From IMG/VR virus record IMGVR_UViG_3300009068_003775, positions 1 through 32,776 of that record: a stretch of 32,776 nucleotides of DNA; one strand, 5' to 3'. This document shows, piece by piece, positions 1 through 32,776 of this stretch (within the stretch, counting starts at the first letter, position 1; each line of letters opens with the position of its first letter). Source of the stretch: a virus. Both the position numbers and the translations under genes were made by a program. Under the pieces are notes generated by a model, which was not told where the DNA came from, ran no database searches, and saw only the letters and a program-made list of their open reading frames with translations.

Positions 1-1
1 G

Positions 2-214
2 AGAATTCTTGCGGTATTTGCAGCATCAGGACTATCAGTCTTGGGAGCAGGAGCCGTAGTAGGAATTGACACAGTTCAGGCAGTTATGCTTGCAGGACTC
101 TTAGGAGTAGCAACAGTTATTGAGAGACTGGCAAGGGCTTTTTTGGACGATGGAAGGCTATCATTAGCAGAAATAAATGATGCCTTTAAAACGGTAGATA
201 AAAAGGCTAATTAG
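2..214 (+). CDS. Holin-like small membrane protein, C-terminal part
   Basis: The reading frame is open at the left edge and ends with TAG at 212-214, giving 70 visible residues. Residues of about 5-45 are Gly/Ala/Val/Leu-rich and look like one or two membrane segments, followed by a charged tail (RLARAFLDDGRLSLAEINDAF, ending KKAN). A short hydrophobic protein with a charged C-terminus resembles phage holins or other small inner-membrane proteins, and the layout resembles the candidate holin at 17331-17630. The start codon lies outside the window. Function is inferred from architecture only. Confidence 0.5.
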   Translation, partial: RILAVFAASGLSVLGAGAVVGIDTVQAVMLAGLLGVATVIERLARAFLDDGRLSLAEINDAFKTVDKKAN

Positions 215-230
215 TCATTATCACCCATAG

Positions 231-260
231 TTGACAGCCCTCTCTGGGCAATGGTATACT
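231..260 (+). promoter_or_regulatory. Sigma70-type promoter TTGACA-N18-TATACT
   Basis: TTGACA at 231-236 and TATACT at 255-260 are separated by 18 bp. It lies directly after the first gene and before the protease gene at 294; the predicted transcript start is near 267. A 12-bp dyad, ATACT-TG-AGTAT at 256-267, overlaps the -10 box and start site and could be a repressor operator. Confidence 0.75.
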
Positions 261-286
261 TGAGTATCACCTATCTGGAGAGGGCT
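236..286 (+). promoter_or_regulatory. Inverted repeat around promoter; right arm contains the RBS
   Basis: AGCCCTCTC at 236-244 is the exact reverse complement of GAGAGGGCT at 278-286. The right arm holds the ribosome-binding site (GGAGAGGG, 277-284) of the gene starting at GTG 294. The left arm lies upstream of the predicted transcript start, so only RNA reading through from upstream could fold and hide the RBS; RNA from the local promoter would not. Confidence 0.45.
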
Positions 287-293
287 TCTACCT

Positions 294-818
294 GTGACTT
301 GCATTGCCGTTGTAAAACATGAAGACAAGATTTATATGGCTGGAGATCGTGGAGCATCAGATGATGGAACTATTCTAGCACTTGAAGCACCAAAGGTTTG
401 GAAGATAGGTCCATATTTAATTGGATACGCTGGTGCTATGGACGGAGAAAGAATCCGTTATAATTTTAAGCCATCTGCACCAACAATAAAAGATACCGAC
501 AGACACATGCAAACCAAATTTGTTAAAGAACTTAAAGAATTTTATAATGAATTTTGGGTAGACACATCTAAAGATGGAGATCTTGGACTACTCATTGCAG
601 TTCGTGGACAAATCTATGAGCACAGTTCTGCTGACATGTCTTTATCTAAGTACACACTACCATACCTTGCCATGGGTTCGGGAGCAGAGTATGCATATGG
701 TGTTCTGTATGCAACAGATAAACAAAAAAATGCAAGGAATAGAGTTATTCAAGCAGTAAATGCTGCTATCAAATTTAACCCATCTTGTATGGGACCAGTT
801 GACGTAGTAAGTATTTAG
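294..818 (+). CDS. Proteasome beta/HslV-like Ntn-hydrolase peptidase
   Basis: This 174-residue protein matches the N-terminal threonine hydrolase pattern. After removal of Met1 the chain starts with Thr (TCIAV). Asp18 (AGDRG) and Lys34 (APKVW) then fall at positions 17 and 33 counted from that Thr, exactly as the Thr1/Asp17/Lys33 active site of proteasome beta subunits and HslV. A GSGAEYA segment near residue 128 resembles the conserved Gly-Ser-Gly loop. There is no propeptide. GTG start with GGAGAGGG 9 nt upstream. No ATPase partner is seen here. Possible roles are virion protein maturation or degradation of host proteins. The fold is well supported; the role is inferred. Confidence 0.75.
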   Translation: MTCIAVVKHEDKIYMAGDRGASDDGTILALEAPKVWKIGPYLIGYAGAMDGERIRYNFKPSAPTIKDTDRHMQTKFVKELKEFYNEFWVDTSKDGDLGLLIAVRGQIYEHSSADMSLSKYTLPYLAMGSGAEYAYGVLYATDKQKNARNRVIQAVNAAIKFNPSCMGPVDVVSI

Positions 819-833
819 GGAGTATATTTTAAT

Positions 834-1052
834 ATGAACGAAGAATTTGAAGAAATTTTAAAAGACATTCAAAATATTGAATCAGACTTTGATGAGTTTG
901 AAATCTGGATGCAAAACGGTATTGAAAGAGGATGGATAACAGAGCCATTCTGCAATACTCACGATGGTGATCCATATATGACACCAGAAGAACAACAAGA
1001 ATGGGAAGATGGAGGAGATCCTTGTCAGGTTGTCCTTAAAATTAAGGAATAA
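834..1052 (+). CDS. Small acidic hypothetical protein
   Basis: 72 residues, strongly acidic (many Glu/Asp), with an aromatic, Cys- and His-containing middle (FCNTHDGDPYMTPEEQQEWEDG). I do not recognise the family with certainty. An AGGGAG at 817-822 lies 11 nt before the ATG. It sits 15 bp after the protease gene, and the next gene begins immediately after its stop, so it is probably co-transcribed with both. Confidence 0.6.
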   Translation: MNEEFEEILKDIQNIESDFDEFEIWMQNGIERGWITEPFCNTHDGDPYMTPEEQQEWEDGGDPCQVVLKIKE

Positions 1053-1718
1053 ATGAAGAATAAATCAGTAATAGAAGATTCTGGATTCAATTATACGATC
1101 TGGCACGATTCAATAGATCCTAATTTTATTGAATTATGTTTTAAGTCTAGACTTCCAGCAAAATGGATTTCTTATGATAAAGTTAGAAATGGTAAATATA
1201 AAAATTCTTTAATAAAACCAATTAACGCATATGTCGAAAACCTTTATCCACGCCCAAAACTAATTTCAATTGAAGGAAATACTGTTACATTAAGACAAGG
1301 AAATCACGCAGAAATATATTTACAAACAAGAAAAGAAGGTTTGTACAATGTAGATAGACCCTGGATGAGACAGTATTATAAGACAAAGCCATTTGATATA
1401 ATTCCAGATGGGTGTTTCTCAGACTCATTTAAATTTTATGTTCCTTGGTTTATTGATGAAAACATTAAGGTATCAATTAAGCAAGCAGAGAACTCCCCAT
1501 TTTTTATATACGAAAAAGACTTTAACAGCAAAAAAATAGTAGATTACGTACCATTTGTAGAGCCAGAGTTTGTAAGTTTTCACTTTAAAAACAGTGGTAG
1601 CCATATTGTCTATGACGGATTTGGCAAAATTAAAAAACAGTCCCCAATGTTTGATATGGTTTTTGAGGCTGATGGTATAATGGTTAATGAAATTAGGGAG
1701 TTTTATGAGCAAAGTTAA
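1053..1718 (+). CDS. Hypothetical protein, divergent relative of the next two genes
   Basis: 221 residues. The C-terminal part carries a segment GFGKIKKQSPMFDMVFEAD that lines up with the FVGTIKKGTPIFQMIPFKR segment of the gene at 2424 and its partner at 1705, so this looks like a diverged third member of the same family. The N-terminal half has an IP-W-like segment (RLPAKWISYDK) where the relatives have IP-WYK. The start codon abuts the previous stop and the stop overlaps the next start by 14 nt, indicating translational coupling. Function unknown. Confidence 0.6.
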   Translation: MKNKSVIEDSGFNYTIWHDSIDPNFIELCFKSRLPAKWISYDKVRNGKYKNSLIKPINAYVENLYPRPKLISIEGNTVTLRQGNHAEIYLQTRKEGLYNVDRPWMRQYYKTKPFDIIPDGCFSDSFKFYVPWFIDENIKVSIKQAENSPFFIYEKDFNSKKIVDYVPFVEPEFVSFHFKNSGSHIVYDGFGKIKKQSPMFDMVFEADGIMVNEIREFYEQS

Positions 1719-2427
1719 GTTTTATCCACATGGTGCCCAGACAGGATCTTTTGCACCAAAGCCAGTTCCAGCAACAAAGAACATACCAGACTGGTACAAG
1801 CGCCAGCGTGGAGAGGTTGATGATCAAAAAGGAATTCCAGAGGGGAATGCAACTAGCACAATAAAAAGATGTATGCCAATATACGACTCTTTGGCTGCTG
1901 GATATATTTTAAGCATGCCAATGGATCTATATCTTGATGGAACCAATCCATTAAAACTTGAATGGAACATTCCAATACCTATGCATGGATTTAAAAGTGA
2001 CCTAGTTGCCTCTCATGATAGAAGACAATACGATCAATACCCATACGATAGAAAAAAATATCATGACGATCTGCTAAGAATTATGCCATTCTGGTCTGTA
2101 GGAACTGACGAAGGCTATAGCACAATGTTCATGCATCCTTGGCATGCAGACACAACCCCCTTGCATGCTATTGGAGCAGTAGTTGATACTGATAGATTTA
2201 TTTCAGATGGTCATTTTTCATTTCTTGTTGATAGAACCTTTAAAGGTGTTATTAAACAAGGAACCCCAATAGTTCAAGTCATTCCATTTAAAAGAGATTC
2301 TTATGAAATGGAAATTGTTGACAGTAAATCAGCAAGCATTAAAACAACACAACAAAGACTTAATGTTCGTAGTGTCTTTAAGTATGGGTATAAGACAAAG
2401 ATGAGGGTTCAAAAGGACTACAAGTGA
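1705..2427 (+). CDS. Hypothetical protein, possible beta-barrel fold (DUF6065-like)
   Basis: 240 residues from the ATG at 1705, chosen over the in-frame ATG at 1687 because AGGGAG (1695-1700) lies just before it. Motifs shared with the next gene, in order: NIPDWYK, CMPIYDSLAAGY, GYS..FMHP, an acidic VVDTDR, and FKGVIKQGTPIVQVIPFKR near the C-terminus. The last two resemble the dUTPase/dCTP-deaminase pattern (a product-loop Asp followed by G-I-KG--I-Q), which may mean a related fold, but the sequence is not a canonical dUTPase. I associate the pattern with DUF6065 from memory. Function unknown; position before a glycosyltransferase suggests a role in the same pathway. Confidence 0.6.
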   Translation: MSKVKFYPHGAQTGSFAPKPVPATKNIPDWYKRQRGEVDDQKGIPEGNATSTIKRCMPIYDSLAAGYILSMPMDLYLDGTNPLKLEWNIPIPMHGFKSDLVASHDRRQYDQYPYDRKKYHDDLLRIMPFWSVGTDEGYSTMFMHPWHADTTPLHAIGAVVDTDRFISDGHFSFLVDRTFKGVIKQGTPIVQVIPFKRDSYEMEIVDSKSASIKTTQQRLNVRSVFKYGYKTKMRVQKDYK

Positions 2428-3194
2428 ACGATAGTTTAAAAATAACTTTTACACCTGGATTTTTAAATTATGGTGAAAAGTTAACTCCTCCAGAGCCAGC
2501 AGTAAAACATATTCCAGAGTGGTATAAGTCACTAGCAAAACATGATAGTTGGAACACTGACGACAAACTAAACCCAGTTAATCATATTGGCACAGATGGT
2601 GCACAGGTTGCAACAAAAATGTGTATGCCATTTTTTGATTCTTTATCTGCTGGCTATCAGTACTTGCTAGAAGACGATTTACATATTGGTGTTGGAGTCG
2701 ACGGAAAGCCAACATTGTCTTGGGATGGTCCAGTTATGTTAGTTGATGTGCGCCCAACAATAGATCTACCTTTGCCAAATAACTGCCATGCAGTTCATTT
2801 TGGTTGGAGAATGAACTGGTACTATGAAACACCGCCAGGATATTCCGTATTAATTACTCATCCATTAAATAGGACAGATCTTCCATTTCAGACCCTATCT
2901 GGAATTGTGGAGTCAGATATTTGGGGCCTTCCAGTTTTTACTGCATTTTTTTTACATAGAGATTTTGTAGGAACAATTAAAAAGGGAACTCCAATATTTC
3001 AAATGATTCCTTTTAAAAGAGAAAATTGGGAGATGGAAATTTTAGAAACTGAAGAAGAATTAGACAAGCATGAGTTAAAAGCAGAAAACAGAAGATCAAT
3101 GTTATACGGATATTATAAAAAAACAGCATGGAGAAAAAAACTTTTTGGCAATAAGCATTCTGATATAAAAAATATAGAGCATGACGATGAATGA
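2424..3194 (+). CDS. Hypothetical protein, paralogue of the preceding gene
   Basis: 256 residues, GTG start overlapping the previous stop (GTGA). It repeats the motif order of its neighbour: HIPEWYK, CMPFFDSLSAGY, GYSVLITHP, IVESD, FVGTIKKGTPIFQMIPFKR, then EMEI. A longer, Lys/Glu-rich C-terminal tail is unique to this copy. The two were probably made by tandem duplication, with 1053-1718 as an older, diverged copy. Function is unknown; coupling to the glycosyltransferase at 3187 suggests a shared pathway. Confidence 0.6.
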   Translation: MNDSLKITFTPGFLNYGEKLTPPEPAVKHIPEWYKSLAKHDSWNTDDKLNPVNHIGTDGAQVATKMCMPFFDSLSAGYQYLLEDDLHIGVGVDGKPTLSWDGPVMLVDVRPTIDLPLPNNCHAVHFGWRMNWYYETPPGYSVLITHPLNRTDLPFQTLSGIVESDIWGLPVFTAFFLHRDFVGTIKKGTPIFQMIPFKRENWEMEILETEEELDKHELKAENRRSMLYGYYKKTAWRKKLFGNKHSDIKNIEHDDE

Positions 3195-4041
3195 TATTAC
3201 AGTAATAATCTATTCATATAAAGGCAAGTTTTTAAAAGATACTATTGATTCTATACTTTATAAATCTACAAATAAAATTAATATAATTCTTTATGATCAA
3301 AACCCATTAGACAGAACAAATTATTTTAAAGAGTATGAATATCTTTCTTACAACTCAATCTGGTGGGATTTACAGAAGAGTCCTTGCTCCTATAAAAACA
3401 ATTCAATAAATAGGTCCAACTCAGAATATACTTTAATGATTTGTGACAATATAAAACTCAAGCCTGGTTGGGACAAAGATCTTATAGATTTTGTAAAAGA
3501 CAAAGACATTGTTGTTTCTGGACAAGACTTTAATAAGTTTTTCCACAAAGATAATTTCTATCTTGGTATAGATAAAGAATTATCTAATGATTTTTTAATT
3601 ACACAAATATATGATAGGGATTTTGCATTTGGTAAAACTGAGATTTTTAAAAATTTAGACTACCCTACTTTTATTAAATATGATGGAGAAAATGAAATAG
3701 TAAGTGCGCTCCTTTACACATCGGGCATAGATATATATTCAATGCCAAGCCAGAGTTATTTAAAGTTATCGGATGACACTATCACATCCCTTTACTGTCC
3801 ATTTTCAAAAACACATGGATATAACAGTTTTATTGATCTAATTAAAAATGGAAAATCAGAAAAAATAAATAACTTAAGAACGAATAAAACAATTAGTGAT
3901 TTTTTAACTTTTCATAATATAGATAAAGATAGAATTAATAGGCTTCCATTCCCAAAGACTGACGTAGAGTATGATGGAAGACAGGTTTTCTCGGGTGTCA
4001 AAGGAGAAAGATTTATTGGCCGTGTAAAGAAAATAGTGTAA
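3187..4041 (+). CDS. GT-A glycosyltransferase, family 2-like
   Basis: About 284 residues from ATG 3187 (an in-frame ATG at 3181 is possible; both overlap the previous gene). The N-terminus is a Rossmann-like beta strand with VIIYSYKG, then LKDTIDSIL and INIILYDQNP, as in GT-A enzymes that start with a nucleotide-sugar-binding strand. The acidic metal-site region reads MICDNIKLKPGWD (residues about 84-96), matching the pattern of GT families with a variant DxD followed by GWD. It would transfer a sugar from an NDP donor to an unknown acceptor. No membrane segment, so cytoplasmic. Confidence 0.65.
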   Translation: MNDITVIIYSYKGKFLKDTIDSILYKSTNKINIILYDQNPLDRTNYFKEYEYLSYNSIWWDLQKSPCSYKNNSINRSNSEYTLMICDNIKLKPGWDKDLIDFVKDKDIVVSGQDFNKFFHKDNFYLGIDKELSNDFLITQIYDRDFAFGKTEIFKNLDYPTFIKYDGENEIVSALLYTSGIDIYSMPSQSYLKLSDDTITSLYCPFSKTHGYNSFIDLIKNGKSEKINNLRTNKTISDFLTFHNIDKDRINRLPFPKTDVEYDGRQVFSGVKGERFIGRVKKIV

Positions 4042-4044
4042 TGG

Positions 4045-4063
4045 TATAATAAAGTATGGAGGA
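4045..4063 (+). promoter_or_regulatory. -10 box TATAAT and strong RBS for the gene at 4067
   Basis: TATAAT at 4045-4050 sits in the context ATGGTATAAT, and GGAGGA at 4058-4063 is 3 nt before the ATG. No convincing -35 box is visible. It would start an internal transcript for the oxygenase/SGNH/carbamoyltransferase genes. Confidence 0.55.
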
Positions 4064-4066
4064 AAA

Positions 4067-4669
4067 ATGCATAGAATAAAAATTATAGAAAATTTTATAT
4101 CGCCAGAGGATGCTGAAATTTTAATAAGTCAGCAGAATGACCCATTTGCCATAAGAGATCCATATCCAGATTATTATGCAGACAGGTTTGGTGGAACGTC
4201 TTTGCCATACAACAAAACCGTTATGGATATTATGGTTAAATATGGAAACTTATCTAATGAGGTTCATAGGGAGCAAAATGGTTTTGTTAATCCTATATAC
4301 GTATTCAAAGGTTTTGGATCTCACTGGATCAAAGGAACAAAAGGTGGACTACACATAGATGCACAAGGTCCTGAGCCATTCATTGAATTTAGTACTATCT
4401 TGTACCTAAATGAAGAACCAGATTACTCTGGAGGAAAAATATATTTTCCAAATCAAAATTTTGAATATCAACCTAAAAAATATTCAGCAGTATTTTTTCC
4501 AGGTGCTGGATCTGAATACATACACGGCATAACAACGGTTACAGAGGGTCATAGGTATACTGCTTTATTTATGCACACATCAATGCCAGAGCATGCAGAT
4601 CCAGATTTTTTAGGTGAAGATAAAAGTCCACAATGGGAAGCAATGAGGTATCCACTTGCAAAACTTTGA
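4067..4669 (+). CDS. 2OG/Fe(II)-dependent oxygenase, prolyl-4-hydroxylase type
   Basis: 200 residues with the double-stranded beta-helix signature of the family: iron ligands His96-x-Asp98 (GLHID) and His153 (YIHG), and Arg163 (GHRYTALF) for 2-oxoglutarate. The linking strand LYLNEEPDYSGGKIYFP and the turn FFPGAGSEYIHG are typical of prolyl hydroxylase-like enzymes. It would hydroxylate an unknown substrate using O2 and 2-oxoglutarate. It has its own -10 box and RBS and overlaps the next oxygenase gene by 14 nt. Confidence 0.85.
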   Translation: MHRIKIIENFISPEDAEILISQQNDPFAIRDPYPDYYADRFGGTSLPYNKTVMDIMVKYGNLSNEVHREQNGFVNPIYVFKGFGSHWIKGTKGGLHIDAQGPEPFIEFSTILYLNEEPDYSGGKIYFPNQNFEYQPKKYSAVFFPGAGSEYIHGITTVTEGHRYTALFMHTSMPEHADPDFLGEDKSPQWEAMRYPLAKL

Positions 4670-5327
4670 TTATGAAATACTAGATTTAGGTTTGGTTTAC
4701 TATAAAAATATAGTTAAAGACCCAGAAAAATTAATAAAAATTATTGAGCAACTTGATAAAAAAATAACTCAAACTCCTCAATCTATTGAGGGCACATCAG
4801 CAAGACCATGGACACCTTGGCAATACAATAAAGGAAATGAAACACTACAGTTTTGTTTGCAAAAATTTATTCCACAGGTTTCTGATATAGGTCCAGATGA
4901 TATTTATAGAGATGAACAACTAACTATTTCTTCAGAACTTTTTGGTGCATTAGAAAAAACTTTACTTCACTACTCTAGTGTTCTTTATCCATTTGCAGAA
5001 AAAAATATCAAATCAAGAGAAAGAACTATGCATTTGTTAAAATATGAGAATGATGGATATTTGCCAGCACATCAAGATCAAGGGGTTAGCACAAGAGTTT
5101 TATCTGTTTTGCTGTACCTAAATAACGACTACGAAGGCGGAGAAATAACTTTTCAGAATTCAAACATAACTCTAAAGCCTGATCCAGGGAGCATATTGTT
5201 TTTCCCATCAAATTTCTTGTATGTTCATGAAGTTGCTCCAATTACAAAGGGTCCAAGGTATGCTTTACCAAACTGGTACCACAATGTAACTCAAGAATCT
5301 TTTAGAAATTCAACAGGAGAAGAATGA
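4656..5327 (+). CDS. 2OG/Fe(II)-dependent oxygenase, prolyl-4-hydroxylase type
   Basis: 223 residues from a TTG start inside the end of the previous gene. Ligands: His139-x-Asp141 (AHQD), His191 (YVHEV) and Arg201 (GPRYALPNW). The strand LLYLNNDYEGGEITF is the family hallmark and is shared nearly word for word with the oxygenases at 17678 and 19136. The stop codon overlaps the next ATG (ATGA). The pair with 4067-4669 suggests two hydroxylations in one pathway. A start further downstream is possible, but no ATG offers the full N-terminus. Confidence 0.85.
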   Translation: MQNFDYEILDLGLVYYKNIVKDPEKLIKIIEQLDKKITQTPQSIEGTSARPWTPWQYNKGNETLQFCLQKFIPQVSDIGPDDIYRDEQLTISSELFGALEKTLLHYSSVLYPFAEKNIKSRERTMHLLKYENDGYLPAHQDQGVSTRVLSVLLYLNNDYEGGEITFQNSNITLKPDPGSILFFPSNFLYVHEVAPITKGPRYALPNWYHNVTQESFRNSTGEE

Positions 5328-5410
5328 AAAAAATAATTAAAAACATTAAATTCTTTATTTGGAAAATTAAAAATAGAAAAAAAATAAAGCCAAGAGGATT
5401 TACTTATTAA
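5324..5410 (+). CDS. 28-residue basic peptide gene
   Basis: ATG at 5324 overlaps the TGA of the oxygenase gene (ATGA) and the frame ends with TAA at 5408-5410, one base before the next ATG at 5412. The product (MKKIIKNIKFFIWKIKNRKK, then IKPRGFTY) is very Lys/Arg-rich and amphipathic. Perfect coupling on both sides argues for a real gene or a translational bridge. A similar small basic reading frame occurs at 8598-8705. Confidence 0.5.
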   Translation: MKKIIKNIKFFIWKIKNRKKIKPRGFTY

Positions 5411-5411
5411 A

Positions 5412-6296
5412 ATGAATAATAAAATAAATAACCCAGAAGAATACCCAAATGGAGAAAAATACGTAGTTAATTATTTGTTAAAAAACAAAGAAAAGGGTTT
5501 GCTATTTGCTACACACGGAACTAACAAAGGAGTCAAAGCACTAAGGCCAAAGATGCAAAACGACACCGCAATATATAGTTTAAATTCTGGATATTTTAGG
5601 TCAGACGAGTTTAACAAAAGAGACAGTGGTGGAAAAACAGTTCTTTTTGCTGGATGCTCTGTAATGTACGGAGAGGGCCATGACCTTGAGACATCTTTTG
5701 CGTACATACTTTATGAGCATTTATCAAAAAAAGAAAAACTGTCTGGATTTTTTAATATTGGCATAGGTGGCGCTACTGGATTTCAATGTATTACCTCTAT
5801 TTTTGATTATATAGATATCTATGGCAACCCAGACTCAATAGTTTTGCTTTTGCCACCACTTGAAAGAGATATGGCGTATTTTCTTAGTTATGGTAAAGGG
5901 TTTTGGGAAACTCAGTATAGAGATTCTAGAGACCAAAAAGATGCAGAAGAAGATTACAAAAGACATGTTGTACTTTTTAATCATATATATAAAATGTTGT
6001 ATTTATATTGCAAAACAAACAACATTACTTTAATAAGTTCTCATTGGGGAGAATATAAAGGTAAGGCAGTTAACATTTTTAAAAATTATCAATATACTTT
6101 TGAGCAAATGTTAGAAATTTTATATCCAGACACACATAAAAGACTAAACTATGAAATGATGCATGATGATATTTATAACTACATTCAATTAAATAAAAAT
6201 ATGGAAAATTTATTAGAAGCAAAAGATGGACAACATCAAGGAATTGCTTGGAACCATGCTGTTGCTAAACAAATAATAGAAATGTTTAAACTTTAA
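5412..6296 (+). CDS. SGNH/GDSL-type hydrolase
   Basis: 294 residues. Block I is VLFAGCSVMYGEG with the probable nucleophile Ser83; block II is NIGIGGATGFQC with the oxyanion Gly; block V is DGQHQG (Asp272, His275). These are the features of SGNH esterases and acyl transferases that remove or add acyl groups on sugars and other small molecules. There is no signal peptide. It sits between two oxygenases and a carbamoyltransferase, and its stop overlaps the next start by one base, so it probably acts in the same modification pathway. Confidence 0.7.
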   Translation: MNNKINNPEEYPNGEKYVVNYLLKNKEKGLLFATHGTNKGVKALRPKMQNDTAIYSLNSGYFRSDEFNKRDSGGKTVLFAGCSVMYGEGHDLETSFAYILYEHLSKKEKLSGFFNIGIGGATGFQCITSIFDYIDIYGNPDSIVLLLPPLERDMAYFLSYGKGFWETQYRDSRDQKDAEEDYKRHVVLFNHIYKMLYLYCKTNNITLISSHWGEYKGKAVNIFKNYQYTFEQMLEILYPDTHKRLNYEMMHDDIYNYIQLNKNMENLLEAKDGQHQGIAWNHAVAKQIIEMFKL

Positions 6297-7717
6297 TGAT
6301 TATTCTTGGGATTAATGAAACTTCACACGATGCTTCTGTATCATTGATTCAGAATGGAAATATATTATTTTCAGGGCATGCTGAAAGATATAGCAAACAA
6401 AAAAATGATTGGTATGTCAATGATAGTTTAATAAAAGATGCTTTACAATATGGAAGACCAGATCATATAGCCTACTACGAAAAACCTCTTCTAAAGGCCT
6501 CTAGACTGGCTTTAAGGGGTGGTTCTGGAGAATGGAAGCCAAGGTTTGAACTTCCTGGGATTCCAAGAAAATCTTTTACTCATCACTATTCCCACGCAGC
6601 AGCAGGATATTATACGAGTGCATTTAATGATGCAGTCATTGTTGTTTTAGATGCTATAGGTGAATACAATACCTCCACAATCTGGGTAGGTGAAGGTGAC
6701 AAGATTAAATTAAAATATAAGCAAAACTACCCAGTAAGTTTTGGGTTGTTCTACTCTGCATTTACACAACTAATTGGTCTTATGCCAAACCAAGAAGAAT
6801 ATATTATGATGGGTATGGCTGCTTACGGAGATTGGACAAAATATTATAAAAAAGTTGACGCATATTTTCCAAATTACGATGAGCAAAAATATAATTTTCA
6901 TAAGGGAATTACTGATTGGGGATGGGTTTCAGAACAAGATAAATTTGATATCGCAGCAGCGGTACAAATGGTATATGAGCAAAGACTAAATCAATTTATG
7001 CGTATGGCAAAATCCCTAACTGGTAAAAATAATTTAGTATTCATGGGTGGGTGTGCTCTTAACTCTTCAGCAAATACATTACTATGGAATATTTTTGATA
7101 TGATTTGGATAATGCCAAACCCTGGAGATGCTGGAAGTTCGCTTGGTGCAGCAGCAGCACTATATGGCAAACATCTTGAATGGAAAGATCCATACTTAGG
7201 TCACGATTTAGGCGGGGAATACCCAGTAAATTCAATAGTTGCTGGACTAATTAGAGATAAGATAGTAGCCGTAGCAAGCGGAAGAGCAGAATATGGTCCA
7301 AGAGCCCTGGGCAATAGAAGTATCTTGGCAGATCCTAGAGACCCAGATATTAAAGATAAGGTAAATCTAATTAAGCAGAGAGAACTTTTTAGGCCATTTG
7401 CTCCTGTTGTTATGGAAGAGTATGCAGGAAAGTGGTTTGATATGGATTTTGATTCTCCATACATGCAGTACACAGTTAAATGCTTACAGCCAGAAAAAAT
7501 ACCAGCAGTTGTACATGAAGATGGAACCTCAAGGGTTCAGACAGTAAACAAGCAGCAGCACCCAGGACTTTATGAAGTGCTGTCTAACTGGTACACAATT
7601 ACTGGCGTTCCCATCCTATTGAACACTAGTCTAAATATTAAAGGTCAACCACTACTCAACGATGAGTCTGATATTTTAGACTGGGAAAAAGAATATAACT
7701 TTACAGTATGCAGGTAA
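6296..7717 (+). CDS. O-carbamoyltransferase, NodU/CmcH/TobZ family
   Basis: 473 residues. N-terminal ASKHA-type domain: GINETSHDAS (5-14), HHYSHAAAGYYTS (from 96), VLDAIGE (Asp119) and MGGCALNSSAN. C-terminal YrdC-like domain: EYGPRALGNRSILADPR, ELFRPFAPVVMEE, AVVHEDGTSRVQTV and TGVPILLNTSLNIKGQP, all hallmarks of the family. Members make carbamoyl-adenylate from carbamoyl phosphate and ATP and pass the carbamoyl group to a hydroxyl on a sugar, antibiotic or (in some phages) a modified base. It is compact for the family. Last gene of the tailoring run; a promoter for the endolysin overlaps its end. Confidence 0.92.
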   Translation: MIILGINETSHDASVSLIQNGNILFSGHAERYSKQKNDWYVNDSLIKDALQYGRPDHIAYYEKPLLKASRLALRGGSGEWKPRFELPGIPRKSFTHHYSHAAAGYYTSAFNDAVIVVLDAIGEYNTSTIWVGEGDKIKLKYKQNYPVSFGLFYSAFTQLIGLMPNQEEYIMMGMAAYGDWTKYYKKVDAYFPNYDEQKYNFHKGITDWGWVSEQDKFDIAAAVQMVYEQRLNQFMRMAKSLTGKNNLVFMGGCALNSSANTLLWNIFDMIWIMPNPGDAGSSLGAAAALYGKHLEWKDPYLGHDLGGEYPVNSIVAGLIRDKIVAVASGRAEYGPRALGNRSILADPRDPDIKDKVNLIKQRELFRPFAPVVMEEYAGKWFDMDFDSPYMQYTVKCLQPEKIPAVVHEDGTSRVQTVNKQQHPGLYEVLSNWYTITGVPILLNTSLNIKGQPLLNDESDILDWEKEYNFTVCR

Positions 7718-7728
7718 GGTGCTATAAT
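7700..7728 (+). promoter_or_regulatory. Sigma70-type promoter TTTACA-N17-TATAAT
   Basis: TTTACA at 7700-7705 and TATAAT at 7723-7728 with a 17-bp spacer, ending 25 bp before the endolysin ATG. A strong RBS (AAAGGAGG) lies between. It gives the lysis gene independent expression. Confidence 0.75.
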
Positions 7729-7753
7729 AGATAATATATAAAAGGAGGCCATC

Positions 7754-8398
7754 ATGGCAGCAAAAGGATCAGTAGAAGCAATCATTGAGGTTGCAAAGAA
7801 AGAAGTAGGAACAATTGAAGGCCCTAAAGATAACGAAACAAAGTACGGTGCATGGATTAAGGTTAACTTTCAGCCATGGTGTCAGTCATTTGTTTCTTGG
7901 GCAGCATTTACTGCGGGAGTAAAATCATTCCCTAAGTCTGCATCAACAGTTCAAGCAGCAGACTGGTTCAAGAAGGCTGAGCGTTGGTCAGATGCTCGCA
8001 ATGATGATCCACAAGCAGGAGACTGGATCTATTTTGATTTCCCAGAAGATGGCGTAAATCGTATTTCACATGTTGGTATTTGTATTAAGAACAACGGTGA
8101 CGGAACTATTCAAGTTATTGAAGGAAATACTTCAGGAACTGCTAAGGGAGATCAGCGCAATGGCGGAATGTGTGTAGAGAAGACTCGTGGTTATGTAAAG
8201 AACAATAAAAAGAAGTTGGTTAACGCTGTAGTTGGTTGGGGTCGTCCAGTTTACGCTGGAGAAGAAAATGCTCCACTACTAAACAAGTTAGAAGCAACAC
8301 CTGTTAAGACTACAACTGCAGATGCTGCAAAGAAAGCAGCAAAGCCATTAGTAAAAAAGTCTTCTGGTGGCGGAGGAAAGGGACCAGTGGCTCTATAA
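7754..8398 (+). CDS. CHAP-domain endolysin (peptidoglycan hydrolase)
   Basis: 214 residues. CHAP core: Cys43 in PWCQSFVSWA, His106 in RISHVGIC, Glu123/Asn125 in VIEGNTS, giving the Cys-His-Glu/Asn papain-like site that cuts peptidoglycan amide or peptide bonds. A Lys/Ala-rich linker follows residue 175 and the protein ends KKSSGGGGKGPVAL, a tail almost identical to that of the holin-like protein at 17331-17630. No signal peptide, as expected for a holin-dependent endolysin. It uses CGT/CGC Arg codons more than nearby genes, which prefer AGA. Promoter and AAAGGAGG precede it; the stop overlaps the next start by one base. Confidence 0.88.
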   Translation: MAAKGSVEAIIEVAKKEVGTIEGPKDNETKYGAWIKVNFQPWCQSFVSWAAFTAGVKSFPKSASTVQAADWFKKAERWSDARNDDPQAGDWIYFDFPEDGVNRISHVGICIKNNGDGTIQVIEGNTSGTAKGDQRNGGMCVEKTRGYVKNNKKKLVNAVVGWGRPVYAGEENAPLLNKLEATPVKTTTADAAKKAAKPLVKKSSGGGGKGPVAL

Positions 8399-8598
8399 TG
8401 GAATCAGCCAAAAGAACACTACTAAAGACAGCAAGTTGGGAAACTTTTCACCTTGTTGGTGTGGCTGGAGTTATTTATTTATTTACTGGTGAATGGGAGT
8501 ATGCAAGTCTTGGTGCTCTTTTTTACATTGGTTGGGAAGCACTTGGATATTTCTTACATGAAAGAGTCTGGGCTAAATTTGGAAAGGGGATTAAATAA
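8398..8598 (+). CDS. DUF2061 small membrane protein
   Basis: 66 residues. R-LLKTASWE, two hydrophobic segments (about 18-30 and 38-52) and a C-terminal YFLHERVWAKFGKG match DUF2061, whose members end with Y-HER-W. Function of the family is unknown. It follows the endolysin with a one-base overlap, so it may be a lysis accessory or holin-like. A second DUF2061 protein lies at 10534-10737. Confidence 0.75.
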   Translation: MESAKRTLLKTASWETFHLVGVAGVIYLFTGEWEYASLGALFYIGWEALGYFLHERVWAKFGKGIK

Positions 8599-8705
8599 TG
8601 CGTATTAAAATTATTAGGTTTGTTGTTAAAGCGCTTGGTTATGAATGGGGCGGAGATAAACTCAATGCGCCAATCTGGACAGTAAAAGCAAAAAAGAAGA
8701 ACTAG
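8598..8705 (+). CDS. 35-residue basic peptide gene
   Basis: ATG at 8598 overlaps the previous TAA by one base; stop TAG at 8703-8705. The product begins MRIKIIRFVVKALGYEWGG and ends KAKKKN. It is basic with a short hydrophobic start. No known family. Coupling to the DUF2061 gene and tight spacing to 8709 support translation. Confidence 0.5.
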   Translation: MRIKIIRFVVKALGYEWGGDKLNAPIWTVKAKKKN

Positions 8706-8708
8706 CGC

Positions 8709-8894
8709 ATGGCACTGTACGAATATGACTGCATGAGGTGTGCAAAAAGATATACCAAAGATCGTTCTATTAAAGAAGATGATCCTGGATATAAATGTGA
8801 GACTTGCAATAGTTCTTTAGTTCGTGTATACTCTAATGTAGGAGCAGTTTTCAACGGTAGTGGGTTTTATTCCACTGATAATCGAAGGGTATAA
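8709..8894 (+). CDS. FmdB-type zinc ribbon protein
   Basis: 61 residues. YEYDCMRCAKRY (Cys8, Cys11) and YKCETCNSSLVRVY form a four-Cys zinc ribbon, followed by GAVFNGSGFYSTDNR, the conserved tail of FmdB-family regulatory proteins, which are common in actinobacteria and their phages. The role is unknown; nucleic-acid binding is likely. RBS weak (AAGAAG upstream of ATG). Confidence 0.8.
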   Translation: MALYEYDCMRCAKRYTKDRSIKEDDPGYKCETCNSSLVRVYSNVGAVFNGSGFYSTDNRRV

Positions 8895-8895
8895 T

Positions 8896-9123
8896 ATGAA
8901 GACAATGATTGATGAAGAAGTAGAAATCAAGCAATGGACATTATCTCCTCTTAACAGATGTGATAAATGTGGTTCTGAGGCCCTTGTTCAGGTAACTGGA
9001 CTTCTTGGAGATCTAATGTTTTGTGGGCACCATTATAACAAAATTATGGATAACCCCATTGGATATAAAAAAATGATGAAATTTGCAATAACTGTAATAG
9101 ATGAACGATCAAAACTAGAGTAA
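8896..9123 (+). CDS. DUF7455-like Cys/His protein
   Basis: 75 residues from ATG 8896, just after the previous stop (a longer in-frame start at 8860 would overlap the zinc ribbon gene). LNRCDKCGSEALVQV followed by LMFCGHHYNK is the C-x2-C ... C-x2-H metal pattern of small actinobacterial proteins grouped as DUF7455, as I recall them. Function unknown. GAAGGG lies 7-12 nt upstream. Confidence 0.65.
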   Translation: MKTMIDEEVEIKQWTLSPLNRCDKCGSEALVQVTGLLGDLMFCGHHYNKIMDNPIGYKKMMKFAITVIDERSKLE

Positions 9124-9137
9124 AGGTTAAATATAAA

Positions 9138-9704
9138 ATGAATAAAATTTCTGAAACATTTAATCTTTTGCTGCACAAAAAATATGATATTTCAGAGATT
9201 AAAAACCATATATTAAAGTATGATTCCGAGTGGGATCTTGATGTGTCCAGACAAAAAAATGTAATGCATAAAGAAACAAAATCTATTTTTTTATATAAGG
9301 CTGATTTGGGTTGGGATGGAAACTCTCCTTACCAAGTTTCTGAGATTTTGATTGATCTAGAATTAAAGGCTTTATTAAGTCCAATAATATCTGATTTTGA
9401 AAAAATTCATAATGGTAAAGTTGGACATGCATTAATTGTAAAACTATATCCTGAAAAATCAGTAGGCAAGCACCAAGATAATGGATACTATCTTTTGAAC
9501 TCAAGAAGGCACCATCTTCCAATAGTTTCTGACGGACTTACAGAGTTTACAGTAAACAAAGAAACTGTCAGAATGCAAGAAGGAGAATGTTGGGAAATTA
9601 ATAATGCAAAGTTTCACTCTGCAGAAAATAAAGGATCCCAAGAAAGAATACATTTTATTTTTGATATAGTCCCAAACGAGATAATAGAAAAGAGTAACAA
9701 ATGA
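9138..9704 (+). CDS. Aspartyl/asparaginyl beta-hydroxylase-like oxygenase
   Basis: 188 residues. His112-x-Asp114 (GKHQDN), RRHHLPIV, then EGECWEINNAKFHSAEN with His160, and Arg170 in RIHFIFDIV. The pattern HQDNG...RHHLPI...G--WE-NN---H---N fits the Asp/Asn beta-hydroxylase family of 2OG/Fe(II) enzymes rather than the prolyl-hydroxylase type found elsewhere in the window. The Asp in HxD is unusual for the animal enzyme (which has one iron ligand fewer) but common in bacterial members. Its last codons overlap the next gene by 4 nt. Confidence 0.75.
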   Translation: MNKISETFNLLLHKKYDISEIKNHILKYDSEWDLDVSRQKNVMHKETKSIFLYKADLGWDGNSPYQVSEILIDLELKALLSPIISDFEKIHNGKVGHALIVKLYPEKSVGKHQDNGYYLLNSRRHHLPIVSDGLTEFTVNKETVRMQEGECWEINNAKFHSAENKGSQERIHFIFDIVPNEIIEKSNK

Positions 9705-10468
9705 TTATACAATTTATGGGCCTTCCAGGTTCTGGTAAAACAACCATTGCCGATGCCGTAAGAGACAGAACTAATGCCATACATTTAAATGCTGATCAGG
9801 TTCGTTCTGGTCTTAATAAAGACCTTGGGTTTGCTCCAGAAGATCGTGTAGAACAAGCACGAAGAATGGGAGAACTTGCAAGACTTCTTGAGCAAATTCA
9901 AGAAAAGCCAGTTCTTGTAGATTTTATTTGCCCTACAGAAGAGACACGTAAAGCCTTTGGAGAAGCAGATGTAGTTGTATGGGTTGACACAATCAAAGAA
10001 GGTCGCTTTGATGACACAAATAAACTATGGGAAGACCCAGAACATTATGATCATCGTATTGTGGTTACTGGTGATGAGCATGAAGATGCGATTGCAACAA
10101 GAGCAATAACCGTTGTAAGAAAATTTGGAATGTTTGACTGGAAAGAAAACACAGTCCTTTTACTTGGACGATACCAACCATGGCACGAAGGTCATCGTGC
10201 TCTTTTTGATGAGGCTGCTAAAAGAAATACTCAGGTCATGATCGGTGTCAGACATACATCTGGAATGACCGAAAAGGATCCTTTACATTTTGAGCAGGTT
10301 AAAAATTTTATTCAGAAAGACATTCCAACCGCAAATGTAATTAAAGTTCCCAACATTACCAATATTGTATACGGTAGAGATGTAGGATACAAGATTGAAC
10401 AGGTAGATTTGGGGGCAGACATTCATGCTATTTCGGCTACTGAAAAACGCAAGCAAATGGGTCTTTAA
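9701..10468 (+). CDS. APS-kinase-like P-loop kinase fused to HxGH nucleotidyltransferase
   Basis: 255 residues in two domains. Residues 1-140: P-loop GLPGSGKTT (7-15), then LNADQVRSGLNKDLGFAPEDR and EQARRMGELARLL, very close to adenylylsulfate kinase motifs; the later APS kinase motifs are degenerate. Residues 150-255: GRYQPWHEGH (HEGH at 162-165) and ISATEKR near the end, as in NMN adenylyltransferase and ATP-sulfurylase-like nucleotidyltransferases. It could form PAPS for the sulfotransferases at 20552 and 24431, or act on another nucleotide such as NMN. Domain calls are strong; substrates are inferred. Confidence 0.75.
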   Translation: MIIQFMGLPGSGKTTIADAVRDRTNAIHLNADQVRSGLNKDLGFAPEDRVEQARRMGELARLLEQIQEKPVLVDFICPTEETRKAFGEADVVVWVDTIKEGRFDDTNKLWEDPEHYDHRIVVTGDEHEDAIATRAITVVRKFGMFDWKENTVLLLGRYQPWHEGHRALFDEAAKRNTQVMIGVRHTSGMTEKDPLHFEQVKNFIQKDIPTANVIKVPNITNIVYGRDVGYKIEQVDLGADIHAISATEKRKQMGL

Positions 10469-10472
10469 ACAA

Positions 10473-10547
10473 ATGGAAAATGCTGGAAAGGCAATGAACG
10501 AAGCAGAAGAAAGACTTTTTGCTGAGGATAAAGATGAGAGTAACTAA
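10473..10547 (+). CDS. 24-residue acidic peptide gene
   Basis: ATG at 10473, 5 nt after the previous stop, ending TAA at 10545-10547 and overlapping the next start by 14 nt. Product MENAGKAMNEAEERLFAEDK, then DESN; Glu-rich, probably helical. No known family. It may be a real small gene or only a bridge that couples translation to the DUF2061 gene. Confidence 0.35.
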   Translation: MENAGKAMNEAEERLFAEDKDESN

Positions 10548-10737
10548 ACAAAGATCTGCAGCAAAAGCATTAAGTTGGAGATTTTTTGCTACAATTATTA
10601 CATTTGTAGTAATTTGGGCAGTGACTGGTGAAGGTACTTTAGCATTTTCTATTGCTTCATTAGAAGCAGTAGTTAAAACTATAACCTATTATTGGCATGA
10701 AAGACTTTGGGATAAAACTAACTGGGGGAGAAAATAA
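10534..10737 (+). CDS. DUF2061 membrane protein, second copy
   Basis: 67 residues from ATG 10534, preferred over TTG 10519 because GAGG (10524-10527) is 6 nt upstream. KALSWRFFATIITFVVIWAVTG, AFSIASLEAVVKTI and YYWHERLWDKTNWGRK are textbook DUF2061 features with two membrane spans. This copy is closer to bacterial members than the one at 8398. Function unknown. The stop overlaps the next ATG. Confidence 0.82.
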   Translation: MRVTKQRSAAKALSWRFFATIITFVVIWAVTGEGTLAFSIASLEAVVKTITYYWHERLWDKTNWGRK

Positions 10738-11144
10738 TGTATGAATACTATGTAAGAAAAGTAGAGAATGTCGTAGATGGAGATACCATTGATGTTCTTA
10801 TTGATTTAGGGTTTGATATCTTGTTTGCATCTCGTGTAAGACTGGCTGGTATTGATACACCAGAATCTCGTACAAAGGATCTTGCAGAGAAGGCACTTGG
10901 CCTTGAAGCCAAGGAGTACCTAAAGAAGGCTCTAAAGGATGCTAAATCTGTTGTAATCAAGACTGAGAAAATGGATTCATCTGAAAAGTATGGTCGCATT
11001 TTAGGCTGGGTATATGTAGATGGAAATACCGTATCTCTTAATGACATGATGATCAATGATGGTTATGCCTGGGGATATCTTGGAGATACTAAGGTTAAAG
11101 ATTTTGGAGCACTTGCTAAGGCAAGAAAAAAGTCTGGGAAATAA
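10737..11144 (+). CDS. Thermonuclease-family (SNase-like) nuclease
   Basis: 135 residues. VVDGDTIDVLID, RVRLAGIDTPES and KYGRILGWVYVDG are the staphylococcal nuclease OB-fold motifs and include equivalents of catalytic Arg35, Asp40, Glu43 and Arg87. LNDMMINDGYAWGY matches the conserved NxxLvxxGyA helix. There is no signal peptide, so it acts inside the cell, perhaps on host DNA or RNA, or is part of virion entry. Start overlaps the previous stop by one base. Confidence 0.85.
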   Translation: MYEYYVRKVENVVDGDTIDVLIDLGFDILFASRVRLAGIDTPESRTKDLAEKALGLEAKEYLKKALKDAKSVVIKTEKMDSSEKYGRILGWVYVDGNTVSLNDMMINDGYAWGYLGDTKVKDFGALAKARKKSGK

Positions 11145-11146
11145 AT

Positions 11147-11476
11147 ATGGATGAGTTTGATATTGTAGATAACCTAATCCTAAATGGTGGCTTAGAATTT
11201 GCAGGGAAAGACCACGAAAGCGGAGAAGCATTATATAAAGCCACAGAAAGGCTTAAGGATATAGATCCTAACCTTAGTGAAGAATTGACTATATATTTTT
11301 CAGAAGTTACATTAAAACTTTGGGAAAAGGGTTTTATCGATATGAACATAACACAAAGGGATCCCTTAGTAAAGTTGGGACCGAAGGCTTATGATGTTGC
11401 TTCTATAAAGTCTTTAGATAAAGATGAAAGAATTATTCTTGAAGAGATAATTAAAACTCTTCATAAAAAAAACTGA
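11147..11476 (+). CDS. Hypothetical protein
   Basis: 109 residues, start 3 nt after the thermonuclease stop. Mostly helical by composition (long Leu/Glu/Lys stretches), with a central LSEELTIYFSEVTLKLWEKGFIDM. No family recognised and no catalytic motif seen. A -10-like TATACT follows its stop, suggesting that a new transcript starts for the next gene. Confidence 0.6.
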   Translation: MDEFDIVDNLILNGGLEFAGKDHESGEALYKATERLKDIDPNLSEELTIYFSEVTLKLWEKGFIDMNITQRDPLVKLGPKAYDVASIKSLDKDERIILEEIIKTLHKKN

Positions 11477-11498
11477 TATACTTAATTTGTGGAGTATT

Positions 11499-11915
11499 AT
11501 GAATAATCTATATGGTGCTGTTGGTATAACGGTAACATTACTCTTGCTTTTTTATATTTATATGCTTAATAATAAATTAAAAAATAATAAACCTGCTATT
11601 GTCAGTCAGGCAATGCTTCACTATAGATATAGTAATGGAAAGACAAAATCAAGAAAATTAAAGGCTGGATCACAGTCAAGGGTCCATTACGACAAAACCA
11701 ACGTAAAAGTTATTATTTTGGACAACAATGCTTATTGGATTAAAGATAACATATTTTATAAAGCCCCTCTAGTGGACAGGATGATTGATAAAGAGTCTGC
11801 AGAGCAAGTTGACACGATGGGTATGGATAAGATACAATTAGATAAGATGCTGTTCATAATGGATAAACTGAGAGAAGGAATGTCAAATGATAGTCGGAGT
11901 ACAGGGGACCAATAG
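11499..11915 (+). CDS. Single-pass membrane-anchored hypothetical protein
   Basis: 138 residues from ATG 11499, chosen because GGAG (11491-11494) is 4 nt upstream; a TTG at 11487 is in frame. One N-terminal membrane span (about 6-24, VGITVTLLLLFYIYML), then a basic, beta-rich region (LHYRYSNGKTKSRKLK) and a C-terminal helix. The first 29 nt of the next gene overlap its end. Function unknown. Confidence 0.6.
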   Translation: MNNLYGAVGITVTLLLLFYIYMLNNKLKNNKPAIVSQAMLHYRYSNGKTKSRKLKAGSQSRVHYDKTNVKVIILDNNAYWIKDNIFYKAPLVDRMIDKESAEQVDTMGMDKIQLDKMLFIMDKLREGMSNDSRSTGDQ

Positions 11916-12237
11916 TTTTACAGACTATAACGTTTTTCTTAGAGCAATGGCTGTTGCGCTTTCAGAATTAAAAGATGAAGATAAAGATTTTATATTATAT
12001 TCCGATGGTCCAAGTAATATAACAATGATGGCTATGGAATTTGCAAACCTGTCAGAGCGTGGAATGAAATTAAGAGGCAAGAAAATAAAATTAATTAAGG
12101 TTACTTCGGAATGGTTAAAAGAAAACTCAGATTCAATTGATCATTTTATTTTCTTATCAAAACCAAAAGAACCAGTTTCTTGGTTTATGAACAATGCAAA
12201 AAATAAAAATTTAAACGTCAACGTATATAACTTTTAA
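11887..12237 (+). CDS. Possible SLOG/YspA-like nucleotide-binding protein
   Basis: 116 residues beginning MIVGVQGTNSFTDYNVFLRAMAVAL, then DFILYSDGPSNITMMAMEFA and KKIKLIKVTSEWL. A first strand ending in G followed by S-FTDY, and a second strand ending before a Gly-containing loop with a following helix, resembles the SLOG superfamily (YspA/YpsA-like, nucleotide-derived ligand binding). The match is by pattern only, with the key Gly-rich loop partly changed (SDGPSN). Overlaps the preceding gene by 29 nt. Confidence 0.4.
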   Translation: MIVGVQGTNSFTDYNVFLRAMAVALSELKDEDKDFILYSDGPSNITMMAMEFANLSERGMKLRGKKIKLIKVTSEWLKENSDSIDHFIFLSKPKEPVSWFMNNAKNKNLNVNVYNF

Positions 12238-12244
12238 GGAAAAT

Positions 12245-14209
12245 ATGAAAATTAAATCATTACTAATATCGTTTTTTTTACTATTTCAATTTGCTCCAAG
12301 TTGTTCTGCCGTATATGGTGGAGAGTCTGCAAGTGGAAGTGTAAAGGTTGTTGGGTTTTTAGAAAACAAGGATAGCAATACTACTATCTGCTCTGGTGCA
12401 CTAATCTCAAGTCGTATTGCCGTGTCTGTTGCACACTGTTTTTTAAATAGACCAAATATGTGGGCTTTAACTCCAGGAGAAAGTGTAAACGATGGTTCTA
12501 AAGTTTTCAAAGTTGAAAAGGTTGTATTTGTTCCAGGCTACAAGTGGTCTTGGAATCCAGAAACTCAGGACTTGGGTGGATTAAAAGACGATTTTGTTTT
12601 TGTTATCTTTGCAGAAGATGTTGTTGTAAATTATCATGTAGATATTGCAAACAAAGAAGATGTTAAAAACATTAAAGAAAACAAATCCCCCCTAGTCCTT
12701 TATGGTTACGGACTAACAAGTAACAGTAGTAAAAGTGGCAATCCTAGAAAAGTAAAAAGTTTGCCAAGATTAAAAAGTGTTTCTGGATCTGAGCAGTGGT
12801 CAAGTTATCCAGGTGAGGACAAAGTCCTTGGATTTACAGAAGAACTAAAGAATGCCATATGCTCTGGTGATTCTGGAGGTCCAGTATACAGCGGAGATAA
12901 GATTGTTGCTGTAATGAATACAGGGAACGGATGTGGTCCAACAGAAGTTGCTAATGGAGGAATGTCTACACTAATATATCAATATCTGTATTTGATATCT
13001 GACATATACAAACAGCCTTCTAAAATTACTTTAGATAATCTAGATACGGATTTGACATCATCTCTGTCCTATTCAAAAATAAATAATTTTTCAGATGCTC
13101 AAAATGACATAACATTTCGCAGCAATTTATTTTTAAGCCCTACGGTTGGCAATCGACCATACAAGTTGTACCTAGAAGGATTAGAAAAAAGCGTAAAGTT
13201 TTGGTCACCAATTTATAAAAATCCAGAATTTTCTATTGTTTTATTTACTGAAGAAGATTCCGAATGGGTTGATGCAATTCAAACAAGACTAATGGGTAAA
13301 AGTTTAATAAATCCAAGACAGCAACTACAAAGTTTTAGAATTAAGGAAAGTGGATGTAATGTAGGTGGATTTTATTATCCTTCAATTATTATGTTTTGTG
13401 TAAAAACTGAAAGTGAGTTGTCATCAAACAAAATTCACAAATACTCAGCACTACATGCATTCCCACATGAGTTTACTCACCTTGTGGCTATGTGGAGTCC
13501 AGAGGCATCAGTTTTTCCATATGGGACTAACCAAAGGTTGCTGCCTTGTTGGATTAACGAAGGCTTTGCTACATTTTTTGGTATTGCTCTTGGGGCATCT
13601 AATCAAGATCCGCTTGGATATAATCGATTAGAATTTTTTAATTCGCTTACGTATCCATATGATATGAAAAGAAATCAAGAAGTAGGAACTATAAAAAAAC
13701 TCTTACTTAAGAATGATCCATCAGTTGTTATAAATCTTTTTAAGGAACTTGAGGTAACCATGGATACATGTTCAGAATCACAAAATGCCTATGTCCTGGG
13801 TGGTTTAGCAACTGAAGCAATAGTCGCAACTTATGGAGCAGAATCAATAATTAAATTTCAACAGGAGTTTGGAAAAACTGGTAACTGGAAGCCTGCATTT
13901 CAGAAAGTATTTGGAGTTAGTTCGGAAGAGTTTTACACAAAAATAACACCGTATCTTAGCAGCCAAGCAAAAAAGTTTGATAGGCCAACACCAACTCCAA
14001 CGCCTGTTCCAACAGTAACAGCAGAACCAAGACCAGAACCGACACAACAATCTATACCTTTAACAAGGGAAACTCTTGTAGAAATTTTAGTTGTTAGTGT
14101 TGATAAAAAAATAAAAAAACAAACATCAATCACTTGTTATAAAAACAAGTCAACAAAAAAGGTAACAGGATTTAATCCAGTGTGCCCTAAAGGATGGACA
14201 AAAAAATGA
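12245..14209 (+). CDS. Secreted trypsin-like protease fused to HExxH metallopeptidase domain
   Basis: 654 residues. Signal peptide at about 1-21. Residues 22-255: chymotrypsin-fold domain with His64 (SVAHC), Asp116 (KDDFVF) and Ser210 (CSGDSGGP). Residues about 300-560: HEFTH (408-412) with a downstream Glu439 in WINEG, the pattern of gluzincin zinc metallopeptidases. Then a Pro/Thr linker (PTPTPTPVPT) and a C-terminal two-Cys motif (TSITCYKNKSTKKVTGFNPVC, then PKGWTKK) that I recall from actinobacterial secreted proteins. It likely cuts envelope or extracellular proteins. RBS AAGGAAAAT. Confidence 0.8.
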   Translation: MKIKSLLISFFLLFQFAPSCSAVYGGESASGSVKVVGFLENKDSNTTICSGALISSRIAVSVAHCFLNRPNMWALTPGESVNDGSKVFKVEKVVFVPGYKWSWNPETQDLGGLKDDFVFVIFAEDVVVNYHVDIANKEDVKNIKENKSPLVLYGYGLTSNSSKSGNPRKVKSLPRLKSVSGSEQWSSYPGEDKVLGFTEELKNAICSGDSGGPVYSGDKIVAVMNTGNGCGPTEVANGGMSTLIYQYLYLISDIYKQPSKITLDNLDTDLTSSLSYSKINNFSDAQNDITFRSNLFLSPTVGNRPYKLYLEGLEKSVKFWSPIYKNPEFSIVLFTEEDSEWVDAIQTRLMGKSLINPRQQLQSFRIKESGCNVGGFYYPSIIMFCVKTESELSSNKIHKYSALHAFPHEFTHLVAMWSPEASVFPYGTNQRLLPCWINEGFATFFGIALGASNQDPLGYNRLEFFNSLTYPYDMKRNQEVGTIKKLLLKNDPSVVINLFKELEVTMDTCSESQNAYVLGGLATEAIVATYGAESIIKFQQEFGKTGNWKPAFQKVFGVSSEEFYTKITPYLSSQAKKFDRPTPTPTPVPTVTAEPRPEPTQQSIPLTRETLVEILVVSVDKKIKKQTSITCYKNKSTKKVTGFNPVCPKGWTKK

Positions 14210-14418
14210 AAATAGTTAAGTCGCTTGATCAAATAGAAAAAATAGTTTTGGCCAATAGGTCTCTATTTTGGAATGGTTGGGATGTAATAGAGATGATTAA
14301 GTCAGATAGTGCTTCGTCATCAAAGTTTGGAGCATTCAAAGATGGCTCCTGGTATATAAAAAAAACGTTTAGTCCTTCTCGCAATGGTTGGGAAATTCCA
14401 GACAAGTATGTGATCTAA
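14206..14418 (+). CDS. Small phage hypothetical protein
   Basis: 70 residues from ATG 14206, which overlaps the protease stop as ATGA (an in-frame ATG at 14194 is less likely). The order WNGWDVIEMI, a Ser-rich linker, KFGAFKDGSWYIKKTF and NGWEIPDKY resembles short actinophage proteins of unknown function with W-GWDV and GAF--G-W motifs. Adjacent to WhiB. Confidence 0.55.
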   Translation: MKIVKSLDQIEKIVLANRSLFWNGWDVIEMIKSDSASSSKFGAFKDGSWYIKKTFSPSRNGWEIPDKYVI

Positions 14419-14700
14419 ATGAATAAATATGAATGGAAAGATGAGGCTTTATGCTTAGGCTATGACACAAATTTATTTTTTGATAAATATGAAGAAGATG
14501 AATTTTTAAGGCCAGCAATAGATAAGTTGTGCTCAGAATGCCCAGTTAGGAAAAATTGTTTTTCTGTTGGGATTACTGGTAAAGAGTGGGGAATTTGGGG
14601 CGGTATCTATTTGGAAGATGGAGTAATATCTAGAGAGTTTGCAAAACATAAGAATAAGAATGATTGGGGAACAACTTGGAAATCTTTAACATTGGAGTAA
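14419..14700 (+). CDS. WhiB-family [4Fe-4S] transcriptional regulator
   Basis: 93 residues. Four Cys at 12, 38, 41 and 47 in the order C-x25-C-x2-C-x5-C (LCSECPVRKNC) bind the iron-sulphur cluster, and EWGIWGGIYLED is the G-[VI]-W-G-G turn that contacts sigma factor. WhiB proteins are confined to Actinobacteria and their phages, where they tune sigmaA-dependent promoters. The usual basic C-terminal tail is short here (FAKHKNKNDWG). Start follows the previous stop directly. Confidence 0.9.
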   Translation: MNKYEWKDEALCLGYDTNLFFDKYEEDEFLRPAIDKLCSECPVRKNCFSVGITGKEWGIWGGIYLEDGVISREFAKHKNKNDWGTTWKSLTLE

Positions 14701-14701
14701 T

Positions 14702-14941
14702 ATGTATACGGATTCAATGAAAAGGGCTTTTAGATCTCTTACACCTCCCAAAAATTTTTCTTTACAGATTATTGACAATGATAATTTTTTAACAGTAAAG
14801 GCTAAAGAAAAAGATTTTATGTCTTTAGAAACAGTTGAACTTAAAAAACAGGCTATAGAATATATGATACGTGTAAAAAAGGCATTGGAAGATAATGGCG
14901 CTATAGTTTTACTAGTTCGTGAAGGTGGGAAAGAGATTTGA
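14702..14941 (+). CDS. Hypothetical protein preceding the halogenase
   Basis: 79 residues, alpha/beta by composition: strand-like FSLQIIDNDNFLTVKAKE, helix METVELKKQAIEYMIRVKKALEDNG, strand AIVLLVREGG. No family recognised. The TGA overlaps the TTG start of the halogenase (TTGA), so the two are translationally coupled and may be functionally linked. Confidence 0.6.
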   Translation: MYTDSMKRAFRSLTPPKNFSLQIIDNDNFLTVKAKEKDFMSLETVELKKQAIEYMIRVKKALEDNGAIVLLVREGGKEI

Positions 14942-16455
14942 AAAATATAGTTGTAGTTGGTGGAGGTACAGCAGGATGGTTAACAGCCCTTGCTGCACAG
15001 AAAAGATATCCTGAGTGCTCAATCACTGTAATAGAGAGCAGAGAGATAGGAATTCTTGGAGCAGGAGAGGCATCGACCACATCTCTTATTGGATTTTTAG
15101 AATATTTAGATATAGCAATTGAAGATTTAATCAAAGAAACAAGATCAACAATAAAGGTAGCAATTAAGTTTAATAATTTTAATGAAGATGATGAAAGTTA
15201 TTATCACGAGTTTGCTATTAATAGGCCTAACCCAAAAGCAAAAGAACTTTATTTAAAAAATAAACTAGGCAGTAGTTATCCCGTTCTGCATCTTTCTTGT
15301 ATGTCAGAAAATTTGCCAGAAAAAGAATACAAATTAAGCGCCATGGCATTAGATTCAAACAATTTGCCATTTGTAAGTAAAAATGAAAATCCATCAAAAA
15401 TATCAGACTTTGAAGTATATAACTTATACGGAATACATTTTGACGCAAGAGCCTTGGCTAAGTTTCTATCAGAAATTGCAATAGATCGTGGAGTGATTCA
15501 CATAGATTCAATAGTAGATGAGTTTATTCAAGATAATGATGGAAACATAGAAAGTATCAAGTTGATCGATGGCTCCACAATCATGTCAGACTTTGTTTTT
15601 GATTGCACTGGGTTTGCTAGAATAATAAATAAAAAACTTTTTAATACAGAATGGGTAAGTTTTTCAAACAATTTACCAGCCAAAAGAGCAGTGCCATTTT
15701 TTCTTGATATTGATAAAGATGAAATGCCAGCATACACAGAGTCTACTGCCATGAACTATGGCTGGATGTGGAAAATTCCTTTACAGCATAGATATGGTTG
15801 TGGATATGTTTTTGATTCTAATTATATAACTGACGAACAAGCCATATTGGAGATTGAAGAAAAACTAGGGCATAAGATTGAATCTCCAAAAACATTTAGT
15901 TTTGAACCAGGGTACTACAAGACAATATGGAATAAAAATACTATAGCGGTAGGTCTTTCAGCAGGGTTTGTTGAACCTTTAGAGGCAACATCAATTATGC
16001 AGTCTGTAGAAACTCTTAGCCTTATTTTTAAAAATAACTATGATATATTTAATCCAAAGGGTTTAGTTGCAATACTTAATAAAAAATATGCTGAAGATTG
16101 TGAAGAAATTCGTGACTTTTTGTACTTGCACTATATGACAAACAAAACTAATACAGAATTTTGGGCTAATTTTACTAAAAATAATACGATGCCAGAAAGT
16201 CTCAAGACTACTCTTGAAACACTTAATGCTATAGAATATGGTGAACTAAGAAACCCTTACTTTAATAAAATAAATTATTATATTATTATGTATGGAAATA
16301 AAATATTAGATAAAGAGTTTTTAAAAGAAGTTAAAAGTATTTTTGAATCAGAAAAAAATACAATAAAAAAAATTAATAAAAATAAAAAAGATTTATCAAA
16401 CAGTTTTGTTAATCATTCTGAATTTATTAAGAGGGTTGGTGGTTTTAATGAATAA
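14938..16455 (+). CDS. Flavin-dependent (tryptophan-type) halogenase
   Basis: 505 residues, TTG start. FAD site VVVGGGTAGWLTA (residues 5-17); catalytic-lysine region STIKVAIKF (Lys73, matching Lys79 of PrnA); FDCTGFAR; halogenase signature WMWKIP (Trp276-Pro281), which separates these enzymes from monooxygenases; and GLSAGFVEPLEATSI, where Glu349-Ala-Thr351 aligns with Glu346-Ser-Thr348 of PrnA near the chloride site (the following Gly is Ser here). Such enzymes make HOCl/HOBr from FADH2, O2 and halide and halogenate aromatic substrates. Needs a flavin reductase, not seen here. A phage halogenase, VirX1 from a marine cyanophage, is a known precedent. Confidence 0.92.
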   Translation: MKNIVVVGGGTAGWLTALAAQKRYPECSITVIESREIGILGAGEASTTSLIGFLEYLDIAIEDLIKETRSTIKVAIKFNNFNEDDESYYHEFAINRPNPKAKELYLKNKLGSSYPVLHLSCMSENLPEKEYKLSAMALDSNNLPFVSKNENPSKISDFEVYNLYGIHFDARALAKFLSEIAIDRGVIHIDSIVDEFIQDNDGNIESIKLIDGSTIMSDFVFDCTGFARIINKKLFNTEWVSFSNNLPAKRAVPFFLDIDKDEMPAYTESTAMNYGWMWKIPLQHRYGCGYVFDSNYITDEQAILEIEEKLGHKIESPKTFSFEPGYYKTIWNKNTIAVGLSAGFVEPLEATSIMQSVETLSLIFKNNYDIFNPKGLVAILNKKYAEDCEEIRDFLYLHYMTNKTNTEFWANFTKNNTMPESLKTTLETLNAIEYGELRNPYFNKINYYIIMYGNKILDKEFLKEVKSIFESEKNTIKKINKNKKDLSNSFVNHSEFIKRVGGFNE

Positions 16456-16732
16456 AATAAAGGTTTTGCTTTCTGTTTTGTCAAAAATGAAAAACAGATC
16501 TTACTGGAATAAAGAAAATACTACTGAATTTTTTGCTTTTATGACAAAGATAGTTATTATTGTACCTGGTTTGTTATTTGGGATACAGTATTGGTGGCTA
16601 TACATTTTTGCATTATTCTCTAGTCTAGCATTGATATGGACTTCAACGGTAAAAACACTACCAACAATTATAATATTTAATGTTATATGGACAACACTTG
16701 CTACAACTGCTATACTTAAGTATTGGATATAG
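16448..16732 (+). CDS. Small multi-pass membrane protein
   Basis: 94 residues from ATG 16448, which overlaps the end of the halogenase gene; a longer in-frame start at 16406 would lie wholly inside that gene. After a basic N-terminus (MKNRSYWNKEN), two or three hydrophobic segments follow: FFAFMTKIVIIVPGLLFGIQYWWLYIFALFSSLALIW and a last span IIIFNVIWTTLATTAIL. No family recognised. Could be holin-like. Confidence 0.55.
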   Translation: MNKIKVLLSVLSKMKNRSYWNKENTTEFFAFMTKIVIIVPGLLFGIQYWWLYIFALFSSLALIWTSTVKTLPTIIIFNVIWTTLATTAILKYWI

Positions 16733-16749
16733 AGAGAGTTGAGAAAAGT

Positions 16750-17133
16750 ATGACTAAACTAATAGTAATAGCATTTATATTTTCAACACTATTTTTTTTA
16801 TCAATGTATCTGTTGCAACTAAAAAAGAATCGTGCAATACTTGCAAACACTTTAAGGCTTTTAATTATTCAAGAGTCTGCTAATGCTGAAAACAAAACTG
16901 ACAAAGAAAAAACAGACGAGGCATTCTTAAAATTTATTTCAGACTCAAGAGATTGGGCATACGAGTACATAGAGACTGCACAGGCAGGAATTCAGGAGTT
17001 TGTAGACTCTGTAGGATCGGACATAGACTATATGGATAAATATAGGCCACCAGTTATATCAGAAGAATCAACTAACAGGCTTATTAATTCATACCAAAGA
17101 CTAAAAACCCTTCTTCCAGAAACAGATAAGTGA
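16750..17133 (+). CDS. Membrane-anchored coiled-coil protein, spanin- or holin-like
   Basis: 127 residues from ATG 16750 (an in-frame ATG at 16723 is possible; no clear RBS decides). One N-terminal span (LIVIAFIFSTLFFLSMYLL), then a charged helical region (about 35-110) ending RLKTLLPETDK. One membrane span followed by a coiled-coil-like domain occurs in phage lysis accessory proteins, but nothing here is diagnostic. Confidence 0.5.
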   Translation: MTKLIVIAFIFSTLFFLSMYLLQLKKNRAILANTLRLLIIQESANAENKTDKEKTDEAFLKFISDSRDWAYEYIETAQAGIQEFVDSVGSDIDYMDKYRPPVISEESTNRLINSYQRLKTLLPETDK

Positions 17134-17161
17134 TATACTAATATATGGAAAGGCACTATTA

Positions 17162-17320
17162 ATGAAAGATGTATTTTTATCAACACTAACAGGTTTTGGA
17201 TGTGGCGTAGCATTTGCTGCATTCAAATTGCCAGTACCAGCACCACCAGTTTTTGCGGGAGTCGCAGGAATTATTGGATTATGGATTGGCTTCACAGTAC
17301 TAACAAACGTAATATCCTAG
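17162..17320 (+). CDS. XapX-domain membrane protein
   Basis: 52 residues: MKDVFLSTLTGFGCGVAFAA, KLPVPAPPVFAGVAGIIGLW and IGFTVLTNVIS. The TG---G--F--- and P-PAPP--AG--GI-G---G pattern is that of the XapX (DUF1427) family, two short membrane segments joined by a Pro-rich loop. Function unknown. TATACT at 17134-17139 and GGAAAGG at 17148-17154 lie upstream; the stop is directly followed by the RBS of the next gene. Confidence 0.75.
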   Translation: MKDVFLSTLTGFGCGVAFAAFKLPVPAPPVFAGVAGIIGLWIGFTVLTNVIS

Positions 17321-17330
17321 GAGGAAAGTT

Positions 17331-17630
17331 ATGAATACAACACAACTAAAGGCAATGCTTGCATCATACGGACGATCAGTCCTTGGTGCTGCAATTGCAC
17401 TGTACGCTTCTGGCGTAACAGATCCAAAGACACTTGCTTACTCATTGCTTGGAGCCATCGTGCCCGTAGCAATTAGAGCAGTCAACCCTAACGATTCGGC
17501 ATTTGGCAAGTTGCCATCTGCAGAAGAGGTAGACAAGGCAGTTAAGACTGCTAAGGTTGTAAAGAAGACCGCAAAGAAGGCTCCTGCAAAGAAGTCATCT
17601 GGCGGAGGAAAAGGCAATGTTGCATTATAA
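17331..17630 (+). CDS. Candidate holin with the endolysin-type C-terminal tail
   Basis: 99 residues with RBS AGGAGG 8 nt upstream. SVLGAAIALYASGV and TLAYSLLGAIVPVAIRAV form one or two membrane segments, followed by a Lys/Ala-rich stretch (VKTAKVVKKTAKKAPAKK) and the terminal SSGGGKGNVAL. The last 13 residues nearly equal the end of the CHAP endolysin (KKSSGGGGKGPVAL), though the codons differ. Codon use is more GC-rich than nearby genes, as expected for a strongly expressed late gene. Last gene before a terminator. Confidence 0.6.
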   Translation: MNTTQLKAMLASYGRSVLGAAIALYASGVTDPKTLAYSLLGAIVPVAIRAVNPNDSAFGKLPSAEEVDKAVKTAKVVKKTAKKAPAKKSSGGGKGNVAL

Positions 17631-17641
17631 ATAGTTAAAAG

Positions 17642-17670
17642 AAAAGGGGCCTTAATTGGCCCCTTTTTTA
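17642..17670 (+). terminator. Bidirectional Rho-independent terminator
   Basis: AAAAGGGGCC-TTAATT-GGCCCCTTTT forms a 10-bp stem with a 6-nt loop followed by a T run. It lies between the converging genes ending at 17630 (+) and 17678 (-); because A and T runs flank both sides it can stop transcripts from either direction. Confidence 0.92.
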
Positions 17671-17677
17671 TTTTTGT

Positions 17678-18391
17678 TTAAATTTCTCCAAAATTATCAT
17701 CAAAAACATATTTTAAATCAGACTGATAATATTTATTTGGATCTAACATTGAACTCCTATTTGCTCTTTCTTTTTCTGTCATAAAATTAAAGAATGTTAC
17801 CAATGTATATCTTTTATTACCACTAGTAACTGGATATATCTTATGCTCGTAACTATAGGCTGCTGGAAATAAAAATAATTGCCCTGCTTTTGGCTTAATT
17901 TTAATTCCAAAATGAATGAACTCTAGTTCTCCGCCCTCGTAATCATCATTTGGGTAATAAACAAGTGCTGTAGTTCTTGGTGTAGCAAAAGTATCATCTG
18001 CATGCATTGAAAAAAAATCACTGTTGCTATATTTTGTAATTCTCAATGACTCTCTGCTGTGTGGATCTAAATCCCAATGCCAAAGATATGAGTCTACTAC
18101 CTCTTCAAGTGCATCTTTAACTTCTTCACTATTCCAAATCCAGCAAGTTGATGCTCGTTTTCCAACTTCTTCATCTAAATAGTCTTCTCTTATCCATTGC
18201 TTTTTACCAGATACGTTATTCTGAGCATCCCAGAATTCTTCAGTATCTAATTTTTTAAAAAAATCAAGAGATGTTTCCCAAACATTGTCATAAATATGAA
18301 GTCCTGGGATTGGCGAAGTGTATGAAAATTTGTTTCCTTTTCTACTTTCGGTAACATTTTTAGTTACATTGTTTAATTTATTCTTATCCAT
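17678..18391 (-). CDS. 2OG/Fe(II)-dependent oxygenase, prolyl-4-hydroxylase type
   Basis: 237 residues. His130-x-Asp132 (SMHADD), His183 (YEHKIYPV) and Arg194 (NKRYTLVTFFNF) are the iron and co-substrate ligands; VYYPNDDYEGGELEF and KIKPKAGQLFLFPA are close to segments in the oxygenases at 4656 and 19136. RBS AAGGAG before the ATG and TATAAT (complement of 18415-18420) about 23 nt upstream. It is the only minus-strand gene here and stands back to back with the dehydrogenase gene. Substrate unknown. Confidence 0.88.
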   Translation of the reverse strand: MDKNKLNNVTKNVTESRKGNKFSYTSPIPGLHIYDNVWETSLDFFKKLDTEEFWDAQNNVSGKKQWIREDYLDEEVGKRASTCWIWNSEEVKDALEEVVDSYLWHWDLDPHSRESLRITKYSNSDFFSMHADDTFATPRTTALVYYPNDDYEGGELEFIHFGIKIKPKAGQLFLFPAAYSYEHKIYPVTSGNKRYTLVTFFNFMTEKERANRSSMLDPNKYYQSDLKYVFDDNFGEI

Positions 18392-18414
18392 TAAATCTCC
18401 TTGGCTATTAGTCT

Positions 18415-18443
18415 ATTATACCATAGTGTGATATAATTATTAT
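18415..18443. promoter_or_regulatory. Divergent promoter pair
   Basis: Minus-strand TATAAT at 18415-18420 serves the oxygenase. Plus-strand TATAAT at 18432-18437 is followed by six bases (TATTAT) and then the ATG at 18444, so the predicted transcript begins at or next to the start codon (leaderless). The two -10 boxes are 11 bp apart, so they probably compete. Confidence 0.65.
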
Positions 18444-19127
18444 ATGACAGAAGAAATAGATGCAAAAAATGATACAAGATTTGGAAATTGGGGCATTATA
18501 ATGATTGACCACAAGGACGAACTAATAAATAATATAGAGAATGAAGATTCTAGCCAAATTGGAAGAGATCCAGATTTTGCAGTAACAGCAGCAGAACATG
18601 CAGTTGGTCTAACAATAATGTCAATGCGTGGATTTGATTCTTTTTGTCTTGATCAAAAAAACAAGGAATTTAATCATAAACAGTTTCGGACTATAAATAA
18701 AAAAATTGTTGCAATTATTGGTAACGGTGGCGTTGGTGGAAGAATAAAACAATTTATGTCTACCTTTTATCCACTTACTCAAGTATATGCGTTTTCAAAA
18801 GATGGACATGATCAAAGTTTTACAATGGACAAATTTGATGCACTTATTCCAAAACTAGATATTATTATAGTAGCAATCCCATTAACTGATGAAACATATC
18901 ATGTTATGAGTAAAGATAGAATAAAAAACATGAAAGATGGTGCTTTGTTGGTCAACAGTGGTCGTGCTGACCTAATTGATCAAGAAGAACTTATGAAGCA
19001 TTTATATCAAAAAAGAATCTTTGCTGCTGTGGATGAAGTAAACCCAACAGTTTTACCAAAAGACCATCCAATGTGGGATGCACCTAATTTAATTATGACT
19101 CCACACATAGGTGTTAACGTAAGATAG
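18444..19127 (+). CDS. Shortened D-2-hydroxyacid dehydrogenase-like protein
   Basis: 227 residues against about 310-330 for the family. NAD-binding IIGNGGVGGR (Gly93, Gly95, Gly98), AIPLTDETYHVM, LLVNSGRADLID (Arg174), AVDEVNP (Glu198) and MTPHIG (His221) give the Arg-Glu-His catalytic set. The substrate-binding N-terminal domain is mostly absent: only the linker helix AAEHAVGLTIMSMRGF precedes the nucleotide fold, and the C-terminal tail is missing. The leaderless start and intact frame suggest a functional compact form rather than a decayed gene. It would oxidise or reduce a 2-hydroxy acid or only bind NAD. First of a five-gene run. Confidence 0.75.
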   Translation: MTEEIDAKNDTRFGNWGIIMIDHKDELINNIENEDSSQIGRDPDFAVTAAEHAVGLTIMSMRGFDSFCLDQKNKEFNHKQFRTINKKIVAIIGNGGVGGRIKQFMSTFYPLTQVYAFSKDGHDQSFTMDKFDALIPKLDIIIVAIPLTDETYHVMSKDRIKNMKDGALLVNSGRADLIDQEELMKHLYQKRIFAAVDEVNPTVLPKDHPMWDAPNLIMTPHIGVNVR

Positions 19128-19135
19128 GAGATAAT

Positions 19136-19795
19136 ATGCAAATAGACTCAATTTCAGAAAAAATTGGCAATAAAGAAAACAATATAAGAATCATAGATGA
19201 TTTTATTACAAATGATGACAGGCTTGCAATTTTAGAATACTGCAAAAAAATGGCAAACTCAGAAGGAAAGACTGCTTTTTATAGTATGCCAATGAGTAGT
19301 GAACTTAAGCATTTATATTTAAAGTATACAAGGAAGATGATTCAGAGCGCTGAAGACTTCTATAATGATATCTGCCCAATAACAAAGTATGATTTGCCAA
19401 ACGATGATAATGATCCTTCTTGGTCTGATCACCATGTCTTTGCAGCAGGAATACTTTGTCATCCACCAAAATCTTTTATGCATCCACATATAGATGTTGT
19501 TGGGTTTGTTCAAGAAGAGGGCTACAACATGCCAGATCCAGAAAGCAAATGGTCAGGACATCTTTCTTCGGTTATATATCTTAATGATGACTATGAAGGT
19601 GGAGAGTTGTATTTTAAAGATAGAGGAGTATACATTAAGCCAAAAGCAGGACAACTAATTGGGTTTCCTGGCAATAGACACTACAAGCACGGAGTTACTG
19701 AGATTATTGGCAAAGATAGATTTACCCTATCCAGTTGGTTACGTTTTGAAGAGGCTAATGGTAAAGAACTATATTCTTACGGTATTGAAAAATGA
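19136..19795 (+). CDS. 2OG/Fe(II)-dependent oxygenase, prolyl-4-hydroxylase type
   Basis: 219 residues. His118-x-Asp120 (HPHID), His185 (YKHGVTEI) and Arg195 (KDRFTLSSWLRF). VIYLNDDYEGGELYF and YIKPKAGQLIGFPGN are typical. RBS AGGAGA upstream of the ATG; the stop overlaps the next start (ATGA). Most like the enzyme at 17678, across the divergent promoter, and probably derived from a common ancestor with it. Confidence 0.9.
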   Translation: MQIDSISEKIGNKENNIRIIDDFITNDDRLAILEYCKKMANSEGKTAFYSMPMSSELKHLYLKYTRKMIQSAEDFYNDICPITKYDLPNDDNDPSWSDHHVFAAGILCHPPKSFMHPHIDVVGFVQEEGYNMPDPESKWSGHLSSVIYLNDDYEGGELYFKDRGVYIKPKAGQLIGFPGNRHYKHGVTEIIGKDRFTLSSWLRFEEANGKELYSYGIEK

Positions 19796-20541
19796 ACGGA
19801 AGACTAATAGTCGCTGGTGTTGGTATTGGAAATTGGTCAGACACACCACAAAGAACAATTCTAGAGTTATCAAATCCAAATAACATAATGATTTCTGAAA
19901 ATGCAGAGGGCACGGTGCGTGATTTTAAGCAAAATGGAATTTCTGTAACTACAAAACAATATACATATCTTCCTCACTTTGAAAATGGAGTTCATGTAAA
20001 TGCAACTGAGATAGATTCTTTTGTTAAAATGATTGAAAATGGAGAAACCCTGGTCCTCGTTTCATCTGAAGGTATGCCACTAATACATGATCCTGGGTAT
20101 GAGTTGGTAAGGAAGGTTAGGGAAAGAAACCTGCCTATAACTGTTATTCCTGGTCCGTGTGCGGTTACTGCTGCATTAAATGTTAGCGGGATAGACTCTT
20201 GGAAGTATGTTTTTGAATCTGACATTCCAACAAATAAGAAAGAAAGATTAGAGATTTTTGAAGAATTAAAAAATAGAGATAAGACTACTGTTTTTTTTGA
20301 AAAAGACTTTAACTTGTTAGACTCAGTAACTGATTTAGCAAATACTTTAGAGTCCTCTAGACCAGTTTCTTTATGCATAGACATGACATCTGTAAAAGAA
20401 AAAATTATTAGGTGCACAATACAAGAACTATTGAACTGGTGTAACAATAATGATTTTCTAGGAAAATCTGAAGAAGAGGTAAAAATGGTACTAGTTGTTT
20501 GTGGATCTGGATATTACAAACCAACAGAGATAAATAAGTGA
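19792..20541 (+). CDS. Tetrapyrrole-methylase-family (RsmI-like) SAM methyltransferase
   Basis: 249 residues. VSSEGMPLIHDPGYELVRKV, then LPITVIPGPCAVTAALNVSG closely follow RsmI motifs (D-G-P-I-DPG--LV and V-PGPsA---AL). The first strand LIVAGVGIGNW and end VKMVLVVCGSG complete the fold. RsmI 2'-O-methylates C1402 of 16S rRNA; other members methylate precorrins or backbone amides. The segment after the first strand is unlike RsmI, so the substrate may differ. Coupled to the oxygenase by ATGA. Confidence 0.85.
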   Translation: MNGRLIVAGVGIGNWSDTPQRTILELSNPNNIMISENAEGTVRDFKQNGISVTTKQYTYLPHFENGVHVNATEIDSFVKMIENGETLVLVSSEGMPLIHDPGYELVRKVRERNLPITVIPGPCAVTAALNVSGIDSWKYVFESDIPTNKKERLEIFEELKNRDKTTVFFEKDFNLLDSVTDLANTLESSRPVSLCIDMTSVKEKIIRCTIQELLNWCNNNDFLGKSEEEVKMVLVVCGSGYYKPTEINK

Positions 20542-20551
20542 TTTAAAATTT

Positions 20552-21211
20552 ATGAAAATTCTTATTAACTCCTATCCAAGATCAGGTACAACTACGCTTG
20601 TAGATGCAATTCGAGCAGCAACAATTTCAAAAAACTTAATGTTTGGAGAAGATTTTTTTCATAATGAAGATTGGATATCTAAGTCTCATTTGCCTGTATT
20701 GTTTTTAGGAACATTCCCATCAGATGTATTAATAGGAACTGTTATACGAGACCCACTTGACGCTATATCCTCTAATTGTTTTAGATGGGTCAATGGGTAT
20801 ACTGGTAATATTGTACAGGGAAAGGTTGTTATTGATAAAAGTAGAGAATCAAAAGAAAATAAATTTGACAAAGAAGTTATGTCATTAATCGATCACCAAG
20901 TAAATCAGTATATATCTTATTACTCATGTCTGCTTTCAAACATAGATAAAATTTTATTGTTCCGATATGACAAAATACAAAATGATATAGATAGTGCAAT
21001 TAACAGAGTTGTTTCTGCAGCGGGTGGGAACAAGGAATCATTAAACTACACCGCTGCACAAAAAGTTATAAAAAATCCACCACAACCAACCAAAGAAAAA
21101 ACAGTTCTTTACTTTAAGATAAGAGAGCATATAAAATCACTTACAACTTTAAACGATGCTTATCGTTTATATGATGAAGCACTAAGAATAGAAAAGGATA
21201 AAAATGAATAA
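20552..21211 (+). CDS. PAPS-dependent sulfotransferase family protein
   Basis: 219 residues. SYPRSGTTTL (7-16) is the 5'-phosphosulfate loop and GTVIRDPLDAISSN (Arg66, Asp67, Pro68, with following Ser) is the 3'-phosphate-binding motif of PAPS sulfotransferases. It would move sulphate from PAPS to a hydroxyl or amine. It lies between two methylase genes; no clear RBS precedes the ATG, 10 nt after the previous stop. A distant relative is encoded at 24431-25000 on the other strand. Confidence 0.85.
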   Translation: MKILINSYPRSGTTTLVDAIRAATISKNLMFGEDFFHNEDWISKSHLPVLFLGTFPSDVLIGTVIRDPLDAISSNCFRWVNGYTGNIVQGKVVIDKSRESKENKFDKEVMSLIDHQVNQYISYYSCLLSNIDKILLFRYDKIQNDIDSAINRVVSAAGGNKESLNYTAAQKVIKNPPQPTKEKTVLYFKIREHIKSLTTLNDAYRLYDEALRIEKDKNE

Positions 21212-21977
21212 GTTTTACATTGGGGCTACTCCTATTGGAGGCCTACATGATGTCACAAAAAGAACTCTTGATATAGTTAAGGCAGCAGACTACATAGTTT
21301 GCGAACTTATTCCTATTGTTAAACAAACTATTGAAAATGGAAACTGGGAAACAAATGCAGAGTATCTAGAGTATTGTGTTGATTTTACTGGAGGTTCTAA
21401 AACATCTGGAAATAGAAACTCAGAAGGTAAAAGCCACGGGTCTATGAGTGTAGATGGAATAAAAGAAAAGATATTGCAATTAGTAAAAGATGGAAAAACC
21501 ATGATCTATTTACCAGAAAGAGGATCTGTTGGTATTGAAGACCCTGGGCTTGACCTAAAACAATTTCTAGAGGATCATGGCATTGTTGTTGAATTGCTAC
21601 CAGGTGTAGACTCTGTTACGTCTTCCCTGCTATCTTCTAAAATATTTCCAACTCCAGAAAGCCACAGAGCATGGTCTTTTCAGCCAATTGTTGATCTAAG
21701 TTTTGAGCAGATGGATAAGTTTATTGGTCAGTATTCATCAAGCCCAAATGTCTTAATTTTTCAAGTACATGATCCAGAAATGTTTGATGCTATATCTTTA
21801 ATGAAAAAACACTATGGCCCCAGCAGAGAAATATCCATATGCATGAATGTAAGTCTGGGTGATGAAATAATACACAAAAGCACAATCGGTGAAGTTTTAG
21901 AAAATTTTGACATTAAAAAATATGAGCAGCACTACACAACCATTGTCGTTGCTGGACAAAATATATGGCCATCATAA
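21204..21977 (+). CDS. Tetrapyrrole-methylase-family (RsmI-like) SAM methyltransferase, second copy
   Basis: 257 residues. FYIGATPIGGLHDVTKRTLDI is a near-perfect RsmI N-terminus (TPIGNL-D-T-RAL); then YLPERGSVGIEDPGLDLKQF and VELLPGVDSVTSSLLSS correspond to the DPG and PG-s motifs, with changes (E-R-G-S-V for D-A-G-T-P). RBS AAAGGA upstream; start overlaps the sulfotransferase stop by 8 nt. The two methylases are about equally distant from RsmI but not close to each other, so they probably differ in substrate. Confidence 0.83.
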   Translation: MNKFYIGATPIGGLHDVTKRTLDIVKAADYIVCELIPIVKQTIENGNWETNAEYLEYCVDFTGGSKTSGNRNSEGKSHGSMSVDGIKEKILQLVKDGKTMIYLPERGSVGIEDPGLDLKQFLEDHGIVVELLPGVDSVTSSLLSSKIFPTPESHRAWSFQPIVDLSFEQMDKFIGQYSSSPNVLIFQVHDPEMFDAISLMKKHYGPSREISICMNVSLGDEIIHKSTIGEVLENFDIKKYEQHYTTIVVAGQNIWPS

Positions 21978-21992
21978 AATAAAAACTATTGA

Positions 21993-22014
21993 AATTAAGT
22001 AGTACAATATAGTA
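21993..22014 (+). repeat. 22-bp direct repeat, copy 1 (promoter-like)
   Basis: A 22-bp sequence (begins AATTAAGTAGTACAATATAG) identical to 22603-22624. It contains TACAAT (22003-22008), a plausible -10 box, with predicted transcript start near 22015. Copy 2 overlaps the last codons of hsp20, so this copy may derive from a duplication of that end. No strong -35 box. Confidence 0.75.
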
Positions 22015-22140
22015 TTCCGTCATGATACATGCAGTTGCTTTATAAGCAACGATATTGCTGAGTACGGATGCTCTATGAGGGTCGGTAGGCCTTTGCCGTG
22101 ACCGATAGACCTGAGCAAGTCTTTAAACTGCTCCTTTCTT
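22015..22140 (+). ncRNA. Putative structured small RNA A
   Basis: No gene lies in 21978-22207. The candidate RNA starts behind the repeated -10 element. Predicted pairings: TCCGT 22016-22020 with ACGGA 22064-22068; GTTGCTT 22034-22040 with AAGCAAC 22044-22050; TCGGT-A-GGC 22082-22090 with GCC-GTG-ACCGA 22095-22105; and a terminal hairpin with T-rich tail. Promoter, compact folds and terminator together support a discrete RNA of about 125 nt. I do not recognise it as 6S, tmRNA, RNase P or a known riboswitch. Confidence 0.6.
22113..22140 (+). terminator. Terminator of RNA A
   Basis: GAGC-A-AGT (22113-22120), loop CTTTAA, ACT-GCTC (22127-22133) form a bulged 7-bp stem followed by CTTTCTT. It ends just before the hsp20 -10 box. 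Confidence 0.55.
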
Positions 22141-22150
22141 ATGCTATAAT
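22122..22150 (+). promoter_or_regulatory. hsp20 promoter TTTAAA-N17-TATAAT with structured leader
   Basis: TTTAAA at 22122-22127 and TATAAT at 22145-22150, overlapping the RNA A terminator. The 50-nt leader contains a hairpin TACC-tg-CCC-AAAT-GGG-gg-GGTA (about 22157-22176) and the RBS GAAAGGGGA before ATG 22208. The hairpin could be thermosensitive as in other hsp20 leaders, but it does not clearly cover the RBS. Confidence 0.6.
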
Positions 22151-22207
22151 ATTAATACCTGCCCAAATGGGGGGTAAATTAACTTATTCGCTTGAAAGGG
22201 GAATAAA

Positions 22208-22612
22208 ATGGTAAAAACAGCACTGGATCTTTTTAATGATCCATTTTTTAACACCTTCTCAAATCTACAGAAGGTAACAACAACAACAAACTATCCACCT
22301 TATAATCAAATCAAACTAAATGATACAGAGTATATTCTTTCATTTGCTTTGGCTGGATTTTCTAAGGATGATGTCTCAGTATCGCTAGACAATCGCAAAC
22401 TTACAATCAAGGGCGAGAAGCAGGATGCTGAGTTACCAGAGGGTGCAGAGTATCTACATAAGGGCATTGCTGCTCGTAAGTTTACTGATATCTTCACCCT
22501 TCCTGAGTTTGTTGAGGTAGTTGGGGCTGAGTTTAAGGATGGTATCTTGGATATCAGACTTGAGAAGCAGATCCCAGAAGACAAACTGCCAAAAACAATA
22601 GCAATTAAGTAG
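22208..22612 (+). CDS. hsp20: Small heat-shock protein (Hsp20/alpha-crystallin family)
   Basis: 134 residues. N-terminal ALDLFNDPFFNTFSNL, then the alpha-crystallin domain with IKLNDTEYILSFALAGFSKDDVSVSLDN, LTIKGEK, YLHKGIAARKFTDIFTLPE and a late GAEFKDGILDIRLEKQIPE, as in bacterial IbpA-type chaperones and the Hsp20 of T4-like phages. An IAIK end replaces the usual I-x-I oligomerisation motif. It would hold unfolding proteins, perhaps virion parts. Codon use is more GC-rich than its neighbours, suggesting high expression. Confidence 0.93.
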   Translation: MVKTALDLFNDPFFNTFSNLQKVTTTTNYPPYNQIKLNDTEYILSFALAGFSKDDVSVSLDNRKLTIKGEKQDAELPEGAEYLHKGIAARKFTDIFTLPEFVEVVGAEFKDGILDIRLEKQIPEDKLPKTIAIK

Positions 22613-22624
22613 TACAATATAGTA
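22603..22624 (+). repeat. 22-bp direct repeat, copy 2 (promoter-like)
   Basis: Identical to 21993-22014. It includes the last two codons and stop of hsp20 and TACAAT at 22613-22618. The predicted transcript start, near 22625, is two bases before the 11-bp closing stem of RNA B. Confidence 0.75.
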
Positions 22625-22720
22625 GTCCCCACACAGGACCTTAGTGATGGATTAGTTACCCATTGGATAGAGACCGTGGCGCAAGTCAGGTGAATTGCCT
22701 GTGTGGGGCCTTAATATTTT
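22625..22720 (+). ncRNA. Putative structured small RNA B
   Basis: CCCCACACAGG at 22627-22637 pairs perfectly with CCTGTGTGGGG at 22698-22708, closing an RNA of about 82 nt right at the predicted start from the repeat promoter. Internal pairings such as ATGG/CCAT around the loop ATTAGTTAC and ACC/GGT are weaker. The 3' side ends CCTTAATATTTT, a poor terminator. Not a tRNA. An HNH gene follows 30 nt later. Confidence 0.55.
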
Positions 22721-22738
22721 CACGGTATAATGATAACA

Positions 22739-23011
22739 ATGACTGACAAAGAGTTGGAAAGTTATAACAAGCAGCAGTATAAAAAGATGCTTGCTAAGAT
22801 AAAAGAAGATTCTGGCTGTGTAGATTGTGGAATTAGCAACCATATTATCCTAGACTTTGATCACATAAGAGACAAGAAATATAATGTGTCAAGGATGATC
22901 CATGATGGTTTTTCATGGAGGGCTATTAAGAAAGAGATTGAAAAGTGTGAGGTGGTTTGTGCCAACTGCCACAGAATAAGGACCCATAATAGACTTAACG
23001 GCATGCTATAA
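22739..23011 (+). CDS. HNH endonuclease
   Basis: 90 residues from ATG 22739, preferred over ATG 22730 because TATAAT (22726-22731) ends 7 nt before it, fitting a leaderless transcript. Zinc knuckles CVDCG (Cys27, Cys30) and CANCH (Cys74, Cys77) flank LDFDH (Asp41-His42) and a final HR-RTHNR; this is the beta-beta-alpha metal fold of small HNH nucleases. Its position next to two putative RNAs and a tRNA array would suit a homing or DNA-packaging nuclease. Confidence 0.85.
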   Translation: MTDKELESYNKQQYKKMLAKIKEDSGCVDCGISNHIILDFDHIRDKKYNVSRMIHDGFSWRAIKKEIEKCEVVCANCHRIRTHNRLNGML

Positions 23012-23018
23012 TAATTAT

Positions 23019-23579
23019 ATGCTAAAAGAAGGCGACTTTGTTATGGGATCAACCTCTGAGGGGGTTGTACACGGCGTTATAGAGCACATCATGACTGAGG
23101 GTGGGATACTTGGTACACCTGGATCAGAATATGCTTTAGTTTCAATGCCACCAGAAAATCCAGCAATGTCAGTTAGAATACACAAAGAAGAAAACAGTAC
23201 ATGGAAGCCAACAGCATACAGTATTGGCATGATGTACAAGGATGCTGAAAAAGCAGATATGGATAATCACACAATGGATTCAGAAACAGCAATGGCAATG
23301 TATGACTCATCAATTGGAAAATCAATTAGCAAAGCATACGAAGGTTGCGGATGCCCTATGTGCAAAGAATTAAATGTAACATGCGAAGAGTGTCCTCAGT
23401 GTCAGGCTGGAGAAATGAAATCAGATTGCTGTGGTAATGTAAGTAAGCAAGCACCTTGTTGGGATGGATATGTACAAAGAGGAATGAAGCCAGGAGCAGA
23501 CGGTAAGCCAGTTCCTAATTGCATACCAGTTGCTAAATCAGATAGTTGGATTGACTCTCCATTTAGAATGGTAAAGTAA
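23019..23579 (+). CDS. Tudor-like beta-barrel plus Cys-rich protein
   Basis: 186 residues, leaderless start (TATAAT 23007-23012, six bases, ATG). Residues 3-75: GDFVMGSTSEGVVHGVIEHIM...STWKPTAYSIGMMY resembles the small barrel (gene-product with W-S-GG--RG-I-, then W-PT---VG) seen in phage capsid-protease-related proteins. Residues 105-140 contain eight Cys in CGCPMCK, CEECPQC and DCC groups, probably metal-binding. The end PCWDGYVQRGMKPGADGKPV followed by PNC resembles a C-terminal motif I recall from phage structural proteins. Role unknown. Confidence 0.6.
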   Translation: MLKEGDFVMGSTSEGVVHGVIEHIMTEGGILGTPGSEYALVSMPPENPAMSVRIHKEENSTWKPTAYSIGMMYKDAEKADMDNHTMDSETAMAMYDSSIGKSISKAYEGCGCPMCKELNVTCEECPQCQAGEMKSDCCGNVSKQAPCWDGYVQRGMKPGADGKPVPNCIPVAKSDSWIDSPFRMVK

Positions 23580-23707
23580 TGCCAAAGAAAAAAGCAGCAG
23601 CGTTTAATCCTATTCAGATTAAAGATGGATGGATTGTTAGATTATACAAAGATGGTCGAATTAAGTCTAAGATCGCACCATACGAAGTAAAGCATCCTAA
23701 AAAGTAA
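23579..23707 (+). CDS. 42-residue basic protein
   Basis: ATG overlaps the previous TAA by one base; TAA at 23705-23707. MPKKKAAAFNPIQIKDGWIV continues RLYKDGRIKSKIAPYEVKHP and ends KK. Lys-rich with a beta-hairpin-like centre (GWIVRLYKDGRIKSKI). No family recognised. Ends 2 nt before the convergent tRNA array. Confidence 0.65.
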   Translation: MPKKKAAAFNPIQIKDGWIVRLYKDGRIKSKIAPYEVKHPKK

Positions 23708-23709
23708 AG

Positions 23710-23783
23710 TACCCCTGGCAAGAATCGAACTTGCGACGCATGGCTTAGAAGTCCATCGTTCTGTCCACTGAACTACAGAGGTA
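23710..23783 (-). tRNA. tRNA-Arg (anticodon TCT)
   Basis: On the minus strand the acceptor arms TACCTCT and AGGGGTA pair (one G-U). The anticodon loop CTTCTAA carries TCT, which reads AGA/AGG. T-arm with GTTCGATTC. CCA not encoded. AGA is the main Arg codon of the phage genes here. Confidence 0.93.
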
Positions 23784-23786
23784 TTG

Positions 23787-23869
23787 CGGAAATAATAGGA
23801 TTCGAACCTATGGATCTTTCGATCTACGATTTAGCAAACCGTTGCATTCGACCACTCTGCCATATTTCC
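23787..23869 (-). tRNA. tRNA-Ser (anticodon GCT)
   Basis: Class II tRNA: acceptor GGAAATA/TATTTCC, anticodon stem-loop ACGGT-TTGCTAA-ATCGT with GCT, and a long variable arm AGATC-GAAA-GATC, as in serine tRNAs. Reads AGC/AGU. Confidence 0.93.
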
Positions 23870-23875
23870 ATTTTG

Positions 23876-23948
23876 CTGGGGATGCAGGCATCGATCCTGC
23901 GACATCCGAATTAACAGTTCGGCACTCTACCATCTGAGTTAATCCCCA
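23876..23948 (-). tRNA. tRNA-Asn (anticodon GTT)
   Basis: Acceptor TGGGGAT/ATCCCCA, anticodon stem-loop CCGAA-CTGTTAA-TTCGG with GTT. The T loop is ATCGATG with A at the usual T54, a small departure from consensus. Confidence 0.92.
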
Positions 23949-23952
23949 TTAG

Positions 23953-24026
23953 TACATCTGGAAGGACTTGAACCTTCGGCTCTCTGCATATAAGGCAGGT
24001 ACTCTAACCAACTGAGTTACAGATGT
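23953..24026 (-). tRNA. tRNA-Ile (anticodon TAT)
   Basis: Acceptor ACATCTG/CAGATGT, anticodon arm CCTGC-CTTATAT-GCAGA, anticodon TAT, T arm GAAGG-TTCAAGT-CCTTC. It reads AUA directly, without the lysidine-modified CAT tRNA normally used by bacteria. AUA is frequent in the genes of this window. Confidence 0.9.
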
Positions 24027-24030
24027 TTAG

Positions 24031-24104
24031 TACACCAGGTAGGACTTGAACCTACGATAGCCGAATTATGAGTTCGGTGCCTTAACCAACTTGGCTACTG
24101 GTGC
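24031..24104 (-). tRNA. tRNA-Met (anticodon CAT), elongator type
   Basis: Acceptor GCACCAG/CTGGTGT (first pair G-U), anticodon arm CCGAA-CTCATAA-TTCGG. It lacks the GGG/CCC anticodon-stem pairs of initiator tRNA. Ile(CAT, lysidine) is the alternative, but the adjacent Ile(TAT) makes Met more likely. Confidence 0.88.
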
Positions 24105-24110
24105 TTAATG

Positions 24111-24302
24111 TTAAACTCCGTTAACCTTTTTTATGGCATCTATTACAAGAAGTTTCATACCTAATGCATTTAGGTTATTATTTTCATCACCAATATCAAT
24201 TTTTTCTATTTCTATTAATATTTTATTCTTTACTAATTTAACAATTTTATGAGTACCGTCGCATTCTGGATAGTTTCTAGAGAATCCACAAGAACATGAC
24301 AT
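24111..24302 (-). CDS. CDGSH-type iron-sulphur protein
   Basis: 63 residues. CSCGFSRNYPECDGTHK holds Cys3, Cys5, Cys14 and His18, the three-Cys one-His ligands of the CDGSH [2Fe-2S] cluster. The rest (VKLVKNKILIEIEK...GMKLLVIDAIKKV) is not typical. Such proteins carry electrons or clusters; in this genome it might serve the many iron enzymes, but that is speculation. Start overlaps the stop of the upstream peptide gene by one base. Confidence 0.8.
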   Translation of the reverse strand: MSCSCGFSRNYPECDGTHKIVKLVKNKILIEIEKIDIGDENNNLNALGMKLLVIDAIKKVNGV

Positions 24303-24388
24303 TATTGTTCAACTCCATGCGTCATAACTATGTAACAAACAACATATCCCAAAATAAAAGCGGGAATTAAAAACAGTAAACTAATCAT
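24302..24388 (-). CDS. 28-residue single-span membrane peptide
   Basis: MISLLFLIPAFILGYVVCYI followed by VMTHGVEQ, almost entirely one membrane segment. AAGGAG 6 nt before the ATG and a consensus promoter upstream make it credible. It leads directly into the CDGSH gene. Confidence 0.6.
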   Translation of the reverse strand: MISLLFLIPAFILGYVVCYIVMTHGVEQ

Positions 24389-24410
24389 ATTATCTCCTTT
24401 ATCTATATTA

Positions 24411-24439
24411 AGTATACAGCCTACATAAGACTATGTCAA
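24411..24439 (-). promoter_or_regulatory. Minus-strand promoter TTGACA-N17-TATACT
   Basis: Read on the minus strand, TTGACA is the complement of 24434-24439 and TATACT of 24411-24416, spacer 17. The -35 overlaps the 3' end of the sulfotransferase gene. It drives the membrane peptide, the CDGSH gene and possibly the tRNA array (24388 to 23710). Confidence 0.82.
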
Positions 24440-25000
24440 TACTATACATTTTTCAAGACACAGATTGTAATATTCCATGACTTTGGAAGATCCCAATTCT
24501 CCATGTTCCTTTGAATGTAAAACTTTTTTAAATACATCATCGTAGTTTACATAAGATTTTGAAGTTACTAAATGACGTTCAGAAGGCTTAGAGATTATCT
24601 CATGATCCATTAATTCATTAGTTTTTTTAATGTCATAAGTTTTACTTAAATAGTTTATAATCTTATACATATTGTCAACAACATCTTCGTATTTTATAAA
24701 AATATCAATATTTTTTAACGCATAACTGTGAAATATTATAAATTCTGTTATTGCTGCTTTTATATAAAAATCAACAGGTTGAGATTTCCTTGTTGGCGAT
24801 ATATCTTCAAAGTGTAACTCCATACAAACCCAAGAAGTTATAGACTCTAATGGATCTCTAAGTATTGTAATTTTTATATCATGATTTTTTGTAATAAGTA
24901 AATCATGTCCTGATTCTAGTTGCATGTCTAAACTATGTTCTAGGTTTGCAGTAAGTATGTGTCGACCAGTTCTTGGGTATGTTGTAAGCAAAGCATTCAT
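24431..25000 (-). CDS. Sulfotransferase family protein, second type
   Basis: 189 residues. LLTTYPRTGRHILTANLEHSL (PRTGR loop at 9-13) and ITKNHDIKITILRDPLESITSW (Arg48, Asp49, Pro50) are the two PAPS-binding motifs; the loop has Arg-His where the partner at 20552 has Thr-Thr. It is shorter than typical sulfotransferases, so the acceptor side may be reduced. RBS AGGA upstream of the ATG. Confidence 0.75.
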   Translation of the reverse strand: MNALLTTYPRTGRHILTANLEHSLDMQLESGHDLLITKNHDIKITILRDPLESITSWVCMELHFEDISPTRKSQPVDFYIKAAITEFIIFHSYALKNIDIFIKYEDVVDNMYKIINYLSKTYDIKKTNELMDHEIISKPSERHLVTSKSYVNYDDVFKKVLHSKEHGELGSSKVMEYYNLCLEKCIVLT

Positions 25001-25007
25001 ATTAATC

Positions 25008-25157
25008 CTATAATTTAAAAGCAGAAGTAAGAGAGTCTCTTATTCTCAACTGTTTTCTTTCAAATTTAGAGAGATGTGTTTTATTTTTTAGTCTTTTAGA
25101 ATTTTTTTCTGATCTTCTTATTTTATTTTGTGAAGATTTGTTATTTGATTTTCTCAT
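25008..25157 (-). CDS. 49-residue highly basic protein
   Basis: MRKSNNKSSQNKIRRSEKNS, then KRLKNKTHLSKFERKQLRIR and DSLTSAFKL; about one third Lys/Arg. Leaderless start: TATGAT (complement of 25164-25169), six bases, ATG. Possibly a DNA- or RNA-binding peptide. No family recognised. Confidence 0.6.
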   Translation of the reverse strand: MRKSNNKSSQNKIRRSEKNSKRLKNKTHLSKFERKQLRIRDSLTSAFKL

Positions 25158-25185
25158 ACACTAATCATACCACATCCAGCATAAT

Positions 25186-25341
25186 TTATCCAGTATGGTA
25201 GTTTTTTAAATGTTTTTTACATACCCCGACAACAGCATACTCCACTATGTCGTTGTATGTTGCTGTCTCATTACAGAAATAACATTTTTCTTTTTTATCA
25301 TCTAAATGATTTTTGCCAGCATTATTAATATTTTCCCACAT
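25186..25341 (-). CDS. 51-residue zinc-finger-like protein
   Basis: CYFC (Cys20, Cys23) and VCKKH (Cys41, His44) give a C-x2-C ... C-x2-H metal site in a protein starting MWENINNAGKNHLDDKKEK. Leaderless start: TATGAT (complement of 25348-25353), six bases, ATG. Layout recalls the DUF7455-like protein at 8896. Confidence 0.65.
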   Translation of the reverse strand: MWENINNAGKNHLDDKKEKCYFCNETATYNDIVEYAVVGVCKKHLKNYHTG

Positions 25342-25365
25342 ATAACTATCATACCACACTAAGTT

Positions 25366-25833
25366 TCAAGACTTATTTCCATCCCAAAAACCAATTTTTG
25401 TAGTAGGTATATTGTTTTCTTCCCAAAGCCTAATAACATTTGGGTTATCATCTACAGCATGAATCACATGCCAATGCTTATTAATCTTTTCAAGTATATC
25501 CTTTTTAACTTCGTAGTCTGGCCTATGATCATCATCTGCTCTCATAAACAAAGCATGTGATGTAATATTATTAAAAGCCATCCACATAGATGTTAATCCA
25601 CGCCACTTCTCTTTTCTTGAGGTGACAACAAGAATTGCATGTTTATCAGAAACAGCATTATTAAGCATTAAAAGTACTTCTATATTTGGCAGGGCACCAA
25701 TAGAAGCCTCATGAAAGGCATCGTAATCCCTATTAGAGCCACGAACATGGTGTAGGTATGGGTCTACATTGGCTAAGGTACCATCTACATCAAATATGTA
25801 TGCTGAAGGCTTCAAACTAGTCCTGTCTTTCAA
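25366..25833 (-). CDS. HAD-family phosphatase, polynucleotide 3'-phosphatase type
   Basis: 155 residues from a TTG start inside the upstream gene. Motif I AYIFDVDGTL (Asp15, Asp17), motif II VVTSRKEKWR, and HAVDDNPNVI as motif IV. SNRDYDAFHEAS and RPDYEVKKDIL are typical of the phosphatase half of T4 Pnk-type proteins. It would remove 3'-phosphates from nicked RNA or DNA; the kinase half is absent, so it may need a partner. Repair of host-cut tRNA is one possible use, given the phage tRNAs nearby. Confidence 0.8.
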   Translation of the reverse strand: MKDRTSLKPSAYIFDVDGTLANVDPYLHHVRGSNRDYDAFHEASIGALPNIEVLLMLNNAVSDKHAILVVTSRKEKWRGLTSMWMAFNNITSHALFMRADDDHRPDYEVKKDILEKINKHWHVIHAVDDNPNVIRLWEENNIPTTKIGFWDGNKS

Positions 25834-25981
25834 AAAACTCTGTCATATAATTATCTAAACCTCTAGCAGTTGCAGCAGCAAGCATACGCATTCCAAGGGC
25901 ATTTGTTACAGAATCTTCAATTGGCAAAGCCTCAATAGCCCTTGCTATCTCTTCTCTTAAAGTCATGTCATCTATACTCAT
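25817..25981 (-). CDS. 54-residue helical hypothetical protein
   Basis: MSIDDMTLREEIARAIEALP, then IEDSVTNALGMRMLAAATAR and GLDNYMTEFFERQD. Start overlaps the previous stop by 4 nt (ATGA) and its stop overlaps the phosphatase start by 17 nt, so it is tightly coupled on both sides. Helical, acidic; no family recognised. Confidence 0.65.
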   Translation of the reverse strand: MSIDDMTLREEIARAIEALPIEDSVTNALGMRMLAAATARGLDNYMTEFFERQD

Positions 25982-26298
25982 TCTTCATCCTTTTCCCAAT
26001 ATGCTATACCATCTTCATCATAATCATCCCAGTTCTGACCTGAGACATCTGTTCTAATTTGATCTAGCCAAGCACTGGTATCTACTAAATAATATGTGCC
26101 CCACCATTCGTAAGGCTTATTAAGATACTTCCACATTCTTGCGTGATATTTATAACGAAATCCTAAATCGCTATCTAAAGACTCATCTAAGTCAATAGCC
26201 TTAACTAAATGATTACCAGCATAGCCACCAAGGAAATTTCCTATCCATCGTAATGGCCAGACCTTGGTTCTTTCAATCTTTGTCAAATGATTTATCAT
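25978..26298 (-). CDS. Hypothetical protein with Trp/Tyr-rich core
   Basis: 106 residues from the ATG at 26298 (MINHLTKIERTKVWPLRW); earlier in-frame ATGs at 26325 and 26349 would lie inside the upstream gene. Notable segments: WPLRWIGNFLGGYAGNHLVK, RYKYHARMWKYLNKPYEWWGTYY, and an acidic tail WDDYDEDGIAYWEKDEE. No family identified. The start is uncertain. Confidence 0.55.
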   Translation of the reverse strand: MINHLTKIERTKVWPLRWIGNFLGGYAGNHLVKAIDLDESLDSDLGFRYKYHARMWKYLNKPYEWWGTYYLVDTSAWLDQIRTDVSGQNWDDYDEDGIAYWEKDEE

Positions 26299-26389
26299 CT
26301 TTAGGTACCCATATTTTCTTTTCATTTTTGTACACTGGCCAATAGCCAAGGCTACGCCAGTCCATTTGAGTTATCTTAGGCTCTTTCAT
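26273..26389 (-). CDS. 38-residue hypothetical protein
   Basis: MKEPKITQMDWRSLGYWPVY continues KNEKKIWVPKDDKSFDKD. Overlaps the membrane protein gene upstream by 14 nt and the gene downstream by about 26 nt. Small, Trp-containing, no recognised family; supported mainly by its place in the coupled gene chain. Confidence 0.5.
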   Translation of the reverse strand: MKEPKITQMDWRSLGYWPVYKNEKKIWVPKDDKSFDKD

Positions 26390-26666
26390 TGCGATTCCAA
26401 ACTAATTTAGCAAAACTCCTCCAAGACAACCTTTCTGAATCTAAAGCCTTCCAGTGTCTATGTGATTGAATATATACTGCTGCATATGCAAGGGCAGAGA
26501 ATATAAATCCGTACTGTTTTGTAGCAACAGCATAAACTATCCACAAGGTCTCATTAAATAGAAGAATATACCAACCAAGAAAATTTTTACGACCAACAAA
26601 AAATATACCTGAGACCCCTATTACAGCAAGCACCCATGAGGCATAGTTGTTCATAAACTGGTTCAT
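26376..26666 (-). CDS. Three-span membrane protein
   Basis: 96 residues with hydrophobic segments at about 10-24 (WVLAVIGVSGIFFVG), 30-47 (LGWYILLFNETLWIVYAV) and 52-66 (YGFIFSALAYAAVYI), then a basic tail. NE-LW--YA--T-QYGF recurs in small phage membrane proteins and faintly recalls half of a PnuC-type transporter, but this is not a secure assignment. Confidence 0.6.
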   Translation of the reverse strand: MNQFMNNYASWVLAVIGVSGIFFVGRKNFLGWYILLFNETLWIVYAVATKQYGFIFSALAYAAVYIQSHRHWKALDSERLSWRSFAKLVWNRNERA

Positions 26667-26669
26667 AAT

Positions 26670-26795
26670 TTACTTAGAATTAGCCAATGGCATAACAGAG
26701 TCACAAGGACATATAATTGACTCAGGTAGTTCATGTACTTTAGTTGTGATTACAATAGATGTAGCACATTCAGGGCATTTATAGGTGTTTTTCAT
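26670..26795 (-). CDS. 41-residue zinc ribbon protein
   Basis: MKNTYKCPECATSIVITTKV continues HELPESIICPCDSVMPLANS. CPEC and CPC supply four Cys. Leaderless start: TATACT (complement of 26802-26807), six bases, ATG. One of several tiny zinc ribbons in this region. Confidence 0.7.
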   Translation of the reverse strand: MKNTYKCPECATSIVITTKVHELPESIICPCDSVMPLANSK

Positions 26796-26822
26796 ACTTC
26801 AAGTATAGCAGAAAAAGTTAGA

Positions 26823-27629
26823 TCAGTCAACTTCTTGAGATAAATCTTTTACTAATCTAAATATTTGATCAATATTTTTTTGATCTGTATGTATCATAAA
26901 ATCATTAATGTTATTGCCAATTGATATTTCTTTGATTATTTCCTTAACATGATCATATGTGCCCTTGGGGAAATGGTTAGGTTTTTTTGTAAATTTATAA
27001 TCGTGATACTCAATATCGTCTTCACTCATACCATCTTCAAGGATTAAGGGATCAATACACAGGATTGGCTTTGTATTTGTAAGTTGACCCCTTTTACCAT
27101 CTATTAAAATATCACCATTGATAATCATATAATCAGTATAGTTATTTGCTATTCTTATAGTTATTTCAGATGATCCAACAACCATTAATTTTGTTGTGTA
27201 TTCTTCATCTTTTATAATACTAACAAACTTTTCCATCCATTTTTCAGTCATTTCAACTCTCTTTGTATGTGTATCAACTAAAGAAGAGTCTCCAGGATAT
27301 TTATCAATAACTGTTTGCTCAAACTCGTCGCTGTATCTTCCAGCAACAAGGTTTAGGTCTACCCTATTATCTCCAAATTTTTGTGCTGTAAAAAATGTTT
27401 TTGCAACATATTCTGGTGTAACTGCATAAGCCCCAGCAGCGAGTATAATTCTAATTTTTTTAGTTGACCTAAAAATATCTGGAAGAAACATGGAAAAATC
27501 ATTACCTCCTGGACCATAAGGCATCAAAACTGATTCTATGTTTGCATCCTCTAACTGTTTTGCCATTTCTACCAGGCCTTCGGTGGTATTTGGCCAATGA
27601 ATTCTTTGCATCCAGTGAAAATTTAACAT
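26823..27629 (-). CDS. Luciferase-like (SsuD-type) flavin or F420 monooxygenase
   Basis: 268 residues from ATG 27629, chosen over the in-frame GTG at 27644 because TATACT (complement of 27636-27641) ends six bases before it. N-terminal MLNFHWMQRIHWPNT, AKQLEDANIESVLMPYGPGGNDF, KIRIILAAGAYAVTPEYVAK and RVDLNLVAGRYSDEF match the TIM-barrel luciferase-like family, most like alkanesulfonate monooxygenases. The C-terminal part is shorter and less conserved. The cofactor may be FMNH2 or F420; no reductase is seen nearby. Divergent from the gene at 27675. Confidence 0.8.
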   Translation of the reverse strand: MLNFHWMQRIHWPNTTEGLVEMAKQLEDANIESVLMPYGPGGNDFSMFLPDIFRSTKKIRIILAAGAYAVTPEYVAKTFFTAQKFGDNRVDLNLVAGRYSDEFEQTVIDKYPGDSSLVDTHTKRVEMTEKWMEKFVSIIKDEEYTTKLMVVGSSEITIRIANNYTDYMIINGDILIDGKRGQLTNTKPILCIDPLILEDGMSEDDIEYHDYKFTKKPNHFPKGTYDHVKEIIKEISIGNNINDFMIHTDQKNIDQIFRLVKDLSQEVD

Positions 27630-27674
27630 ATCTATAGTATACACTATACAAAGTTATTGGTGTATAATGGTTAA
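27630..27674. promoter_or_regulatory. Divergent leaderless promoter pair
   Basis: Minus-strand TATACT (27636-27641) serves the luciferase-like gene and plus-strand TATAAT (27663-27668) serves the gene at 27675. Each is six bases from its start codon. A 10-bp palindrome AGTATACACT-like segment lies at the minus -10. Confidence 0.65.
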
Positions 27675-28199
27675 ATGGAAAAGCACATAATCTCTTTGAT
27701 GTCACAAGAAGAGATAGATTTTATAAACTCTGAGATTAATAAAATAAAAGAATCCTCTGGAATATTGACTTGGGATGAGCAAGGTGGTGAGCAATTTCCA
27801 GAATTAACTGAAACTCATAAAATTGTTCAAAACAAAACTCTTGGTAAGATTATGTTTAATATTGAAATTCCAGATAGTTTAAGAGACAAACTTAAAGATA
27901 TTTCAACGCCTCTTGGTCATTCGGCTATTTGCCATCGTGCAGGGTACGCAGAGTATTCGGCAGAATGGGGTGCTCCAAGATTAGTAGACCATATGGATTC
28001 AACAGAATTATTTATGGTTGACTATCAATTAAGTTCAAATACAAATTGGGGATTAGTTATTGATGGTAATGTGTATAATCTTAAAGATAACGAGGCTATT
28101 GCTTTTTGTCCTAACAAACATATGCATGGAAGACCAGAGAAAGTTTTTAAAGACGGAGAGTATGTTCGAATGTTATTTTTAGAAATGTTAATCCGATAA
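27675..28199 (+). CDS. Putative 2OG/Fe(II) oxygenase-like protein
   Basis: 174 residues. LVDHMDSTELFMVDYQLS (His106-x-Asp108), NKHMHGRPEKV (His151) and EYVRMLFLEM (Arg165) reproduce the HxD...H...R spacing, with strand GLVIDGNVYNLKDNEAIAFCP between. The usual YEGGE strand is absent, so it is a more distant member than the others. Leaderless start. Divergent from the luciferase-like gene, with which it may be co-regulated. Confidence 0.65.
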   Translation: MEKHIISLMSQEEIDFINSEINKIKESSGILTWDEQGGEQFPELTETHKIVQNKTLGKIMFNIEIPDSLRDKLKDISTPLGHSAICHRAGYAEYSAEWGAPRLVDHMDSTELFMVDYQLSSNTNWGLVIDGNVYNLKDNEAIAFCPNKHMHGRPEKVFKDGEYVRMLFLEMLIR

Positions 28200-28325
28200 G
28201 CAAGTAAGACATACAAAAGGCTCATCGTTTTGTTTAAAATATAGTTGATCACATTGGCTACAGGCTACCTTGTAAGAATCAATCTTCTTAGCATATAGAC
28301 TCCAAGACGACTCAAACTTGTCCAT
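28188..28325 (-). CDS. 45-residue zinc ribbon protein
   Basis: MDKFESSWSLYAKKIDSYKV continues ACSQCDQLYFKQNDEPFVCL and TCLSD; CSQC and CLTC form a four-Cys ribbon. Its 3' end overlaps the convergent oxygenase-like gene by 12 nt. Upstream stop of the next gene is close (28329). Confidence 0.65.
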   Translation of the reverse strand: MDKFESSWSLYAKKIDSYKVACSQCDQLYFKQNDEPFVCLTCLSD

Positions 28326-28328
28326 GAC

Positions 28329-28520
28329 TTACTTGCATGCCAAACAGTAGAATGGAGCACGGAGATTGTCTTTATGGGTTACTACGGTTTGAGCACACTT
28401 ATAGCATTTTGCATGAACCATAGGGCCTTCTTCTTTTTCTGGTGTTTGGATAGTTAAGGTTTTTGTATAGTATACCTTTGTGGCATACCAAGTAAGTAGT
28501 ATTAGAGTTAATGTTAGCAT
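28329..28520 (-). CDS. Membrane-anchored zinc ribbon protein
   Basis: 63 residues from the ATG at 28520, which is six bases after TATAAT (complement of 28527-28532); the ATG at 28523 is only three bases away. N-terminal span MLTLTLILLTWYATKVYY, then AKCYKCAQTV and FYCLACK with four Cys. A tethered zinc ribbon; role unknown. Confidence 0.65.
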   Translation of the reverse strand: MLTLTLILLTWYATKVYYTKTLTIQTPEKEEGPMVHAKCYKCAQTVVTHKDNLRAPFYCLACK

Positions 28521-28541
28521 CATACTATTATATCAGAGCCA

Positions 28542-28682
28542 TCACTCAAAATCAACCTGAGCCTCAAACATATCTAATGTTATTGGAGTTGATGCGTCAT
28601 CATCCATAGCCCCACAAACAGCACAGGTTACCTGGCCATCAAGGTCTAATTGGTAGTCGCACCCATACTTTGTACATGTCAT
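28542..28682 (-). CDS. 46-residue Cys-rich protein
   Basis: MTCTKYGCDYQLDLDGQVTC continues AVCGAMDDDASTPITLDMFE and AQVDFE. Four Cys (C3, C8, C20, C23) could bind zinc; acidic C-terminus. Leaderless start: TATGAT (complement of 28689-28694), six bases, ATG. Divergent from 28719. Confidence 0.65.
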   Translation of the reverse strand: MTCTKYGCDYQLDLDGQVTCAVCGAMDDDASTPITLDMFEAQVDFE

Positions 28683-28718
28683 ATATACATCATACCACTT
28701 CATGGTATACTTGTCAAT

Positions 28719-29297
28719 ATGGAGCCAGTAAGAGTATTAAAAAATTCTATAAACAGTGAAGATGCTGAATTTATAATTAATTATATAAACAAAAATCAAG
28801 ATTCTTTTATTACTGGACCAAAAAGACTAAGATTCCAAAAAATGTTTGGAGATGACAAATTTCACAAACAACAATCAGCAAAAATTATTACTGGTATAGA
28901 CGAAATACAAAACAAAATAGAAACAATTATTAATCTTTCAGTAAAATCTATATCAGATGAATTTAAGGATAATCAACAATTATATCTTTCATCGTTTTGG
29001 TTAGCAAAACAATTACCTGGCGCTCAAGTTAGTGGACACTTAGACACAGACTCTGGGTTTAATGATCATTACGAATACAGCGCTATATTGTACTTAAATA
29101 CTCCTAACAACTCTGGCCCATTGGAGTTCCCGTACCTTAGTCTGGAAATTATGCCCATGTCTGGAGATTTAGTTATATTTAAGTCGGCGGAAAATACATC
29201 TTTTCATGAAGTAAAATTTATAAATGAAGACAGGTACTCGGTCCTTTTGTGGTTTACTAAGGATAAAAATTATGAATTAAAGTTCGGCGAAAAATAG
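28719..29297 (+). CDS. 2OG/Fe(II)-dependent oxygenase, prolyl-4-hydroxylase type
   Basis: 192 residues from ATG 28719. An earlier in-frame ATG at 28650 is rejected because it lies in the divergent gene and TATACT (28706-28711) ends 7 nt before 28719. His107-x-Asp109 (SGHLDTD), His163 (SFHEVKF) and Arg172 (EDRYSVLLWF). The middle strand reads AILYLNTPNNSGPLEFP instead of YEGGE, so it is its own subgroup. Substrate unknown. Confidence 0.82.
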   Translation: MEPVRVLKNSINSEDAEFIINYINKNQDSFITGPKRLRFQKMFGDDKFHKQQSAKIITGIDEIQNKIETIINLSVKSISDEFKDNQQLYLSSFWLAKQLPGAQVSGHLDTDSGFNDHYEYSAILYLNTPNNSGPLEFPYLSLEIMPMSGDLVIFKSAENTSFHEVKFINEDRYSVLLWFTKDKNYELKFGEK

Positions 29298-29314
29298 AGG
29301 TAATAAACCTTCCT

Positions 29315-29329
29315 ATGCCCTACACGGGC
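29315..29329. terminator. Weak hairpin between convergent genes
   Basis: TGCCC-TACAC-GGGCA forms a 5-bp GC-rich stem in the 40-bp gap between the genes ending at 29297 (+) and 29338 (-). There is no T run, so it is at best a factor-dependent stop signal. Confidence 0.3.
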
Positions 29330-29337
29330 ACTAGTGG

Positions 29338-29544
29338 TTAGTATCCCCCTAAGCACTCATTCCTTGTATGATAGAGACGAATCTTTGTCATAATTTTGCG
29401 GGACGGAGCAGATAGATCATCCTTACAAGTTAAACATCTATAAGACCATTCACCACTAAACCAGTCATGAACATACCCTTTGGCATTGGCGTATTTATTG
29501 GCTACAAAGGTTTGAAATGGATCAGGTATTTCCATGTTAATCAT
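29338..29544 (-). CDS. 68-residue Cys/His hypothetical protein
   Basis: Starts at ATG 29544, overlapping the HNH stop as ATGA; the longer frame upstream lies within the HNH gene. MINMEIPDPFQTFVANKYAN, then a segment with YRCLTCKDDLSAPSRKI and RLYHTRNEC. C-x2-C with a later His and Cys may bind zinc. Function unknown. Confidence 0.6.
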   Translation of the reverse strand: MINMEIPDPFQTFVANKYANAKGYVHDWFSGEWSYRCLTCKDDLSAPSRKIMTKIRLYHTRNECLGGY

Positions 29545-29984
29545 ATATTTGCCCACTTTCTTAAATTGCATAAACCATGTGCTGGTCTGACATTTTCCAA
29601 TGTATCTGAGCCACCCTTTGCAATAGGAACAAGATGATCGATATGCAAACCCTGCTCCCAGCCCTTGACCCCACATTTTCGGGGAGCCATAAAGTCAATC
29701 TCTAACCCACATAAGTAGCAATCAATCCCATAGACAGATATAACCTGGAGTTCATTATAGTCGTTCGTAATCTTTGCTCTGCGTCGCCTATTCTTAGATC
29801 TTTCCCTATCTCTTACTTTATCAAGGTTTGAGGCACGATACTTAGCAGTTACATGTGCACGATTATTCTTGGCATATCGTAATCTATTGTAGACACCTGA
29901 TGCAGCCAAACACTCAATACATGGTTTAGTCTTGTGGTTATGGTGTTTGCGATAGCCAGCATAGGTTCCACAGTTAGGATACAT
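29541..29984 (-). CDS. HNH endonuclease with N-terminal zinc finger
   Basis: 147 residues. N-terminal Cys5...Cys22-x2-Cys25 finger, a basic middle (RDRERSKNRRRRAK), then CYLCG (Cys89, Cys92), GLHIDHLVPIAKGGSD (Asp116-His117) and ENVRPAHGLCNLRK (Asn131, His136). This is the classic HNH layout of phage terminase-associated or homing nucleases. Probable leaderless start: GATAAT (complement of 29991-29996), six bases, ATG. Confidence 0.88.
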   Translation of the reverse strand: MYPNCGTYAGYRKHHNHKTKPCIECLAASGVYNRLRYAKNNRAHVTAKYRASNLDKVRDRERSKNRRRRAKITNDYNELQVISVYGIDCYLCGLEIDFMAPRKCGVKGWEQGLHIDHLVPIAKGGSDTLENVRPAHGLCNLRKWANI

Positions 29985-30032
29985 ACAACCATTATCTCAG
30001 ATTTGGCAGGGGATGTCAAGTATAATGTACAT

Positions 30033-30347
30033 ATGACCCTGCTATATATACTATACAGCCCAATGCATAAGGCTATCAAGATAGGTATATCTGATGTCTC
30101 AGGTAGAAGGTTTGCGAGCCATAGGACCAAGGGTTGGATACTCATAAAATATTGGGCATTTCCCGAACGGGATGAAGCGAGAGCCATAGAATCCCTAGTA
30201 GTACAAACCCTTACTTCCAAGTATGGACATTTCCTGGATAAGGCAGATATGCCACAAGGGGGATATACTGAGACATTTGATGCGTCGAAGATAACTCGAA
30301 AAGGTTTGATCCGTATGGTCAATAGGGCTATAAAGGGTGTATCGTAA
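30033..30347 (+). CDS. T5orf172/GIY-YIG-like nuclease domain protein
   Basis: 104 residues from ATG 30033 (TATAAT 30021-30026, six bases). LLYILYSPMHKAIKIGISDV, then GRRFASHRTKGWILIKYW, an EARAIES helix and DMPQGGYTETF match the T5orf172 branch of GIY-YIG-fold nucleases: the LYIL/KIGIS strands, Arg in the helix and Glu in IES. An upstream in-frame ATG at 29934 lies inside the divergent HNH gene and was rejected. Confidence 0.75.
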   Translation: MTLLYILYSPMHKAIKIGISDVSGRRFASHRTKGWILIKYWAFPERDEARAIESLVVQTLTSKYGHFLDKADMPQGGYTETFDASKITRKGLIRMVNRAIKGVS

Positions 30348-30376
30348 TCTTTATTTACCGTCGGTTATCCACAGGT

Positions 30377-30496
30377 TTAGCAGTTATGGCTACAGCCACA
30401 TATTGTACAAACACTATCTTGGATAGTACAATCATCACACCAATCAGGAGGGTTTTGCTTATATCCTGGGATCTTTTCTTCGGTTTGTTCTGTCAT
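30377..30496 (-). CDS. 39-residue Cys-rich protein inside the origin region
   Basis: MTEQTEEKIPGYKQNPPDWC continues DDCTIQDSVCTICGCSHNC; seven Cys in CDDC, CTICGC and a final C suggest one or two metal sites. Leaderless start: TATACT (complement of 30503-30508), six bases, ATG. DnaA box 1 follows its stop and box 2 precedes its promoter. Confidence 0.65.
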   Translation of the reverse strand: MTEQTEEKIPGYKQNPPDWCDDCTIQDSVCTICGCSHNC

Positions 30497-30527
30497 ATAC
30501 TAAGTATATCAGAGAGTTATCCACAGG

Positions 30528-30567
30528 TTCTTAGCCTTTACTTAAGGTTTCTTAGCCTTTACTTAAG
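30528..30567 (+). repeat. Tandem 19-bp direct repeat beside the DnaA boxes
   Basis: TTCTTAGCCTTTACTTAAG occurs exactly at 30528-30546 and 30549-30567, period 21 bp (two helical turns), between DnaA boxes 2 and 3. Confidence 0.85.
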
Positions 30568-30630
30568 AAGTTATCCACAGGTTTATCCACATAATAATCT
30601 TACTGATAATATTATTAGATAGGGTAGAAG

Positions 30631-30662
30631 TGGAGTGAAGTGGAGACTAGTGGAGGATGGAG
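30631..30662 (+). repeat. Phased TGGAG motifs
   Basis: TGGAG begins at 30631, 30641 and 30651 (exact 10-bp steps) and again at 30658. Motifs repeating once per helical turn put their faces on one side of the DNA. Confidence 0.6.
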
Positions 30663-30678
30663 CGCTTTTATAGAGGCG

Positions 30679-31249
30679 TTCGTAATGTCTTGGGGCCCCA
30701 AACCTCCTATCACAAAACCTTCATATTGTCAAACCTTCAAACCTTATATCCTCGCAGCGGATGATATCACAGATATAATGGTTTGTCAAGTCCTTTCAAA
30801 CCTTAAAACCACATAAAAAAATCTCCCAAAACCAGGGAGAAATTGTCGATAATCGTAATGTTTTTTAAACAAACCTTTATGTTATTTAAAGAAACCAGGA
30901 GATAATGGTTTGTTATTCTACTGGTGGTTCTTGCTTGTCTATCCCCTGCGATAAATCGTAGAGATCTCCAAGCGCAACACCAATGGCTTCGCCATTACTA
31001 ATAGGATTATTAAGGATTTCTGGGGCGGGAGTGAAAGAAAAGAACTTACCCATAAAGGGAACATGCTTAGTAGCAGATACAAAACCATTCCACATAGAAT
31101 CAGAGAATGCCTTATATTGTTTAGGATCTTGTTTAGCATATTTAGCAAAGTGTCTAGGACTCATATACAAATTATACCACCATTGGGGAAATAAAGGTTT
31201 GGATCGTAATGTTTTGGAGGGGGAAAGGTTTGGAGGTTCGTAATGTCTT
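30679..31249 (+). repeat. Dispersed 13-bp iteron (A/T)TCGTAATGT(C/T)TT
   Basis: Four copies: 30679-30691, 30852-30864, 31203-31215 and 31237-31249. A shorter copy (ATCGTAATCTTT) is at 30341. They flank the small gene 30913-31164 and lie just downstream of the DnaA boxes, so they may bind an initiator, partition protein or repressor. Confidence 0.65.
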
Positions 31250-31264
31250 TTAGATATAAGGTTT
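30715..31264. repeat. Cluster of AAACCTT heptamers on both strands
   Basis: AAACCTT at 30715, 30731, 30739, 30798 and 30871; its complement AAGGTTT at 31194, 31225 and 31258. Eight copies in 550 bp is far above the number expected by chance. The forward copies lie on one side of the gene 30913-31164 and the reverse copies on the other. Confidence 0.6.
30913..31164 (-). CDS. Hypothetical protein flanked by iterons
   Basis: 83 residues from ATG 31164, six bases after TATAAT (complement of 31171-31176); longer in-frame starts lie beyond this promoter. MSPRHFAKYAKQDPKQYKAF, SDSMWNGFVSATKHVPFMGK, then FFSFTPAPEILNNPISNGEA and a C-terminal helix. No known domain. Its place between repeat clusters hints at a link to replication or copy control. 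Confidence 0.6.
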   Translation of the reverse strand: MSPRHFAKYAKQDPKQYKAFSDSMWNGFVSATKHVPFMGKFFSFTPAPEILNNPISNGEAIGVALGDLYDLSQGIDKQEPPVE

Positions 31265-31289
31265 GATGGTTTGTTGAATGATAATGCAC

Positions 31290-31305
31290 GTGCCCTTTCG
31301 GGCAC
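31290..31305 (-). terminator. GNRA-capped hairpin after the right-end gene run
   Basis: On the minus strand GTGCCC-GAAA-GGGCAC is a perfect 6-bp stem with a GAAA tetraloop, 7 nt after the stop at 31312. It lacks a T run, so it may protect the mRNA 3' end or act as a Rho-dependent stop. Confidence 0.5.
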
Positions 31306-31311
31306 AGAAGG

Positions 31312-31572
31312 TCAGTCGTTATCGACTAACTCTTCAATGTGTTCAAACCCTGTATCCTCAACGCCAAGACCTTCAATAAATAAATCCCATGTCTCGTTTA
31401 TGTATTGCTCTAGTGTTGGAGTTTGATTAATTATTCCCTCGGCAAATGCAAAAGCAAGTGGCAAACCTAAATCATTGTAAACAAAGAAGTCTACCCACTC
31501 ATCCTCTGCTTTAAAATTAATCCATAACTGTCCAAGGATTAACGCTTTCTTTTCAAAAGTTGTTGCTGGCAT
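31312..31572 (-). CDS. Actinophage-type hypothetical protein
   Basis: 86 residues. WVDFFVYNDLGLPLAFAFAEGI, then ETWDLFIEGLGVEDTGFEHIEELV resembles a short acidic family I recall from actinobacterial phages (ETW-L----G-EDTGF). No function known. AAGGAAGG 8 nt before the ATG; start overlaps the end of the upstream gene. Confidence 0.65.
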   Translation of the reverse strand: MPATTFEKKALILGQLWINFKAEDEWVDFFVYNDLGLPLAFAFAEGIINQTPTLEQYINETWDLFIEGLGVEDTGFEHIEELVDND

Positions 31573-31759
31573 AATTTGTACCTTCCTTAGTTTCTTTGGC
31601 TGATTCTGCTATTACCTGTAAACGATTATACACTACATAGGGCTGAGATTTTGCTATGTATTCCCCGACCAATTCCAAATCAACTCGCAGGTCAGAAATA
31701 GTATTGCCTAGTTTATTGGCAACCTTTTCTTCCTCTGTGACTCGTCTGCTTATACGCAT
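31553..31759 (-). CDS. Hypothetical helical protein
   Basis: 68 residues from ATG 31759, preceded by GGGAG and by TACAAT (complement of 31777-31782) about 17 nt upstream. MRISRRVTEEEKVANKLGNT, ISDLRVDLELVGEYIAKSQP, then VYNRLQVIAESAKETKEG. Basic start, amphipathic helices. No family recognised. In-frame ATG at 31786 is less likely because it precedes the promoter box. Confidence 0.6.
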   Translation of the reverse strand: MRISRRVTEEEKVANKLGNTISDLRVDLELVGEYIAKSQPYVVYNRLQVIAESAKETKEGTNYASNNF

Positions 31760-31851
31760 AGTTCTCCCTTGTATCCATTGTACCAAAAAATGGGGGAAAG
31801 AGCAAGCCCCACGCCTGCCCCTTCCACCCTATAATCTAGAGGACCCACTCC

Positions 31852-32217
31852 CTAGATTTGCTCCATTAAAACTGGACGATAGGCTGCTACGAATAAGTCC
31901 CAATTGACTTGGATGTCTGAGCCCAGTTCATAGATAGTCTTAGTATTGAAGTCGATGATTACAGTGGTGTCCCAAAATTCATACTCATCGTTATTAATAG
32001 CATAGATACCAAACCCTGTCTCATCTAAGACTGAGTCTTGCGTAAGATAACTAATCATCATACGGGTACCATATGAGGCGTCTATCCACCTAGGCTTTGA
32101 ATGTTGCAGGGCCATTGCTAGGTCCCGCTGCCATTCGGTCTCACCCCAGTGACTGTAAAGTACAACTGAAGGCTTAGTTAATGAGTCTTTAAATACATAG
32201 TTGATCCGTGCACCCAT
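31852..32217 (-). CDS. Conserved actinophage protein of unknown function
   Basis: 121 residues. MGARINYVFKDS, VVLYSHWGETEWQRDLAMAL, RMMISYLTQDSVLDETGFGIYAI and YEFWDTTVIIDFNTKTIYEL follow a pattern I recall from actinobacterial phages; no function is assigned. ATG overlaps the upstream stop by one base. The following 92 bp (31760-31851) hold only the promoter of the next gene. Confidence 0.65.
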   Translation of the reverse strand: MGARINYVFKDSLTKPSVVLYSHWGETEWQRDLAMALQHSKPRWIDASYGTRMMISYLTQDSVLDETGFGIYAINNDEYEFWDTTVIIDFNTKTIYELGSDIQVNWDLFVAAYRPVLMEQI

Positions 32218-32546
32218 TACTCTGACTCCACATCATCGGCAAAATCAATTACTACTTTGACAATTCGTCCGTCTTCGTTATATTGCACATAGACAGGATA
32301 GTAACCGTCACCATATCCAGTATTAAATACTACTGCACTACCGTCACCTAAAACTCCTGCGTCTGCCGCAAGGGTCATAGCACTAGCACCATGATAAGAG
32401 TAATCTCCAGCCTTACCCTCTAAGTTCCATTCTTCACCTTTATTTGTTTTCCAGCCGTCAAGGTAGCATGGGTCGCCTACCATTGCTTGGCCTGAGTCAA
32501 CAGCAAAACTTCCTACCAATACTAAATCTCTTACTTGTGTTTTCAT
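32217..32546 (-). CDS. Conserved hypothetical protein with GDPCY motif
   Basis: 109 residues. LVGSFAVDSGQAMVGDPCYL, YSYHGASAMTLAAD, AVVFNTGYGDGYYPVYVQYN and VKVVIDFADD. VDSGQ--VGDPCY and TGYGDG-YPVYV recur in a widespread beta-rich family in phages and bacteria (DUF4241-like, from memory). Start overlaps the upstream stop (ATGA). Function unknown. Confidence 0.65.
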   Translation of the reverse strand: MKTQVRDLVLVGSFAVDSGQAMVGDPCYLDGWKTNKGEEWNLEGKAGDYSYHGASAMTLAADAGVLGDGSAVVFNTGYGDGYYPVYVQYNEDGRIVKVVIDFADDVESE

Positions 32547-32776
32547 TTGTTATCCAATCCTACTAGGGTCATTTCTTCAAGTGTAGCACAATTAGGGCAT
32601 TTTTCCAAATCATGCTCTTGGAAGGCATCTCTGATAAGATTATCAGGGTCTTCCAATTCTGAGTCGCAGGCCTCACAGTAGTACCATGGGATACCAACTT
32701 GGACCTGAATAGTCGTGTCAGGTGGGCAGGGTACCTCAGTGACAAAGTATCCTATTCTATTTACAAATCCCCAGCC
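32543..32776 (-). CDS. Zinc ribbon protein, N-terminus outside the window
   Basis: 77 residues are visible and the frame is open at the right edge. VPCPPDTTIQVQVGIPWYYC, EACDSELEDPDNLIRDAFQE and HDLEKCPNCATLEEM; YCEAC and CPNC make a four-Cys ribbon. The stop overlaps the start of the next gene. Confidence 0.65.
   Translation of the reverse strand, partial: GWGFVNRIGYFVTEVPCPPDTTIQVQVGIPWYYCEACDSELEDPDNLIRDAFQEHDLEKCPNCATLEEMTLVGLDNK

Follow-up and report, generated by a model that had tools for sequence, protein, structure and literature searches.

A recurrent, fixed-order gene block in freshwater phages that may hydroxylate, glycosylate and carbamoylate surface proteins or glycans

The window analysed here is the whole 32,776-nucleotide stretch of virus record IMGVR_UViG_3300009068_003775. 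Eight co-directional open reading frames, all on the forward strand, lie between positions 1053 and 7717, at the coordinates given in a preliminary description of this DNA. That description had read them as a tailoring operon with overlapping starts and stops; overlap was found at five of the seven junctions, but short gaps separate the glycosyltransferase gene GT from the first oxygenase gene OX1 (25 bases) and the second oxygenase gene OX2 from the SGNH hydrolase gene (84 bases). A search for a T4-type late promoter motif gave no pattern at the operon. Upstream, on the same strand, lies a gene for a proteasome-type Ntn-hydrolase-like protein that starts M-T-C (294..818; PF00227, E 2.4e-5); it lies outside the core and is the usual upstream neighbour (59/80 nonredundant module loci). 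A CHAP-type endolysin gene on the forward strand (7754..8398; PF05257, E 1.6e-11; PHROG endolysins), also a usual neighbour, lies outside the module.

The first three forward genes, A1 (1053..1718), A2 (1687..2427) and A3 (2424..3194), had been described as a paralogue trio. A2, whose true start is probably near 1705 as judged from orthologues, and A3 are clear DUF6065/phrog_7084 paralogues (31% identity, profile-profile probability 100), but A1 is only a remote relative of the two (hhalign probability 91) and found no match in the family search. A2 matches phrog_7084 with E 7.5e-38; A3 matches it too, and reaches DUF6065 at E 2.1e-5, just under the cut-off. A3 models as a dUTPase-like fold (AF2 pLDDT 73), a new detail for DUF6065: in Foldseek searches, the model matched the dCTP deaminase 2yzj (E 7.9e-5) and the dUTPase 3ecy (TMt 0.72, prob 1.00), and many dUTPases were matched in BFVD. 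The A1 model (pLDDT 92.5) has a dUTPase-like beta core, and dUTPases make up its Foldseek matches of high probability; 1seh, for instance, has prob 0.90 but E 0.13, and a dUTPase-like fold of A1 is only suggested. Where dUTPases have motifs 3 and 4, the A2 relatives have Asp and Gln, respectively, in 68/68 sequences each, and the motif-3/4-like residues are kept in A3 relatives (E in 36/72, D in 36/72). If these models are correct, DUF6065 would gain a structural home beside the dUTPases. The idea that A1-A3 replace a resident dUTPase was set aside; PF00692 is absent from the same contigs, which is by itself uninformative. A literature search found no paper on DUF6065, and the nine true bacterial DUF6065 loci that were read have no neighbour in common. 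Distant DUF6065 relatives often adjoin TPR proteins, some alphaproteobacteria have DUF6065 as a solitary gene, and haloarchaeal viruses carry lone A1-A3-type relatives near tail fibre or adhesin genes.

GT (3181..4041, forward) appears to belong with the PF11397 (GlcNAc) family of glycosyltransferases (E 3.3e-4), although at 20.7 bits it falls just under the curated cut-off of 21. PF11397 was matched by 16 of 30 GT relatives at E<=0.01 (best 3.7e-10), and clear PF11397 enzymes are also found near the carbamoyltransferase gene in loci L002, L112 and L165. The founding activity of this family is the transfer of GlcNAc onto a hydroxyproline of Skp1 after the action of a prolyl 4-hydroxylase. A lead to GalT1, obtained with a PDB profile search from a five-member alignment (E 6.5e-5), was dropped because the 30-member GT profile matched nothing in the PDB.

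Both predicted oxygenases were confirmed as 2OG-Fe(II) oxygenases of PF13640. OX1 (4067..4669, forward) is prolyl-hydroxylase-like; its best PDB match is prolyl 3-hydroxylase 1 (P3H1; E 3.8e-6), and a cyanophage homologue is annotated as leprecan. In its relatives, the HxD...H iron ligands are present in 77/77 and the 2OG-binding Arg in 76/77. OX2 (4656..5327, forward; PF13640, E 2.3e-16) is prolyl-4-hydroxylase-like, and the same ligands and Arg are near-invariant among its relatives (66-68 of 68). Its best PDB match is a procollagen-proline dioxygenase/P4H (E 1.9e-7), an E-value approx. 10,000-fold better than that to Tet-like proteins (0.0025). In their nearest solved relatives, P3H1 and P4H, both enzymes thus resemble protein prolyl hydroxylases.

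The hydrolase gene (5412..6296, forward) is an accessory of variable copy number, recognized as SGNH/GDSL-type from its motifs only: of 88 relatives, all keep the motif Ser and His and 78 keep the Asp, but no meaningful match was found in Pfam or the PDB. It lies within 5 kb of the core in 34/80 loci. The last gene, CT (6296..7717, forward), is predicted to encode an O-carbamoyltransferase of the NodU/CmcH/TobZ family, as the preliminary description proposed, and has both the Carbam_trans_N and Carbam_trans_C domains (PF02543, E 2.8e-32, and PF16861, E 2.9e-54, respectively). Its PDB matches are NovN, GdmN and TobZ, and its HHxxHA-type motif aligns with that of NovN. In particular, CT shares 32% identity with the sugar carbamoyltransferase NovN, versus 24% with the validated 5hmC carbamoyltransferase; NovN, C48C1 (for which the literature search found no paper) and cyanophage carbamoyltransferases are all nearer to CT than is the 5hmC enzyme. 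CT lies within 5 kb of the core, on either side, in 68/80 loci.

Of 80 nonredundant related IMG/VR loci, 58 keep the order A1-A2-A3-GT-OX1 (1053-4669) and another 18 keep A1-A3-GT-OX1 without A2. Such an order in 76/80 loci is more than chance would give, and scores of freshwater phage sequences carry this fixed-order block. Fewer than eight genes make up the conserved core, and the eight do not form one fixed unit, since CT and SGNH genes are also found together without the core in some loci. The earlier view of the eight genes as one system thus stands for the core order but not for SGNH and CT, whereas the notion of a conserved tailoring module, which a lack of association in related phages would have undone, is supported by the recurrent gene order. 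A search of 50,697 deposited phage records gave zero matches to GT and A1, and the module thus appears to be undescribed, as had been supposed; moreover, no description or test of it was found in the literature search.

Upstream of the module, a secreted stalk-type phage protein, usually proline-rich, is encoded in 51/55 loci, and in relatives its gene lies 2-6 kb upstream. Proline-rich reading frames are almost absent elsewhere in the stalk loci (1 in 946 kb). The proline content of the stalk ranges from 2% to 17%, with low-proline stalks in module-bearing loci, L215 and L253 among them, and OX2 adjacency did not correlate with stalk proline content (p = 0.25). Five loci (L153, L154, L157, L162 and L184) have proline-rich stalks and CT with no core nearby; the association of module and stalk may therefore be plain synteny. 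The hosts are probably freshwater Actinobacteria. A host assignment through a secreted Ala/Thr protein was rejected: its one match, in a small-genome actinobacterium, lies at a contig end and may be phage DNA that entered the assembly, and 100 genomes of that actinobacterium's family gave no match.

It is proposed, tentatively, that the module glycosylates a surface or virion protein of the phage in a hydroxylation-dependent manner and then carbamoylates the sugar. OX1 and OX2 would place a hydroxyl on a residue, most probably a proline, in a surface or virion protein that the phage itself encodes; GT would add a sugar to that hydroxyl, and CT would carbamoylate a hydroxyl of that sugar. SGNH hydrolases, where present, might edit acyl groups, and A1-A3 would be dUTPase-fold accessory proteins, possibly assembled into a trimer with a nucleotide or nucleotide-sugar as ligand. 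As substrate, the upstream stalk protein is the first candidate. The core order, the prolyl-hydroxylase-like OX1 and OX2, the PF11397 relatives of GT, the likeness of CT to NovN and the stalk in 51/55 loci all argue for this proposal. It is weakened because PF13640 also covers substrates other than proline, because the window GT scores below the PF11397 cut-off and its deeper profile has no PDB match, and because a signal-peptide-like start is present on the stalk but was not seen by eye on the enzymes. The variable proline content of the stalk, its lack of correlation with OX2 adjacency and the proline-rich stalks in loci with CT but no core nearby also count against it. A more specific version appears unlikely: phages of freshwater Actinobacteria would perform hydroxyproline-linked glycosylation with carbamoylated sugars on their own proline-rich stalk, assisted by a dUTPase-fold (hetero)trimer, as a prokaryotic-virus parallel to the Skp1 pathway and to plant hydroxyproline-glycoprotein pathways. 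This version is weakened by the low-proline partners and by core-less loci that encode this partner all the same.

Sugar gene clusters of cyanophages have often been suggested to act on envelope or wall glycans, and it is possible, if rather doubtful, that the module hydroxylates, glycosylates, carbamoylates and de-acylates a polysaccharide or glycolipid of the host surface, which could serve in superinfection exclusion or in release. In S-CAM1, the neighbours of CT are sugar-metabolism genes; in HTVC008M, CT adjoins a gene of UDP-sugar dehydrogenase type. Additional glycosyltransferases (group 1, CAP59-like and a weak Stealth match) sit beside the module in locus L003, and the CT-SGNH pairs without the core fit such a role as well. 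However, OX1 and OX2 resemble protein hydroxylases, the GT family has a known protein acceptor, and nucleotide-sugar synthesis genes were not seen among the window genes searched. A nucleotide or small-molecule pathway, in which the other enzymes build a nucleotide, nucleotide-sugar or modified nucleoside that A1-A3 process or carry, is improbable: the modelled dUTPase/dCTP deaminase fold of A3 (weakly, A1) and the invariant motif-3-like Asp and motif-4-like Gln of A2 point to it, but sequence-profile support is weak (hhalign to dUTPase 20%, the best of the tested set; controls <=2.5%), and the setting of the lone haloarchaeal-virus relatives also speaks against it. DNA hypermodification, in which an oxygenase would make a hydroxymethyl base for GT and CT to glycosylate or carbamoylate, is very unlikely because no thymidylate-synthase-type (PF00303) gene was found in the window, as the preliminary description had noted, or in 20 related, incomplete contigs of 90-125 kb, CT is nearer to NovN, and OX2 resembles prolyl hydroxylases more closely than Tet, even though OX2 has a weak Tet_JBP score and a phage 5-hydroxymethylcytosine carbamoyltransferase exists, whose family co-occurs with a PF00303-type gene on modified contigs (PMC8670742).

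Thus, among the options first raised, DNA hypermodification is disfavoured and virion or envelope decoration remains; the block most likely serves to decorate surface proteins or glycans that the phage makes, not its DNA. Should the proposed protein glycosylation be correct, the numerous orphan 2OG oxygenases of aquatic phages would gain a testable substrate class; we know of no earlier hydroxylation-dependent glycosylation route in phages.

To our knowledge, neither a hydroxylase nor a carbamoyltransferase is known for the glycosylated virions of mycobacteriophages. The virion proteins of these phages are reported to be glycosylated (Freeman et al. 2023, cited in PMC12691614), a feature shared with the module's proposed role, and the phages infect Actinobacteria, the likely host group here. 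The 5hmC system found by MetaGPA (PMC8670742) likewise has a phage carbamoyltransferase with the same Pfam pair, but the module's enzyme differs from it in sequence and lacks the thymidylate-synthase-type partner in the contigs and window searched; the module's nearby glycosyltransferase matches unmodified contigs of that paper. NovN, GdmN and TobZ, which carbamoylate antibiotic sugars, share both domains with CT, but CT is shorter (473 aa) and no antibiotic scaffold genes were seen. The cyanophage and pelagiphage carbamoyltransferase (Nol) genes (PMC3037559) share the family and the phage context, with 2OG oxygenases elsewhere in the genomes, but identity is 28-33% and the other module proteins are absent in the isolate regions examined. 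In the Skp1 prolyl-hydroxylation/glycosylation pathway of Dictyostelium (PMC3515798), as here, a prolyl-hydroxylase-type oxygenase is paired with a member of the PF11397-type GlcNAc-transferase family; unlike that pathway, the module is a phage operon with a carbamoyltransferase and dUTPase-fold proteins, in which glycosylation would proceed through a putative hydroxyproline link.

A real and conserved phage module lies at 1053-7717 of the 32,776-base virus fragment, where eight forward ORFs were found, in line with the preliminary description; five of the seven junctions between them overlap. IMG/VR was searched with A2, OX1, CT, and A1 and then scanned for gene order, which yielded 168 core-bearing loci, or 80 once those sharing >20% of 31-mers were dropped. 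The order A1 (1053-1718), A2 (1687-2427), A3 (2424-3194), the glycosyltransferase GT (3181-4041), and the oxygenase OX1 (4067-4669) is retained in 58 of the 80 and, without A2, in a further 18; in three, A2 is shifted to the front. In four of the gapped loci examined, an unassigned protein of ~220-240 amino acids with an HDH...H-like pattern fills the space between A3 and GT; two of these proteins were compared with Pfam and matched no family. The carbamoyltransferase CT (6296-7717) lies ≤5 kb from the core in 68/80 loci (55 downstream, 13 upstream), the oxygenase OX2 (4656-5327) ≤4.5 kb away in 67/80, and SGNH (5412-6296) ≤5 kb away in 34/80, and CT, SGNH, and OX2-like genes are also found apart from the core. 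Given these counts and core-less occurrences, A1-A2-A3-GT-OX1 is the core, CT and OX2 are frequent partners, and SGNH is accessory; the proposed gene set is thus associated across related phages, though as a five-gene core rather than as one block of eight. The module is apparently undescribed, as had been supposed: GT and A1 have no match among 50,697 deposited phage records, where the matches to A3 are all distant and come almost entirely from haloarchaeal viruses, and no description was found in the literature searched. Relatives of CT and OX1 at 27-41% identity occur in cyanophages, pelagiphages, and others.

A WhiB-like gene is present in the window and in 30/80 core loci, and since whiB is regarded as an actinophage indicator (PMC10202952), it points to Actinobacteria as the likely host. 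The gene next to the module (294-818; 59/80 related loci) codes for a protein that resembles proteasome-type Ntn-hydrolases and begins M-T-C. The endolysin (7754-8398) and a small protein (17331-17630) have a common C-terminal KKSSGGG(G)KGxVAL tail, of a type also carried by relatives' endolysins. Other genes encode a tryptophan-halogenase family protein (14938-16455; PF04820, E 8e-103; only 3/80 related loci), a trypsin-like protein with a signal-peptide-like start (12245-14209; PF00089, E 6.8e-19) and, by eye, a second, peptidase-like region, and two tetrapyrrole-methylase-family proteins (19792-20541 and 21204-21977; PF00590) adjoined by a sulfotransferase-like gene (20552-21211). Four oxygenases beyond OX1 and OX2 (17678-18391, 19136-19795, 28650-29297, and 9138-9704; three PF13640 and one of Asp/Asn beta-hydroxylase type) are many for 33 kb.

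Domain searches confirmed CT and the two 2OG-Fe(II) oxygenases, OX1 and OX2, whose iron-binding residues are strictly or almost strictly conserved among relatives. The SGNH assignment is motif-based, with Ser and His invariant in 88 relatives. The first match of the OX1 profile is prolyl 3-hydroxylase 1, and a cyanophage homologue is annotated as leprecan. PF11397, named after the enzyme that adds GlcNAc to Skp1 hydroxyproline, is matched by 16/30 GT relatives (best 3.7e-10); the window GT scores a hair below the cut-off, and in three other contigs CT has a clear PF11397 enzyme nearby. Because a prolyl-hydroxylase-like oxygenase directly adjoins a PF11397-type GT, the pairing suggests hydroxylation-dependent glycosylation: the oxygenase would hydroxylate, GT would then glycosylate, and CT might carbamoylate the sugar. 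The leading interpretation, if a tentative one, is that a surface or virion protein is glycosylated in this hydroxylation-dependent way, with carbamoylation in addition; tailoring of a surface glycan, placed next, is rather doubtful.

A candidate substrate is the stalk, a secreted protein of about 400-920 amino acids encoded 2-6 kb upstream of the core in relatives and known here from these only, as the window starts too near the core to include it. It has a signal-peptide-like start in copies complete at that end, a globular portion (PA14-like in the related locus L001, E 2.1e-4, below the cut-off), in most cases a linker of proline-rich repeats, and in many a basic tail. Of the 55 loci that extend far enough upstream, 51 have the stalk according to a C-terminal profile, and proline-rich ORFs number 40 in 368 kb versus 1 in 946 kb elsewhere in those loci. 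However, some loci carry low-proline versions, proline content shows no link to OX2 adjacency (p = 0.25), and proline-rich versions also lie near CT without the core, which argues against the stalk as substrate; its link with the module may be one of synteny. Upstream of the stalk gene, L001 (264-1412) and another related locus, L370 (18878-19900), encode an Ala/Thr-rich, S-layer-like secreted phage protein; a single match to it, at 38%, came from an actinobacterium with a small genome.

The paralogue trio described earlier holds for A2 and A3, both phrog_7084 (A3 also DUF6065); A1, which had no family match in domain searches, is only a remote relative (91% between profiles built on 77 A1 and about 160 A2/A3-type sequences). 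A dUTPase-like fold is likely for A3 and its paralogue A2 and is suggested for A1. Compared with the PDB, the AlphaFold2 model of A3 (pLDDT 73) finds dCTP deaminase and dUTPases (E 7.9e-5, probability 1.00), as it also does in BFVD, and the only high-probability matches of the A1 model (pLDDT 92.5) are dUTPases, at E 0.13. With hhalign, A2/A3 score 20% to dUTPase, and unrelated module families 2.5% or less. At the dUTPase motif 3 and 4 positions, A2 has an invariant Asp and Gln, respectively; at the former, A3 is evenly split between Glu and Asp. In a haloarchaeal virus, a lone relative is encoded close to genes for tail fibres and adhesins. Nucleotide-linked chemistry as the role of the module seems unlikely.

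The target is most likely not DNA, whose modification, an option the preliminary description left open, is now highly improbable: PF00303 was not found in the window, where the preliminary description had already seen no thymidylate-synthase-like gene, or in 20 related contigs of 90-125 kb; CT shares 24% identity with the 5hmC carbamoyltransferase, 32% with NovN, and 35-41% with both C48C1 and AG-345-D19; and the best solved relatives of OX2 are prolyl 4-hydroxylases (1.9e-7), with Tet-like proteins at 0.0025. This case is strong but not final because the contigs are incomplete. In the validated phage 5hmC carbamoyltransferase system, thymidylate synthase co-occurs on the modified contigs, and on unmodified contigs carbamoyltransferases adjoin genes such as glycosyltransferases (PMC8670742). 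For hydroxylation-dependent glycosylation, the likeness is to the Skp1 pathway, in which a prolyl hydroxylase is followed by Gnt1 (PMC3515798), much as the module sets a prolyl-hydroxylase-like oxygenase directly beside a PF11397-type GT.

Follow-up and report, generated by a model that had tools for sequence, protein, structure and literature searches.

A flavin-dependent halogenase (FDH) gene is carried by a phage of a group that very likely infects actinobacteria, where it is accessory cargo placed behind a 79-aa core gene and is followed directly by a gene for a small tryptophan-rich protein of 94 aa, predicted from its hydropathy to be located in the membrane. On balance, we favour a reading in which a working FDH of the two-component type and this membrane protein constitute one cargo module, the membrane protein docking the enzyme or delivering its substrate or halide. 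The window analysed here is the whole 32,776-nt stretch of IMG/VR record IMGVR_UViG_3300009068_003775, and the genes at and around the insertion are:

14419..14700, + strand: WhiB-like regulator, a core gene that marks an actinobacterial host
14702..14941, + strand: 79-aa core gene, upstream flank of the insertion, overlapping the FDH start by 4 nt; not a dedicated partner
14938..16455, + strand: FDH of 505 aa with a TTG start, putative catalytic Lys73 and Glu349, WMWKIP at 276-281 and halide loop T351-S352
16448..16732, + strand: 94-aa Trp-rich putative membrane protein with an ATG start at 16448, ~3 hydrophobic segments and an 8-nt overlap with the FDH end
16723..17133, + strand: core gene, downstream flank of the insertion, with a likely ATG start at 16750; where loci lack a halogenase, it directly overlaps the 79-aa gene
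17331..17630, + strand: 99-aa core gene at the edge of the variable region

The original prediction of a phage-borne FDH with intact signatures is borne out by every family comparison made. The open reading frame at 14938-16455 (+) is uninterrupted from its TTG start, and residues 3-461 of its 505-aa product match Pfam Trp_halogenase (PF04820; E=8.1e-103, 345 bits against a cut-off of 21 bits), covering profile positions 1-449 of 458. The protein also matches PHROG 2928 'tryptophan halogenase' (1.1e-105), and the sequences that it matches in the PDB are FDHs in 30 out of 30 cases. The FAD-binding GxGxxG motif reads GGGTAGW (residues 8-14), with its glycines kept in relatives, and the WxWxIP motif reads GWMWKIP (275-281). 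In alignment with PrnA, the reference sequence of which was verified at full identity against PDB 2apg, Lys73 corresponds to K79 and Glu349 to E346. These signature features are invariant or nearly so among phage relatives at 34-95% identity. A dN/dS of ~0.15-0.23, obtained against relatives at 74-85% identity, indicates that the protein is maintained, and purifying selection was found for the 94-aa membrane-protein gene as well as for the FDH.

The halide loop lies within EPLEATS (residues 346-352), where PrnA E346-S347-T348-G349 aligns with E349-A350-T351-S352; Ala350 replaces PrnA Ser347 and, just as had been read from the sequence at the outset, Ser352 stands where Gly (PrnA Gly349) follows the loop threonine. 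The motif F-x-P-x-S-x-G, or a charged residue in place of G, has been given as a mark of active FDHs (PMC8407142). The stretch FVEPLEATS of the window FDH fits its F and P and deviates at two places (Ala for Ser and Ser for Gly), and a search of 8 phage records for flavin reductases of family PF01613 found none. Both observations would suit a protein that has lost halogenation and serves as a flavin oxidase, a monooxygenase or a source of H2O2. We regard such a loss as highly improbable, given that Lys73, Glu349 and WMWKIP, which are tied to halogenation, are kept across the clade, and that serine is the residue that most often follows the threonine in bacterial relatives (of 137, 82 have ESTS and 12 EATS), as it does in BrvH, an active brominase. 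At these loop places, alanine or a residue other than glycine occurs among bacterial relatives too, and also in solved FDHs such as 9lu2, 9ltb and 2pyx. The earlier suggestion that Ser for Gly may shift the choice of halide fares poorly for similar reasons: serine is the usual bacterial state, and the authors of the BrvH study, whose enzyme combines this T-S pair with a preference for bromide, saw in the substitution no explanation for that preference (PMC5945002).

With regard to substrate, the Trp4 substrate-binding motif (PrnA 443-461) has been defined for free-tryptophan halogenases (PMC8269204). In the PrnA alignment, the region of this motif and tryptophan-binding lid is missing from the window FDH, as it is from VirX1, suggesting that the substrate is likely to be something other than free tryptophan.

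A maximum-likelihood tree of 87 rows (LG+C20, quick search, with SH-aLRT as the sole support measure) placed the window FDH in a clade of phage FDHs that includes the enzyme of Pelagibacter phage HTVC008M, and a branch with SH-aLRT support of 100 divides this side of the tree from PrnA, PyrH, SttH, BrvH and VirX1; RebH, which belongs with PrnA, was left out, and the row for Actinomycetia phage DSL-LC01 sat on a very long branch, its position unsure. The half of the tree with the window FDH contained no characterised enzyme. The same branch rules out VirX1 (Syn10 gene CPUG_00131, 100% identical to PDB 6qgm) as the nearest relative. The protein was not placed among non-halogenating flavoprotein monooxygenases, a verdict that rests on its position in the phage FDH clade and also, because the rows of the tree were from the FDH family only, on the family and PDB matches, all of them to FDHs.

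Viral halogenases had been described as rare, a view at odds with the number now on record: FDH homologues were found by tblastn in 68 GenBank phage records, mostly of cyanophages, 20 of 153 surveyed cyanophages carry an FDH (review, PMC10452541) and the viral proteins have a PHROG family of their own. Other GenBank phage homologues were those of HTVC008M (41% identity), Campylobacter phages and DSL-LC01 (27%). A literature search found no papers on actinophage halogenases.

The 79-aa gene at 14702 was correctly recognised as a small gene that abuts the FDH: the gene is genuine, and its end shares 4 nt with the start of the FDH. It had further been proposed as partner or substrate carrier of the enzyme, a role contradicted by its distribution as a core gene that is mostly present without any halogenase. 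At least 535 viral contigs carry the gene, and the fetched stretch lacked a halogenase at 68 of 76 of its loci in a first scan and at 69 of 79 in a second. At halogenase-less loci, the 79-aa gene leads directly into the homologue of the 16723 gene with a 4-nt overlap. The FDH is absent altogether from two 118-kb relatives, and in a second phage subclade the loci with room comprised 59 without an FDH and 10 with one (7 scored directly adjacent). Three neighbours of FDHs in that second subclade, a zinc-ribbon protein (41 aa), a single-TM protein (48 aa) and a 162-aa protein, were likewise rejected as partners, being core genes present without FDH. The downstream 94-aa gene is a better partner candidate than the upstream 79-aa gene.

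Among 76 new loci of the membrane protein in the first scan, the FDH adjoined it in 73 (directly upstream in 71, directly downstream in 2); in one further locus, the FDH lay 0.66 kb downstream with a 2OG oxygenase in between, and the last two were ended by the contig edge. An absolute link, as the first scan had implied, was dropped when a second scan for the membrane protein, seeded from locus L274, gave exceptions: across 80 membrane-protein loci, an FDH was near in 69, none was near in 10 and one lay at a contig edge. Of these 10 exceptions, five stood alone next to the primase gene, three adjoined a CMD/AhpD-like gene and two lay elsewhere. Among the four longest of the 10 records, an FDH lies at a distance of 7.5-69 kb in three (49, 92 and 156 kb); the remaining one, an 81-kb fragment (G026), shows none, but its locus is also that of the 156-kb record. 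The CMD/AhpD-like gene lies directly upstream of the membrane protein (L401 2653-3255, L424 3439-3978, L439 3448-3981), with an FDH elsewhere in two of these three. The link between membrane protein and FDH is therefore strong, not absolute.

The pair occupies at least three genomic sites, including the 79-aa/16723 site of the window type and a 10519/10737 site, with the gene order reversed in L026, L264 and L280. Window-type, VirX1-type and short 400-aa FDHs are all found beside the membrane protein, and the VirX1-type enzyme of L274 is 38% identical to VirX1; in that locus, a 2OG oxygenase gene lies between the membrane protein and the FDH. The short divergent FDH of about 400 aa (L280 4295-5497, L264 3638-4843) carries GWVFGIP and EPLEATS and is 45% identical to a cyanophage S-RIM4 protein annotated as hypothetical.

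Loci fetched via the 79-aa gene only also showed the two genes together: both were present in 8 and neither in 68, with 0 discordant. Twelve long contigs fetched in the same way held both genes in 3 and neither in 9 (exact test, 1 in 220), 2 of the 3 positive contigs looking like one lineage with the genes 7.5 kb apart in both. This 7.5-kb spacing indicates that hitchhiking alone is no explanation. Distance matrices of FDH and membrane protein were correlated (Mantel r=0.78, 0 of 2000 permutations), which fits genes moving together and does not by itself demonstrate function.

A rival account would make the enzyme a soluble FDH encoded by an ordinary auxiliary metabolic gene and acting on a free aromatic, such as a host or phage indole or phenol, with the membrane protein as a fellow traveller. 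Such an arrangement has parallels: no membrane-protein gene of this kind was found near the FDHs of cyanophages, HTVC008M and DSL-LC01, nor near those of the second phage subclade (fragments of ≤32 kb), where FDHs insert alone, and BrvH and VirX1, both without the Trp4 motif, act on indoles or other aromatics as free molecules (PMC5945002, PMC8407142). We nonetheless think it rather unlikely, as hitchhiking predicts linkage, yet the pair also co-occurs unlinked at 7.5-69 kb (G020, G023, G027, G034, G035), and it is seen with the genes in either order and with FDH types that are only distant relatives of one another.

The 94-aa protein had no match in Pfam, NCBIfam, PHROGs (searched with the longer ORF 16406-16732), GenBank phages or plasmids; in viral contigs, 550 matching stretches encode a relative. 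Seven aromatic residues (Y19, W20, W49, W50, Y52, W64 and W81) are invariant in 56 of 56 distinct homologues. MibH halogenates the NAI-107 peptide, and by analogy the membrane protein, or another polypeptide, might itself be the substrate, with the FDH halogenating its Trp or Tyr side chains. The invariant aromatics would fit, as would an FDH without a lid binding free tryptophan, a single partner common to several FDH types and the likening of the open BrvH site to that of MibH (PMC5945002). Aromatic residues are, however, often conserved at membrane interfaces, and most invariant positions of the protein are neither Trp nor Tyr, making a protein substrate improbable in our view. More tentatively than the module itself, and with some doubt, we suggest that interchangeable FDHs of the window, VirX1 and short 400-aa types all depend on the one 94-aa membrane protein, as docking subunit for a substrate bound to the membrane or as halogenated target.

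Under the favoured cargo-module reading, we infer catalysis, supply by a host reductase and coupling to the membrane as follows. FDH chemistry requires FADH2 from a reductase (PMC5945002), as is also general knowledge of the family, and with no PF01613 reductase in the phage records, FADH2 would be supplied by a flavin reductase of the host. Reaction with O2 would then give the flavin C4a-hydroperoxide, to be attacked by a halide held at the Thr351-Ser352 loop, and the resulting hypohalous acid would travel through the tunnel to Lys73, with Glu349 probably helping to direct the halogen to a substrate that would be aromatic and rich in electrons but not free tryptophan. The membrane protein, inserted together with the FDH between two core genes of what is probably an aquatic actinophage, would most likely dock the enzyme at the host membrane, or bring substrate or halide from there, during infection. 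Among its possible roles we place docking or delivery of a lipophilic substrate first, with halide import, or being the target, as alternatives.

A WhiB gene is carried by the window and by 6 of 6 long relatives; run on 14 control genomes, the WhiB model was positive only in Corynebacterium. Of the genes for WhiB, portal and DNA polymerase, the 33-kb window holds only the first. In an FDH-bearing 118-kb relative, the portal is 46% and the DNA polymerase ~54% identical to those of Stanwilliamsviridae (Loccivirinae) Streptomyces phages. WhiB and the likeness of portal and polymerase suggest that the host is very likely an actinobacterium; the phages are presumably of aquatic origin.

Five other genes of the 33-kb window encode 2OG-Fe(II) oxygenases (4067-4669, 4656-5327, 17678-18391, 19136-19795 and 28650-29297) and one is Asp/Asn-hydroxylase-like (9138-9704). 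A nodulation-type (Nol-like) carbamoyltransferase (6296-7717) is 75-90% identical across the phage group, at varying positions. Two tetrapyrrole-methylase-fold genes (19792-20541 and 21204-21977), both absent from the first 48 loci fetched, flank a sulfotransferase-like gene (20552-21211), the first of them being close to the 16S rRNA C1402 2'-O-methyltransferase (RsmI, E=4e-35). A 227-aa D-2-hydroxyacid dehydrogenase NAD-binding domain (18444-19127) lies near phosphoglycerate dehydrogenase and VanH models and is shorter than the cellular enzymes. A bacterial-luciferase-like monooxygenase is encoded at 26823-27644 (-), and other members of the phage group have weak relatives of it in the corresponding variable spot, after the 16723 homologue. 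A 654-aa trypsin-like serine protease (12245-14209) is inserted between core genes; of the first related loci, L012 and L014 alone carry it. An HNH endonuclease (29541-29984, -) has an N-terminus similar to the C-terminal portion of WhiB-like proteins from phages, and five tRNA genes are clustered at 23709-24104 (-): Arg-TCT, Ser-GCT, Asn-GTT, Ile-TAT and Met-CAT.

Halogenases are thus exchangeable cargo in phages of actinobacteria too, beyond cyanophages. To our knowledge, neither the natural substrate nor the purpose of viral halogenases, VirX1 included, is known, and we know of no integral membrane protein that partners an FDH. The almost constant company of the FDH and a small undescribed membrane protein suggests a two-part system that nobody has studied. 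A partner that follows several distant FDH types over many phage contigs offers a genetic handle on the role of FDHs in infection; it directs attention to the membrane, and the two-gene unit is open to expression and testing.

The closest known systems share some features with this gene or its phage group and differ in others. Stanwilliamsviridae (Loccivirinae) share portal and DNA polymerase with the group, in genomes of ~115-130 kb; no FDH was found in those isolates, whereas the relatives here are uncultivated. PrnA (7-Trp) and PyrH/SttH (5-/6-Trp) have the FAD motif, WxWxIP, Lys79 and Glu346 in common with the window FDH, but differ in their Trp4 motif and Ser-Thr-Gly loop and lie in the opposite half of the tree. 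That half also holds BrvH (Brevundimonas, PDB 6frl), which resembles the window FDH in its Thr-Ser halide loop and missing Trp4 motif, but is bacterial and has an ESTS loop. VirX1 is known for the iodination of non-natural compounds, and iodide preference is the mark of the VirX1-type viral halogenase. Like the window FDH, VirX1 (cyanophage Syn10, 6qgm) is viral, of the same superfamily and without a tryptophan lid, with the catalytic Lys and Glu; it is only 27% identical, has ESTG as its halide loop and belongs to the PrnA/PyrH side of the tree. The HTVC008M tryptophan halogenase (AGE60413) comes from a phage of another type (Kyanoviridae) with a host of another phylum, and its gene lies between a dioxygenase and a terminase gene with no membrane partner found there or elsewhere in GenBank phages; yet it is 41% identical to the window FDH, has the EPLEATS loop and shares its supported clade.
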